Shown here in pieces: positions 1 through 64,000 of a stretch of DNA of 64,000 bases. Source of the DNA: Sabellastarte sp. h YS-2021 (Eukaryota; Annelida; Polychaeta; Sabellida; Sabellidae); the NCBI GenBank assembly GCA_964017235.1, contig OZ024929.1, forward strand, positions 106,625,793 through 106,689,792. Reading direction: 5' to 3'. Numbering within the stretch: the first letter of the stretch is position 1; every line of letters starts with the position of its first letter. The position numbers and the translations under genes are program-made. The notes beneath the pieces are model-generated. The model was given only the letters and a program-made list of their open reading frames with translations. It was not told the origin of the DNA and searched no databases.

Positions 1-1190
1 TGTGCCACCTGTCTGTAAGTAATGATCTCCATTGAATGTGAAGTTCATACTGTGTAATACTAGTTTTAGTAAGTCTAGTATAAAATTGGTGATTGGCGTT
101 TTAGTGGGGTCATTTCTAAGTTTCTCTGCAATTGCTAATATTCCTTCATTGTTTGGAATGTTAGTATATAATGAGGAAACATCTAAGGTGCATAATATTG
201 CACCTTCAGGGATTGGTCCAAGTTCTTTTATCTTTTTAATAAAGTCCTGGGTGTCCCTAATGTATGAATTGGTTTTTGGGACATAATCTTTGATGTGTTC
301 ATCAACTAACTTGCTAATCCTGCTAGTGGGGTGGTTAACAGAACTCCAAATTGGTCTGCCTGGTACATTTTTTTTATGGATTTTTGGTAGCATATAAAAC
401 CTTGCTTCAGTGCAGTTGGCTGGGTTAAGGTGCTCGAAATTGTTATCTGAAATCAAGCCTTTTTCTCTCATTTTAGTGAGTGTTTTGGTCACATTTGTAG
501 CTACTTGATCAGTACAGTCCTGCCCAAGTTTAGTATAGAACTTTGAGTCGCTGAGCTGTCTGTACCCTTCTCTTAAGTAATCAGTGGTGTTCATTACTAC
601 TACTGCTGACCCTTTATCAGCTTTTTTAATTACTATTTCAGGGTTCTCTGAGAGTTCTCTCAGACTACTCATTTGCTCCCGTGTCAGGTTTGGTTTCCTG
701 ATCTTTTTAACTTTACTATTGAGAAGAACAATTTTAAAGGACCTTTGGAAAATTTCCAGGGATTGATGTACCCTGTTAGGTTTCCAAGTGCTCTTATCCA
801 CAAAATTCTTATGTATTTTCTGGTAAGGAGAGGTTTCCTCTTCTAAATTCTCAGCCATGAAATTAATTAAATCTATTTCTTGGTCTGATAAATGATCAAA
901 TTGCTGATTGTCATTGTAGAAATGGAATTTCAAACATAATCTCCTGTGAAATTCCTTAAAGTCTGTCCAAATTTTTGCTTTATTTGGGGGTCCTGGTGTA
1001 GGGCAAAAGGTCAGACCTTTTTCTAGGGCTGACATTTGGTTCTCAGTTAAAGTAATGTCAGACAAGTTTATGACTGTGTGACCCACTAGGCTATCCATAG
1101 TTTTACCTTTAGGTAGGATGCCGGGGGGGCTGTTTGAGCCTCCTCCTTAATTTGATTAAGTATCTCATTTAAGTCAGAAGTTGCCATCAT
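1..1190 (-). CDS. Penelope-like retroelement reverse transcriptase, N-terminal part, runs off the left edge
   Basis: Reading the minus strand, an open frame runs from an ATG at 1098 to base 1 without a stop (366 codons). It contains KKADKGSAVVVMN (about 530-620), RFYMLPKIHKKNVPGRPIW (about 345-405) and LDVSSLYTNIPNNEGI (about 150-200). The last is the Penelope-like element (PLE) reverse transcriptase motif A block with its catalytic Asp. PLEs copy their RNA into DNA and reinsert, usually with a GIY-YIG endonuclease, which would lie beyond the window. An upstream ATG at 1190 opens a frame (MMATSDLNEILNQIKEEAQ) that reaches the main frame only if the C run at about 1123-1131 changes length; as read it hits a TAG. 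The element is therefore either slightly broken or initiates at the inner ATG. The class assignment is firm; whether it is active is unknown. Confidence 0.88.
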
Positions 1191-1204
1191 AATATATGTG
1201 GAAC

Positions 1205-1326
1205 TCCAAATATGATTAAATCTAGCCCCTGAAGTGGAAAAAGCCTATCCGCTATGAGCCTCTATTTTAGGGGGCTCATCCGCTAAGAGCCTCTATATTT
1301 GGAGGCTCATCTGCTTAGAGCCTCCC
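1205..1326. repeat. Left inverted array of GAGCCTC hairpins
   Basis: Two hairpins with GAGCCTC-type arms (1256-1277 and 1287-1308) are separated by ATCCGCTAA, and a third GAGCCTC arm lies at 1317-1323. Read outward on the minus strand, the array continues into GCGGATAGG then TTTTT then CAGGGGC, matching the outward plus-strand sequence at 3155-3250. The two arrays form an imperfect inverted pair around the zinc-finger ORF. They may be the termini of a mobile unit or the shared non-coding end of two inverted Penelope-like copies. Confidence 0.7.
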
Positions 1327-1327
1327 C

Positions 1328-2167
1328 ATGTGGTATACATGCTTCATATGTCATAAAACATATGCCCACAAGTGTAACCTGAAAAGACATATTGACACTT
1401 CCCATATGTTGAGAGTACACAAATGCCAACATTGTAACAAGGAGTATAAAAGAAGGGAGTACCTGAACAGACATTTGAAGACAGCCCACAAGGCGCCTTC
1501 AACAACCTATACTTTCGGCAACATTGCGGATTGTGTAACTACAGACAGTTCCCCAGATGTGACACACACTTTTCAACAAGTTACCACATCTGCTGAGGAT
1601 AGTTGGGATGAAGTTGATGCTTTCCTGGAAAACATTGATTTCCACTCCTCTGAGACACCATATCCAGACTCAGTAAATGCATCTACTCACAATTCAACCT
1701 TGGTTTCTACTAATGTCTGCACCCAAACAGACATGTGCACTCTACCTTCTATCAGGAAACCTATACATATAGGGACCAACACTACCCCAGTTATATGTAA
1801 AGATAAGGCTGTCCAAATGGCACCTATCATGATAGATACTGGGAATTCACCACATGTTCTCATGCTGTCCCCCAAGGAAACCATTCAAGGTTGGGATTGG
1901 CCGGTCACCAGTTCGCCTCATACTCCTTTCCTGGACATCCCCTGCTACTACACAGTGGAATACCAAGAAAGGAGAAGAGCTATGGATCTACCAGAGGCAG
2001 TACCCTATCAAGGTGCAACAGAGGAGGAAGACCCATTCCCCCCATATCTTTCTCCAGAACAACCACAATGGGGAACAGTGACCAACAACACCATCCCTGC
2101 ATTCCAACTCGTAGATTTCCTGGACTCCATCTGCTCCAACATTACTCCTCCAATATGTTTTCACTAA
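1328..2167 (+). CDS. Two-finger C2H2 zinc-finger protein, intronless, possibly element-encoded
   Basis: A 279-residue ORF without introns. Two classical C2H2 fingers sit at the extreme N-terminus: C5-C8-H21-H26 and C33-C36-H49-H54, both with the CX2CX12HX4H spacing and a Tyr at the usual aromatic position. They are Lys/Arg-rich, as expected for nucleic-acid binding. The remaining ~220 residues are acidic, Thr/Ser/Pro-rich and probably disordered, with spaced TQTD, GTNTT and AVQM segments. A possible polyadenylation signal ATTAAA lies at 2317-2322. The ORF starts two bases after a GAGCCTC hairpin array and is divergent from the Penelope-like RT, 137 bp away. I do not recognise a specific orthologue. 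The placement suggests an accessory or captured gene of a mobile unit rather than an ordinary host gene, but this is inference. Confidence 0.7.
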   Translation: MWYTCFICHKTYAHKCNLKRHIDTSHMLRVHKCQHCNKEYKRREYLNRHLKTAHKAPSTTYTFGNIADCVTTDSSPDVTHTFQQVTTSAEDSWDEVDAFLENIDFHSSETPYPDSVNASTHNSTLVSTNVCTQTDMCTLPSIRKPIHIGTNTTPVICKDKAVQMAPIMIDTGNSPHVLMLSPKETIQGWDWPVTSSPHTPFLDIPCYYTVEYQERRRAMDLPEAVPYQGATEEEDPFPPYLSPEQPQWGTVTNNTIPAFQLVDFLDSICSNITPPICFH

Positions 2168-3140
2168 ACATTTTGTAATTTATTTTATGCTGTCAATGTC
2201 TATGCATAAGACTGTTACATTGGATATATATATATACTATGAACTGTAATTAACATAATCCTGTTAGTTTTGTTGTGTTCTAGTTTACAACACTATGTAT
2301 ATATGATTTCTCATGCATTAAATGAGATTTTTTCACTGAAAACCAGTATTTTGTTTTTTTTTCTTTGATATGTTTTTTTCATCAAAATTAAAATTTGTTG
2401 ATAATCTCATATCACAAATTATGCGATCAATATGATATCCAAAAATTAGCCTGGTCAAGTGGCCACCACTATTCCTACTTGACCACTTTGTCCAACACAC
2501 TCTATTTTTGAATGTTGCATTTTTGATGGAATTCACGTTAATTTCCACATATGCACCATTTAGCACTCATGTTAACACCTCTAATTTATGGTCAGGTCCG
2601 ATTTTTACAGATTTAAATCATACACCATTAATGATTGACTGTTCTGTAATATACCCACCATCATCAAGTTCCACTTTTTAGAGACCATGAAATCTCTGAA
2701 GTCAGACTGCTATGCAATCACGCACACGCAATTGAGTAAACCTTCACTCCAACTAGACACTTGAGTGACTGTGCTCTCCCAGTGAAATATACTGGATTGC
2801 AATCAAACCCTCACATACTCAAATTTTGAGACCAATTAAAAGTGTATGAGCACCTTTCTGATTTTGGTATAGGGTTAAATAAGTCCTGGCTACTCCCAAT
2901 TACCCCAAATATTTTAGGTGCAATACTTACCTAAAATTCAAACCTTTATAACCATAAACTGGAATATAGGGTTATTATTTAATAGTAAATGACCAAGTTT
3001 ACTTATAAAGTTAGCTATTAACAGTTATTCTTAACCAAGTTAGGACTATCAAAACCTATCCTGGATTGAGAGCTTTTGAATATAAATTTATTCCCCATTA
3101 TAAAATTAAGAATAATGGTTTTAAAGCAAAAAATGACTTT
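2168..3140. other. Non-coding AT-rich stretch between zinc-finger ORF and right inverted array
   Basis: I see no conserved ORF, RNA gene or tandem repeat here. The first ~170 bases are probably the 3' UTR of the zinc-finger ORF. The rest is AT-rich with stop codons in all frames, apart from small unconvincing ORFs. Confidence 0.5.
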
Positions 3141-3154
3141 TTTCAGGATTTTAT

Positions 3155-3250
3155 CCTCCTGAGCCTCCTATAGAGGCTCTATCCGCCGGATGACGGCTCA
3201 TTTTGACGGCTGAAGGCGGATAGGATTTTTGCACCTTAGGGGCAAAATTG
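3155..3250. repeat. Right inverted array of GAGCCTC hairpins
   Basis: GAGCCTC-CTATA-GAGGCTC forms a perfect 7-bp hairpin at 3161-3179. It is followed by an 8-bp stem TATCCGCC/GGCGGATA that encloses two GACGGCT repeats. The outward plus-strand sequence GGCGGATAGG, TTTTT, AGGGGC mirrors the minus-strand sequence at 1205-1326, so this is the partner of the left array. Confidence 0.7.
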
Positions 3251-3263
3251 GGTAAAATCTTCA

Positions 3264-3328
3264 GCCTCTGATGAGAAAATACAATTAGATTTTCGAAATA
3301 TTGCCAAGCATATTGGTCAATATAAGGC
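3264..3328 (+). ncRNA. Hammerhead ribozyme (type I layout)
   Basis: All parts of the hammerhead fold are present in order. Stem I 5' arm GCCT (3264-3267) is followed by core CTGATGA (3268-3274). Stem II is GAAAAT (3275-3280) paired with ATTTTC (3289-3294), with G10.1-C11.1 and an 8-base loop. Core GAAA is at 3295-3298. Stem III is TATTG (3299-3303) paired with CAATA (3318-3322), extendable by CC/GG with one bulged T. The TA cleavage dinucleotide (U16.1, H17) is at 3323-3324, and stem I 3' arm AGGC is at 3325-3328. Every core base required for cleavage is intact, predicting a cut after 3324. Hammerheads of this kind sit in Penelope-like elements and retrozymes. The nearby PLE gene is on the opposite strand, so its parent element is unclear. 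Confidence 0.85.
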
Positions 3329-3414
3329 AGTAGTTATAGGTAACTGCACTTTAGTCACTGCACATATTACTTTTTAATCTTTATGCAAATTTGTATCCAC
3401 TGAAAAGACAACTC

Positions 3415-4600
3415 ACCAAAGCCCATGAATCATCATTTGACCTTGGAAGGAGGGGCCCAAGCTCAAATCTGAGCACATCAAAAGATTCCTAGCCCATGAT
3501 TTCCTATAGGTTGGTTTCACTTTGCAAATCTCTAGGACCAATAATAAGCAAGTTATAAGCAGTTTTAGGTTTGGATATCCTTGTTTGACCTTGAAGGAGG
3601 CGCCCAAGGTCAAATCCGACCACACTAAAATATTCCCATCCCATGATTTCCTATAGGTTGGTTTACCATCCCAAACCTCTAGGACAAATAATAAGCGAGT
3701 TATAAGCACTTTTAAGTTTGGCTATCCTTGCTTAACCTTAAAGGAGGGATACAAGGTCAAATCTGCCAACCCCAAAAGATTCCCAGCCCATGATTTCCTA
3801 TAGGTTGGTTTACCATCCCAAACCTGTAGGACCAATAATAAGTGAGTTATAAGCACTTTTAAGCTGGCTATCCTTGTTTTACCTTGAAGAAGAGGTCCAA
3901 GGTCAAATCAGACCACATCAAAAGATTCCCAGCCCATGATTTCCTATAGGTTGGTTTGGCATCCCAAACCTCTAGGACCAATAATAAGTGAGTTATAAGC
4001 ACTTTTAAGTTTGGCCATCCTCGTTCGACCTTGAAGGAGAGGTCCAAGGTCAAATATGACCACATCAAAATATTCCCAGCCCATTCCTATAGGTTGGTTT
4101 ATCATCCCAAACCTCCGAGACCAATAATAAACGAGTTATAAACACTTTTACATTTGGGTATCCTCGTTTGACCTTGAAGGAACGGTCGAAAGTCAAATCT
4201 AACCACCCAAAAACATTCCCAGGGCAGGATTTCCTATAGGTTGGTTTACCATCCCAAACCTCTAGGACCAATAATAAGCGAGTTATAAGCACTTTTAAGT
4301 TTGGCTATCCTCGTTTGACCTTGAAGGAGAGGTCCAAGGTCAAATCAGACCATATCAAAAGATTCCCAGCCCATGATTTCCTATTGGTTGGTTTACCATC
4401 CCAAACCTGTAGGACCAATAATAAGCGAGTTATAAGCACTTCTACATTTGGCTATCCTTGTTTGACCTTGAAGGAGGGGTCCAAGATCAAATCTGACCAC
4501 ACCAAAAGATTCCCAGCCCATGATTTCCTATAGGTTGGTTTACCATCCCAAAACTCTAGGACCAATAATAAGGGAGATATCAGCACTTTTTATGACTGAC
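3415..4600 (+). repeat. Tandem array E, about 147-bp unit, ~8 copies
   Basis: The unit runs from TTTGACCTTGAAGGAGG through CAAGGTCAAATC, CCCAGCCCATGATTTCC and ACCAATAATAAG to AGCACTTTTAAGTTTGGC. Unit starts at 3584, 4314 and 4461 give a period of 146-147. ORFs across the array on both strands are repeat translations, not genes. The same unit recurs at 28455-28690, 29855-30665 and, diverged, at 48230-48640. Confidence 0.9.
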
Positions 4601-4935
4601 AAAGAAACGCCTGTGGCGGCCATCTTGTTTTTCAAAATGAGGCCAAAAACATTCCCAGTCAAGATTTTGTAATGAGGAACATACCCTGCAAATTTGAGAT
4701 CTCTACCTATAATATCCTTTTGCTTGAGAGGGGCACCAAAAGTTGTTACTGAAAGTCGAAGAAACGCCCGTGGCAGCCATCTTGTTTTTCAAAATGAGGC
4801 CAAAAATATTCCCAGGCAATATATCCTGCAAATTTGAGAAGGCTAGCTATAATATTTTTTTCGTTAGAGCGGTAACAGTGAAATCTCTACACACTGCATC
4901 GGCGGCAGGCACACTGCATCTCTACACCCCTAACT
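4600..4935 (+). repeat. Non-tandem tail of array E with two CGGCCATCTTG copies
   Basis: Two related ~130-bp segments each carry GGC(G/A)GCCATCTTGTTTTTC and an ATTCCCAG segment. The same tail follows array E at 30690-30990 and partly at 28735-28800, so it is part of the same element. Confidence 0.75.
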
Positions 4936-5385
4936 AATGTTCCTACAAAGTATCAACTTTCTACACCTTACAGTTTCTGAGATATAGCCCGGACAAGATT
5001 TTCAAACTCAAGGTCACTACGGCAAGGTCAAAGGTCAAATCAAGGTCATACTATGACGTTGCATACCTACATCCCCTAACCAATGTCCCTACCATGAATC
5101 AACTTCCTACAACTTATGGGTTCTGAGGTATAGCTCGGAAAAGATTTTCAAACTCAAGGTCACTGCGGTAAGTTCAAAGGTCAAATCAAGGTCACACCAT
5201 GACTGCACACCTACACCACCTAACCAATGTCCCTGCCAAGTATCAACTTCCTACACCATACAGTTTCTGAGATACAGCCCGGACAAACTTTTATCATATG
5301 CCCACCCACGAGCCAACCCATCCGGACACCATGACTGAAAGCAAAACCCCGACAGTCCTTACGGGATGTAAAAATGTAAAACACC
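4936..5385 (+). mobile_element. Degraded 3' part of a family G element (145-bp AGGTCA repeats)
   Basis: About three units contain ATAGCCCGGACAAGATTTT, CAAGGTCAC and AAGGTCAAAGGTCAAATC. The 3' end, ACAGTCC...GGGATGT, is a decayed form of the hairpin that ends intact copies at 24582, 58770 and 61846. Confidence 0.75.
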
Positions 5386-6107
5386 ATGCAGGCACAAACA
5401 CAGGCTGCACTTAATAATCATCGGCTTGATGGTGGAGATAATAAGTCAGCTGGAGTTCTCAACTGCTGACAAGGAACTTATTTAAAAGTCTGGTGGAACT
5501 TGGAAAGTTTAATATTAATGAAAATACCATCTAAAAGTATCTTGTTAGTTTATAAACTAATATCTTGTTCACATGTGCAATAATGTGACTCATTGTTTGG
5601 AAATATAACAAACTAGTTATAATAAAAAATTTTATTTACAATTTTCTACATACGTTGATATACAGGCAAGATATATATACCCATACCTGGATACAACAAT
5701 GTTAATGCCGGCAAACAGGTTCTCTTCTTTGAACAGTCTGGCAGACATAGCTGCAATAATTTAAAACAAGTACATGTACATGGTTTGATTGTCAGTAAGA
5801 CTTGTAGCTCCCAGTGAAATAATCTGTGGCACTTGCAGTGGGAAAATGAAACTGTCCTATGTAACAAGTAGTATAATTTTACAATCAATGCCTAAAAGTA
5901 AATATAGAACACTAACCATTTTTCCACTACCTAGGTATTTTCAGAAAAAGTGATAACAACTGACACTACCAAATCATATGTCGTATTTAAGAAATTCTTA
6001 TTTTGACAACGTGAACAGAAAATTGTTTTCAGTACAAAACAGTCAGAAGTAGAAATATATAAAAATCACAATAATCCAAAAAGTTTTACCCACAGAATAT
6101 ATCAAAA
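5386..6107. other. Non-coding unique sequence
   Basis: AT-rich sequence without recognisable coding, RNA or repeat features. An 80-codon minus-strand ORF at 5646-5888 has no recognisable domain. Confidence 0.45.
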
Positions 6108-6429
6108 AACTAGAAATAGGACGCATCTGTGGCCAGATGCTGGATGTATCCACCGACAAAGGCCAACTAACATAGTTTAGAAGATAAAAAGCATTTTTCG
6201 TTAATAAGCAAGGTGAAAGCACTTTTAAGTTTGGCTACCCTTATTTGACCCTGTAGCAGGGGCCCAAGGTGAAGTCTGACCACATCAAAAGATTCGCAGT
6301 CCATGATTTCGTATAAGTCGTTTTCACATTGCAAACCTCTAGGACCAATAATAAGCAGGAGGGGCCCAAGGTGAAATCTGACCACATGAAAAGATTTGCA
6401 GCCCATGACTTCCTCTAAGTTGTTTTCAT

Positions 6430-7580
6430 AATAATGAGTTATTTGTGAAATACTGGCTATCTGCAATACTTGTAGAGATAATTCGCATTTACTCATTTTG
6501 AGTAGGTGAATAATTAGCTACGGGTCTGAAACTTCACCAAGTGAAAGCTCTCTCCAAAGTAGGCAAATGAGTTATTTGAGAAAAATTGGCTATCTACAAT
6601 ACTTTTAGAGATAATTCGAATTTACTCATTTTCAGTAGGCGAGTAATTACCTACGGGTCTGGAACTTCACCATGTGAAAGCTCTCCCAAAAGTAGATGAA
6701 TGAGTTATTTGATAAAAAATTGGATATCTGCAATACTTTTATAGATAATTAGCATTTACTCATTTTGGGTAGGTGAATAATTAGCTACAGGTCTGAAACT
6801 TCACCAAGTGAAAGGTCTCCCAAAAGTAGGTGAAGGAGTTATTTGACAAAAATTGGCTATCTGGAATACTTTTAGAGATAATTTGCATTAACTCATTTTC
6901 AGCAGGTGAGTAATTACCTACGGGTCTGAAACTTCACCAAGTGAAAGCTCTCCCAAAAGTAGGTGAAGGAGTTATTTGACAAAAATTGGCTATCTGCAAT
7001 ACTTTTAGAGATAATTTGCATTTACTCATTTTGAGTAGGTGAGTAATTACCTACAGGTCTGAAACTTCACCAAGTGAAAGCTCTCCCAAAAGTAGGTGAA
7101 GGAGTTATTTGACAAAAATTGGCTATCTGCAATACTTTTAGAGATAATTTGCATTTACTCATTTTGAGTAGGTGAGTAATTACCTACAGGTCTGAAACTT
7201 CACCAAGTGAAAGCTCTCCCAAAAGTAGGTGAAGGAGTTATTTGACAAAAATTCGCTATCTGCAATACTTTTAGAGATAATTTGCATTTACTCATTTTGA
7301 GTAGGTGAGTAATTACCTACGGGTGTGAAACTTCACCAAGTGAAAGCTCTCCCAAAAGTAGGTGAAGGAGTTATTTGACAAAAATTGGCTATCTGCAATA
7401 CTTTTAGAGATAATTCGCATTTACTCATTTTGAGTAGGTGAGTAATTACCTACAGGTCTGGAACTTCAGCATGTGAAAGCTCTCCCAAAAGTAGGTGAAT
7501 GAGTTATTTAAGAAAAATTTGCTATCTGCAATACTTTTAGACAAAATGCAGAATTACTCATTTTTAGTAGGTAAGTAATT
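6430..7580 (+). repeat. 133-bp tandem array inside family B copy 1
   Basis: Unit marks GAGTTATTTGACAAAAATTG, TACTCATTTTGAGTAGGTGA and CTCTCCCAAAAGTAGGTGA recur. Successive GAGTTATT starts at 6969, 7102 and 7235 give a period of 133. Confidence 0.9.
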
Positions 7581-7699
7581 TAGCCACAGGCCTAATTTAG
7601 ATATAAAGCCTACCAATAGAGTACTGTGGTGCACCCTGTAATATACTTTGCAAACTCGAGAAGGCTAGCTATAATATTTTTTTTTGTTAGAGCGGTAAT

Positions 7700-8870
7700 G
7701 GTGAAATCTCTCTACACACTACGGCTATCCAGTGGATACAATGATTTACTCAACAGTGAGAACCTGAAAGTAGATATTGGTAAGCTATGCCATGACATAG
7801 AGGTCTGCAATTTCACTCTGTTATAGCTGACCAAAAATTATGTGAATAACATATTTAAACAAAATACTGTAAATGTAATAGTTTTCACGTTATAACTGAT
7901 TTACTCAACAGTGATAACGTCAAAGTAGCTATTACTCAGCTATGCAATGAGCTACATGTCTGAATTTTTTCTATGTTATAGCTGACCCAAAATTAGGTGA
8001 ACAACATATTTAAGCAAAATACTGTAAATGCAATAGTTTTCAAGTTACAAGTGATTTACTCAATAGTGACAACCTGAAAATAGCTATTGCTCAGCTATGC
8101 CATGAGCTATAAGTCTGTAATTTCACGACGTTATAGCTGACCCAAAAGTAGGCGAACAACATATTTTAACAAAATACTCCAAATGCACTATTTTTCAAGT
8201 TACAAGTCATTTACTCAACAGTCAGTACCTGAAAATAGCTATTGCTCAGTTGTGCCATGAGCTACAGGTCTGTAATTTCACTATGTTATAGCTGACCCAA
8301 AAGTAGCTGAATAACATATTTACACAAATTTCTGTAAATGCAATACTTTTCCAATTACAACTGATTTACTCAACAGTGTGAACTTCAAAGTAGCTATTAC
8401 TCAGCTATGCAATGAGCCACAGGTCTGGAACTTCACTATGTTATAGCTGACTCCGAAATAGGTGAATAACATATTGAAACAAAATACTCTAAATGTAATA
8501 CTTTTGAAGTTATAAGTAATTTACTCAACAGTGATAACCTAAAAGTAGCTATTACTCAGCTATGCTATGAGCTACAGGTCTGAAATTTTACTATGTTATA
8601 GCTGACATAAAAGTAGCTGAATAACATATTTATACAAAATTCTGTAAATGCAATAGTTTTCAAGTTACAATTGATTTTACTCATGATGGAAGTTACTGAA
8701 AAGCCCAAAAGTAGCTATTACTCACTTAGCTATTGAGACAGACACCCAAGTTACTCACCATGTTGTAGCTATGAAAAAAGTATCTGAATAACATATTTTA
8801 ACAAAATGCTCTAAATGCAACACTTTTTAAGTTATAAGTGATTTAGTGCATGATTTCATGACTTTTAATG
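7700..8870 (+). repeat. 155-bp tandem array inside family B copy 1
   Basis: TTTACTCAACAGT, TAGCTATTACTCAGCTATG and TATGTTATAGCTGAC recur. Starts at 8056, 8211, 8366 and 8521 give a period of exactly 155. The unit also occurs at 31010-32650 and 35200-36330. Confidence 0.9.
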
Positions 8871-9255
8871 CATTTTAGACATTTTTGTCTACCACAGGCC
8901 TAATTTAGACATAAAGCCTACCAAAAAGATAGGGTGGCGAGTCCTCTAGCATACCAAGCCACCTGCCAAATATGAAAGAAATCTGGAAAGAAATGTGGAC
9001 TGTAGGTCGCTAACAAGCAATATTCCACATTTTAGACATTTTTGTCTACCACAGGCCTAATTTAGACATAAAGCCTACCAAAAAGATAGGGTGGCGAGTC
9101 CTCTACCATATCAAGTCACCTGCCAAATATGAAAGAAATCCGGAAAGAAATGTGGACTGTAGGTCGCTAACAAGAAATCTCTGCGGACGCGGACGAGGGC
9201 GCGGACGACGACGATGATGAATCCATAGTATCCCCGCTTCGCGTCGGGGATACAA

Positions 9256-10683
9256 ATATAATTGGTCTAACAATAACTATCCATTACCCAGTTAGCCATC
9301 TACTGTCTGAAGTGCTGTTCTGAATCATTGACAAACTCTTGGATGGACAATAATACAGTGAAATATAATTTCTATTTCATATTTATAGTTTAACTTTTAT
9401 TACAACTGTTACAGATCTAGTATACTAAATGCCATACAAAGCAAATCAACACTGCTGTAAAACTACTACAAAATTGATCATACATGATGTTGTTAAGGTG
9501 GTAGCTTTCACACAGAGACATGTGCACGATACTTTTATAAAACAGACAGTAACTGTTGGGATACATAAATTGGGTTAAATATCACTTTCAGCACACTTTA
9601 TTGGGCATATCATGACATGCAGTGAATTTATTGGAGAAAATGGGTGCATACTGATTGCTCACGATTGTAAACTGTAAACTATCAAGCGACAGTGGGCAAC
9701 TACCAAATACAACTCCAAATGGAATTTGAAACCACAGCCAAGTCTAATACCCACTTCACCACCAGGAGGGCTTTGGTTGTCTCAATAATATAACATAGTT
9801 TTGATTCTACCATATATCACTTGTCAATAAATCCCCCCCCCCCCCCCCAAAAAAAAAAAAAAAATAAATAAATAAAAATAAATTAGCTGTTCTTAAGCAT
9901 GTGATAAAAATAGCCACTCCATTGCTCATTCAAACTGCAAAGTTCATTTCAAAAATCCAAGAAAACATTGAATTAATAATAACCCATCTTTAAGATATAT
10001 CACATACATATACTTATCACCATATCACTTCCACCAGACTGATGAATATATGTAGACATCTGGATATTCAACAAATATTGAACATTCACAAAACTTTTCA
10101 CATTTGTCTTTATTGTAGAAAATATATATCTCCAATTTGCAAACATGTATTGCCAAATAATATGCGAGATGATATGTATGTCAACGCCTGAAAAACCACT
10201 AACTTTATGAAAAACTTACTAACTATCAACATCACTTAGAAGTATCTGAAAACTACTTTCACGACATAAGAATGAAATGAAGTGAACAAGCATTCTATTT
10301 TTTTTGTTTTTTTTGTTTAAATAAGGCTAAAAAATCTGTTGCCAGGCAAAACATAAAGCATTTAGACCGAGTTAACAAAAATCAAGAATAACACAGCATA
10401 CTGGAAAATGAAATTTAAAAAGCTTAAGTTACTGTGCAAATTTTAGTATGTACAAAACTACACATTGTTCACTGTTTACCATTGTTGAAAAATAACACAT
10501 GTACAACTTTAATCAAAATGCTGAATAATCAAAACAAGCACACTAAAGTAGAATGGCTCTTGAATAAACATAGATTGTCTATGTTAATTTAGAGTGTTAT
10601 TTTTTCAACTTGTTAGTTTGACACATTTTTACTTTTAGGTAGAACATGTAGGATAATATTTGCTAGAAGTACATTGACTTATT
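9256..10683. other. Non-coding unique sequence with a C/A homopolymer run
   Basis: I see no gene. A poly-C tract followed by poly-A and (AATA)n lies at about 9832-9885, a typical unstable simple repeat. The rest is AT-rich unique sequence. Confidence 0.5.
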
Positions 10684-13600
10684 AACTAGATTGGGCCAAC
10701 TCGGCGCCAACATATCCCCAGACAGGTCATCACTCACGCCACAGGTTTTGATCGGGAATTTTTAAAAACATAATTACCCATTATTATATGAACTTCAGCA
10801 CATCAATCTACTCTGTTTATATCTTCCCAAGGAAGATGGTGTATCCCCAGACGCCGAATACATAACTCAAATTATATTTTCAATCTTCCTGCAATGATAA
10901 CTCTAAACCTATTTTCAAAGTATTTAAATGATTGACGATTGAATGTCCATTCTAAAATAATAATCCCAAAAGAGCATATCTGTTTCTATATTTGTTGACA
11001 AATAAAATATTCTTTTTAACTCAACTCATCATACTTTTCAATCTTCCTTCAAAGTATTTAAATGATTGATGATTCAATGTCCATTCTAAAATTCATAACC
11101 CCAAAAGCGCATATCTGTTTCTATATTTCTTCACAAATAAAATATTATTTAAAAAAAAATTATTTATATTATTATTTTATTATATTATTTTTAGAATTTG
11201 CAAATTGTTTTCAGTTATTCATTTCCTCTATACCTATATATGTGGTCCATATATATGCAACCTAAATATGTGACACAATCTCAGTTCTGACTCCCCTTTG
11301 TGTTATATGTAATGAAGCCCACCACCTCCCACCCCCACCCCTCTCCCCTTCTCCACACCTCTCTCACTATTACACAAGATCTGTAACCCCATTGAGTTCT
11401 TTGTTTCTCATCTGATATCATTAAATACCTTTGTTTATTTAGTGTCACTCAATATAGCTGGAGGTCCCAGAGGTGGGTGGGGGGAATCCGGGTGGGGGAT
11501 GTGGGTTGGGACTTAGTTTAGTTTATTAGTTTATTATAGTGACATGTATTATGTTTACAAGGATTATACAAAAACTATTGAAGTAATACCCAGCCCTATA
11601 TGGGCTTATAAGTCACTTTAAATAGAGAGTTAATAACAAACAGAGCAAACATATTTTGAGGTAAGATACAGTAAATAAAGACAGCAATTCAATACATAAA
11701 AATTAACAATATAATTTACTTTTTCTTTCTTGCTACAAATCAAAAATAAAATTAATAACCATATTGACATTCATACGAGTTAATACCCTTGATAATTGAT
11801 CTATTAATAATTCAGATTTATCTATATTTAAAATTTTGAAATATTTCATACGAATCAGCTCTAAAGCTGGACAAACACAAACAAAATGTATCTCATCTTC
11901 TACATCTTTTTTACACAGTTTACATGTTCTCTCAAAGAGATGGAGTGCTACAGCATAAATGGTAAACAAACAATCTATATAAAAGGGGTACTCAAATACA
12001 AAAAGAATTGAGAATTTTAAGTATGTGATTATCAACTGAAATGAGTTCATAACTGTAGGAGCTGTGTCAAAATTAACTGAGGCAAGTTGAATAAAACTGG
12101 GCTAGTTGAGGGTTAAAAATCCCCTAGTTTTACTACATACGGATATAATTTCATTAATATTGGGACTTAAAGCTCACTTAAAGTGTCCATTTTGTCTACT
12201 TGAATATGTTTAACCGGCGTTTAACCAGTTTCATTTTAAAAAGTTAAAAACTCAGCAAGCAGAGGTATAACACACAAAAATAAGTTCTTAAAAGACTAAG
12301 AGAGCCATAACATTATTAATATTCAAAATTTAAATAGACAGGCATTTCCTTTTAAAAATTCAAAGATTTCAGCTCTATAACCCACATAGTTTGACAGTTA
12401 CTGGGCTTTAAAGTGGCATAATGTCCATAAATTGGGTTTCTGCGGGCATTTTACAATTGTTAAAGAGACCTTAGCAATTAAACTACAGATCTGAAACTTT
12501 TTGGGGGACATACATAACAAACAAAAATTATATATAATACAGTTTAAGACTTGTCACACTAAGCATTTCCAAATAACAGGGCAAAATACGGAAAAAATAT
12601 CCAAAAAGGCACTTGGGCGAGTGTCTATGGCCCTCATACACAGGTTAAATGTCTACTAAAAACCTTGATTTTCGGCACATGTAAAAAGGACATAATAATG
12701 CATTCCCAGATGGGATTTCAGCTCCATCAATCACATAGTTTAACAGTCACAGGGCTTAAAGGTGGCAAAAAGTCCAAATATTGGGTCTCTGTGGGCCTTT
12801 TAGAGATCTCGATGTGGCTTTCAAATTAAAGCTTCAGACTTAAAATTTGTTACATACTAAGATTACACATAGAATATGTATCTAATAAAGTTTGAAACTT
12901 CTCAGACTTAGCATTTCCAAGTTACAGAGCAAAATATGTGAAAAATGTCTTAAAAGGGTCACTCAGGTGGGTGTTTAAGGTCCTCATACACAGGTTAAAT
13001 GTCTACTTGAAGCCTTGATTTTTGGCACATGTAAAAAGAACATAGTAATGTATTCCCAGATGAGATTTCAGCTCTATCAGTCACATAGTTTAACAGTCAC
13101 AGGCCTTAAAATTGGCAAAAAGTCCAAATACTGGGTCTTTATGGGGCCTTCTAGAGACCTAAATGTGGCCTTCAAATTAAAGCTTCAGACTTAAAATTTG
13201 TCACATACTAAGATTACACATAGAATATGCATCTAATACAGTTTGAAACTTCTTAGACTTACCATTTCCAAGTTACAGGGCAAAATATGTGAAAAATGTC
13301 TAAAAATGGTCACTTGGGTGGGGATTTATGGTCCTCATACACAGGTTAAATGTCTTCTTAAAGCCTTAATTTTTGACACATATATAAATAACATACTAAT
13401 ATCTTCCCAGATAGGATTTGAGCTCTATCAGTCACATAGTTTGACAGTCACAGGGCTTAAAAGTAGCAAAAAGTCCAAATATTGGGTCTTTGGGAGCCTT
13501 TTAGAGACCTCAATTTGACCTTCAAAATTAAAACTTCAGACTTAAAATCTGTTACATACTAAGATTACACACAGAATATATATCTAATACAGTTTGAAAC

Positions 13601-14398
13601 TTCTCAGACTTACCATTTCCAAGTTACAGGGAAAAAGATGTGAAAAATGTCTTATAAGGGTCACTCGGGTGGGTGTTTATGGTCCTGATACACAGGTTAA
13701 CTGTCTATTAAAGGCCTAAATGTTGGGGCACATATAAGAAAACACATAGATATATTCCCAGATGATATTTAACTTAGATGAGAGACATAGTTTGAAAGCT
13801 ACAGTGCTTGAAAGTGGCAAAAAGTGCATAAATTGGGTCTCTGTGGGCACTTTTGAGACCTTAAGTCGACCCCTTTGGGTAAACCTACAGCCCTAAAATT
13901 TTCTACAGACAAGGATTACCTATCAAAGTTATACCTAGCGCAGTTTGAGACTCATCAGAATTACCACTTCCAAATTATAGGGCAAAATATGTGAAAAGTA
14001 TAGCAAAAAATCCCTAAGTGGGGGTAGTTATGGGCCTCAAACACAATTTTCTCCTCAACTTAAAGTCGTGATTTTCGGCACATGTACTAAGAACATATTA
14101 ATGTGTTGTCAGGTAAAATTTCAGCCAGCTGAGCATCATAGTTTGTGACCTACAGGGCTCTAAGTGGCCAAAAGTCCAATTTCTGACCTTAAGGTAGCCA
14201 TAAGTTCTTTTTTACTGGGAGTTTAAGGTCACCTTAAAATAGGGATCTTCCTTTGGGCACCCTTAACATGTGTACCAAGTTTGTAAAAAAAATATTAATT
14301 TGTTTTTGAGTTATCGCGTCCAGAAGGAAATTTCTACGGCGGCGGCGGCGCGACGGACCTGAATCCAATATATCCCCGACTTTCGTCTGGGGATATAA
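10684..14398 (+). mobile_element. Family A element, copy 1 (Helentron-like, non-autonomous)
   Basis: The 5' end is AACTAGATTGGGCCAACTC. TATCCCCAGAC occurs at 10713-10723 and again at 10842-10852, both complementary to the 3'-terminal GTCTGGGGATA (14385-14395). The 3' end is a hairpin TATCCCCGAC-TTTC-GTCTGGGGATA. A 350-bp unit is repeated about five times (markers at 12383, 12732, 13082, 13433, 13784, 14134). A CGG run (4 units) precedes the hairpin. A LINE 3' fragment is embedded at about 11513-12050. Asymmetric inverted ends, a 3' hairpin and a tandem core match Helentron-associated elements. No Rep/helicase is present. Confidence 0.82.
11513..12050 (-). pseudogene. LINE 3' end fragment (C-terminal zinc knuckle) captured in family A copy 1
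   Basis: The minus-strand ORF 11733-12050 encodes FERTCKLCKKDVEDEIHFVC..CP, the CX2C-(E)DEXHF-CP zinc-knuckle tail found after the reverse transcriptase of many non-LTR retrotransposons. It is followed by a 3' UTR ending in TAAACTAATAAAC-type repeats near 11513-11540. The 5' part is missing, as in most LINE insertions. A TAG ends the frame at FDL, where copy 3 reads on as FDLWQERKSKLYC. Confidence 0.7.
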
Positions 14399-15430
14399 TG
14401 ATGCAGATATTTAGTGCTTGAGGACTTTGTACCAGTGACCTGTGGAAGTAATTCCTCAAACGTGGTGGGAGATTTCATGGTTATAAACCTCATAATTTTT
14501 CCGAGGATGGCAACATCAAAATTCCATCAACAGGAATTAAAAACAGAGGACATGTAGCATTAAAAATAAACATAGAAAGCATATCACATTCAAATCACAA
14601 CAAACATTTTTTAAAAACAGTGTTAGTTGACACAATCTAGGCTCATCTACAAATATGTACAAATATCTTAACTATGTTGTTAATAACACCACAATTAATA
14701 GTAATATTCTGTGGTCCCCTAATTATTTTAGTTTCGCTATTATTATCTTTTTTGAGAGACAAAGAGACCATCTCCTTGTTAATAATAACAAAGTTGCAGC
14801 TTTGTGGAAACATTAAGTTACTGTAATGTAGCTTTAGTCACATGAAAAGTTAGAAAATAGCAGTATCTACATGACATATGCAACCAAGCATTTTCCCCTG
14901 AAATCTCAAAATCTCTTGGTATGACGTGAAAAGCATGGTTACATCGTTTTCCTGTGATATATACACAGAGCATTGGTCATCAATTAAGTACCAATCAAGA
15001 TTTTATCTATGAGGAAATGAACGATAAAAAAATTGACTCAAGTGTATATAAAATAAAGAGTTGGCAGAAAAATAGCAGTGTTAACAAAAGGTTAGTGTGA
15101 TAGCTGTACTATATTTATAAATTTACAGCACAAAACATAAAGCAAGTTATCAACACAGTAAGACTTGTCACCATCACACTCAATGACACAACTACAAAAG
15201 CAGTATCACTAAGACATCACCAGCAATATATAATCTCATCATGGGGAAAACATTAACAAATGACATGTTTTTTTTTTCTTCCAGTAAGTTATTATCATTC
15301 AATAAAAATAAGGAGTCAAATATAAAGACTTGAAACTGTGCATGTTTTAATTTTGATAACATCAGTATCTAGTTTCATTTGGAATAAAACATTGTGAAGC
15401 AGAACTAAAATTCAGGTGATTGAAAATATG
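14399..15430. other. Non-coding unique sequence
   Basis: AT-rich, no recognisable gene or repeat family seen. Confidence 0.45.
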
Positions 15431-17155
15431 GAATTGTACATAGGCCATGAATTACTATGGGCTAGTTTCAAATTTTGAAGCTGTAGGAACAATAATGGGC
15501 AAATTACAAGGAACATCTGATGACCACACTTGAACTTAAAGCAGGGGTCAGAGGTCAAATATGACACTTACAAAAGATTCACAGGTCATGATTTCTTACA
15601 AATTGTTTTCTCATACCGGAGCCTGGACCAATGATAAGGGAGATATTAGGCCTTTCTGATATGACCCCCATATTTGACATTAAAGATGACATGGTGGCCA
15701 TTTTGTTTTCAAAACAAGGCCAAAATTACTCTCAAGAAAGCTTCCCTAGGTATATACATTTGGTACAAATCTGATAAACCTAGCTGGAATACTTTAACTT
15801 TTAGAACATTAATGATAATGCCCCTTTTAAATTAAGAAGTTTGAGATGAAAAAGTATTTAAAGCATTACTCTTTCAAGAACTGTTGCCACATAACCTTGA
15901 AAACCTAATAAACTCCAGATCCTCTTGGGATTAACATATCCTGAAAACTTGGTGAAATCCATTTTCAGGTTTACACTGTGAAACACCCACAAAGTTTAAG
16001 ACCCAACAATCTTTAAACTGTTGCTATGGCACGGGTTTAAGCTGCAGAACAGCCACAAACTTTAAAACCCAAAATCTTAAAAGTGTTGCCTTGGCAACAG
16101 TTGTTGCCAGATACCCCCAAAACTTAATGCCCCTTTCACACTACAGGCATTCGTGCTGCAGTTAGAAGTTTTTTTTGGCGGCGGAACCGCTCCCAGGTCA
16201 TCCCATTTCGTCCGAGTTGTTCACACTACAGGTGGACAGCTGCAGATTGGACACACTTTTTAACCGTCGATAACAGTCGGATGACAGTACTACAAACGTT
16301 GGTCACCAAGTAAAGCTGAAAGAGGAGGCAAAAATTTGTGGTCGAATGTCCGTTTGCATTTTCCGAATGCTATTTGAATGTTCGTTTTAACTAACATAAA
16401 CTGCATTTGTGTCGGCTACAAAGCAGAATCAGCCTTAAAACGTACCAAGTTTTAGTATCCACCATCCAGTAAGCCCAGTTGCTACAAAAGGAAGTGAGAG
16501 GCCGTAATGGCAAAGGCAGGACAAAATACATCATATCTTCACTATTTTCTACATTTCCTGTATTCTTTTGCTTAAAAACCTTATCGCAAATTGTATAAAC
16601 TATTTTCCATGTCTTTTCATGATGATTTAAAACAAATTCCGATTGTGTATATCAGAACCGAATATCGCTCACTACAAACGACTGAATGAATAGTCCGGAC
16701 CGTGGACCACACCTTCGGTTACCGTAGAAAGAAATTCATATGCACATGTGCAAAATTGTCTGAGCATGCTCAAATATTTTAAAACTTTGGTAGGACATGC
16801 AAGGTAATGGACGGTTTGCCACTGACTCACAAGTTTCCCCAAATGCGGGTTACCGCGGGTGATACCGCCTGTAGTGTGAAAGGGGTATAAGCAGCTGTAG
16901 ATCCACTGGGGTGAAATATATCCGTAAAATTTGGTGAAAATCAATGCATGGGTTTAGGCTGTGGAACAATCAAAAGTTCAAGACCAAAAAATCTTGAAAG
17001 TGTTGCCATGGCAACAGTGGTTTCCAGACACCCCACAAAACCTAATCGGCTATACATCCTCTTGGGGTAAACATATCCTGAAAATTTGGATAAAATCTGT
17101 GCGTGGGTTAAGGCTTTATGCCCGCTGTTGGTTTGTATTTCTGGATATCTGACCA
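15431..17155 (+). mobile_element. Family C tandem element, copy 1, interrupted by a Harbinger-like MITE
   Basis: Contains a leader with GGTGGCCATTTTGTTTTC and ~4 diverged 157-bp units marked by TTGCC(A/T)TGGCAACAG, CAGATACCCCCAAAAC and CTCTTGGGGTAAACATATCC. The same family is better preserved at 50389-51948. The boundaries are approximate. Confidence 0.7.
16128..16887. mobile_element. PIF/Harbinger-like MITE with TAA target duplication
   Basis: Terminal inverted repeats TGCCCCTTTCACACTACAGG and CCTGTAGTGTGAAAGGGGTA differ only at the outermost bases. The element is flanked by TAA on both sides (16125-16127 and 16888-16890), the 3-bp target typical of Harbinger elements. Removing it restores the family C unit (AAAACTTAA|GCAGCTGTAGATCC), which proves insertion. 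It is 760 bp and has no transposase ORF. Confidence 0.85.
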
Positions 17156-17881
17156 TATATCACAGAGGTATACGTCACATATTATCACAATTTTCTGTTA
17201 TGCAAAACAGAAATACACACCAACATAACATTTCATGATAAACCGCCAACAAAAAAAAAATATGGAATAATTTTACAAAAGTACAACAGGTGAACATGTT
17301 CTTATTACCAAGTAATTAAGTTTCAGAACAAAGATGAGTAATTTCTGATGTTTACTTAAGACTGGATTTTATTGCAAAAAATGTCAATATATTATTATGA
17401 AACAACTTTTCTTGTTAAGTAATGATTTGCCAAAAATTGACCGACTATTCTTTACAGTTATTGCTGAATTATTGTAAAACTAGGTTTCTGTCACATACCA
17501 GCAACAATATACATTTGTATTAAACCTTACACAAAGAGATCATTCAATTAAAGACTTAAACCATAATATCAGAACTATATTTTTGTACAGAATATAATTA
17601 TTCACTAACTTTTTAAACTTTCATATTTATATTACAAATGCCACTGTAGAAAATAAACCCTCTCCTCTTCTCATGATTAAATCCCAACTCTTCACATTAT
17701 GGTGGTTTTGTGCTTTTGACAAAGGCATTTCATTTTCCATTGACATTCACAAAAACCACTATTGGTTTAATTGGCTAATTGGGTATGCAGTCAACAGATC
17801 CTGACAAATGACAATGAAAACATTACTATGTAGCTCTCTCAGTAAAGGGAAAGCAAAATATATATCTATATCTTTTTGACG
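17156..17881. other. Downstream flank of the TNFR gene (3' UTR and intergenic)
   Basis: Lies 3' of the receptor stop codon on the minus strand. A weak polyadenylation candidate ATTAAA (minus strand, 17766-17771) would give a ~110-base 3' UTR; AATAAA further down near 17361-17370 is an alternative. I see no other gene. Confidence 0.4.
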
Positions 17882-18252
17882 CTATGCTATAGAATTGCAC
17901 ACAGGTGTTTTGCGATAGAAGCTCTCAATACCCTCATCCTCTTGTAGGCTGTTTTCTGCCCCATTTGTTTTTGGCAGATAAGTTTTTAGAAGTTTAGTAT
18001 GCACCCCTGCCCCTTCTTCTATGTCCTCCAAGTCTCTATCACTGCCAGTGCGCTCTATCTCCACTTGTTCATTCAGTTCTGATTCATCTCTCTCAAAGCT
18101 GTTATGTGCACATAGTGAGCACGGGCCTGCAGCAGATTCATTGCATACCATTTGTGTCTGGTTACCCATCTGGATGTGTGAGTGAGGCCCATTAATGACA
18201 ACCACATTCTGCACAGCATTCTTCTCCAACTTACCGCACTTGTCACATTTAA
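17882..18252 (-). CDS. TNFR exon J: terminal cytoplasmic exon with RHIM-like motif and stop
   Basis: The acceptor TTGTTTACAG precedes 18252; two bases complete the split Phe codon. It encodes 122 residues, stop TAG at 17884-17882. It begins with KCDKCGKLEKN, then hydrophobic VVVINGPHSH, then IQMGNQTQM. The core I-Q-x-G followed five residues later by Met matches the RHIM pattern (I/V-Q-x-G-x-x-N-x-M), except that Thr replaces Asn. The remainder is acidic and Ser-rich, with SLQEDEG near the end, matching the TRAF2 minor consensus. An alternative frame over the same exon is a shadow and does not continue the upstream phase. Confidence 0.88.
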
Positions 18253-21200
18253 CTGTAAACAAGTAACAAGGGTCATTTTAAAAAATTGGCATTTAACATT
18301 TCCAAATTCTTACTATTCCCCCAAAAAAGCTACTTGGAGGTATACAACTGACAGCAATTGTCAGCAACTTAAAAATTCCAGTAATTTTCATTTTGAATTT
18401 GAATCAAAAGCGACACAAACATTGCTTGTACAAGAAGCAAATTTATCTCACAGTTCCACAAAAAAAAAAAAAAAAAAAAAAAAAAACAAACAAAAAAAAA
18501 ACAAAACTAGAAGAATGTTTTTGCTGACAAAAACGAAGCGGCCCTGATGAAAAAGAAGTCACCCATAAAAGATGTCAACATATGCATCATAAGCAATAGA
18601 AACTGTGAACTTTATTGCAATGTGTATGTTACTTGTCCCTATTTTCATCTTTAATGAGTGCACACAATTAAAGTGAGGTCAGCTGAACAATACAATAGCT
18701 GGAGATTAAAAACTCCATAATTTCGCTGCAAGATGGCCATAACTTCATTTATATGGGGACTTTAAGGTGACCATAAAATAAGAATGTCCCTTTTCTCATC
18801 CTTTATAAGTGCATAAAGTTTAGCTCAGGTCAGTTGAACAATAACATAGCTGGAGGCTGAAACTTCCTTTTTCACTGTAAGGTGACCATAACTTCATTCA
18901 TATTGCGACTTTAAGGTGACCATAATATGAGAACGTCCCTTCAATATCAATATATGTTAGATATGGAAAAAGAAAGGAGCCAGATGGCTTTATTCAAATG
19001 TTATGACTTTAGGGGGGCCAAAATTATAATAACAGTTTAAGGTAACCTTAAAGTCAAGATAACCCTTTGGTTTGCCATCCTTTATAAGTGTGCAAAGTTT
19101 AACTGAGGTCAGTCGAACAATAAGATACTTGGAGGCTGAAAACCCCCTTATTTCCCTTTAAGGTGGCTACAACTCCATTCATACTGAGAGTTTAAGGTGA
19201 CCATAAGTATTATTTTTATCTAGTTTAATACCAGTGATAATTTCGATATAAAAAAATGGAAAAAGAAAGGAGCCAGAGCATTTTATTCCAATTTGATGAC
19301 TTTAAGCAGGCCATATGTCCATTAACATTTTGAGTTTAAGGTCACCATAAAGTCAGGATATTCCTTTGGCAAATCTTAATATATGTGCCAAGTTTGGTTG
19401 AAAAAAGTGAAAAACTAAGTGAACTGGAGGGCTAAAACCCCGTTTTTTGACATTAAGGTGACCTTAAAATTGCAGATACAGGGCTAAAACTTTGGCATGT
19501 GAAAGATTATCAAAAAGTAGCTGAATAAGTTATTCCAAGGAAACGCCGAAATCCTGACCGTTTTTGAGATACAGACCAAGTACCCATTTTAAAAAAATTT
19601 ACGAAAATAAAACGCCTCCCATTCAGGCATCTATGGTCCGATTGATGAGAAAATCCTTTCTGACCTTGGAAATTTGGTCTAGAATGTACCTGATAAATTT
19701 TATAGCACAGGTGTGTGTGGTTTTTTCTGAAACACGATGACGAGGTGTTTTGGAGTTATGCTTAAGGTTACCTTAAGTAAAGCTTAAGGTCTGCACAAAG
19801 TATCTCAAAAATTTTTCCCGCCCCTATAGTTTTAAAGAAAGATAAGAAGGAAAGAAAAATTTGAAAGGCTAAGAAGTTAATCAAGAGAGACCATAATCCG
19901 GCGGCGGTGATCAGTCGAACTTCGGTGAAAACAAATAAGCGTCCCTGACGGGCCGCTTAAAAAACCACACAAACAACATTTTGTCTTTTTTGTGTTGTGT
20001 ACGTATTCAAATTTTTCACATTGACACATCTGTGGGTCTCCTTACCTGTGGGCCTTATCCACAACACTACATTGCACTAACTGGCCAAAACAGTTTAAAC
20101 TTATCACCCTGTCACTAAAATCTTTAAAACAGGTTTCCTGATCAGCACAAAAAGTTGACCCAATTATATAAAAGACTTATAAGGCCTATGATCCCCTTCA
20201 TGAATACTGGTGATCATGTTAATTTTGTACTCTGTGAAGGCCTTTAAAAATGTTAGATTACATATTTTTAGAACTGTTTCCTCTTAATCACATTAGAATC
20301 ATACATAAACCAACCACAGATTGACCAGATGTCAGATTATATTGTGAAATATGCACAGAAGAATACATTTACATCTTGACTAATCTGTAGAAATGAGTTG
20401 ATCAAATGAGCAACAAACAGATTCAAACTTTTTATCCCAACCTAAATTGCTTTATACATAGATTCCACAGTGTTGATTCTAGGAATTTCAAAAAGTGGGG
20501 GCGATCCCCCACCACTACACAAAATGTGGGGGAGGGGCTAAAAATTCTGGGGGACGACTTTATGATGAAGTTTAAACTAATAAAAAATACATTTTCAGTT
20601 TATTTAGACATTTTTAACTGGGCTTCTATTAATTAGTGGTCAATTTTTATTGTCTTGTCCAATAAAAATAAACTTCAAGGCTAGTGATAGAATTTTAAAA
20701 AAATACTGAAAATGGTTATTTACATCAAAGTGGCTCCTTGCCTGTCATGGCATTGTGGTTTTAAGTTTTCATCTAATGTCAGGGCATCACAAATTCAGTC
20801 ATTACACCATCAATTCGTACAAATATGTTGGAAAACCCCACAGAATACTATGACCTCATGAATATTAATGAGTAGTCCACAAATTCTTCAAGTAAAATAT
20901 TGTTAAAAAATCCAATGGAATCGTCAAATATTTTTTACGCATATATAAATATTCATGACCTCTGTACAGTACAGTAGTCCATCTACTAGATATGATATTT
21001 GATCTTAAAGCAGAAAAATATTAAGAAACCACACCATCAAAATCTGTGACCTCATTAATATTAATGAGCTGTCCATGAATTTTGATCAAGTAAAATATTT
21101 TTCTACACATATATTATTGGGAAATCCGACAGATACCTACGCCGGGTCAGCACCGGCTTCACTGCCATGGCCTGTTGTAACAATCCAGTCTCCTGTAAGT

Positions 21201-24200
21201 TTTGTTTTTCTTGCAGCCATTTTTTATATAATCATCCACTTTCAGCTTAATTTTATGTTTTTGGTTATAATATGTCCAAATACTGTCTGTACGTCATAAT
21301 ATATTTAAGTTTGTAAACGATCATGAAACCACAATCGTCATAAGGGATTATTCGAAGAACGTTTCGACGGAAAAATCAAAACCTCGACAAACTCTCGATC
21401 TGTGCAGTGTTTCGATTTTCTAGATCTCTCGTCTTTTCGCTTCATATATTTCCCGCATCGCCTTGTGTACTACGCGTTCTCGTATAATTTGGTCACCGCA
21501 GACTCCAAGAAAACCCGCGTTTGTAGGCGAATTAATGCGCGATCCTGCGGAAAACGCATCCTAGAAGCAACTCTGATTCCATGGCCATTCTCATGCTAAA
21601 TCTGGATCAAAATTGATTCTAATTTGGATTTGAATATATTGAGAATCAGCCCATGAACATTTCAGACAGAAAATTACCCTATATAACCAATGGTAGGCAT
21701 CTGACCATTATTAATTCAGAGATTTAATGGCTCCAACAAAGCTATAAATAGACACTACATCTCAATGCACACAAATTCAAGGCAATACATAGAGAATTTC
21801 CTCAAATGACTACAACCAAAAATATGGCAACACAAGAACTTGGAGAGTATAAACCTCCGCCAAGACCCAACACCTTCAATATTGCTTATGAGTACAATGA
21901 TAAAAACTTCAATTCCTGGATCCACACAGTGATCCCAATAACCAAAAACATTTAATCATTTTATTCCTTGTGGGACTGTTGTGGGTGGGTGGGTTTATTC
22001 AACTATGTCAGCACAGCAAGTTTATGTTCAGATAAGAGAAACCTCTTAAAACAGAAGAGGCATTTTGGTATAAAACTACAGAGAATTAAACATTTTTGAA
22101 GAGGTCAGAAAACCACCAAATCTGGAGCTATGGGTAAACTAAATAAACTACCATTGGACTAGATTATGGACTGAACACTACATTCTTTGTATTAGTCAGG
22201 CAGATTCTGAACTAGTGAGCACAAATCATACTAGTTGGTAAATATTTTGTTTCAAATAATCAACCATCACTTGTCAAATTAAAACTAGAATCAAATCATT
22301 CATTTTATACAACTTGCTATTCTTACAGGCAACAGTAGGCAGTGAGTGGTTTTCTGTGCTACTTGGTGTGGCTCCGACATCTTCTTCGACAGCCTCTAAA
22401 CTGTCACTCATGTGAAAACTCTCTGTAAAACACAAAACACACACATTGAAATGCATTAAAAAAAGTACCCAAAATTAAATGGCTAAATTTAAGTTTTTAT
22501 TTAGCTTCAACAATAAAGGCCATGTTTCAACATTGACAAGTGGACAGAAATTGTTTTCAACTTATACACTTTTGTTGCCCTTTTCATGAACACATACAAC
22601 CACTAAACTTGGGAAATTTTCTCACTAAAATTTATTTTGCACACTAATTCTATTTCCAAATATTCTCCCAAATATGTGATGCTATATGGTCAGTTGGCAA
22701 AACACCAATGGTCACTAAGAATAGTGGTGTGAACGATAAACCGGTAACTGGTTTTTCGTTTGTTTGTGGCAAAAATAACCAAATTCGCAAAGAATATTTG
22801 GGAACCAGTAATTGAAAACGTCATCATTTCAGACCACCTAATGGCTGATACTTCATCAAAACGACAAAAAATATACATATTTTGTAAAATATGTCACATT
22901 TTTACTTTATATTGAGCAAAAATCATGTTTACATACTTAATAATTTCTCGTGAAAGCACTTCCAGTTGCAAGTTCTGCCTCATGTACGTTGTGCGAATAA
23001 TTTTACTGCACATTAAAAAGCATACGAAATACCGGATTTCGTTCGTTTCAAAGCCCCGGTAACCTTTTTGATTTCTGTGAACAGTCCCACCACTAACTAA
23101 GAAACCCACCAGTTTCACTGCTGCAGTTCCCATCATAACCTGAATCCACAGTGTGCTGCCTTGTGTACTTTTTGTGCTCACTATTCTGAGCGCTGTAAGC
23201 CCCCTGACTGGTGTAGTGCTCATCACACTCTGTGGGCTGACGACTTATCCTGCTACTGGAGACGGCACCTAAATAAACAGGATTTAAAAAGGTTTTCTGT
23301 GATTGCAGTGTTATCATGCAATATGATGCATAGATGAACCCAGTTTGATAGTTCAATATTTAAACAAGCAATCAGTGACCGATATGAATCGGTCACATAT
23401 AGAGTTGGTACAGACATTGGTGACTGACAAGATAAGACAGGCAACAGAAAAAAATAGCATCAGAGATGCCCGTACCCCACAGCCTAGGGAAGTATTTTTA
23501 GCACCATGAGATACAGAAGTACTGTATCAGTACAAAGTTTAGGATACTTTCAGAGCACTCTCAGTTATATAAAGGTCCAAACAATGTTTAAATAGAGAAA
23601 ATAATGTCTAAGAGAAAGATAACACATGTAAAGATGAAGTATTAAAACAAGACAATTCAATAACAAGATGACAGCATTAATCAGTAAACTAAACATTACG
23701 AAACTCTTCACTTTTTCTACATCTGGCATGGCCGAATTATGGTTTAGATGTTTCGAATATTACCATGCATACAGAAGTGGTAATACATTCAATGAATGCT
23801 TATGTGTGGTGTTGGAGCAAAATCTGTGGGAAGTAGTAAAAGTAAAATTTTTAATGAATTCTAATATAACTTTAACAGTGCTTAATCTACATCAAAAGAC
23901 AGACCCAAAGGTGCAACAAGATTTTAAAGGTCAAGGTCACTACGACAAGGTCAAAGGTCAAATCAAGGTCACGCACAATCAAGGACGTTGCACACCTACA
24001 TCCCCTAACCAATGTCCCTACCAAGTATCAACTTCCTACACCTTACGGTTTCTGAGATATAGCCCGGACAAAATTTTATAGGTCAAAGTCACTACGGCAA
24101 GGTCAAATCAAGGTCAGACCATGACGTTGCACACCTACACCCCCTAACCAATGTCCCTACCAAGTATCAACTTCCTACACCTTACAGTTTCCGAGATATA

Positions 24201-27200
24201 GCCTGAACAAGATTTTATAGGTCAAGGTCACTACAGCAATGTCAAAGGTCAAATCAAGGTGAGACCATGACATTGCACACCTACACCCCCTAATCAATGT
24301 CCCTACCACGTATCAACTTCCTAGATAATACGGTTCCGAGATATAGCCCGGACAAGATTTTCAAACTCAAGGTCACTACGGCATGGTCAAAGGTCAAATC
24401 AAGGTCAGACCATGATGTTGCACACCTACACATCCTAACCAATGTCCCTACCAAGTATCAACTTCCTACACATTACGGTTTCTGAGATACAGCCTGGACA
24501 AACTTTTTCCCGCCGCCCGCCCATCCGGACATCATGGATGAAAACAATACCCTGACAGCCCTTAAGGGCTGTGGGGTAATAAGATAGATGCTTTAAAAAT
24601 AGAAGAAATAAAGGGGCCAGACAGTTTTATTCCAATTTTATGACTTTAGGGGGACCATAGCATCAGGATAATCCTTTGGTAAATCTAACTAGATTGGGCC
24701 AACTCGGCGCCAACATATCCCCAGACAGGTCATCACTCACGCCACAGGTTTTGATCGGGAATTTTTTAAAACATAATTACCCATTATTATATGAACTTCA
24801 GCACATCAATCTACTCTGTTTATATCTTCCCAAGGAAGATGGTGTATCCCCAGACACCGAATACATAACTCAAATTATATTTTCAATCTTCCTGCAATGA
24901 TAACTCTAAACCTATTTTCAAAGTATTTAAATGATTGATGATTGAATGTCCATTCTAAAATAATAATCCCAAAAGAGCATATCTGTTTCTATATTTGTTG
25001 ACAAATAAAATATTATTTTAACTCAACTCATCATACTTTTCAATCTTCCTTCAAAGTATTTAAATGATTGATGATTCAATGTCCATTCTAAAATTCATAA
25101 TCCCAAAAGCGCATATCTGTTTCTATATTTGTTCACAAATAAAATATTATTTAAAAAAAAATTATTTATATTATTATTTTATTATATTATTTTTAGAATT
25201 TGCAAATTGTTTTCAGTTATTCATTTCCTCTATACCTATATATGTGGTCCATATATATGCAACCTAAATATGTGACACAATCTCAGTTCTGACTCCCCTT
25301 TGTGTTATATGTAATGAAGCCCACTACCTCCCACCCCCACCCCTCTCCCCTTCTCCACACCTCTCTCACTATTACACAAGATCTGCAACCCCATTGAGTT
25401 CTTTGTTTCTCATCTGATATCATTAAATACCTTTGTTTATTTAGTGTCACTCAATATAGCTGGAGGTCCCAGAGGTGGGGATAAATGGTAAACAAACAAT
25501 CTATATAAAAGGGGTACTCAAATACAAACAGAATTGAGAATTTTAAGTATGTGATTATCAACTGAAATTAGTTCATAACTGTAGGAGCTGTGTCAAAATT
25601 AACTGAGGCAAGTTGAATAAAACTGGGCTAGTTGAGGGTTAAAAATCCCCTAGTTTTACTACATAAGGATATAATTTCATTAATATTGGGACTTAAAGCT
25701 CACTTAAAGTGTCCATTTTGTCTACTTGAATATGTTTAACCAGTTTCATTTTAAAAAGTTAAAAACTCAGCAAGCAGAGGTATAACACACAAAAATAAGT
25801 TCTTAAAAGACTAAGATAGCCATAACATTATTAATAATCAAAATTTAAATAGACAGGCATTTCCTTTGAAAAATTCAAAGATTTCAGCTCTATAACCCAC
25901 ATAGTTTGACAGTTACTGGGCTTTAAAGTGGCATAATGTCCATAAATTGGGTTTCTGTGGGCATTTTACAATTGTTAAAGAGACCTTAGCAATTAAACTA
26001 CAGATCTGAAACTTTTTGGGGGACATACATAACAAACAAAAATTATATATAATACAGTTTAAGACTTGTCACACTAAGCATTTCCAAATAACAGGGCAAA
26101 ATACGGAAAAAATGTCAAAAAAGGCACTTGGGCGAGTGTCTATGGCCCTCATACACAGGTTAAATGTCTACTAAAAACCTTGATTTTCGGCACATGTAAA
26201 AAGGACATAATAATGTATTCCCAGATGGGATTTCAGCTCCATCAATCACATAGTTTAACAGTCACAGGGCTTAAAGGTGGTAAAAAGTCCAAAGTCGATG
26301 TGGCTTTCAAATTAAAGCTTCAGACTTAAAATTTGTTACATACTAAGATTACACATAGAATATGTATCTAATAAAGTTTGAAACTTCTCAGACTTACCAT
26401 TTCCAAGTTACAGAGCAAAATATGTGAAAAATGTCTTAAAAGTGTCACTCAGGTGGGTGTTTAAGGTCCTCATACACAGGTTAAATGTCTACTTGAAGCC
26501 TTGATTTTTGGCACATGTAAAAAGAACATAATAATGTATTCCCAGATGAGATTTCAGCTCTATCAGTCACATAGTTTAACAGTCACAGGCCTTAAAATTG
26601 GCAAAAAGTCCAAATACTGGGTCTTTATGGGGCCTTCTAGAGACCTAAATGTGGCCTTTAAATTAAAGCTTCAGACTTAAAATTTGTCACATACTAAGAT
26701 TACACATAGAATATACATCTAATACAGTTTGAAACTTCTTAGACTTACCATTTCCAAGTTACAGGGAAAAATATGTGAAAAATGTCTAAAAATGGTCACT
26801 CGGGTGGGGATTTATGGTCTCATACACAGGTTAAATGTCTTCTTAAAGCCTTAATTTTTGGCACATATAAAAATAACATACTAATATCTTCCCAGATAGG
26901 ATTTGAGCTCTATCAGTCACATAGTTTGACAGTCACAGGGCTTAAAAGTAGCAAAAAGTCCAAATATTGGGTCTTTGGGAGCCTTTTAGAGACCTCAATT
27001 TGACCTTCAAAATTAAAGCTTCAGACTTAAAATCTGTTACATACTAAGATTACACACAGAATATATATCTAATACAGTTTGAAACTTGTCAGACTTACCA
27101 TTTCCAAGTTACAGGGAAAAAGATGTGAAAAATGTCTTATAAGGGTCACTCGGGTGGGTGTTTATGGTCCTGATACACAGGTTAACTGTCTATTAAAGGC

Positions 27201-27820
27201 CTAAATGTTGGGGCACATATAAGAAAACACATAGATATATTCCCAGATTATATTTAACTTAGATGAGAGACATAGTTTGAAAGCTACAGTGCTTGAAAGT
27301 GGCAAAAAGTGCATAAATTGGGTCTCTGTGGGCACTTTTGAGACCTTAAGTCGACCCCTTTGGGTAAACCTACAGCCCTAAAATTTTCTACAGACAAGGA
27401 TTACATATCAAAGTTATACCTAGCGCAGTTTGAGACTCATCAGAATTACCACTTCCAAATTATAGGACAAAATATATGAAAAGTATAGCAAAAAATCCCT
27501 AAGTGGGGGTATTTATGGGCCTCAAACACAATTTTCTCCTCAACTTAAAGTCGTGATTTTCGGCACATGTACTAAGAACATATTAATGTGTTGTCAGGTA
27601 AAATTTCAGCCAGCTGAGCATCATAGTTTGTGACCTACAAGGCTCTAAGTGGCCAAAAGTCCAATTTCTGACCTTAAGGTGGCCATAAGTTCTTTTTTAC
27701 TGGGAGTTTAAGGTCACCTTAAAATAGGGATCTTCCTTTGGGCACCCTTAACATGTGTACCAAGTTTGAAAAAAAAATATTAATTTGTTTTTGAGTTATC
27801 GCGTCCACAAGGAAATTTCT

Positions 27821-27857
<37 letters not shown>

Positions 27858-30800
27858 GACGGACCTGAATCCAATATATCCCCGACTTTCGTCTGGGGAT
27901 ATAAATATATATGCCAAGTTTGGTTGAAAAAAAGTGAAAAACTAAGTGAACTGGAGGGCTAAAACCCCCCCTTTTCGACATTAAGGTGACCTTGAGATTG
28001 CAGATACAGGGCTAAAAACTTCGGCATGTGAAAGATTATCAAAAAGTAGCTTAATAAGTTATTCCAACAAAATGCCGAAATCCTGAACGTTTTTGAGATA
28101 CAAAGTATCCATTTTTAAAAAATTTACGAAACTGAAATGTCTTCCATCTAGGCATCTATGGTCCGATTGATCAAAAATTCCTTTCCGACCTGCGGATTTA
28201 GGTCTAGAATGTACCTGATAAATTTTATAGCACAGGTGTGTGTCTTTTTTCCCGAAACGCGATGACAGGGTGTTTTTGAAAAATGCTTAAGGTTATCTTA
28301 AGTAGAGCTTAAGGTCTCCGCAAAGTATCCCAAAATTTTTTTCCGCCCCTATAGTTTTAAAGAAAGATAAGAAGGAAAGAAAAATTTGAAAGCCCAAGAA
28401 GTTATTCAAGGGAGACCATAATCCTCTGGCGGCGGTAATTAAACTTATATGAAAACGAATAAGCAAGTTATAAGCACTTTTAAGTTTGGCTATCCTCGTT
28501 TGACCTTGAAGGAGGGGCCCAAGGTCAAATCCGACCACACCAGATGATTCCCAGGCCATGATTTCCTATGTGTTGGTTTACCATCCCAAACCTCTAGGAC
28601 CAATAATAAGTGAGTTATAAGCACTTTTACGTTTGGCTTTCCTCGTCTGACCTTGTAGAAGGGTCCAAGGTCAAATCTGACCACATCAGAAGATTCGCAG
28701 CACGATTTTCCTTTGTTGTAATTTTCAAAGAAATGCCCGCAGCGGCCATCTTGTTTTTCAGAATGAGGCTAATTTCAGTCCCAGAGAAGTTTACCTCCAA
28801 TGAAGATATACTGCAAATTTGGTGAACCTAGGTGGTGTAGTTTTCCTCTGAGAGCGTTAACGCCGAAAATCTCTACACGTGGCTGTGGCGTAGCGAACGT
28901 TAAACCAAAGTATCCACCGGATGCCTCCGGCACACAAATACATGTATTTTGCAGCATTTACATCACTTATGTTGTAAAATAAAATGATTAATTTATATGA
29001 AAGATTATGGTTATTGATATTGATGAAGAGAAGAGCCTTTAATGAAAAATACGAGCTTTCATATCTAGGATTAAATTCATCCTTGATGAATTCTGTCTTT
29101 AGCTATAGCCAGCCCATATAGATCGTATCAGTAATTTAAGTTCAAAAGGGGGATCCCATCCTCGATGGAAATATTTCCAGAGATTATCAAACTTTAGTAC
29201 ATATTACGACATAACTGTGTCATACATTGTTATTTGACAGAAAATCAAACTCATATAATATAATGTAATACATATTGCTACTTGTGTTTGGAGAAATCAC
29301 TAATGGATGTATTACCTAAACGTCTCTTCCGATTTATTTTAATTTTGTTTGCATCCATATTTATCTTTTAAATGCCTACCATATGACCGCAATATTTTTG
29401 TCTGCTACCGAAGAATCTGTGTGCTCGATTCTGTCTCAACCAACAGAAAAATTCTTTACAGTTGAGTTCACGCATGCGCATTGACAACTCATCATCTAGT
29501 CAGCTATTCTCTTCATGCATTGGATCCGCATTTGGGTGTAGTAAACTTCTACTATATACCGCACTGTAGTTTCAAAATCGTGTCAGATTTTTAAACAAGA
29601 GGAGAGTGCCCGCACTGTGTCAGCTGACTGAGTGTTTTTGATTTGTGAAGGTAATAATGAGAGGATAGCATAATTATCAAGGAAAGTGCTGTACAGAAGT
29701 ACAGTAAATGGTAATTGAACAGCATGTTCAAAAGAAATTCTGAACCTGACAGAAAAGTTTTGCCCTGCAAATGGTATTATGAAGGAAAGTAACAAGGTAA
29801 CTGTTTAAGTGTAAAGAGTAGGTTAAAACATATTTAAAGAAATACTGAAAATCCAACCACACAAAAACATTCCCAGCCCATGATTTCCTATAGGTTGGTT
29901 TACCATCCCAAACCTCTAGGACCAATAATAAGCGAGTTATAAGCACTTTTAAGTTTGGCTGTCCTTATTTGACCTTGAAGGAGGGGTCCAAAGGTCAAAT
30001 CTGACCACACCAAAAGATTCCCAGCCCATGATTTCCTATAGGATGGTTTACCATCCCAAACCTCTAGAACCAATGATAAGCGATTTATAGGCACTTTTAA
30101 GTTTGGCTATCTTTGTTTGACCTTGAAGGAGGGGTCCAAGGTCAAATCTGACCACACCAAATGATTCCCAGCCCATGATTTCCTGTAGGTTGGTTTACCA
30201 TCCCAAACCTGTAGAACCAATAACAAGCGAGTTATAAGCAATTTTAAGTTTGGCTATCCTCAACTGACCTTGAAGGAGGGGTCCAAGGTCAAATCGGACC
30301 ACACCAAAAGAATCCCAGCCCATGATTTCCTATATGTTGTTTTACCATCCCAAACCTCTAAGACCAATAATAAGCGAGTTATAAGCACTTTTAAGTTTGG
30401 CTATCCTCGTTTGACCTTGAAGAAGAGGTCCAAGGTGAAATCGGACCACATCAACAGATTCCCAGCCCATGATTTCCTATATGTCTGTTTACCATCCCAA
30501 ACCTCTAGGACCAATAATAAGTGACTTATAAGCACTTTTAAGTTTGGCTATCCTCATTTGACCTTGAAGGAGGGGTCAAAGGTCAAATCTGACCACACCA
30601 AAAGATTCCCAGCCCATGATTTCCTATAGGATGGTTTTCCATCCCAAACCTCTAGGACCAATAATAAGGGAGATATAAACACTTTTCATGACTGACAAAG
30701 AAGCACCTGTGGCGGCCATCTTGTTTTTCAAAATGAGGCCAAAAATATTCCCAGTCAAGATTTTATAATGAGAAACATATCCTGCAAATTTGAGATCTCT

Positions 30801-33800
30801 ACATATAATACCCTTTCCTCTAGAGGGCCAACAAAAGTCCTTGCTTAAAGTCGAATAAACGTCCCTGGCGGCCATCTTGTTTTTCAAAAATATTCCCAGG
30901 CAACATTTTATGGTTATTAATATATTCTGCAAACTTGAGAAGGCTAGCTATAATATTTTTTTCATTAGAGCGGTAATGGTGAAATCTCTCTACACACTGC
31001 GGCTATCCAGTGGATACAATGATTTACTCAATAGTGAGAACCTGAAAGTAGCTATTGCTCAGCTATAGCATGACATAGAGGTCTGCAATTTCACTATGAT
31101 ATAACTGACCAAAAATTATGTGAATAACATATTTAAACAAAATACTCTAAATGTAATAGTTTTCAAGTTACAACTGATTTTAACAAAATACTCCAAATGC
31201 AATATTTTTCAAGTTACAATTGATTTACTCAACAGTCAGTACCTGAAAATAGCTATTGCTCAGTTGTGCCATGAGCTACAGGTCTGTAATTTCACTATGT
31301 TATAGCTGACCCAAAAGTAGCTGAATAACATTTACACAAATTTCTGTAAATGCAATAGTTTTCAAGTTATAAATGATTTACTCAACAGTGATAACCTCAA
31401 AGTAGCTATTACTCAGCTATGCCATGAGCTACAGGTCTGAAATTTTACTGTGTTATAGCTGACCCCAAAATAGGTGAATAACATATTGAAACAAAATACT
31501 GTAAGTGCAATAGTTTTCAAGTTATAAGTGATTTACTCAACAGTGATAACCTAAAAGTAGCTATTACTCAGCTATGCCATGAGTTTCAGGTCTGAAATTT
31601 TACTATGTTATAGTTGACCCCAAAATAGGTGAATAACATATTGAAACAAAATACTCCAAATGCAATAGTTTTCAAGTTATAAGTGATTTACTCAACAGTG
31701 ATAACCTAAAAGTAGCTATTACTCAGCTATGCCATGAGCTATATGTCTGTAATTTCACTATGTTATAGCTGACAAAAAAGTAGGTGGACAACATATTTTA
31801 ACAAAATACTCCAAATGCAATATTTTTCAAGTTACAACTGATTTACTCAACATACAGTACCTGAATATAGCTATTGCTCAATTGTGACATGAGCTACAAC
31901 TCTGTAATTTCACTATGTTATAGCTGACCCAAAAGTAGCTGAATAACATATTTACACAAATTTCTGTAAATGCAATAGTTTTCAAGTTATAAGTGATTTA
32001 CTCAAAAGTAATAACCTCAAAGTAGCTATTACTCAGCTATGCCATGAGCTACAGGTCTGAAATTTTACTATGTTATAGCTGACCCAAAAGTAGCTGAATA
32101 ACATATTTACACAAATTTCTGTAAATGCAATAGTTTTCAAGTTATAAGTGATTTACTCAACAGTGATAACCTCAAAGTAGCTATTACTCAGCTATGCCAT
32201 GAGCTACAGATCTGAAATTTTACTATGTTATAGCTGACCCCAAAATAGGTGAATAACATATTGAAACAAAATACTCTAAATGCAATACTTTCAAGTTATA
32301 AGTGATTTACTCAACAGTGATAACCTAAAAGTAGCTATTACTCAGCTATGCCATGAGCTACAGGTCTGAAATTTTACTATGTTATAGCTGACCCAAAAGT
32401 AGCTGAATAACATATTTATACAAAATTGTGTAAATGCAATAGTTTTCAAGTTACAAGTGATTTTACTCGTGATGGAAGTTACTGAAAAGCCCAAAAGTAG
32501 CTATTACTCACTTAGCTATTGAGACAGACACCCAAGTTACTCACCATGTTGTAGCTATGAAAAAAGTAGCTGAATAACATATTTTAACAAAATTCTCTAA
32601 AGGCAACACTTTTCAAGTTATAAGTGATTTAGTGCATGATTTCATGAATTTTAATGCATTAAAAATTATTAAAAAAATTTATTTAAAAAAAACTAATACA
32701 GATCCAGGTCTCATACTCACACAAGAGAATCTACCTCTGGCCTAGTACATATATGCAAGATATGAGAGAAATCCCTGCAATAGTCACTGAGAAAATTGTG
32801 ATCAAGTGTTGAAATTTTCACACTTTTGGTGGGGGTACCTCCCTTGTAACGTCTCTAGCAAACAGACGAAGAAACAGATTTGCATGCCTTGAACAATTTT
32901 TCATCCTCGATAGATAAGGTATCTTTTAAAAAAAACAGCATGTCTCTAGGCCTTGTAGTTTTGGAGAAGAAGTTGTTCACGCGGACGCGTACGCCCATGC
33001 CGCAGAGTGACGACATAATGTCAGCTGACTGACAAGTCAGCTGACATAAAAATTGTAAGATTCTTGCAATCTCGCAGTCTGGTAACATCTCTGCGCATGT
33101 CAAAAAAAAATTTGTTTACATATTTTTATTTAAGTGAAGAAAGAATGACAAAAAACCCAACGATCGTTTAATTAAAGTTATTCAAAACTAACCGAAAACG
33201 GCAATCAGCACTCGAAACGCTAGAAATTCAAGGACAAAGACTCGCAAAAAACACAGAGTATTATAGAGTTCGACGCGCATGTGTGCATCCAACTCTATAA
33301 AAACTAGACTAAGGACGCATCTGTGGCCAGATGCTGGATGTATCCACCGACAAAGGCCAACTAACATAGTTTAGAAGATAAACAGCATTTTTTGTTAATA
33401 AGCAAGCTGAAAGCACTTTTAAGTTTGGCTACCCTTATTTGACCCTGTAGCAGGGGCCCAAGGTGAAGTCTGACCACATCAAAAAATTCGCAGCCCATGA
33501 TTTCCTATAAGTCGTTTTCACATTGCAAACCTCTAGGACCAATAATAAGCAGGAGGGGCCCAAGGTCAAATCTGACCACATGAAACGATTTGCAGCCCAT
33601 GACTTCCTCTAAGTTGTTTTCATATTAATGAGTTATTTGAGAAATACTGGCTATCTGCAATACTTCTAGAGATAATTCGCATTTACTCATTTTGAGTAGG
33701 TGAATATTTAGCTACGGGTCTGAAACTTGAAAAGATTTGCAGCCCATGACTTCCTATAAGTTGTTTTCATATTAATGAGTTATTTGAGAAATACTGGCTA

Positions 33801-36800
33801 TCTGCAATACTTCTAGAGATAATTCGCATTTACTCATTTTGAGTAGGTGAATAATTAGCTATGGGTCTGAAACTTCACCAAGTGAAAGCTCTCTCAAAAG
33901 TAGGCGAATGAGTTATTTGAGAAAAATTGGCTATCTACAATACTTTTAGAGATAATTTGAATTTACTCATTTTCAGTAGGTGAGTAATTACCTACGGGTC
34001 TGGAACTTCACCATGTGAAAGCTCTCCCAAAAGTAGATGAATGAGTTATTTGATAAGAATTGGATATCTGCAATACTTTTAGAGATAAATAGCATTTACT
34101 CATTTTGAGTAGGTGAATAATTAGCTACAGGTCTGAAACTTCACCAAGTGAAAGGTCTCCCAAAAGTAGGTGAAGGAGTTATTTGAGAAAAATTGGCTAT
34201 CGGGAATACTTTTAGAGATAATTTGCATTTACTCATTTTCAGTAGGTGAGTAATTACCTACGGGTCTGAAACTTCACCAAGTGAAAGCTCTCCCAAAAGT
34301 AGGTGAAGGAGTTATTTGACAAAAATTGGCTATCTGCAATACTTTTAGAGATAATTTGCATTTACTCATTTTGAGTAGGTGAGTAATTACCTACAGGTCT
34401 GGAACTTCACCATGTGAAAGCTCTCCCAAAAGTAGATGAATAAGTTATTTGATAAGAATTGGATATCTGCAATACTTTTAGAGATAAATAGCATTTACTC
34501 ATTTTGAGTAGGTGAATAATTAGCTACAGGTCTGAAACTTCACCAAGTGAAAGGTCTCCCAAAAGTAGGTGAAGGAGTTATTTGAGAAAAATTGGCTATC
34601 GGGAATACTTTTAGAGATAATTTGCATTTACTCATTTTCAGTAGGTGAGTAATTACCTACGGGTCTGAAACTTCACCAAGTGAAAGCTCTCCCAAAAGTA
34701 GGTGAAGGAGTTATTTGACAAAAATTGGCTATCTGCAATACTTTTAGAGATAATTTGCATTTACTCATTTTGAGTAGGTGAGTAATTACCTACGGGTCTG
34801 AAACTTCACCATGTGAAAGCTCTCCCAAAAGTAGGTGAATGGGTTATTTGACAAAAATTGGCTATCTGCAATACTTTTAGAGATAATTCGCATTTACTCA
34901 TTTTGAGTAGGTGAGTAATTACCTACAGGTCTGGAACTTCAGCATGTGAAAGCTCTCCCAAAAGTAGGTGAAGGAGTTATTTAAGAAAAATTTGCCATCT
35001 GCAATACTTTTAGAGAAAATGCAGAATTACTCATTTTTAGTAGGCAATTAATTTAGCCACAGGCCTAATTTAGACATAAAGCCTACCAATAGAATACTGT
35101 GGTGCACCCTCTAATATACTTGGCAAACTTGAGAAGGCTAGCTATAATTTTTTTTTTTTGTTAGAGCGGTAATGGTGAAATCTCTCTACACACTGCGGCT
35201 ATCCAGTGGATACAATGATTTACTCAACAGTGAGAACCTGAAAGTAGATATTAGTAAGCTATGCCATAGAGGTCTGCAATTTCAGTCTGTTATAGCTGAC
35301 CAAAAATTATGTGAATAACATATTTAAACAAAATACTGTAAATGTAATAGTTTTCACGTTATAACTGATTTACTCAACAGTGATAACCTCAAAGTAGCTA
35401 TTACTCAGCTATGCAATGAGCTACATGTCTGAATTTTTTCTATGTTATAGCTGACCCAAAATTAGGTGAACAACGTATTTAAGCAAAATACTGTAAATGC
35501 AATAGTTTTCAAGTTACAACTGATTTACTCAATAGTGAGAACCTGAAAATAGCTATTGCTCAGCTATGCCATGAGCTATAAGTCTGTAATTTCACGATGT
35601 TATAGCTGACCCAAAAGTAGGTGAACAACATATTTTAACAAAATACTCCAAATGCAATATTTTTCAAGTTACAAGTCATTTACTCAACAGTCAGTACCTG
35701 AAAATAGCTATTGCTCAGTTGTGCCATGAGCTACAGGTCTGTAATTTCACTATGTTATAGCTGACCCAAAAGTAGCTGAATAACATATTTACACAAATTT
35801 CTGTAAATGCAATAGTTTTCCAATTACAACTGATTTACTCAACAGTGAGAACTTCAAAGTAGCTATTACTCAGCTATGCAATGAGCCACAGGTCTGGAAC
35901 TTCACTATGTTATAGCTGACTCCGAAATAGGTGAATAACATATGAAACAAAATACTCTAAATGTAATACTTTTGAAGTTATAAGTAATTTACTGAACAGT
36001 GATAACCTAAAAGTAGCCAATTCTGAGCTATGCCATGAGCTACAGGTCTGAAATTTTACTACGGTGTATGTTATAGCTGACCCAAAAGTAGCTGAATAAC
36101 ATATTTATACAAAATTGTGTAAATGCAATAGTTTTCAAGTTACAAGTGATTTTACTCATGATGGAAGTTACTGAAAAGCCCAAAAGTAGCTATTACTCAC
36201 TTAGCTATTGAGACAGACACCCAAGTTACTCACCATATTGTAGCTATGAAAAAAGTAGCTGAATAACATATTTTAACAAAATGCTCTAAATGCAACACTT
36301 TTCAAGTTATAAGTGATTTGGTGCATGATTTCATGACTTTTAATGCATTTTAGACATTTTTGTCTACCACAGGCCTAATTTAGACATAAAGCCTACCAAA
36401 AAGATAGGGTGGCGAGTCCTCTAGCATACCAAGCCACCTGCCAAATATGAAAGAAATCTGGAAAGAAATGTGGACTGTAGGTCGCTAACAAGCAATATTC
36501 CACATTTTAGACATTTTTGTCTACCACAGGCCTAATTTAGACATCAAGCCTACCAAAAAGATAGGGTGGCGAGTCCTCTACTATATCAAGCCACCTGCCA
36601 AATATGAAAGAAATCCGGAAAGAAATGTGGACTGTAGGTCGCTAACAAGAAATCTCTGCGGACGAGGACGCGGACGAGGGGGCGGACGACAACGATGATG
36701 AATCCATAGTATCCCCGCTTCGCGTCGGGGATACAATGAGGAGTTTGAAATTTACCTCAGTGTAACACAGTGACATCATCGATACTATATGTTAATAATA

Positions 36801-39800
36801 GCATGGAGTTTCTGGTAGACTACTTATACTATAACCCAATTTGCCAATGAGATGAATTGAAATGCAATACACACCAACACAGTTTATCCATTACAATTTG
36901 TTAAAAAGTGAATTACTTGGCAATATTTGTTACATTTAAGCCGGGGAGTCCAGGCAGTTAGTGGAGTGATGCACACATGATGAACAGAGTGCTAAAGAGT
37001 CATCCACCAACTAGATTGGGCCAACTCGGCGCCAACATATCCCCAGACAGGTCATCACTCACGCCACAGGTTTTGATCGGGAATTTTTAAAAACATAATT
37101 ACCCATTATTATATGAACTTCAGCACATCAATCTACTCTGTTTATATCTTCCAAGGAAGATGGTGTATCCCCAGACGCCGAATATATAACTCAAATTATA
37201 TTTTCAATCTTCCTGCAATGATAACTCTAAACCTATTTTCAAAGTATTTAAATGATTGATGATTGAATGTCCATTCTAAAATAATAATCCCAAAAGAGCA
37301 TATCTGTTTCTATATTTGTTGACAAAATATTATTTTTAACTCAACTCATCATACTTTTCAATCTTCCTTCAAAGTATTTAAATGATTGATGATTCAATGT
37401 CCATTCTAAAATTCATAATCCCAAAAGCGCATATCTGTTTCTATATTTGTTCACAAATAAAATATTATTTAAAAAAAATTATTTATATTATTATTTTATT
37501 ATATTATTTTTAGAATTTGCAAATTGTTTTCAGTTATTCATTTCCTCTATACCTATATATGTGGTCCATATATATGCAACCTAAATATGTGACACAATCT
37601 CAGTTCTGACTCCCCTTTGTGTTATATGTAATGAAGCCCACCACCTCCCACCCCCACCCCTCTCCCCTTCTCCACACCTCTCTCACTATTACACAAGATC
37701 TGCAACCCCATTGAGGTCTTTGTTTCTCATCTGATATCATTAAATACCTTTGTTTATTTAGTGTCACTCAATATAGCTGGAGGTCCCAGAGGTGGGTGGG
37801 GGGAATCCGGGTGGGGGATGTGGGTTGGGACTTAGTTTAGTTTATTAGTTTATTATAGTGACATGTATTATGTTGACAAGGATTATACAAAAACTATTGA
37901 AGTAATACCCAGCCCTATATGGGCTTATAAGTCACTTTAAATAGAGAGTTAATAACAAACAGAGCAAACATATTTTGAGGTAAGATACAGTAAATAAAGA
38001 CAGCAATTCAATACATAAAAATTAACAATATAATTTACTTTTTCTTTCTTGCCACAAATCAAAAATAAAATTAATAACCATATTGACATTCATATGAGTT
38101 AATACCCTTGATAATTGATCTATTAATAATTCAGATTTATCTATATTTAAAATTTTGAAATATTTCATACGAATCAGCTCTAAAGCTGGACAAACACAAA
38201 CAAAATGTATCTCATCTTCTACATCTTTTTTACACAGTTTACATGTTCTCTCAAAGAGATGGAGTGCTACAGCATAAATGGTAAACAAACAATCTATATA
38301 AAAGGGGTACTCAAATACAAAAAGAATTGAGAATTTTAAGTATGTGATTATCAACTGAAATGAGTTCATAACTGTAGGAGCTGTGTCAAAATTAACTGAG
38401 GCAAGTTGAATAAAACTGGGCTAGTTGAGGGTTAAAAATCCCCTAGTTTTACTACATACGGATATAATTTCATTAATATTGGGACTTAAAGCTCACTTAA
38501 AGTGTCCATTTTGTCTACTTGAATATGTTTAACCGGCGTTTAACCAGTTTCATTTTAAAAAGTTAAAAACTCAGCAAGCAGAGGTATAACACACAAAAAT
38601 AAGTTCTTAAAAGACTAAGATAGCCATAACATTATTAATATTCAAAATTTAAATAGACAGGCATTTCCTATTAAAAATTCAAAGATTTCAGCTCTATAAC
38701 CCACATAGTTTGACAGTTACTGGGCTTTAAAGTGGCATAATGTCCATAAATTGGGTTTCTGTGGGCATTTTACAATTGTTAAAGAGACCTTAGCAATTAA
38801 ACTACAGATCTGAAACTTTTTGGGGGACATACATAACAAACAAAAATTATATATAATACAGTTTAAGACTTGTCACACTAAGCATTTCCAAATAACAGGG
38901 CAAAATACGGAAAAAATGTCCAAAAAGGCACTTGGGCGAGTGTCTATGGCCCTCATACACAGGCTAAATGTCTACTAAAAACCTTGATTTTCGGCATATG
39001 TAAAAAGGACATAATAATGCATTCCAAGATGGGATTTCAGCTCCATCAATCACATAGTTTAACAGTCACAGGGCTTAAAGGTGGCAAAAAGTCCAAATAC
39101 TGGGTCTCTGTGGGCCTTTTAGAGATCTCGATGTGGCTTTCAAATTAAAGCTTCAGACTTAAAATTTGTTACATACTAAGATAACACATAGAATATGTAT
39201 CTAATAAAGTTTGAAACTTCTCAGACTTACCATTTCCAAGTTACAGAGCAAAATATGTGAAAAATGTCTTCAAAGGGTCACTCAGGTGGGTGTTTAAGGT
39301 CCTCATACACAGGTTAAATGTCTACTTGAAGCCTTGATTTTTGGCACATGTAAAAAGAACATAATAATGTATTCCCAGATGAGATTTCAGCTCTATCAGT
39401 CACATAGTTTAACAGTCACAGGCCTTAAAATTGGCAAAAAGTCCAAATACTGGGTCTTTATGGGGCCTTCTAGAGACCTAAATGTGGCCTTCAAATTAAA
39501 GCTTCAGACTTAAAATTTGTCACATACTAAGATTACACATAGAATATGCATCTAATACAGTTTGAAACTTCTTAGACTTACCATTTCCAAGTTACAGGGC
39601 AAAATATGTGAAAAATGTCTAAAAATGGTCACTCGGGTGGGGATTTATGGTCCTCATACACAGGTTAAATGTCTTCTTAAAGCCTTAATTTTTGGCACAT
39701 ATATAAATAACATACTAATATCTTCCCAGATAGGATTTGAGCTCTATCAGTCACATAGTTTGACAGTCACAGGGCTTAAAAGTAGCAAAAAGTCCAAATA

Positions 39801-42800
39801 TTGGGTCTTTGGCAGCCTTTTAGAGACCTCAATTTGACCTTCAAAATTAAAGCTTCAGACTTAAAATCTGTTACATACTAAGATTACACACAGAATATAT
39901 ATCTAATACAGTTTGAAACTTCTCAGACTTACCATTTCCAAGTTACAGGGAAAAAGATGTGAAAAATGTCTTATAAGGGTCACTCGGGTGGGTGTTTATG
40001 CTCCTGATACACAGGTTAACTGTCTATTAAAGGCCTAAATGTTGGGGCACATATAAGAAAACACATAGATATATTCCCAGATGATATTTAACTTAGATGA
40101 GAGACATAGTTTGAAAGCTACAGTGCTTGAAAGTGGCAAAAAGTGCATAAATTGGGTCTCTGTGGGCACTTTTGAGACCTTAAGTCGACCCCTTTGGGTA
40201 AACCTACAGCCCTAAAATTTTCTACAGACAAGGATTACATATCAAAGTTATACCTAGCACAGTTTGAGACTCATCAGAATTACCACTTCCAAATTATAGG
40301 GCAAAATATGTGAAAAGTATAGCAAAAAATCCCTAAGTGGGGGTATTTATGGGCCTCAAAGACAATTTTCTCCTCAACTTAAAGTCGTGATTTTCGGCAC
40401 ATGTACTAAGAACATATTAATGTGTTGTCAGGTAAAATTTCAGCCAGCTGAGCATCATAGTTTGTGACCTACAGGGCTCTAAGTGGCCAAAAGTCCAATT
40501 TCTGACCTTAAGGTGGCCATAAGTTCTTTTTTACTGGGAGTTTAAGGTCACCTTAAAATAGGGATCTTCCTTTGGGCACCCTTAACATGTGTACCAAGTT
40601 GGAAAAAAAATATTAATTTGTTTTTGAGTTATCGCGTCCACAAGGAAATTTCTACGGCGGCGGCGGCGGCGCGACGGACCTGAATCCAATATATCCCCGA
40701 CTTTCGTCTGGGGATATAATAATTACTTTACCAAGAAAGAAATTCTCACCTTTCTCTATCGGAGCAGAGTTGAGTGGGGAGGTCTCATCATGCTCTATCC
40801 CTTGTTTATCTAACCTGGGTACCTCTTTTTCAAGCTTGCACACTGGAGGTGATTTGTTCATCTCAACATCTAATACTGAATGAGAAAATCAATTTCCAGA
40901 AAGGTCTCTATGAATAAACTTTTGAATGATCACTGTCTCTTTGTGTACTTGCACAATTTTTCTGCAGTAGAACCCTGATTATCCGCCCCCTATTATCCGA
41001 ATCTCCAGATTAACCAAACCAAATATGTGCAAGTGCTATGATGTACAACATTTTCACTAATAATATAATTACCTTGTAAAACATGTGTATAAACTTTTTA
41101 ATTTTTATTTTCTTAAAAATAAAGAACTTGACAAAATATCTTACCAGGGTCTTGGTGATGTTTGTTCCCACGCTTTTTAATGCAGCAAAAAATGACGATT
41201 CCAACCAGGCACAGAAGCACAATGGCAAAACCAATACCCAATAGATACCAGTACTTGACACTGTGAAACAAATATAACAATACAACTAGAGATGGCATGT
41301 CGATGCAGTATATCCCTGGACGGGACATGGTGTAACCTAATACAGAATTCAGCCATTCTGTATTTGACTGGTAATGTGGCCAAGATATCTTTGTGAATGC
41401 CATGCATTATAAGGGACATAATTTATCAATACTGGTGATATTTATTGTTTTGGGAAAGGTTTGCCAATATTGATGTGCAAAGACACATATATCAATATCG
41501 GCATTTAATGTGTAACTTTAAATTTACAATGAAAATATTTAAATAAACACTAAAACTGAAGAAATTGTACTTTTATCTCATTGTTTTGCAGTTTTTAATG
41601 CGTTTTTAATCGAAACTGACATGCTTTTTTTAGATAAGCTTCATTCCTCTTGGTGGTGGGGATATGCTACAACAAACTTTTTCAGTGTCCCAGGTTCGGG
41701 CTTTTTGTAGACAATAATACACCCCCAATATCAGATGATATTGACATGTATTTATGTTCAATATCAATGTCCACACTGCCAAATGATGTACCCATTAATA
41801 TGTGTATTTTATGTATCGGTCATACCATGATTTGTCCCTCTGTGTGAGAGAACTAGGCCAAAATATGAACAAATAACCTAAATTTGACCTTTAGAAAGCC
41901 ATTACTGATGTTATAGTGGAAGGTCAAGGTCAAAAATTGATAGGCTCCAAGGCCTTGCCCTTATATACCCACATACCAATAATGAAAGGTCTACATGAAA
42001 TATAGTATGAAAGGAAATCTCTGCTACGGTAGAGTGGCCATGCTAAAACCTAAGTGTCCCAGACTTACTCCAAGAACAAAAAAATAAATACCATTACTTC
42101 TACAAAAATCACCAGAACATATTTGGCTTAACGGCACAATACTTTTCTTCACCAACGGCACTCAAATCTTCCAACAGTACAACTATCAGCCAATTTTTTA
42201 GTTATAATATTGTAGATCCTAATATTTAATATGAATGAGAAATTTCTTTAAAAATTTCATATGAAATGTAAGTTATTAAAACAGGATATTTTTAAATATC
42301 TTGAAACATCTTCAAAACCCCATAAATTAAAATAGATTTTCAAATATAGGACAAAGACATCTCACTCTCACCATTGTGTTTGAATAACTGAAGTTTTACT
42401 GCACTCGAAAGATCTGCTAATGTCATGCACAACCACTTACTTTGTCTGCTGTACATGTGCCACCACTGGGATTATAGTGGTAGTCGTTGTCATGTGTATT
42501 GGAATCACAGAAGTTTCACTCAGCTCTACTGTGGGTGTATGCAATTCTGGGCACCAGAGAATAAACATATATGTCATTAACAACATTTATCCGATATATG
42601 TAACTGATGCATGATCATTAACAAGCATCTGTGTGCAGCTGTGCATTCATTTAAACTATCAAACAAGAGGGTCAGAAATGCCCCAAAAGACAGGGCAGCA
42701 ATAAGGTTAGCAACTGCTGTAATTAAATTTAGAAACAAGGAAAGAAAAGTTAGGTCACCCAGTTAAGTTAAATGTGTTAGACGTGCTAAGAAATGTAAAA

Positions 42801-45800
42801 CTTGTAATCTAATTTACATAATTATATCTAAACTATAAACGGACAAACAAACAGACAGAATTACACCAATTTCAAAAGCAACTTAGCTATGATGGTTATC
42901 TATCTCCCTGTCAAGTTTGAATTCAATTAGACAAAGTATTTTCGAGTTAAATGTTGACGGACAGACAAACGAACATATGGAATTACACCAATTTCGAGAG
43001 CAACTTAGTTATGATGGTGATCTATCTCCCTGTCAAATTTGAATTCGATTGGACAAAGCATTTTTGAGTTAGAGTCCGGAAACAGAAATGTGGATGGACA
43101 GACAAACGGATAAAAAACGGACAAACGAATGTACAAAATTACAACAATTTCGAAAGGAACCTAGTTATGATGGTGATCTATCTACCTGTCAAGTTTGAAA
43201 TTGATTGGACAAATTCGACATAAGACGGACACACGAACGGACGGAATTACACCAATTTTGAAAGGAACCTAGCTATGATGGTGATCTATCTCCCTGTCAA
43301 GTTTGAATTCGATTGGACAAAGCATTTTCGAGTTAGAGTATGGAAACGGAAATTTTGACCAACAGACATTACAAACAGACAAAAAACAGATAAACAAACG
43401 GACAGAATTACACCAATTTCAAAAGGAACCTAGCTGTGATGGTGATCTATCGCCCTGTCAAGTTTGTTTTTGAATTCGATTGGACAAACCGTTTTTGAGT
43501 TAAGAATTCAGAAGCGGAAATTTTGACGGACAGACAAACGGACAAAAAGCAGACAAATGAACGGACAGAATTACACAAATTTTGAAAGGAACCTAGCTGT
43601 GATGGTGATCTATGTCCCTGTCAAATTTAAATTTGATTGGACAAAGTGTTTTTGAGTTAGAGTCCAGAAAGGAAAATGTGGACGGACAGACAGATGGACG
43701 TCGGACACATCAATCTAATAGGCGGGTTGGTTACATGCAACCCGCCTAAAAATTACACTGCATTTAGAAAGCAGCAGCTGAAAGATCAACAAAAGTTTTT
43801 CCAAGCTTTTCCCATTCATGCATATAAAACGTCTTACACAGTGTCATGTCATGACTTTTTGAAGATGGGCCATAAAATATACTGAATTTAAATGTTATCA
43901 TACCGGTCACATTTTTGCAATACACATCTTCAACTGCTGAATACGGGTCCGTTTTATCCTTGTCTGTTTCCAAACCATGCTCTCTGCATCTGTTAAGTAG
44001 AACATTATATTGCACTAAAATTACAAATCAAAATATTAAAAACTAGATTGGGCCAACTCGGCGCCAACATATCCCCAGACAGGTCATCACTCACGCCACA
44101 GGTTTTGATCGGGAATTTTGTAAAACATAATTACCCATTATTATATGAACTTCAGCACATCAATCTACTCTGTTTATATCTTCCCAAGGAAGATGGTGTA
44201 TCCCCAGACGCCGAATACATAACTCAAATTATATTTTCAATCTTCCTGCAATGATAACTCTAAACCTATTTTCAAAGTATTTAAATGATTGATGATTGAA
44301 TGTCCATTCTAAAATAATAATCCCAAAAGAGCATATCTGTTTCTATATTTGTTGACAAATAAAATATTATTTTTAACTCAACTCATCATACTTTTCAATC
44401 TTCCTTCAAAGTATTTAAATGATTGATGATTCAATGTCCATTCTAAAATTCATAATCCCAAAAGTGCATATCTGTTTCTATATTTGTTCACAACTAAAAT
44501 ATTATTTTAAAAAAAATTATTTATATTATTATTTTATTATATTATTTTTAGAATTTACAAATTGTTTTCAGTTATTCATTTCCTCTATACCTATATATGT
44601 GGTCCATATATATGCAACCTAAATATGTGATACAATCTCAGTTCTGACTCCCCTTTGTGTTATATGTAATGAAGCCCACCACCTCCCACCCCCACCCCTC
44701 TCCCCTTCTCCCCTTCTCCACACCTCTCTCACTATTACACAAGATCTGCAACCCCATTGAGTTCTTTGTTTCTCATCTGATACCATTAAATACCTTTGTT
44801 TATTTAGTGTCACTCAATATAGCTGGAGGTCCCAGAGGTGGGTGGGGGGAATCCGGGTGGGGGATGTGGGTTGGGACTACAAAGAGATGGACTGCTACAG
44901 CATAAATGGTAAACAAACAATCTATATAAAAGGGGTACTCAAATACAAAAAGAATTGAGAATTTTAAGTATGTGATTATCAACTGAAATGAGTTCATAAC
45001 TGTAGGAGCTGTGTCAAAATTAACTGAGGCAAGTTAATAAAACTGGGCTAGTTGAGGGTTAAAAATCCCCTAGTTTTACTACATAAGGATATAATTTCAT
45101 TAATATTGGGACTTAAAGCTCACTTAAAGTGTCCATTTTGTCTACTTGAATATGTTTAACCAGTTTCATTTTAAAAAGTTAAAAACTCAGCAAGCAGAGG
45201 TATAACACACAAAAATAAGTTCTTAAAAGACTAAGATAGCCATAACATTATTAATATTCAAAATTTAAATAGACAGGCATTTCCTTTTAAAAATTCAAAG
45301 ATTTCAACTCTATAAGCCACATAGTTTGACAGTTACTGGGCTTTAAAGTGGCATAATGTCCATAAATTGGGTTTCTGTGGGCATTTTACAATTGTTAAAG
45401 AGACCTTAGCAATTAAACTACAGATCTGAAACTTTTTGGGGGACATACATAACAAACAAAAATTATATATAATACAGTTTAAGACTTGTCACACTAAGCA
45501 TTTCCAAATAACAGGGCAAAATACGGAAAAAATGTCAAAAAAGGCACTTGGGCGAGTGTGTATGGCGCTCATACACAGGTTAAATGTCTACTAAAAACCT
45601 TGATTTTTGGCATATGTAAAAAGGACATAATAATGCATTCCCAGATGGGATTTCAGCTCCATCAATCACATAGTTTAACAGTCACAGGGCTTAAAGGTGG
45701 TAAAAAGTCCAAATATTGGGTCTCTGTGGGCCTTTTAGAGATCTCGATGTGGCTTTCAAATTAAAGCTTCAGACTTAAAATTTGTTACATACTAAGATTA

Positions 45801-48800
45801 CACATAGAATATGTATCTAATAAAGTTTGAAACTTCTCAGACTTACCATTTCCAAGTTACAGAGCAAAATATGTGAAAAATGTCTTAAAAGGGTCACTCA
45901 GGTGGGTGTTTAAGGTCCTCATACACAGGTTAAATGTCTACTTGAAGCCTTGATTTTTGGCACATGTAAAAAGAACATAATAATGTATTCCCAGATGAGA
46001 TTTCAGCTCTATCAGTCACATAGTTTAACAGTCACAGGCCTTAAAATTGGCAAAAAGTCCAAATACTGGGTCTTTATGGGGCCTTCTAGAGACCTAAATG
46101 TGGCCTTCAAATTAAAGCTTCAGACTTAAAATTTGTCACATACTAAGATTACACATAGAATATGCATCTAATACAGTTTGAAACTTCTTAGACTTACCAT
46201 TTCCAAGTTACAGGGAAAAATGTGTGAAAAATGTCTAAAAATGGTCACTCGGGTGGGGATTTATGGTCCTCATACATAGGTTAAATGTCTTCTTAAAGCC
46301 TTAATTTTTGGCACATATAAAAATAACATACTAATATCTTCCCAGATAGGATTTGAGCTCTATCAGTCACATAGTTTGACAGTCACAGGGCTTAAAAGTA
46401 GCAAAAAGTCCAAATATTGGGTCTTTGGGAGCCTTTTAGAGACCTCAATTTGACCTTCAAAATTAAAGCTTCAGACTTAAAATTAAGGCTGCAACGATTC
46501 TTCGGTTACTCGGAAGCGAAACGATTCAGTTAAATACTCGAGGCAAGAAAAGTGAACCGGATCTTCGAAAACAACTAAACATAGATGTAAAATCTACCAC
46601 AAAATTCTATTTTTTCTTCACATATATGAATATGTTTATATATTTTACTAATATAAGGCATTTCCATTTCAATATTTATATATTTTAAGTATTTGCAAGC
46701 TTTAATTCTTTGTGTAACAACGTTTTATAAGATGGCATTTTATTATAACGTATTTCGAAGACGCCTCAAATCTCGCAATATAAAGATGGTTAAAGTTTCT
46801 TATATTTTGCAATATAAATGCGTCTTTTCCCCCAAATTCAATAAATTATCAAAATTCCTTCCTGTTGTGTGGTTTGTAACCATTTTATAAGGCGTGATAT
46901 GTCAAAATATGAAGCAGTTTATTTCGTGGGCGATAATCAAGCGATTAACCGAGTCCGAATCGATTCTTCTAAAACGAGGAATCGAGGCGCATTTTCGGGC
47001 TCGCTTGCAGCCCTACTTAAAATCTGTTACATACTAAGATTACACACAGAATATATATCTAATACAGTTTGAAACTTCTCAGACTTACCATTTCCAAGTT
47101 ACAGGGAAAAAGATGTGGAAAAATGTCTTATAAGGGTCACTCGGGTGGGTGTTTATGGTCCTGATACACAGCTTAACTGTCTATTAAAGGCCTAAATGTT
47201 GGGGCACATATAAGAAAACATATAGATATATTCCCAGATGATATTTAACTTAGATGAGAGACATAGTTTGAAAGCTACAGTGCTTGAAAGTGGCAAAAAG
47301 TGCATAAATTGGGTCTCTGTGGGCACTTTTGAGACCTTAAGTCGACCCCTTTGGGTAAACCTACAGCCCTAAAATTTTCTACAGACAAGGATTACATATC
47401 AAAGTTATACCTAGCGCAGTTTGAGACTCATCAGAATTGCCACTTCCAAATTATAGGGCAAAATATGTGAAAAGTATAGCAAAAAATCCCTAAGTGGGGG
47501 TATTTATGGGCCTCAAACACAATTTTCTCCTCAACTTAAAGTCGTGATTTTCGGCACATGTACTAAGAACATATTAATGTGTTGTCAGGTAAAATTTCAG
47601 CCAGCTGAGCATCATAGTTTGTGACCTACAGGGCTCTAAGTGGCCAAAAGTCCAATTTCTGACCTTAAGGTGGCCATAAGTTCTTTTTCACTGGGAGTTT
47701 AAGGTCACCTTAAAATAGGGATCTTCCTTTGGGCATCCTTAACATGTGTACCAAGTTTGAAAAAAAAAAAATTAATTTGTTTTTGAGTTATCGCGTCCAG
47801 AAGGAAATTTCTACGGCGGCGGCGCGACGGACCTGAATCCAATATATCCCCGACTTTCGTCTGGGGATATAATAAATGCTATATACAGTGAAAATCATTT
47901 AAGTAAAATTCTGTGAGGTACTATTCCATTTTTATGCAGGGAATATTCCATTGAACCACCCGTTCAACATAGATCAGTAAACTAAAAATGAAGAAGCTGT
48001 AAAATTAATATTAATATTTAAGTATAGCTGTCAATGGAAATATCAAAATTAATTTAAAGTACATATAACAAGACGTCTGACATGGTCACTTATCTCCCGC
48101 CGTGAAATGTATATTTAATAAATGAAGGAGGTTGTATTTTTATAAAGATAAAGGTATTAATTTACGAAGTATTATTGATGAAACAGAAAAATCTTTGGAC
48201 ACATGTTCTGAATGAAGCTAAAATTGTTATTACTTGCTTATCTTTAGGTGACCAAATGAAAAGACCGACAGCACATGATTCTTATAGGTTAGCTTAAAAT
48301 CCCAAACCTCTAGGAGCAAAAATAAGTGAGTTTTTTGGCCCTTTAGAAGATGGTTGATCCCCATTTGACCTTGAAGGAGGGGTCAAAGGTCAAATGCGAT
48401 AGCATCAAAAGATTTGCAGCACATGATTCCTACAGGTTGGTTCAACATCCCAAGTCTCTGGGACCAATAATAAGTGAGTTTTTAGGTGCTTTTAAATTGG
48501 TTGACCCCGGGTTGACCTTGAAGGAGGGGCCAAAGGTCAAATCCGACAGCATCAAAAGATTCGCAGCACATGATTTCCTACAGGTTGGTTTAACATGCCA
48601 AACCTGTAAGATCAATAATAGCCTAACTTTAACAAAACTTTGAAAGATATTTGACTTTACTGTTTCTGTTATTTAGCTACAAATGAGACAATAACTATTA
48701 CTCATTTATTATATGCAATGGAGCTCCAAACTATGTGCCCTCTGGTAGGTCAGGACAAAGTAGTTGAACAAAAAACATATCTCAGGAAAATACTCAAACT

Positions 48801-51800
48801 GCAATAGTTGGAAATACAATGGATTTACTCAACAGTAAGAATTTCAAAGTGGCTATTATTCAGCCATACTATACGCAACAGATCTGAGACTTTTCTATCT
48901 GATAGCATACAAAAAACCAGCTGAATACCATACTAAAAAGATTCATCTAACTTTAATACTTTTGAAGACATCTGACATTTACTTCTTTCAATATTTTGCT
49001 ACAAATAAGAAAATAGCTATTATTTATGGCATGCCATGGAACCCCAAACTATGTACCATTGTATAGCTAAGGACAAAGTAGTTGAACAACATATTTGAAG
49101 AAAAAACTTCAACTGCAATAGTTTTTGAGTTCTGAGTCCTTTACTCAAAGTAGCTAAATTGATATCACTCGCTTATCTTTAGGCCTAAGTCCACAAACCA
49201 ACAAAATTTTCAAGGGCGTAAAAATTCATTAGGACAATTAATTGACAAAAAATCTGTACCTGTAGTAGTTTTGGAGAAATCTGCATAACACACTAACGCA
49301 CACACCCATATATCTTTGTGGTCGGAGAAATATGTCACAAATATGAAAGGTGAATGCACTATAAAAGTCCCACGCTTAAAGGTCACACCAAGATTTAGCA
49401 TACCTACACTTCCCAACTAATGACCCGTCTAAGAATTAACTTCCTGCACCTTATAGTGTACTAGATTTTAAAGGTCAAGGTAACTACAGCAAGGTCAAAT
49501 AAAGGTCTCACAATGATGTTGCACATCTACACCCTCTAACCAATGTCCATACCAAGTGTCAACTTCCAAGATTTTAAAGTCAACATGGCAAGGTCAAATT
49601 AAGGCCACATCATAATAATGCACACTTATACCCCTAGCTAATGTCCCTTCAAGGTATCATCTTCCTATACCTTATGGTTTCCAAGATATAGCCCAACAAG
49701 ATTTTCAAACTCAAGGTAACTAAGGCAAGGTCAAAGATCAAATCAAGGTCACACCATAATGTTGCACACCTACAACCCCCCCCCCCCCCCACCCCCCCCC
49801 CCACCCCCCCAACCAATGTCCCTACCAACAATCAACATCTTACACCTCACAGCTTTTGAGGTACAGCCCCCACCAACTTTTTCCAGCAACCCACTCAACA
49901 ACCTGACCACTCACCCATCCGAATGCCAAAGGTGAAAATAATATCCACACAGCCCTTAACGGCTGTGGGGTAAAAATACAAACTACAAAACACTTGTAGA
50001 TCTCCACCAAGGCAGCCCAGTATGCCCATACTGTAATTTGACACAAAATTACTCTTTTATCTTAACCTTCATAATAAGATAGCATGAACATGATGAAAAT
50101 CATTGAAAATGGGACCGTGAAAATCCTGGATATTCTTCTATCCAGAGTATGATCTGGAACCTACCCAATGGTCAGGCCCTACCCAAATAAAAAAATCCAG
50201 AGATATGTTCTTCAGTTTTGGAGCAAATGTGAAAAACAGACAAATTAGACAACAAACCCAAAAATAGCCAGCCTCGGCAGGCAAGAACCCCAGCCCACAG
50301 GTACGGGTAAATGGCCAATGACATTGAAATTTGGGAAAATCTTAGGAAAAAACGTCCATTGTAAGAAGTGTAGAGGACCCACAAGATGTTCTACAAAAGA
50401 TTCACAGGCCATAATTTCTTACAAGTAGTTTTCATATTTTGAAGCCCTAGAAACAATTATAAGGGAGATATAAGGCCTTTTTGACATGATCACCCTCCTA
50501 TTTGGCATTAACAATGTGATATGTCGGCCATTTTGTTTCCAAAACAAGGACACAATTACTCTGAGACAAGCTTTCCTGTCCATTTACATTTTGTGCAAAT
50601 CTGATAAAGCTAACTGCAATATTTTAGGTTACAGGAAATAGTAAAGATTTTAGAACAAATGTTAAGATCCCAAAATTTTACGTGTTGCTGCCAGATACCC
50701 CCAAAACCTAATCAGCTCTAGATGGGGTAAACATATCCTGAAAATTTGATGAAAATCCATCCATGGGTTAAGGCTGTGGAACACCCACAAACTTTAAGAC
50801 CCGAAAATGTTAAGTGTTGCCATGGCAACAGTGGTAGCCGGACACCTCCCAAAACCCAATCGCCTCTAGATCCTCTTGGGGTAAACATATCCTGAAATTT
50901 TGGTGAAAATCCACGCAGGGGTTTAGGCTGTGGAACACCCACAAACTTTAGGACATGAAAATCTTGTTGCCATGCCAACAGTTATTACCAGATACCCCAA
51001 AAACCTAATCAGCTCTAGATCCTCTTGGGTTAAACATCCCCTGAAAATTTGGTGAAAATCCGTGAAGGGGTTTAGTCTGTGGAACACCCACAAACTTTAA
51101 GACCCGAAAATGTTTAGAGTGTTTCCATGGCAACAGTTGTAACCGAATACCCCCAAAAAACCTAATCAGCTTTAGATTCTCTTGGGGTAAACATTCCCTG
51201 AAAATTTGGTGAAAATCCGTGAAGGGGTTTAGGCTGTGGAACACCCACAAACTTTAAGACCCGAAAATGTTTAGAGTGTTTCCATGGCAACAGTTGTAAC
51301 CGAATACCCCACAAAAACCTAATCAGCTTTAGATTCTCTTGGGGTAAACATTCCCTGAAAATTTGGTGAAAATCCGTGCAGGGGTTTAGGCTGTGGAACA
51401 CCCACAAATTTTAAGACCCAAAAATCTTAAAAGTGTTGCCATGGCAACAGTTGTTACCAGATACCCCCCCCAAACCTAATCAGGTCTAGATCCTCTTGGG
51501 GTAAACATCCCCTAAAAATTTGGTGAAAATCCGTGCAGGGGTTTAGTCTGTGGAACACCCACAAACTTTAAGACCCGAAAATCTTAAAAGTGTTACCATG
51601 GCAACAGTTGGTACCAGATACCCCCCAAAACCCAATCAGCTCTAGATCCTCTTGGGGTAAACATCCCCTAAAAATTTGGTGAAAATCCGTGCAGGGGTTA
51701 GTCTGTGGAACACCCACAAACTTTAAGACCCGAAAATCTTAAAAGTGTTGCCATGGCAACAGTTGGTACCGCATACCCCCCAAAACCTAATCAGCTCTAG

Positions 51801-54800
51801 ATCCTCTTGGGATAAACATCCCCTGTAAATTTGGTGAAAATCCGTACAGGGGTTTAGGCTGTGGAACATTCCTAAAGTTTATGCCCACCGCCGCCACCCC
51901 GAAGGCGCAGGGGAAGACTATAACCCGAGTCTTTATGGGCTGGGGTTAAAAACATAACTTCCTTGGTGGAAGTGATATTATTCTTACTGTAACAAACAAT
52001 ATATAAAATAAGCTTACTCGGTCTTTCGGATGCAGCTATGCTGACGTTTGTGTGGTTTATAGTAACCGGACTGGCAAGGCACACAGTCTCCTACAGAAAA
52101 AGATAATAACCTAATAATAAGTTGTGATGATTCACATTATCCTTCAATGTATCCAATGTTGATTTAGATTTCTACAGTCCTAGTTTACTTCACACAGTTT
52201 ACCCAATACATATCTAGTCATAGGAAAATCACTTAATCACTCAAGATACCATCAGTCCAGGCCAGCTTCTCTCTGGTCTCTCTCATGCACATCACTAAAT
52301 TATAAATTCACAAGTTCCCATACTGTTTGTAATTTGGCTTTAAGTAACTTCAAATCAGTATAAAAGATACATTATTAGTAATGCTGCTACATACAGCCAG
52401 TCTTACCTGTTTCTGTTAATTCTGTACCTGCCTCACAGTTTTTTAGTTGACAATAATCAGGATTGACAGGTGTATCTTTATTGTAAGCTCCCAGTGTGAC
52501 ATCACACTTACAGGTCCGGTCTTGCACCTCAGTTCCCTCAGTTTTCACAGTAAACTTACTTGAGCTGCTGCATTCCTTCCAAACTAAAACATGTACATTA
52601 AGAAAAACACATACAGCCACTACTCGAGAATCTAGCATATGGAAAAGTTAAAATAGCATCAGAGATGCCCATACCCCACAGCCTGGGGAAATAGTTTTCA
52701 ACACCATGAGATATAGAAGTAGTGAAACAGTACACAAACTGGGATACTTTCAGAGCAGTGTCAGTGTCCAAATAATGTTTAAGTAGAGAAAATAACACAT
52801 AATAGAAAGAAACTGCATGTATTAAAACAAGACAATTCAGTAAACTAAAAATTATGAAGTTATAAAATTTATTCACTGGAGAATAGCTGTCAATGGAAAT
52901 ATCACAATTATGTAAAAGTACATATAATAATCAGTTCAAGCAATCCATATCCTTAAGGTTACCAAGATATGCCTGGACAATATATTATAGGTCAAGGTCA
53001 AATCAAGGCAGGCTTCGAAATTAGCGCCAATCCACCAGTCCGCATCCGACAGAAATGCTTTCGGGTTGAAAAGATTAAGACCCTGCCAGTGTGTTTGTCA
53101 TAGAAGCTGTAAGATAGTTATACATGCACATTTCGCACAGTTGAATTATGATTTGCATGATTTCAATATTGTTAACCATACCATACACTTGTCTGAAGAT
53201 TTAAGACTTCTCCCATTTTGATATTCATTTGTATGGTCGAATTATGGTTTGATTGTTTTGAATATTACCCATACATACAGATGTGGCAATACATGCTTTT
53301 ATGTGGAGTTGGGGCAAAACCTGTGGCTCGCTTGATGCAATACCATCTGTTACAATGGGAAGTTGTAAAAGTAAAACACTTAATGAATTCTAATACAACT
53401 TTAACAGTGCTTAATCTGCATTAAAAGACACCCAAAGGCGTAATTCAAGATTCAAGTAAAAAGATATAACTAGAGGATCGCTCGCAAAAAAAAAGACTAG
53501 AGGATCGCTCGCAAAAAAAGGATAATGTTTTTGCATAGCAAAAACAAAACGTCCCGAAAAGGATATAAAGGCGAGTGCTAAAGTATTAAGAAAATGCTTC
53601 GTTTCTAGCCTTATACTGTTGTGGCAACCAAAGTCAGCGCAGTCTGCTCTATCTAGCATGGTTTTCAAGATATAAGCATTTTGTGTTTTGCAAAAACTTC
53701 GAAAATTAAAAATGTCCGCTATATTTGGCGAGACAAAAATATTTTGAAAATTGGCATGGCTACTCTGCAGAGATACCCAGCAGGTCCAAAATTTTGTTGA
53801 GTTTGCTCCATCTAGCACGGTTTTCGAGATATAAGCATTTTTGTGTTTTGCAAAAACTTTGAAAAGTCAAAATGGCCACCATTTTTGGGGAGACAAAAAT
53901 TTTGACAAGACCACTGCCGTGGTGTGTATCTCCCGCCGAGCATTAAAGGAGAAGAAATAGCTTTTCCGAGATATTCACAATTTTTCATTTTCGTGTGTGA
54001 AAGCTCTTCCAAAAGTAGGTGAATGAGTTATTTGAGAAAAATTGGCTATCTGCAATACTATTAGGGATGTTGCGGTAGTACCGGTATCGTCGGTACGGTA
54101 AATAAATTACTGCAAACTGTCATAAAGTTCAGCTACCGGTTTTCCACTTACACTTGAATATAAAAATTTTTTACTAACCTTACGTACAAAATAAATGTCA
54201 TAATCCACTTTTATTTGCTTTTTACTGTAAAACAACAGCCATAATGAGCAATAATTCACAGAAACCATATATTTCGTCCTTTATGCAATCAGAATCGAGG
54301 ACACATCTGTGTTATGTTAGAATTCCTGTTTTACAGTATGGAAACTATTTGGTCCTCATGTTTTCTTAAATAAGAGACGGTTAACCGGTAACCGACCGGG
54401 AAGTACTAGACGTGAAACCGGAAGGAAAAAATCACTACCGCAACACCCCTAAATACTATTAAGAGATAATTCACATTTACTCCTTTTGAGTAGGTGAGTA
54501 ATTACCTACGGGTCTGGAACTTCACCAAGTGAAAGCTCTCCCAAAAGTAGATGAATGAGTTATTTGAGAAAAATCGGCTATCTGCAATACTTTTAGAGAT
54601 AATTCGCATTTACTCATTTTGAGTAGGTGAGTAATTAGCTATGGGTCTGAAACTTCAAGTGAAAGCTCTCCCAAAGTAGGTGAATGATTTATTTGAGAAA
54701 AATTGGCTATCTACAATACTTTTAGAGATAATTCGCATTTACTCATTTTGAGTAGGTGAGTACCGTAAATGACCTATTTAGCGCACCCGCCCTTGTAAGC

Positions 54801-57800
54801 GCACCCTACCCCTACAAATGGATGGTCCCTGACAACTTTTACTAGAAGCTCTAGTGGGTGGACGATATTATGCGGTAACGGTGAATAATGGTGGTCGGTT
54901 ACAAGTGTTTTCTAATAATCGATTATTCTGCTTAAATCTTACCTTTCTTAATTTTTCTCAATATCCACATATTTTTTATATATTGCACGTATTTTTACTC
55001 AATAATTTAACATTTTTGTCATGACTTTCGAGTTTGTTTTCATCTACCGCCATATTTACAGGAAGTGGGTATTTCTAAATGTCGAATTACCGTTTTTCTA
55101 CCGGATTGACCTAGACTTCATCCCGGAAAGTGTTTCATGATGGGTGCGCTAAAAGGGGAATTTTTTTGCAACAAATATTGAATAAAAATAGACTTTGCTT
55201 AGCGCACTGTGCGCTAAATAGGTCATTTACGGTAATTAGCTATGGGTCTGAAACTTCACCATGTGAAAGCTCTCCCACAAGTAGATGAATGAGTTATTTG
55301 AGAAAAATTGGCTATCCGCAATACTTTTAGAGATAATTCACATTTACTCATTTTCAGTAGGTGAGTAATTATCTATGGGTCTGAAACTTCAAGTGAATGC
55401 TCTCCCAAAGTAGGTGAATGATTTATTTGAGAAAAATTGGCTATCTACAATACTTTTAGAGATAATTCGCATTTACTCATTTTGAGTAGGTGAGTAATTA
55501 GCTATGGGTCTGAAACTTCACCATGTGAAAACTCTCCCACAAGTAGATGAATGAGTTATTTGATAAAAATTGGGTATCCGCAATACTTTTACAGATAATT
55601 AGCATTTACTCATTTTCAGTAGGTGAATAATTAGCTATGGGTCTGAAACTTCACAGAGTGAAAGCTCTCTCAAAAGTAGGTGAATAATTTGAGAAAAATT
55701 GGCTATCTGCAATACTTTTAAGAGATAATTCGCATTTACTCATTTTGAGTAGGTGAGTAATTATCTACGGGTCTGAAACTTCACCATGTGAAAGCTCTCC
55801 CAAAAGTGCATGAATGAGTTATTTGATAAAAATTGGGTATCCGCAATAGTTTTAGAGATAATTAGCATTTACTCATTTTGAGTAGGTGAATAATTAGCTA
55901 CGGGTCTGAAACTTCACCGAGTGAAAGCTCTTTGGGATAGCTGCTCTCCAGGGATACCCTGAAGATCAAAAATTTCGTCAAATCTCTCTATGTAGCACGG
56001 TTTTCGAGATATTAGTATTTTTGTGTTTTGCAATTTTTGCGCAAAAATTCGAAAATTCAAAATGGCCGCCATTTTTGGCAAGACAAAATTTTTTTGAAAA
56101 TTGGCATGGCTACTCTGGAGAGATAGCCTGTGGGTCAAAAATTTCGTCGAAATCGCTCTATCTAGCACGGTTTTCGAGATATAGGCATTTTTATGTTTTG
56201 CAATTTTGCGAAAAATTCGAAAATTCAAAATGGCATTTTTTGCGAGAAATTTTTTTTTTTGAAAATTGGCATGGCTACTCTGCAGAGATAGCCTGTGGGT
56301 CAAAAATTTCGTCGAAATCGCTCTATCTAGCACGGTTTTCGAGATATAAGCATTTTTATGTTTTGCAATTTTGCGAAAAATTCGAAAATTCAAAATGGCA
56401 TTTTTGCGAGAAATTTTTTTTTTTGAAAATTGGCATGGCTACTCTGCAGAGATACCCTGTAGGTCAAAAATTTCGTCGAAATCGCTCTATCTAGCAGGGT
56501 TTTCGAGATATAAGCATTTTTATGTTTTGCAATTTTTGCGAAAAATTCGAAAATTCAAAATGGCCGCCATTTTTGGCGAAACAAATTTTTTTTGAAAATT
56601 GGGATAACTACTCTGCAGATATACCCTGTGGGTCAAAAATTTCATCGAAATCGCTCTATCTAGCACGGTTTTCGAGATATAAGCATTTTTGTGTTTTCCT
56701 TATTCGGAAAATTCATAATGATTAATTAATCATTAATTACTTGGCCATTTCTTAACAACCAATCAATGCCAAAATCTAATGATTTCCAGATTTTAATAGA
56801 ATGAATGTATTTGCCAAGTTTCTGGTGAATTGATAAAATTCCTTTCAAGTTATCATCCGGACAAGCTTCCCCATCGAAAAAAGACATTTTTGGTCATGTG
56901 ACCGCTCTGATTGGTTGAAATGTCACTGCAGCATATTCAAAAAAATTCCCCAAGGCTACTGCCTAAACCTGCCAAATTTGAAAAGAATCTGCCTAACGGT
57001 TACAGAGTTATAAGGAAAACAAATTGCGGAGCCGGCGGAGCCTGAAGGTCTCCCATACACAAAGATAATAAAGATATAGAAGAATGATAAAATAGTATCA
57101 GATATCGCCATAGAGAGATAAAATAGCATCAGATATGCAAGATCAAAGGTCAAATCGAGGTCACACCATGAGGTTGCACACCTACAACCCCCGACCAATG
57201 TCCCTACCAAATATCAACTTCCTACAACTTATGGTTTCCGAAATATAGCTCAGACTAGGCATTATAGGTCAAGGTCACTAAGGCAAGGTCAAATCAAGAT
57301 CACACCATGATGTTTTACGTCTACACACCCTAGACAATGTGCCTACCCAGTGTCAACTTCATACAACTTACAGTTTCCAAGATATAGCCTGGACAAGATT
57401 TTATAGGTCAAGGTCACTACGGCAAAGGTCAAATCAAGGTCATGCCCTGCATTGCACACCGTCTAACCAATATCCATACCAAATATCAACTACCTACATC
57501 TTATGATTGCTGAGATATAGTAGGGACAAGATTTTATAGATCAAGGTCACTACTGCAAGGTCAAAGGTCAAATCAAGGTCACACCATGATGTTGCACACT
57601 AACAATCCCTAACCAATCTCCCTGCTAAGTACCAACTTCCTAAACCGTACAGTTGCCGAGATATAGCCCAGACAAGATTTTATAAGTCTAGGTCACTATG
57701 GAAAGGTAAAAGGTCAAATCAAGGTCACACCATGATGTTGCACACTAACAATCCCTAACCAATGTCCCTACCACGTATCAACTTCCTACACCTTACGGTT

Positions 57801-59923
57801 TCCAAGATATAGCCCGAACAAGATTTTATAGGTCAAGGTCACTACAGCAAGGTCAAATCAAGGTCACGCCATGACGTTGCACACCTACACCCCCTAACCA
57901 ATATCCCTACCAAGTATCAACTTCCTACACCTTACGGTTTCCGAGATAAGCCCGGACAAGATTTTATAGGTCAAGGTCACTACGGCAAGGTCAAAGGTCA
58001 AATCAAGGTCAGATCATGACCTAGCACACCTACACCCCCTAACCAATATCCCGACCAAGTATCAACTTCCTACACCTTACGGTTTCCGAGATAAGCCCGG
58101 ACAAGATTTTATAGGTCAAGGTCACTACGGCAAGGTCAAAGGTCAAATCAAGGTCAGATCATGACCTAGCACACCTACACCCCCTAACCAATATCCCGAC
58201 CAAGTATCAACTTCCTACACCTTACGGTTTCCGAGATAAGCCCGGACAAGATTTTATAGGTCAAGGTCACTACAGCAAGGTCAAAGGTCAAATCAAGGTC
58301 ACACCATGATGTTGCACACCTAGACCCCCTAACCAAGGTCCCTACCAAGTATCAACTGCCTACACCTTACGGTTTCCAAGATATAGCCCGGACAAGATTT
58401 TATAGGTCTAGGCCACTACGGCATGGTCAAAGGTCAATCAAGGTCACACCATGACACTGCACACCTACACCCCCTAATCAATGTCCCTACCACGTATTAA
58501 CTTCCTACACATTACGGTTTCCGAGATATAGCCTGGACAAGATTTTCAAACTCAAGGTCACTACGGCACGATCAAAGGTCAAATCAAGGTCACACCATGA
58601 CATTGCAAACCTACACATCCTAACCAATGTCCCTACCAAGTATCAACTTCCTAAATGTTACGGTTTCTGAGATACAGGACGGACAAACTTTTTCCCACCG
58701 CCCGCCTGCCCATCCGGACACCATGGGTGAAAACAATACCCTGACAGTCCTTAAGGGCTGTGGGGTAAAAATGATAGACTGCTGTAAGGTTGCAAATCTT
58801 CACTGGGCATTAATGTTTAGTTATTTTTGCTAACTAGTTTGTGTAGCGACAATCAAATTCAGAGAATTGTGGTTCCTAAATATGGGATTAATTTCAAATC
58901 ACAAACACCACCTCATTCTGTATGTTTATTTAGTACTAGGTTGTTTGTTCCTAGGTCACAGCTTTCCATGTGATTGTTTCTGGACATATTTGCTTTCCAG
59001 GTGGTGACCTTTATCCTTTTGGTTCTGAACAGAGACCTTATGCAGGGTGTATCCACTAAATTTCAATATTTTTTTCCACAACTTTTTCATCACTTCTCCA
59101 TGATCAAAGCTTTAAAATCAAAGACCTTTTACATGCTTCGTGGCATGACAGAGACATGTACCAAGGCCACGAGCTCCCGCCTCTTCTGCCTTTGAGAACC
59201 ACGCACAAGGTTCCAGTTACAGTACAGGAAGATGTGGAAGACACCAAAATTTGACCTGATTACATAAACGTATCCTTATATTGAAATGGAGGGTGAAAGA
59301 AAGGAACAACGCCATTTTGTGAGCGGATGCCTTTAAATTTCCATGACCTTTTATGAATTTTCCAAAAACTGGAGCCAATTTCCATGACTTTTCCAGGTTT
59401 TCCATGACTGGATACACCCTGCTTATATGGGTATTGTATGTTTAAGAAGGAGCCACCCAGTATGTCCACTACCACCCCTTCACTACCACCCCTTACCTTT
59501 CTTAAAAGCAGTGCTCTCTTTAGTGTACCCATTTCAAAGTATTGGATGAAAAATCTTGCAAGACGTGTTTTTATATTTGGTGCCATAATCAGAGGAAGGT
59601 GATATTTTTTATCAATACTAAAAGTTAAGAACCGAAATTCACACTATATAGATTTATTTTCTCATCATTATGGTTTATTGATCACCAAAATAGTAAATTA
59701 AGGTGAAACACACAGTCAAGAAGAGCAATTAATCAATCACCCAAAAACCGTGGCTAGTTTATTATGTACTAGCTCCCCTCGCATTTAATTCACTGATAAA
59801 ACAACTCACGCATGCACTTTGTTCCTGAACTAGTCTTTGACACGTCCGCTTTGAAATAGCCTGCTTTGCAACGCCGACATTCACTTGCAGTTTGGTCAAT
59901 GGAACAAAAAACATCCTCAAAAC
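17882..59923 (-). CDS. TNF receptor superfamily protein with RHIM-like tail (spliced gene, 5' incomplete)
   Basis: Ten exons (A 59923-59810, B 52583-52407, C 52090-52018, D 43989-43904, E 42546-42441, F 41260-41145, G 40869-40750, H 23268-23110, I 22422-22327, J 18252-17882) have GT/AG borders and join in one frame to 471 residues plus stop. Residues 1-150 are TNFR cysteine-rich repeats (for example CRRCKAGYF, CVPCQSGYYKP), 151-187 a Thr/Pro stalk, and 189-212 a single membrane helix followed by KKR. The cytoplasmic tail has no visible death domain. It has IQMGNQTQM (375-383, RHIM-like) and motifs resembling TRAF sites: PTECDE (275-280), AVEE (327-330) and SLQE (450-453). A type I receptor for a TNF-family ligand, signalling through TRAFs and possibly amyloid assembly, is the likely role. 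Signal peptide and first exon(s) are not found. The family call is firm; the orthologue is not assigned. Confidence 0.9.
18253..18504. other. Intron sequence with poly-A run
   Basis: The start of the exon I-J intron; an A-rich run lies at about 18462-18504, directly beside the 5' end of the family F element. Confidence 0.5.
18505..19960 (+). mobile_element. Family F element, copy 1 (Helentron-like, in intron)
   Basis: The 5' end AACTAGAAGAATG is followed by a stem-loop GTTTTTG-CTGA-CAAAAAC and GAAGCGGCCC. The 3' end is TCCCTGACGGGCCGCTT, so AAGCGGCCC/GGGCCGCTT form asymmetric inverted termini. The body has three or four diverged ~200-bp units with palindromic AAGGT-ACCTTAA-type motifs. No coding capacity. 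A second, disrupted copy lies at 24583-28455. Confidence 0.75.
19961..22326. other. Intron between exons I and J, mostly unique
   Basis: No TNFR exon or other confident gene. A GGGGGCGATCCCCC-type short palindrome lies near 20500. A relatively CG-rich patch at 21110-21570 stands out from the AT-rich surroundings (see findings). Confidence 0.45.
22327..22422 (-). CDS. TNFR exon I (cytoplasmic tail)
   Basis: 96 bp, phase 1 at both ends, acceptor TTTTACAG and donor GTAAGA. Encodes SFHMSDSLEAVEEDVGATPS and onwards, acidic and Ser-rich. AVEE fits the (P/S/A/T)x(Q/E)E TRAF2-type pattern, but such a short motif also arises by chance. Confidence 0.82.
22722..23095. mobile_element. hAT-like MITE beside a splice donor
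   Basis: Flanked by a perfect 8-bp duplication ACTAAGAA (22714-22721 and 23096-23103). The ends TAGTGGTG and CACCACTA are inverted. It is 374 bp and contains CCGGTAA/TTACCGG-like internal palindromes. There is no transposase. It sits 14 bases into the intron after exon H. Confidence 0.85.
23110..23268 (-). CDS. TNFR exon H (cytoplasmic tail, TRAF6-type motif)
   Basis: 159 bp, phase 1 at both ends, acceptor TTTATTTAG, donor GTGGGT. Encodes AVSSSRISRQPTECDEHYT through HTVDSGYDGNCSSET. PTECDE matches PxExx(aromatic/acidic), the TRAF6-binding consensus used by CD40- and RANK-type receptors. The remainder is Ser/Tyr-rich without a folded domain. Confidence 0.85.
23448..24582 (+). mobile_element. 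Family G element, copy 1 (AGGTCA-repeat Helentron-like)
   Basis: The 5' end carries a small stem-loop GCATC-AGA-GATGC and TACCCCACAGCC. The 3' end is the hairpin ACAGCCCTTAAGGGCTGT followed by GGGGTAAT. TACCCCACAGCC and GGCTGTGGGGTA are inverted partners. A ~450-bp unique leader is followed by about four 145-bp units dense in AGGTCA. A 137-codon ORF at 23668-24081 is shared repeat sequence, not a conserved gene. Confidence 0.8.
24583..28455 (+). mobile_element. Family F element, copy 2, split by family A copy 2
   Basis: 24583-24686 and 27905-28455 together match the continuous family F sequence at about 18950-19925. The right part stops at AATAAGC and continues directly as array E, so the 3' end is missing. 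Confidence 0.75.
24687..27904 (+). mobile_element. Family A element, copy 2
   Basis: Same termini as copy 1 (AACTAGATTGGG...GTCTGGGGATATAA). The internal part homologous to 11482-11957 is deleted: GAGGTGGGG joins directly to ATAAATGGTAAAC. About 70 bp of one 350-bp unit are also missing near 26293. The CGG run is expanded to 11 units (27822-27855). Confidence 0.82.
28456..28944 (+). repeat. Array E fragment, two units plus tail
   Basis: Two 147-bp units are followed by CGGCCATCTTG and a 3' segment ending in CCGGATGCCTCCGG, a small hairpin that may be the true 3' end of this element type. Confidence 0.75.
28945..29854. other. Unique intron sequence
   Basis: Part of the 17-kb intron between exons G and H. 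No gene is supported; the ORFs here are short and without domains. A TGTCAGCTGACTGA motif at about 29617-29632 recurs in the palindrome at 33018-33047. Confidence 0.45.
29855..30665 (+). repeat. Tandem array E, ~5.5 copies
   Basis: 147-bp units with GACCTTGAAGGAGGGGTC, CAAGGTCAAATC and ACCAATAATAAGCGAG. Same orientation as the array at 3415-4600. Confidence 0.88.
30666..32654 (+). repeat. Array E tail followed by 155-bp tandem array (~10 copies)
   Basis: 30690-30990 repeats the CGGCCATCTTG tail. From about 31010 the 155-bp unit of family B (TTTACTCAACAGT, CAGCTATGCCATGAGCTAC) repeats to 32650. This is a chimeric or longer element lacking the family B 5' end. Confidence 0.85.
32655..33301. 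other. Non-coding stretch with a 30-bp double palindrome
   Basis: I see no gene; an 82-codon minus-strand ORF at 32855-33103 has no recognisable domain. ATGTCAGCTGAC-TGACAA-GTCAGCTGACAT lies at 33018-33047. Confidence 0.5.
33302..36736 (+). mobile_element. Family B element, copy 2
   Basis: Same structure as copy 1: AACTAGACTAAGGACGC 5' end, unit E piece, 133-bp array (33630-35010, with an extra duplicated block), 155-bp array (35200-36330), ~160-bp dimer, and 3' hairpin GTATCCCCG...CGGGGATAC. It is very similar to copy 1 by eye, implying recent spread. Confidence 0.82.
36737..37008. other. Short unique spacer
   Basis: 272 bp of unique intron sequence between family B copy 2 and family A copy 3; no feature seen. 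Confidence 0.45.
37009..40719 (+). mobile_element. Family A element, copy 3
   Basis: Full-length copy with the AACTAGATTGGG start and GTCTGGGGATATAA end, complete LINE fragment, five or more 350-bp units and five CGG units. The 3' end lies 30 bp from exon G of the receptor gene, inside the intron. Confidence 0.83.
37834..38369 (-). pseudogene. LINE 3' end fragment in family A copy 3
   Basis: The minus-strand ORF 38022-38369 (115 codons) has the same CKLCKKDVEDEIHF-CP zinc knuckle as copy 1. It reads ten codons further because a TGG here is a TAG in copy 1. One further difference is His for Arg in the VLT(H/R)MN segment. The 5' portion of the LINE is absent. Confidence 0.7.
40750..40869 (-). 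CDS. TNFR exon G (juxtamembrane cytoplasmic)
   Basis: 120 bp, phase 1 at both ends, acceptor CAGTATTAG, donor GTGAGA. Encodes VEMNKSPPVCKLEKEVPRL through SPLNSAPIEK, charged and without a folded domain. Confidence 0.85.
40966..41019 (+). mobile_element. Possible pogo/Tigger-type terminal repeat relic
   Basis: CAGTAGAACCCTGATTATCC, then TATTATCCGAA and CCAGATTAACC, resemble the terminal repeats of pogo/Tigger transposons as I recall them. Only one end is recognisable. Confidence 0.35.
41145..41260 (-). CDS. TNFR exon F (transmembrane segment)
   Basis: 116 bp, acceptor TTTCACAG, donor GTAAGA. Encodes VKYWYLLGIGFAIVLLC and LVGIVIFCCIKKRGNK: an uninterrupted ~24-residue hydrophobic helix (residues 189-212) followed by basic residues, the topology of a type I membrane receptor. 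It enters in phase 2 and leaves in phase 1, matching its neighbours. Confidence 0.9.
41261..42440. other. Intron between exons E and F
   Basis: AT-rich unique sequence without further exons. ORFs at 41010-41419 on the minus strand are other frames over exon F. Confidence 0.5.
42441..42546 (-). CDS. TNFR exon E (extracellular stalk)
   Basis: 106 bp, acceptor GGTGCCCAG, donor GTAAGT. Encodes LHTPTVELSETSVIPIHMT then TTTTIIPVVAHVQQT: Thr-rich, no Cys, as in a stalk joining ligand-binding repeats to the membrane, and a likely O-glycosylation region. Confidence 0.85.
42660..43750 (+). mobile_element. Family D tandem element with perfect 3' hairpin
   Basis: Irregular 110-160-bp units are marked by GATGGTGATCTATCTCCCTG, TTTGAATTCGATTGGACAAA and runs of GGACAGACAAACGGAC. 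It ends in TAGGCGGGTTG-GTTACATG-CAACCCGCCTA (43719-43748), an 11-bp perfect hairpin. No coding potential. The 5' limit is approximate. Confidence 0.72.
43904..43989 (-). CDS. TNFR exon D (last cysteine-rich part)
   Basis: 86 bp, acceptor CTTAACAG, donor GTATGA. Encodes CREHGLETDKDKTDPYSAV through VYCKNVT, closing the cysteine-rich region. NVT is a potential N-glycosylation site. Confidence 0.87.
44041..47872 (+). mobile_element. Family A element, copy 4, carrying a hAT-like MITE
   Basis: AACTAGATTGGG start, GTCTGGGGATATAA end, three CGG units. The LINE 3' part is deleted (TTGGGACTAC joins CAAAGAGATGG), leaving only its 5' piece. A MITE interrupts one 350-bp unit at 46484-47015. A CTCCCCTT pyrimidine tract near 44700 is slightly longer than in the other copies. 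Confidence 0.83.
46484..47015. mobile_element. hAT-like MITE inside family A copy 4
   Basis: An 8-bp duplication CTTAAAAT flanks it (46476-46483 and 47016-47023). The termini TAAGGCTGCAACGA and TCGCTTGCAGCCCTA are imperfect inverted repeats. Copies 1-3 lack the insert and show the empty site ACTTAAAATCTG. It is 532 bp with no transposase. Confidence 0.88.
47873..49976 (+). mobile_element. Diverged family G element, copy 4, with E-like and 155-like units
   Basis: 47940-48060 resembles the family G leader at 52840-52920 (TAGCTGTCAATGGAAATATC). 48230-48640 holds three old units of array E and 48650-49170 old 155-bp-type units. 49440-49976 holds 145-bp AGGTCA units and the 3' hairpin ACAGCCCTTAACGGCTGT-GGGGTA. 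A poly-C run lies at 49775-49808. Confidence 0.6.
50389..51948 (+). mobile_element. Family C tandem element, copy 2 (157-bp units)
   Basis: A leader with GTCGGCCATTTTGTTTCC is followed by ~8 units of 157 bp (CTCTTGGGGTAAACAT at 51179, 51336, 51493 and 51649). The 3' end has CCGCCACCCCGAAGGCGCAG and a possible AACCC/GGGTT-type hairpin. Minus-strand ORFs here are repeat translations. Confidence 0.8.
52018..52090 (-). CDS. TNFR exon C (cysteine-rich repeat)
   Basis: 73 bp, acceptor TTCTGTAG, donor GTAAGC. Encodes DCVPCQSGYYKPHKRQHSC, a CX2C-X2-G-[YF]-X12-C pattern typical of TNFR repeats. The in-frame join to exon B gives TETG-DCVPC. Confidence 0.9.
52407..52583 (-). CDS. TNFR exon B (cysteine-rich repeat)
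   Basis: 177 bp, acceptor GTTTTAG, donor GTAAGA. Encodes WKECSSSSKFTVKTEGTEV, DRTCKCDVTLGAY and DYCQLKNCEAGTEL. The WxxC, CxC and CX4C spacing fits the second half of one TNFR repeat and the start of the next. The intron to exon C is only 316 bp. Confidence 0.9.
54062..54451. mobile_element. hAT-like MITE in the 133-bp array
   Basis: An 8-bp duplication AATACTAT (54054-54061 and 54452-54459). Inverted termini TAGGGATGTTGCGGTAGT and ACTACCGCAACACCCCTA differ at one base. 390 bp, non-coding. Confidence 0.9.
54763..55232. mobile_element. TA-flanked MITE (Tc1/mariner-type) in the 133-bp array
   Basis: Inverted termini CCGTAAATGACCTATTTAGC (and four more matching bases) are flanked by TA on both sides. 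Removal restores GTGAGTAATTAG of the host array. 470 bp, non-coding. Confidence 0.88.
55925..56705 (+). repeat. 166-bp tandem array, ~4.5 copies
   Basis: Units are marked by TTCAAAATGGC, GTCAAAAATTTCGTCGAAAT and CTAGCACGGTTTTCGAGATA. ORFs on both strands across it are periodic and not genes. Confidence 0.88.
58771..59042. other. Unique intron sequence
   Basis: No feature recognised between family G copy 2 and the MITE. Confidence 0.4.
59043..59421. mobile_element. hAT-like MITE with CAGGGTGTATCCA termini
   Basis: CAGGGTGTATCCA and TGGATACACCCTG are perfect inverted ends. The flanks ACCTTATG and CTTATATG are an imperfect duplication. The TTCCATGACTTTTCCAGG interior resembles a widespread animal hAT family as I remember it. 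379 bp, non-coding. Confidence 0.7.
59422..59809. other. Unique intron sequence downstream of exon A
   Basis: No conserved coding sequence. Small ORFs on the minus strand have no domain. Confidence 0.4.
59810..59923 (-). CDS. TNFR exon A (cysteine-rich repeat; first exon recognised)
   Basis: 114 bp, acceptor TGTTCCAG, donor GTGAGT. Encodes FEDVFCSIDQTASECRRC then KAGYFKADVSKTSSGTKCM, a clear TNFR cysteine-rich repeat. It begins in phase 1, so at least one upstream exon with the signal peptide must exist. Confidence 0.9.
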
Positions 59924-60077
59924 CTGGAACAAGAGTATTTTTAAGATTAACTTTAAAAAATACAGTGATGGGCAAACTCTGACATCTTTCCAATCCCTTA
60001 AAAGCACAAAAAGTGTTATCTTAATATTATTTTCAAAAAGTTTACTAACTTAATATCACCATTGTTTATAATACATG

Positions 60078-61846
60078 GAAAAATAGCATCAAAGATGCCC
60101 GTACCCCACAGCCTGGGAAAATAGTTTTCAACACCATGAGATATAGAAGTAGTGAAACAGTACACAGATTGGGATACTTTCAGAGCAGTGTCAGTGTCCA
60201 TATAATGTTTAAGTAGAGAAAATAACATCTAAGAGAAAGAAATTCCATGTAAAGATTAAGTATTACAACATGACAATTCAGTAAACTAAAAATTATGAAG
60301 CTTTAAGACTTCTCCCATTTTGATTTTCATTTGTATGGTCGAATTATGGTTTGGATGTTTTGAATATTACCCATACATACAGATGTAGCAATACATGCTT
60401 TTATGTGGAATTGGGGAAAAACCTGTGGCTCACTTGATAGTTGATACAATACCATCTGTTACAATGGGGAGTTGAAAAAGTAAAACGTTTAATGAATTCT
60501 AATATGACTTTAACAGTGCTTAATCTACACCAAAAGACACCCAAAGGTGCAACAACCAAGATTCAAGTAAAAAGATATGAGAGATAAATAGTTTCAGATA
60601 TCCTCGTAGAGACATAAAATAGCATCAGATATGCAAGATCAAAGGTCAAATCCAGGTCACACCATGACGTTGCACACATATAACCCTTGACCAATGTCCC
60701 TACCAAATATCAACTTCCTACACCTTATGGTTTCTAAAATATAACCCAGACACGGCATTATAGGTCAAGGTCACTACGGCAAGGTCAAATGTCAAATCAA
60801 GGTCACACCATGACATTTTACATCTACACACCCTAGCCAATGTCCCTACTCAGTATCAACTTCCTACACCTTACGGTTTCCGAGATATACCCCGGACAAG
60901 ATTTTATAGGTCAAGGTCACTACGGCAAGGTCAAAGGTCAAATCAAGGTCACGTCATGACGTTGCACACCTACACCCCCCAACCAATGTCCCTGCTAAGT
61001 ACCAACTTCCTACACCGTACGGTTGCCGAGATATAGCCCAGACAAGATTTTATAGGTCAAGGTCACTACAGCAAGGTCAAAGGTCAAATCAAGGTCACAC
61101 CATGACGTTGCACACCTACACCCCCTAACCAATGTCCCTACCACGTATCAACTTCCTACACCTTACGGTTTCCAAGATATAGCCCGAACAAGATTTTATA
61201 GGTCAAGGTCACTACAGCAAGGTCAAATCAAGGTCACGCCATGACGTTGCACACCTACACCCCCTAACCAATATCCCTACCAAGTATCAACTTCCTACAC
61301 CTTACGGTTTCCGAGATAAGCCCGGACAAGATTTTATAGGTCAAGGTCACTACGGCAAGGTCAAAGGTCAAATCAAGGTCAGATCATGACCTAGCACACC
61401 TACACCCCCTAACCAATATCCCGACCAAGTATCAACTTCCTACACCTTACGGTTTCCGAGATAAGCCCGGACAAGATTTTATAGGTCAAGGTCACTACGG
61501 CAAGGTCAAATCAAGGTCAGATCATGACCTAGCACATCTACACCCCCTAACCAATATCCCGACCAAGTATCAACTTCCTACACCTTACGGTTTCCGAGAT
61601 AAGCCCGGACAAGATTTTATAGGTCAAGGTCACTACAGCAAGGTCAAAGGTCAAATCAAGGTCAGACCATGACGTTGCACACCTACACCTCCTAACCAAT
61701 GTCCCTACCAAGTATCAACTTCCTACACCTTACGGTTTCTGAGATACAGCCCGGACAAACTTTTTCCAGCCGCCCGCCCGACCGCCCATCCGGACACCAT
61801 GGGTGAAAACAATACCCAGACAGCCCTTAACGGCTGTGGGGTAATA
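60078..61846 (+). mobile_element. Family G element, copy 3 (uninterrupted)
   Basis: 5' GCATC-AAA-GATGC with TACCCCACAGCC, a ~550-bp leader, about eight 145-bp units with ATAGGTCAAGGTCACTAC, CCGCCCGCCCGACCGCCC near the end, and 3' hairpin ACAGCCCTTAACGGCTGT-GGGGTA. This copy serves as the reference for the interrupted copy 2. Confidence 0.85.
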
Positions 61847-62555
61847 AAAACTCTAGAAATTACAAACTGACTCTGGCCATGACAAAGCATTAAACCTACC
61901 AGGTCTACTATTCTCAAATTTCATCACTACTAGGAAGTCATTACTTGAAATATCCTGGGAAATGTCATTTTCCTGGGAATACTCTGCTTTATAACCTCCC
62001 AGGGAGGATCTCCAGGAGGGTGGTAATTATCCCTCACCCACCCATCTCAACCCTATTGGGTACAGATTTTCCTTGGTATTTTTCCCCCCACCTTAAGTTA
62101 TTTAAATTCAAGCTTTTTGAACTTCAGTAAAATCTAGTATACTATATATATGCTACAGTGAATATATGCCATCAGGAAACACACATATTCCCTTTTCACG
62201 AAATAGCTGTATTTCCTAAAATAGTCAAGGAAAAAGCGTATTCCCTGATTACAAAGATTTATCATAACATATATACTCGGTCTGAAACATTTACTGAAGG
62301 CAATGTTCAACCAACTGACTTTGGAAAGGCTTAGATAATTGTAAGTTGAAATACTAGAAATCGGCCGCCCTGTTGATAGTAGATGCGAATAGAAACAGGA
62401 TAGCATAGAAGAACACACATTATCATGTGTAATGTCCACCCATGAACCTTTTGCCCAAATTGTACAGTAGTCTTACAAGACCCTGTTTCATTTGTAAAAT
62501 ATATCAATGATGCTTAAATATTTGTTAGTGTAGATGTAAATTATTTCAGCTTCAT
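61847..62555. other. Unique non-coding stretch
   Basis: A 101-codon minus-strand ORF at 62134-62439 shows no signal peptide or cysteine-rich repeat. No other feature seen. Confidence 0.4.
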
Positions 62556-64000
62556 GCCTTTTTGCATTGGTTGGGTTGAAAATTTTGACGAAATCACTCT
62601 ATCTGGCATGGTTAAGAAGATAGAAGCAAATTCCTGTTTTTCTATTTTTGGCAAAAATTTGAAAATTCAAAATGGCCGCCATTTTTGGGAAAAGGAAATT
62701 TTTTTGAAAATTGCCAAGAGTACATTTTCTAGATACCCTATGGGTCGAAAATTTCAACGAAATAACTCTATTTGGCACGGTTAAGGCCAGTTTGTGTTTT
62801 TCCATTTTGGGCAAAAATTCGAAAATTCAAAATGGCTGCCATTTTTGGGGAGGGGAAAATTTTTTGAAAATTGCAAAGATTACATTCCTTAGATACCCCG
62901 TGGGTTGAAAATTTCGACGAAATCGCTCTATCTCGCATGGTTAAGGAGATAAAAGCAAATTTGTGTTTTGCCATTTTTGACAAAAATTTGAAAATTCAAA
63001 ATGGCCGCCATTTTAGGGGACGGGAAATTTTTTTTTAAATTGCCAAGAATACAATGCTGAAATACCTGTGGGTCGAAAATTTTGACGAAATCGCTCTATC
63101 TCGCACGGTTAAGGAGATAGAAGCAAATTTGTGTTTTGCCATTTTTGGCAAAAATTCGAAAATTCAAAATGGCCGCCATTTTTGGGGAGGGGAAAATTTT
63201 TTGGAAAATTGCAAAGATTGCATTCCTTAGATACCCTGTGGGTCGAAAATTTCGACGAAATCGCTCTATCTCGCACGGTTAAGGAGATAGAAGCAAATTT
63301 GTGTTTTGCCATTTTTGGGAAAAATTCGAAAATTCAAAATGGCCGCCATTTTTGGGGAGGGGAAAATTTTTGGAAAATTGCAAAGATTGCATTCCTTAGA
63401 TACCCTGTGGGTCGAAAATTTCGACGAAATCACTCTATCTCGCACGGTTAAGGAGATAGAAGCAAATTAGTGTTTTGCCATTTTTGGCAAAAATTCGAAA
63501 ATTCAAAATGGCCGCCATTTTTGGGGAGGGGAAAATTTTTTGAAAATTGCAAAGATTGCATTCCTTAGATACCCTGTGGGTCGAAAATTTCGACGAAATC
63601 GCTCTATCTCGCACGGTTAAGGAGATAGAAGCAAATTAGTGTTTTGGCATTTTTGGCAAAAATTCGAAAATTCAAAATGGCCGCCATTTTTGGGGAGGGG
63701 AAAATTTTTGGAAAAATTACCAAGAGCACAATGCTCAGATACCCTGTGGGTCGAAAATTTTGACGAAATCGCTCTATCTCGCACGGTTAAGGAGATAGAA
63801 GCAAATTGGTATTTTGCCATTTTTGGCAAAAATTCGAAAATTCAAAATGGCCGCCATTTTTGGGGAGGGGAAAATTTTTTGAAAATTGCAAAGATTGCAT
63901 TCCTTAGATACCCTGTGGGTCGAAAATTTCGACGAAATCGCTCTATCTCGCACGGTTAAGGAGATAGAAGCAAATTTGTGTTTTGCCATTTTTGGCAAAA
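62556..64000 (+). repeat. 169-bp tandem array, ~8.5 copies, continues past the window
   Basis: CAAAATGGCCGCCATTTTTG recurs at 63165, 63335, 63504, 63673 and 63843, a period of 169-170. Other marks are GGGTCGAAAATTTCGACGAA and CTCGCACGGTTAAGGAGATA. It is related to the older 166-bp array at 55925-56705. The copies are more alike toward the right edge. Confidence 0.92.

Follow-up and report, generated by a model that had tools for sequence, protein, structure and literature searches.

The 64,000-nt stretch of Sabellastarte sp. DNA analysed here, hereafter called the window, carries on its forward strand a motif that is very probably the type I hammerhead ribozyme of a tandem Penelope-like family, lying in the leader of the family's ORF1 and placed to cut read-through RNA at the equivalent of position 3324. 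A first-pass annotation had already read an intact hammerhead fold here. That reading is supported by the copies of the motif in the same genome, by the absence of matches to the reversed pattern and by covarying stems; the membership of the motif in a retroelement was absent from the annotation.

Structure of the hammerhead motif

Direct reading and a descriptor scan both place all invariant core bases of a hammerhead, together with stems of 4, 6 and 9 bp, on the forward strand at 3264-3328 (Table 1). The residues named as core criteria in the available excerpts of PMC3088659 (C3, U4, G5, A6, N7, G8, A9, G12, A13, A14, A15, U16 and H17) all occur in the motif by both reading and scan, with A3298-T3323 as the A15.1-U16.1 pair and A3324 as H17. 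The earlier assignment of CTGATGA, GAAA and U16.1-A15.1 proved to be correct base for base, and the same holds for the strand, the coordinates and the position of the predicted cut after 3324. All three stems that it had reported as present were found by the scan, and two of them, stems II and III, also covary. The pairs adjacent to the core (T3267-A3325, G3275-C3294 and A3298-T3323) are intact, leaving no mispair next to the core; a single bulge interrupts the 9-bp stem III, and multiple bulges in short stems are absent from 3264-3328.

Just outside the four pairs of stem I, CA/AG is kept (3262-3263 and 3329-3330 in the window) in the window family and likewise in its distant relative at locus L185. 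This arrangement places an A-A mismatch and then a C-G pair next to stem I, a possible extension of helix I.

Table 1. Features of the hammerhead motif and of the surrounding element in the window.
Feature	Position	Strand	Basis
Type I hammerhead ribozyme motif	3264..3328	+	reading, scan; core and all 19 pairs in 43 of 50 distinct copies; covariation
Stem I 5' arm GCCT, partner 3325-3328 (4 bp)	3264..3267	+	reading, scan
Core box CTGATGA (C3-A9)	3268..3274	+	reading
Stem II, 6 bp: 3275-3280 / 3289-3294, loop 3281-3288	3275..3294	+	scan; copies differ at loop sites 3281, 3287, 3288
Core box GAAA (G12-A15.1)	3295..3298	+	reading
Stem III, 9 bp: 3299-3303 / 3318-3322 and 3304-3307 / 3313-3316, loop 3308-3312	3299..3322	+	scan
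Stem III bulge T3317; 3311 and 3317 differ among copies	3299..3322	+	scan, copy comparison
U16.1 and H17 (T, A); predicted cleavage between 3324 and 3325	3323..3324	+	reading, scan
Stem I 3' arm AGGC, start of the predicted 5'-OH product	3325..3328	+	reading
Penelope-like piece: C2H2 ORF, spacer, repeat motif, hammerhead	1328..3384	+	88.7-95.9% identity to compared units
ORF with C2H2 zinc fingers	1328..2167	+	Pfam zf-C2H2, E 4.8e-08
Inverted piece of the same element, start of RT/GIY-YIG ORF	1..1329	-	94.3-98.7% identity to compared units
Hairpin-rich motif before RT ORF	1219..1309	-	71.6% identical to 3160-3249
Same hairpin-rich motif before hammerhead/ORF1	3160..3249	+	both copies co-oriented in intact L141, one per ORF
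Rest of ORF1 leader	3329..3384	+	homology to intact copies stops 15 nt short of their ORF1 ATG

Chance expectation and covariance models

When both strands were scanned with the descriptor, the only three-stem hammerhead motif in the window was that at 3264-3328 (+), and it was still alone when 3 bp sufficed for each stem. At 4/4/4 bp, the window has just four further three-stem arrangements around a 7-base core of whatever sequence. In 180 Mb of order-3 Markov sequence, three matches at two places were obtained at 4/4/4 bp with CTGANGA. The chance rate was 8.3e-5 per 64 kb at 4/4/4 with narrower loop limits and CTGATGA, and 0.011 per Gb at the observed strength of 6, 9 and 4 bp (four of 37.6 million anchored cores). 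Reversed sequences gave no match in 1.03 Mb of loci and none in the window. By itself, the folding energy of 3250-3345 is ordinary (z -0.99). The comparative evidence, that is, genome matches and covariation, is a stronger test than the chance scan.

Rfam returned no gathering-level match anywhere in the window, and RF00163 (Hammerhead_1), run on 101 bases, did not report the motif up to E = 10; the best score of the motif with a hammerhead-family model of Rfam was 12.9 bits (RAGATH-1). The controls were at least 120 hammerhead-bearing stretches of viral contigs, in which 174 type I motifs were found in 113 loci (94 non-redundant). At gathering scores, Rfam recovered none of 14 viral-contig control loci, and with RF00163 one type I control reached 22.7 bits, under the cut-off of 34. 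The same model gave no match in the motif's own genome, but its control matched in 0 of 14 genomes, which makes this search uninformative. Because all 14 control loci were missed and controls fell under the cut-off, the silence of Rfam is weak evidence and was dropped as an arbiter. The Infernal search with a type I model, proposed in the first-pass annotation as a check and, if negative, as one half of its refutation, came out without a gathering match, but a check that misses all of its control loci says little about the motif.

Two further models were built, R1 from 36 viral-contig seed sequences and R2 from 100 matches found by R1. With R2 the motif ranks first of 19 window matches (16.1 bits, rough E 0.06), and 66 of the 68 control matches score at least 31.7 bits, well over the motif. 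R1 missed the motif in the window as long as filters were on. Run on 131 bases with the filters switched off, it scored the motif at 10.7 bits, below every one of the 100 control matches listed (15.1-74.2 bits); seven of these lie under 25 bits, and some of the seven may be something other than hammerheads. The controls for R1 and R2 are partly dependent, since the 36 seeds of R1 come from the very control loci that were searched.

Constraint and covariation among genomic copies

The genome scanned for copies comprises 1.786 Gb in 647 contigs. A pattern made of the core, GAAA and the stem I 3' arm gave 802 matches (386 + 416), and the backward pattern gave none (0 + 0). Covariation was examined in 45 distinct sequences, 44 from the matches listed, which cover chromosome C1 and part of C2 only, and that of the window; pairing was counted over the six positions nearest the core in each stem. 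Stem II pairs in 231 of 270 cells, as compared with a mean of 172.9 and a maximum of 199 in 2000 shuffles, and stem III in 225 of 270 cells (shuffled mean 177.3, maximum 195; 2000 shuffles). The shuffles ignore kinship and the significance is therefore overstated; the actual evidence lies in two-sided changes at the same pairs, and across the 45 sequences the same pair indeed alternates between A-U, U-A, C-G or G-C. The search pattern fixed the first pair of stem II and the stem I 3' arm, where covariation is uninformative. A group of nine of the 45 sequences, which carry a GATGAT arm, pairs poorly in stem II.

For a comparison among close copies, 78 matches spanning 3240-3360 were reduced to 50 distinct ones, with partial-motif matches left out. 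Inside the motif, variants shared by at least three copies occur at five sites, three in loop II (3281, 3287 and 3288), one in loop III (3311) and the bulge at 3317. All five thus fall among the 14 loop or bulge sites and none among the 51 sites that make up core and stems (hypergeometric P 2.4e-4), the 13 core sites included, while shared variants are present at 6 of 95 flanking sites. Rarer variants, found in one or two copies, hit the core at 3 sites, the stems at 4, the loops at 2 and the flanks at 10, as is to be expected in dead copies. The core and all 19 stem pairs are retained together in 43 of the 50. Together with the genome matches and the covariation, this same-genome comparison shows that selection keeps the hammerhead fold.

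Beside controls with a 4-bp stem I, pairing of loop II (3283-3287) with 3331-3335 as a pseudoknot seemed promising, but it is unconserved among the copies. No tertiary contact was demonstrable when this candidate was checked across them.

A Penelope-like element carries the ribozyme

With positions 3240-3435 as query, the genome yielded 40 scored places out of 1,906 candidates, 95-100% identical to the query. All except the window itself stop at the equivalents of 3377-3392, and several lie in inverted pairs. The structure of the element was derived from seven extracted genomic regions. At L141, units follow one another head to tail with a period of 7,165 bp, each in the order C2H2 ORF, about 1.1 kb, hammerhead, ORF1, and RT and GIY-YIG frames, before the C2H2 ORF of the next. 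ORF1 of L141 begins with MSVSDTALS; that of the first unit is broken by an insertion. A second subfamily is represented by L182, in which successive cut sites lie 6,034 nt apart and a single open frame of 822 aa (L182:1832-4297) contains RVT_1 (E 2.3e-07) and GIY-YIG (E 4.3e-05). Its ORF1 has 271 residues and no Pfam match, and its C2H2-finger ORF has 314 residues. In the intact units of L142 and L182, the C2H2 ORF comes after the RT/GIY-YIG ORF and ahead of the hammerhead of the next unit. At L146, RVT_1 (E 1.2e-07) and GIY-YIG (E 1.1e-05) are recognised in two stretches parted by a stop.

The leader between the cut site and the ATG of ORF1 measures 75 nt at seven junctions (two each in L141 and L182, one each in L142, L143 and L145). 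An inverted copy in L143 has the hammerhead without an ORF1 behind it. L185 is a divergent relative, whose ORF1 is 50% identical over 268 residues and whose RT stretch is 73% identical over 644, as judged from a 3-kb piece that stops short of its GIY-YIG and C2H2 regions. Its hammerhead, with different stem II and stem III sequences and one A-A mismatch in stem II, stands 73 nt ahead of the ORF1 ATG.

A single frame that joins RT to GIY-YIG, together with partial copies both tandem and inverted, is described as Penelope-like organisation in the available parts of PMC6431247 and PMC3846280. Both kinds of partial copy (pLTR organisation) are present here, in periodic form at L141 and L182 and as inverted pairs elsewhere. 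Judged by its RT/GIY-YIG domain pair and by this organisation, the element is Penelope-like. A search of the viral contigs with the RT protein gave eight pattern stretches and no relative among them; window-specific patterns matched nothing in the viral or genome contigs, and the PDB search found nothing.

In intact L141, a hairpin-rich motif of the form GAGCCTC...GAGGCTC, GCGGATAGG, stands ahead of the leader with the hammerhead and ORF1 and again ahead of the RT ORF (around 2606 and 5004). It is possible that this motif is a shared promoter or translation element.

The copy in the window is a rearranged remnant

In the window, the RT part of the element is inverted with respect to the ribozyme part, and the homology to the element ends at 3384, 52 bp ahead of a 147-bp satellite array. 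The RT/GIY-YIG ORF of the inverted piece runs on past the left edge of the window. The two hairpin-rich stretches (1219-1309 and 3160-3249) were considered as terminal inverted repeats of a DNA transposon; this idea was dropped in view of intact L141, where they have the same orientation and each precedes one ORF.

Because core and stems are intact, the window copy may be capable of cleavage in vitro, and it is plausible that its ribozyme is still active, as had been suggested earlier. Position 3212 is occupied in 24 of the aligned copies, by C in 23 of them and by G only in that of the window. G3212 lets 3209-3216 pair with 3259-3266, so that the stem I 5' arm can pair upstream. In a -64/+72 context, the cost of the ribozyme fold is 6.5 kcal/mol for the window copy and 4.1 kcal/mol at five intact-unit sites; 8 of 91 controls cost at least 6.5 kcal/mol in secondary-structure energy. 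With 150 nt of upstream sequence the order flips (2.5 kcal/mol for the window copy, 3.5-4.1 kcal/mol at the five intact sites), and the folding penalty of G3212 is therefore context-dependent.

Proposed role and insertion ends

The fold, its position and its constraint are established by comparison among copies; cleavage, its timing and the use of the products are inferred. RNA that reads across head-to-tail units (6,034 and 7,155 nt from cut to cut in the two arrays measured) would be cut after the equivalent of 3324. Cleavage would leave a 5'-OH RNA with the 75-nt leader ahead of ORF1, and a read-through transcript would in this way be split into unit lengths starting just before ORF1.

We then considered where copies end. 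Among 58 ribozyme-bearing matches not truncated by the end of a locus, none stops at the cut site, although the sampling query (3240-3435) reached past the cut and was biased against copies ending there. Thirty stop at the equivalents of window positions 3377-3389, that is, 53-65 nt past the cut, 8 about 190 nt inside ORF1, 15 at the end of the query and 5 elsewhere, with overlapping loci counted more than once. No 5' start at 3325 was seen in 19 cases. The copies reaching ORF1 include 20 regions taken for part of 40 places (of 240 candidates) with a query starting at the cut. The lack of ends at the cut suggests that the RNAs reverse transcribed into the sampled copies were apparently uncut at the 3' ribozyme, and from the end positions reverse transcription seems to begin on uncut RNA, about 60 nt past the ribozyme. 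The apparent use of uncut RNA agrees with the Anolis element, for which unprocessed RNA is given as the main substrate in the available part of PMC11167929. It may be ORF1 expression or the 5' end, and not the template for insertion, that cutting serves.

The shared 3' end about 190 nt into ORF1 was found at L134, L136, L138, L139, L147, L148, L150 and L153. It may represent a second reverse-transcription start, or a Penelope 'tail'.

Alternative explanations

A chance resemblance that satisfies the hammerhead descriptor is very improbable. Loose thresholds do give a few motifs per 1.79 Gb (the 4/4/4 rate above), and a gathering match in Rfam is absent; however, chance does not account for 802 genome matches against none reversed, nor for the constant place of the motif before ORF1 even in diverged elements, and the covariation of both stems II and III refutes it. 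Still more remote are two readings in which the stretch is something other than a ribozyme. A C/D-box snoRNA comes to mind since CTGATGA includes the C box TGATGA, stem I looks like a terminal stem and snoR11 has the best raw Rfam score (20.3 bits), but this score is far under the cut-off of 50, direct reading finds no CTGA (D box) in 3275-3330, and the stems that covary are those of a hammerhead. Equally remote is part of a protein-coding exon: an open stretch of 45 codons spans the motif in one forward frame, yet it matches no Pfam family up to E = 10 and the shared variation tracks the RNA fold.

A different case is a true fold that is kept mainly for a role other than cleavage, such as being recognised by the element's RT close to where reverse transcription begins; cleavage in vivo would then be weak or absent. 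We regard this as possible but unlikely; it overlaps with the ribozyme reading, since fold and element are the same and only the use differs. The ends 53-65 nt past the cut in 30 of 58 matches, with none at the cut, would suit it, as would the lack of a demonstrable tertiary contact. On the other hand, the 13 core sites are free of shared variants in all 50 copies, and a fold alone would presumably not need all of the catalytic bases. The preferred explanation is still a self-cleaving type I hammerhead in the ORF1 leader.

Comparison with known systems

The hammerheads of Penelope-like elements (PLEs) and Terminons resemble the motif in their type I core, in the tandem or inverted copies with RT and GIY-YIG, and in adjoining the start of the first ORF. 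In the excerpts available of PMC6155905, PMC7761336 and PMC7229834, PLE hammerheads are described as minimal, usually without helix III or loop contacts. In contrast to the hammerheads so described, helix III has 9 bp here, and ORF1 is a separate frame whose ATG follows 73-75 nt after the cut. PLEs are said to combine RT and GIY-YIG in a single ORF, or else to lack GIY-YIG and have two ORFs (PMC6431247, in part), whereas the two kinds of unit that were read completely here (L141/L142 and L182) consist of ORF1, an RT/GIY-YIG ORF and a C2H2 ORF. No published Penelope hammerhead with a full helix III was found in the open-licence literature, and a published case may exist elsewhere. Relative to the literature covered, which was seen in excerpts, the elements appear to differ in the full helix III, in the place upstream of an ORF1 that is a frame of its own, and in the layout with three ORFs; PLE hammerheads as such are already known. 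Rfam RF00163 shares core and topology with the motif, yet, as noted above, does not report it.

Metazoan non-LTR retrozymes likewise have type I hammerheads in low-GC head-to-tail repeats. They are non-coding repeats of about 150-450 bp with one hammerhead per monomer, whereas the window motif comes from a protein-coding element 6-7 kb long. According to the accessible part of PMC7229834, expressed retrozyme RNAs measure 170-400 nt and the elements themselves are non-autonomous. The Sabellastarte genome also has a 1,242-bp hammerhead-to-hammerhead unit without element genes, described below. With its near-identical copies, full helix III, intact 822-aa RT/GIY-YIG frame and short tandem units that carry a related motif, the Penelope-like family described here is a testable system for asking what use the ribozyme is to Penelope-like elements and whether such elements mobilise retrozyme-like RNAs.

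Short tandem units

Hammerhead matches also occur on one strand at spacings of 1.2-2.0 kb (C1:160970322-160976246, C1:156803348-156806812 and C2:44211283-44214362), too close for a 6-kb element. One such unit was read, at L186, where two motifs lie 1,242 nt apart from cut to cut. It contains no open frame of more than 66 codons on the ribozyme strand and, in tblastn at E up to 1, nothing similar to the ORF1, RT/GIY-YIG or C2H2 proteins of the element. Core and AGGCAG arm are the same as in the element; none of the 45 sequences has a more poorly paired stem II (2 of 6 positions), which makes the activity of L186 doubtful. L186 looks like a retrozyme-like, non-autonomous partner, though stem II is weak.

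In a wider scheme, the full-stem hammerhead would act as a monomer that releases unit-length 5'-OH RNAs, a host tRNA ligase would circularise them, and the short units would be partners moved by the RT of the element. We hold this scheme to be rather improbable, its probability being lowered by the poor pairing of stem II in L186. If true, it would tie retrozyme-like units to a proposed autonomous helper within one genome.

Neighbouring repeats

Beside hammerhead copies at L147 lies a second retroelement (517-1470 and 4179-6650, minus strand), which has an 824-residue frame with RVT_1 (E 7.6e-08). Its other frame has no Pfam match and ends in YTFHAFRRLFGL, an ending reminiscent of a tyrosine recombinase of DIRS-like elements. 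Within the window, segments about 96-99% identical recur at 10684-14399, 24687-27904, 37009-40720 and 44041-47873, comprising satellite arrays and their flanks; these long segments look as if they arose by recent segmental duplication.
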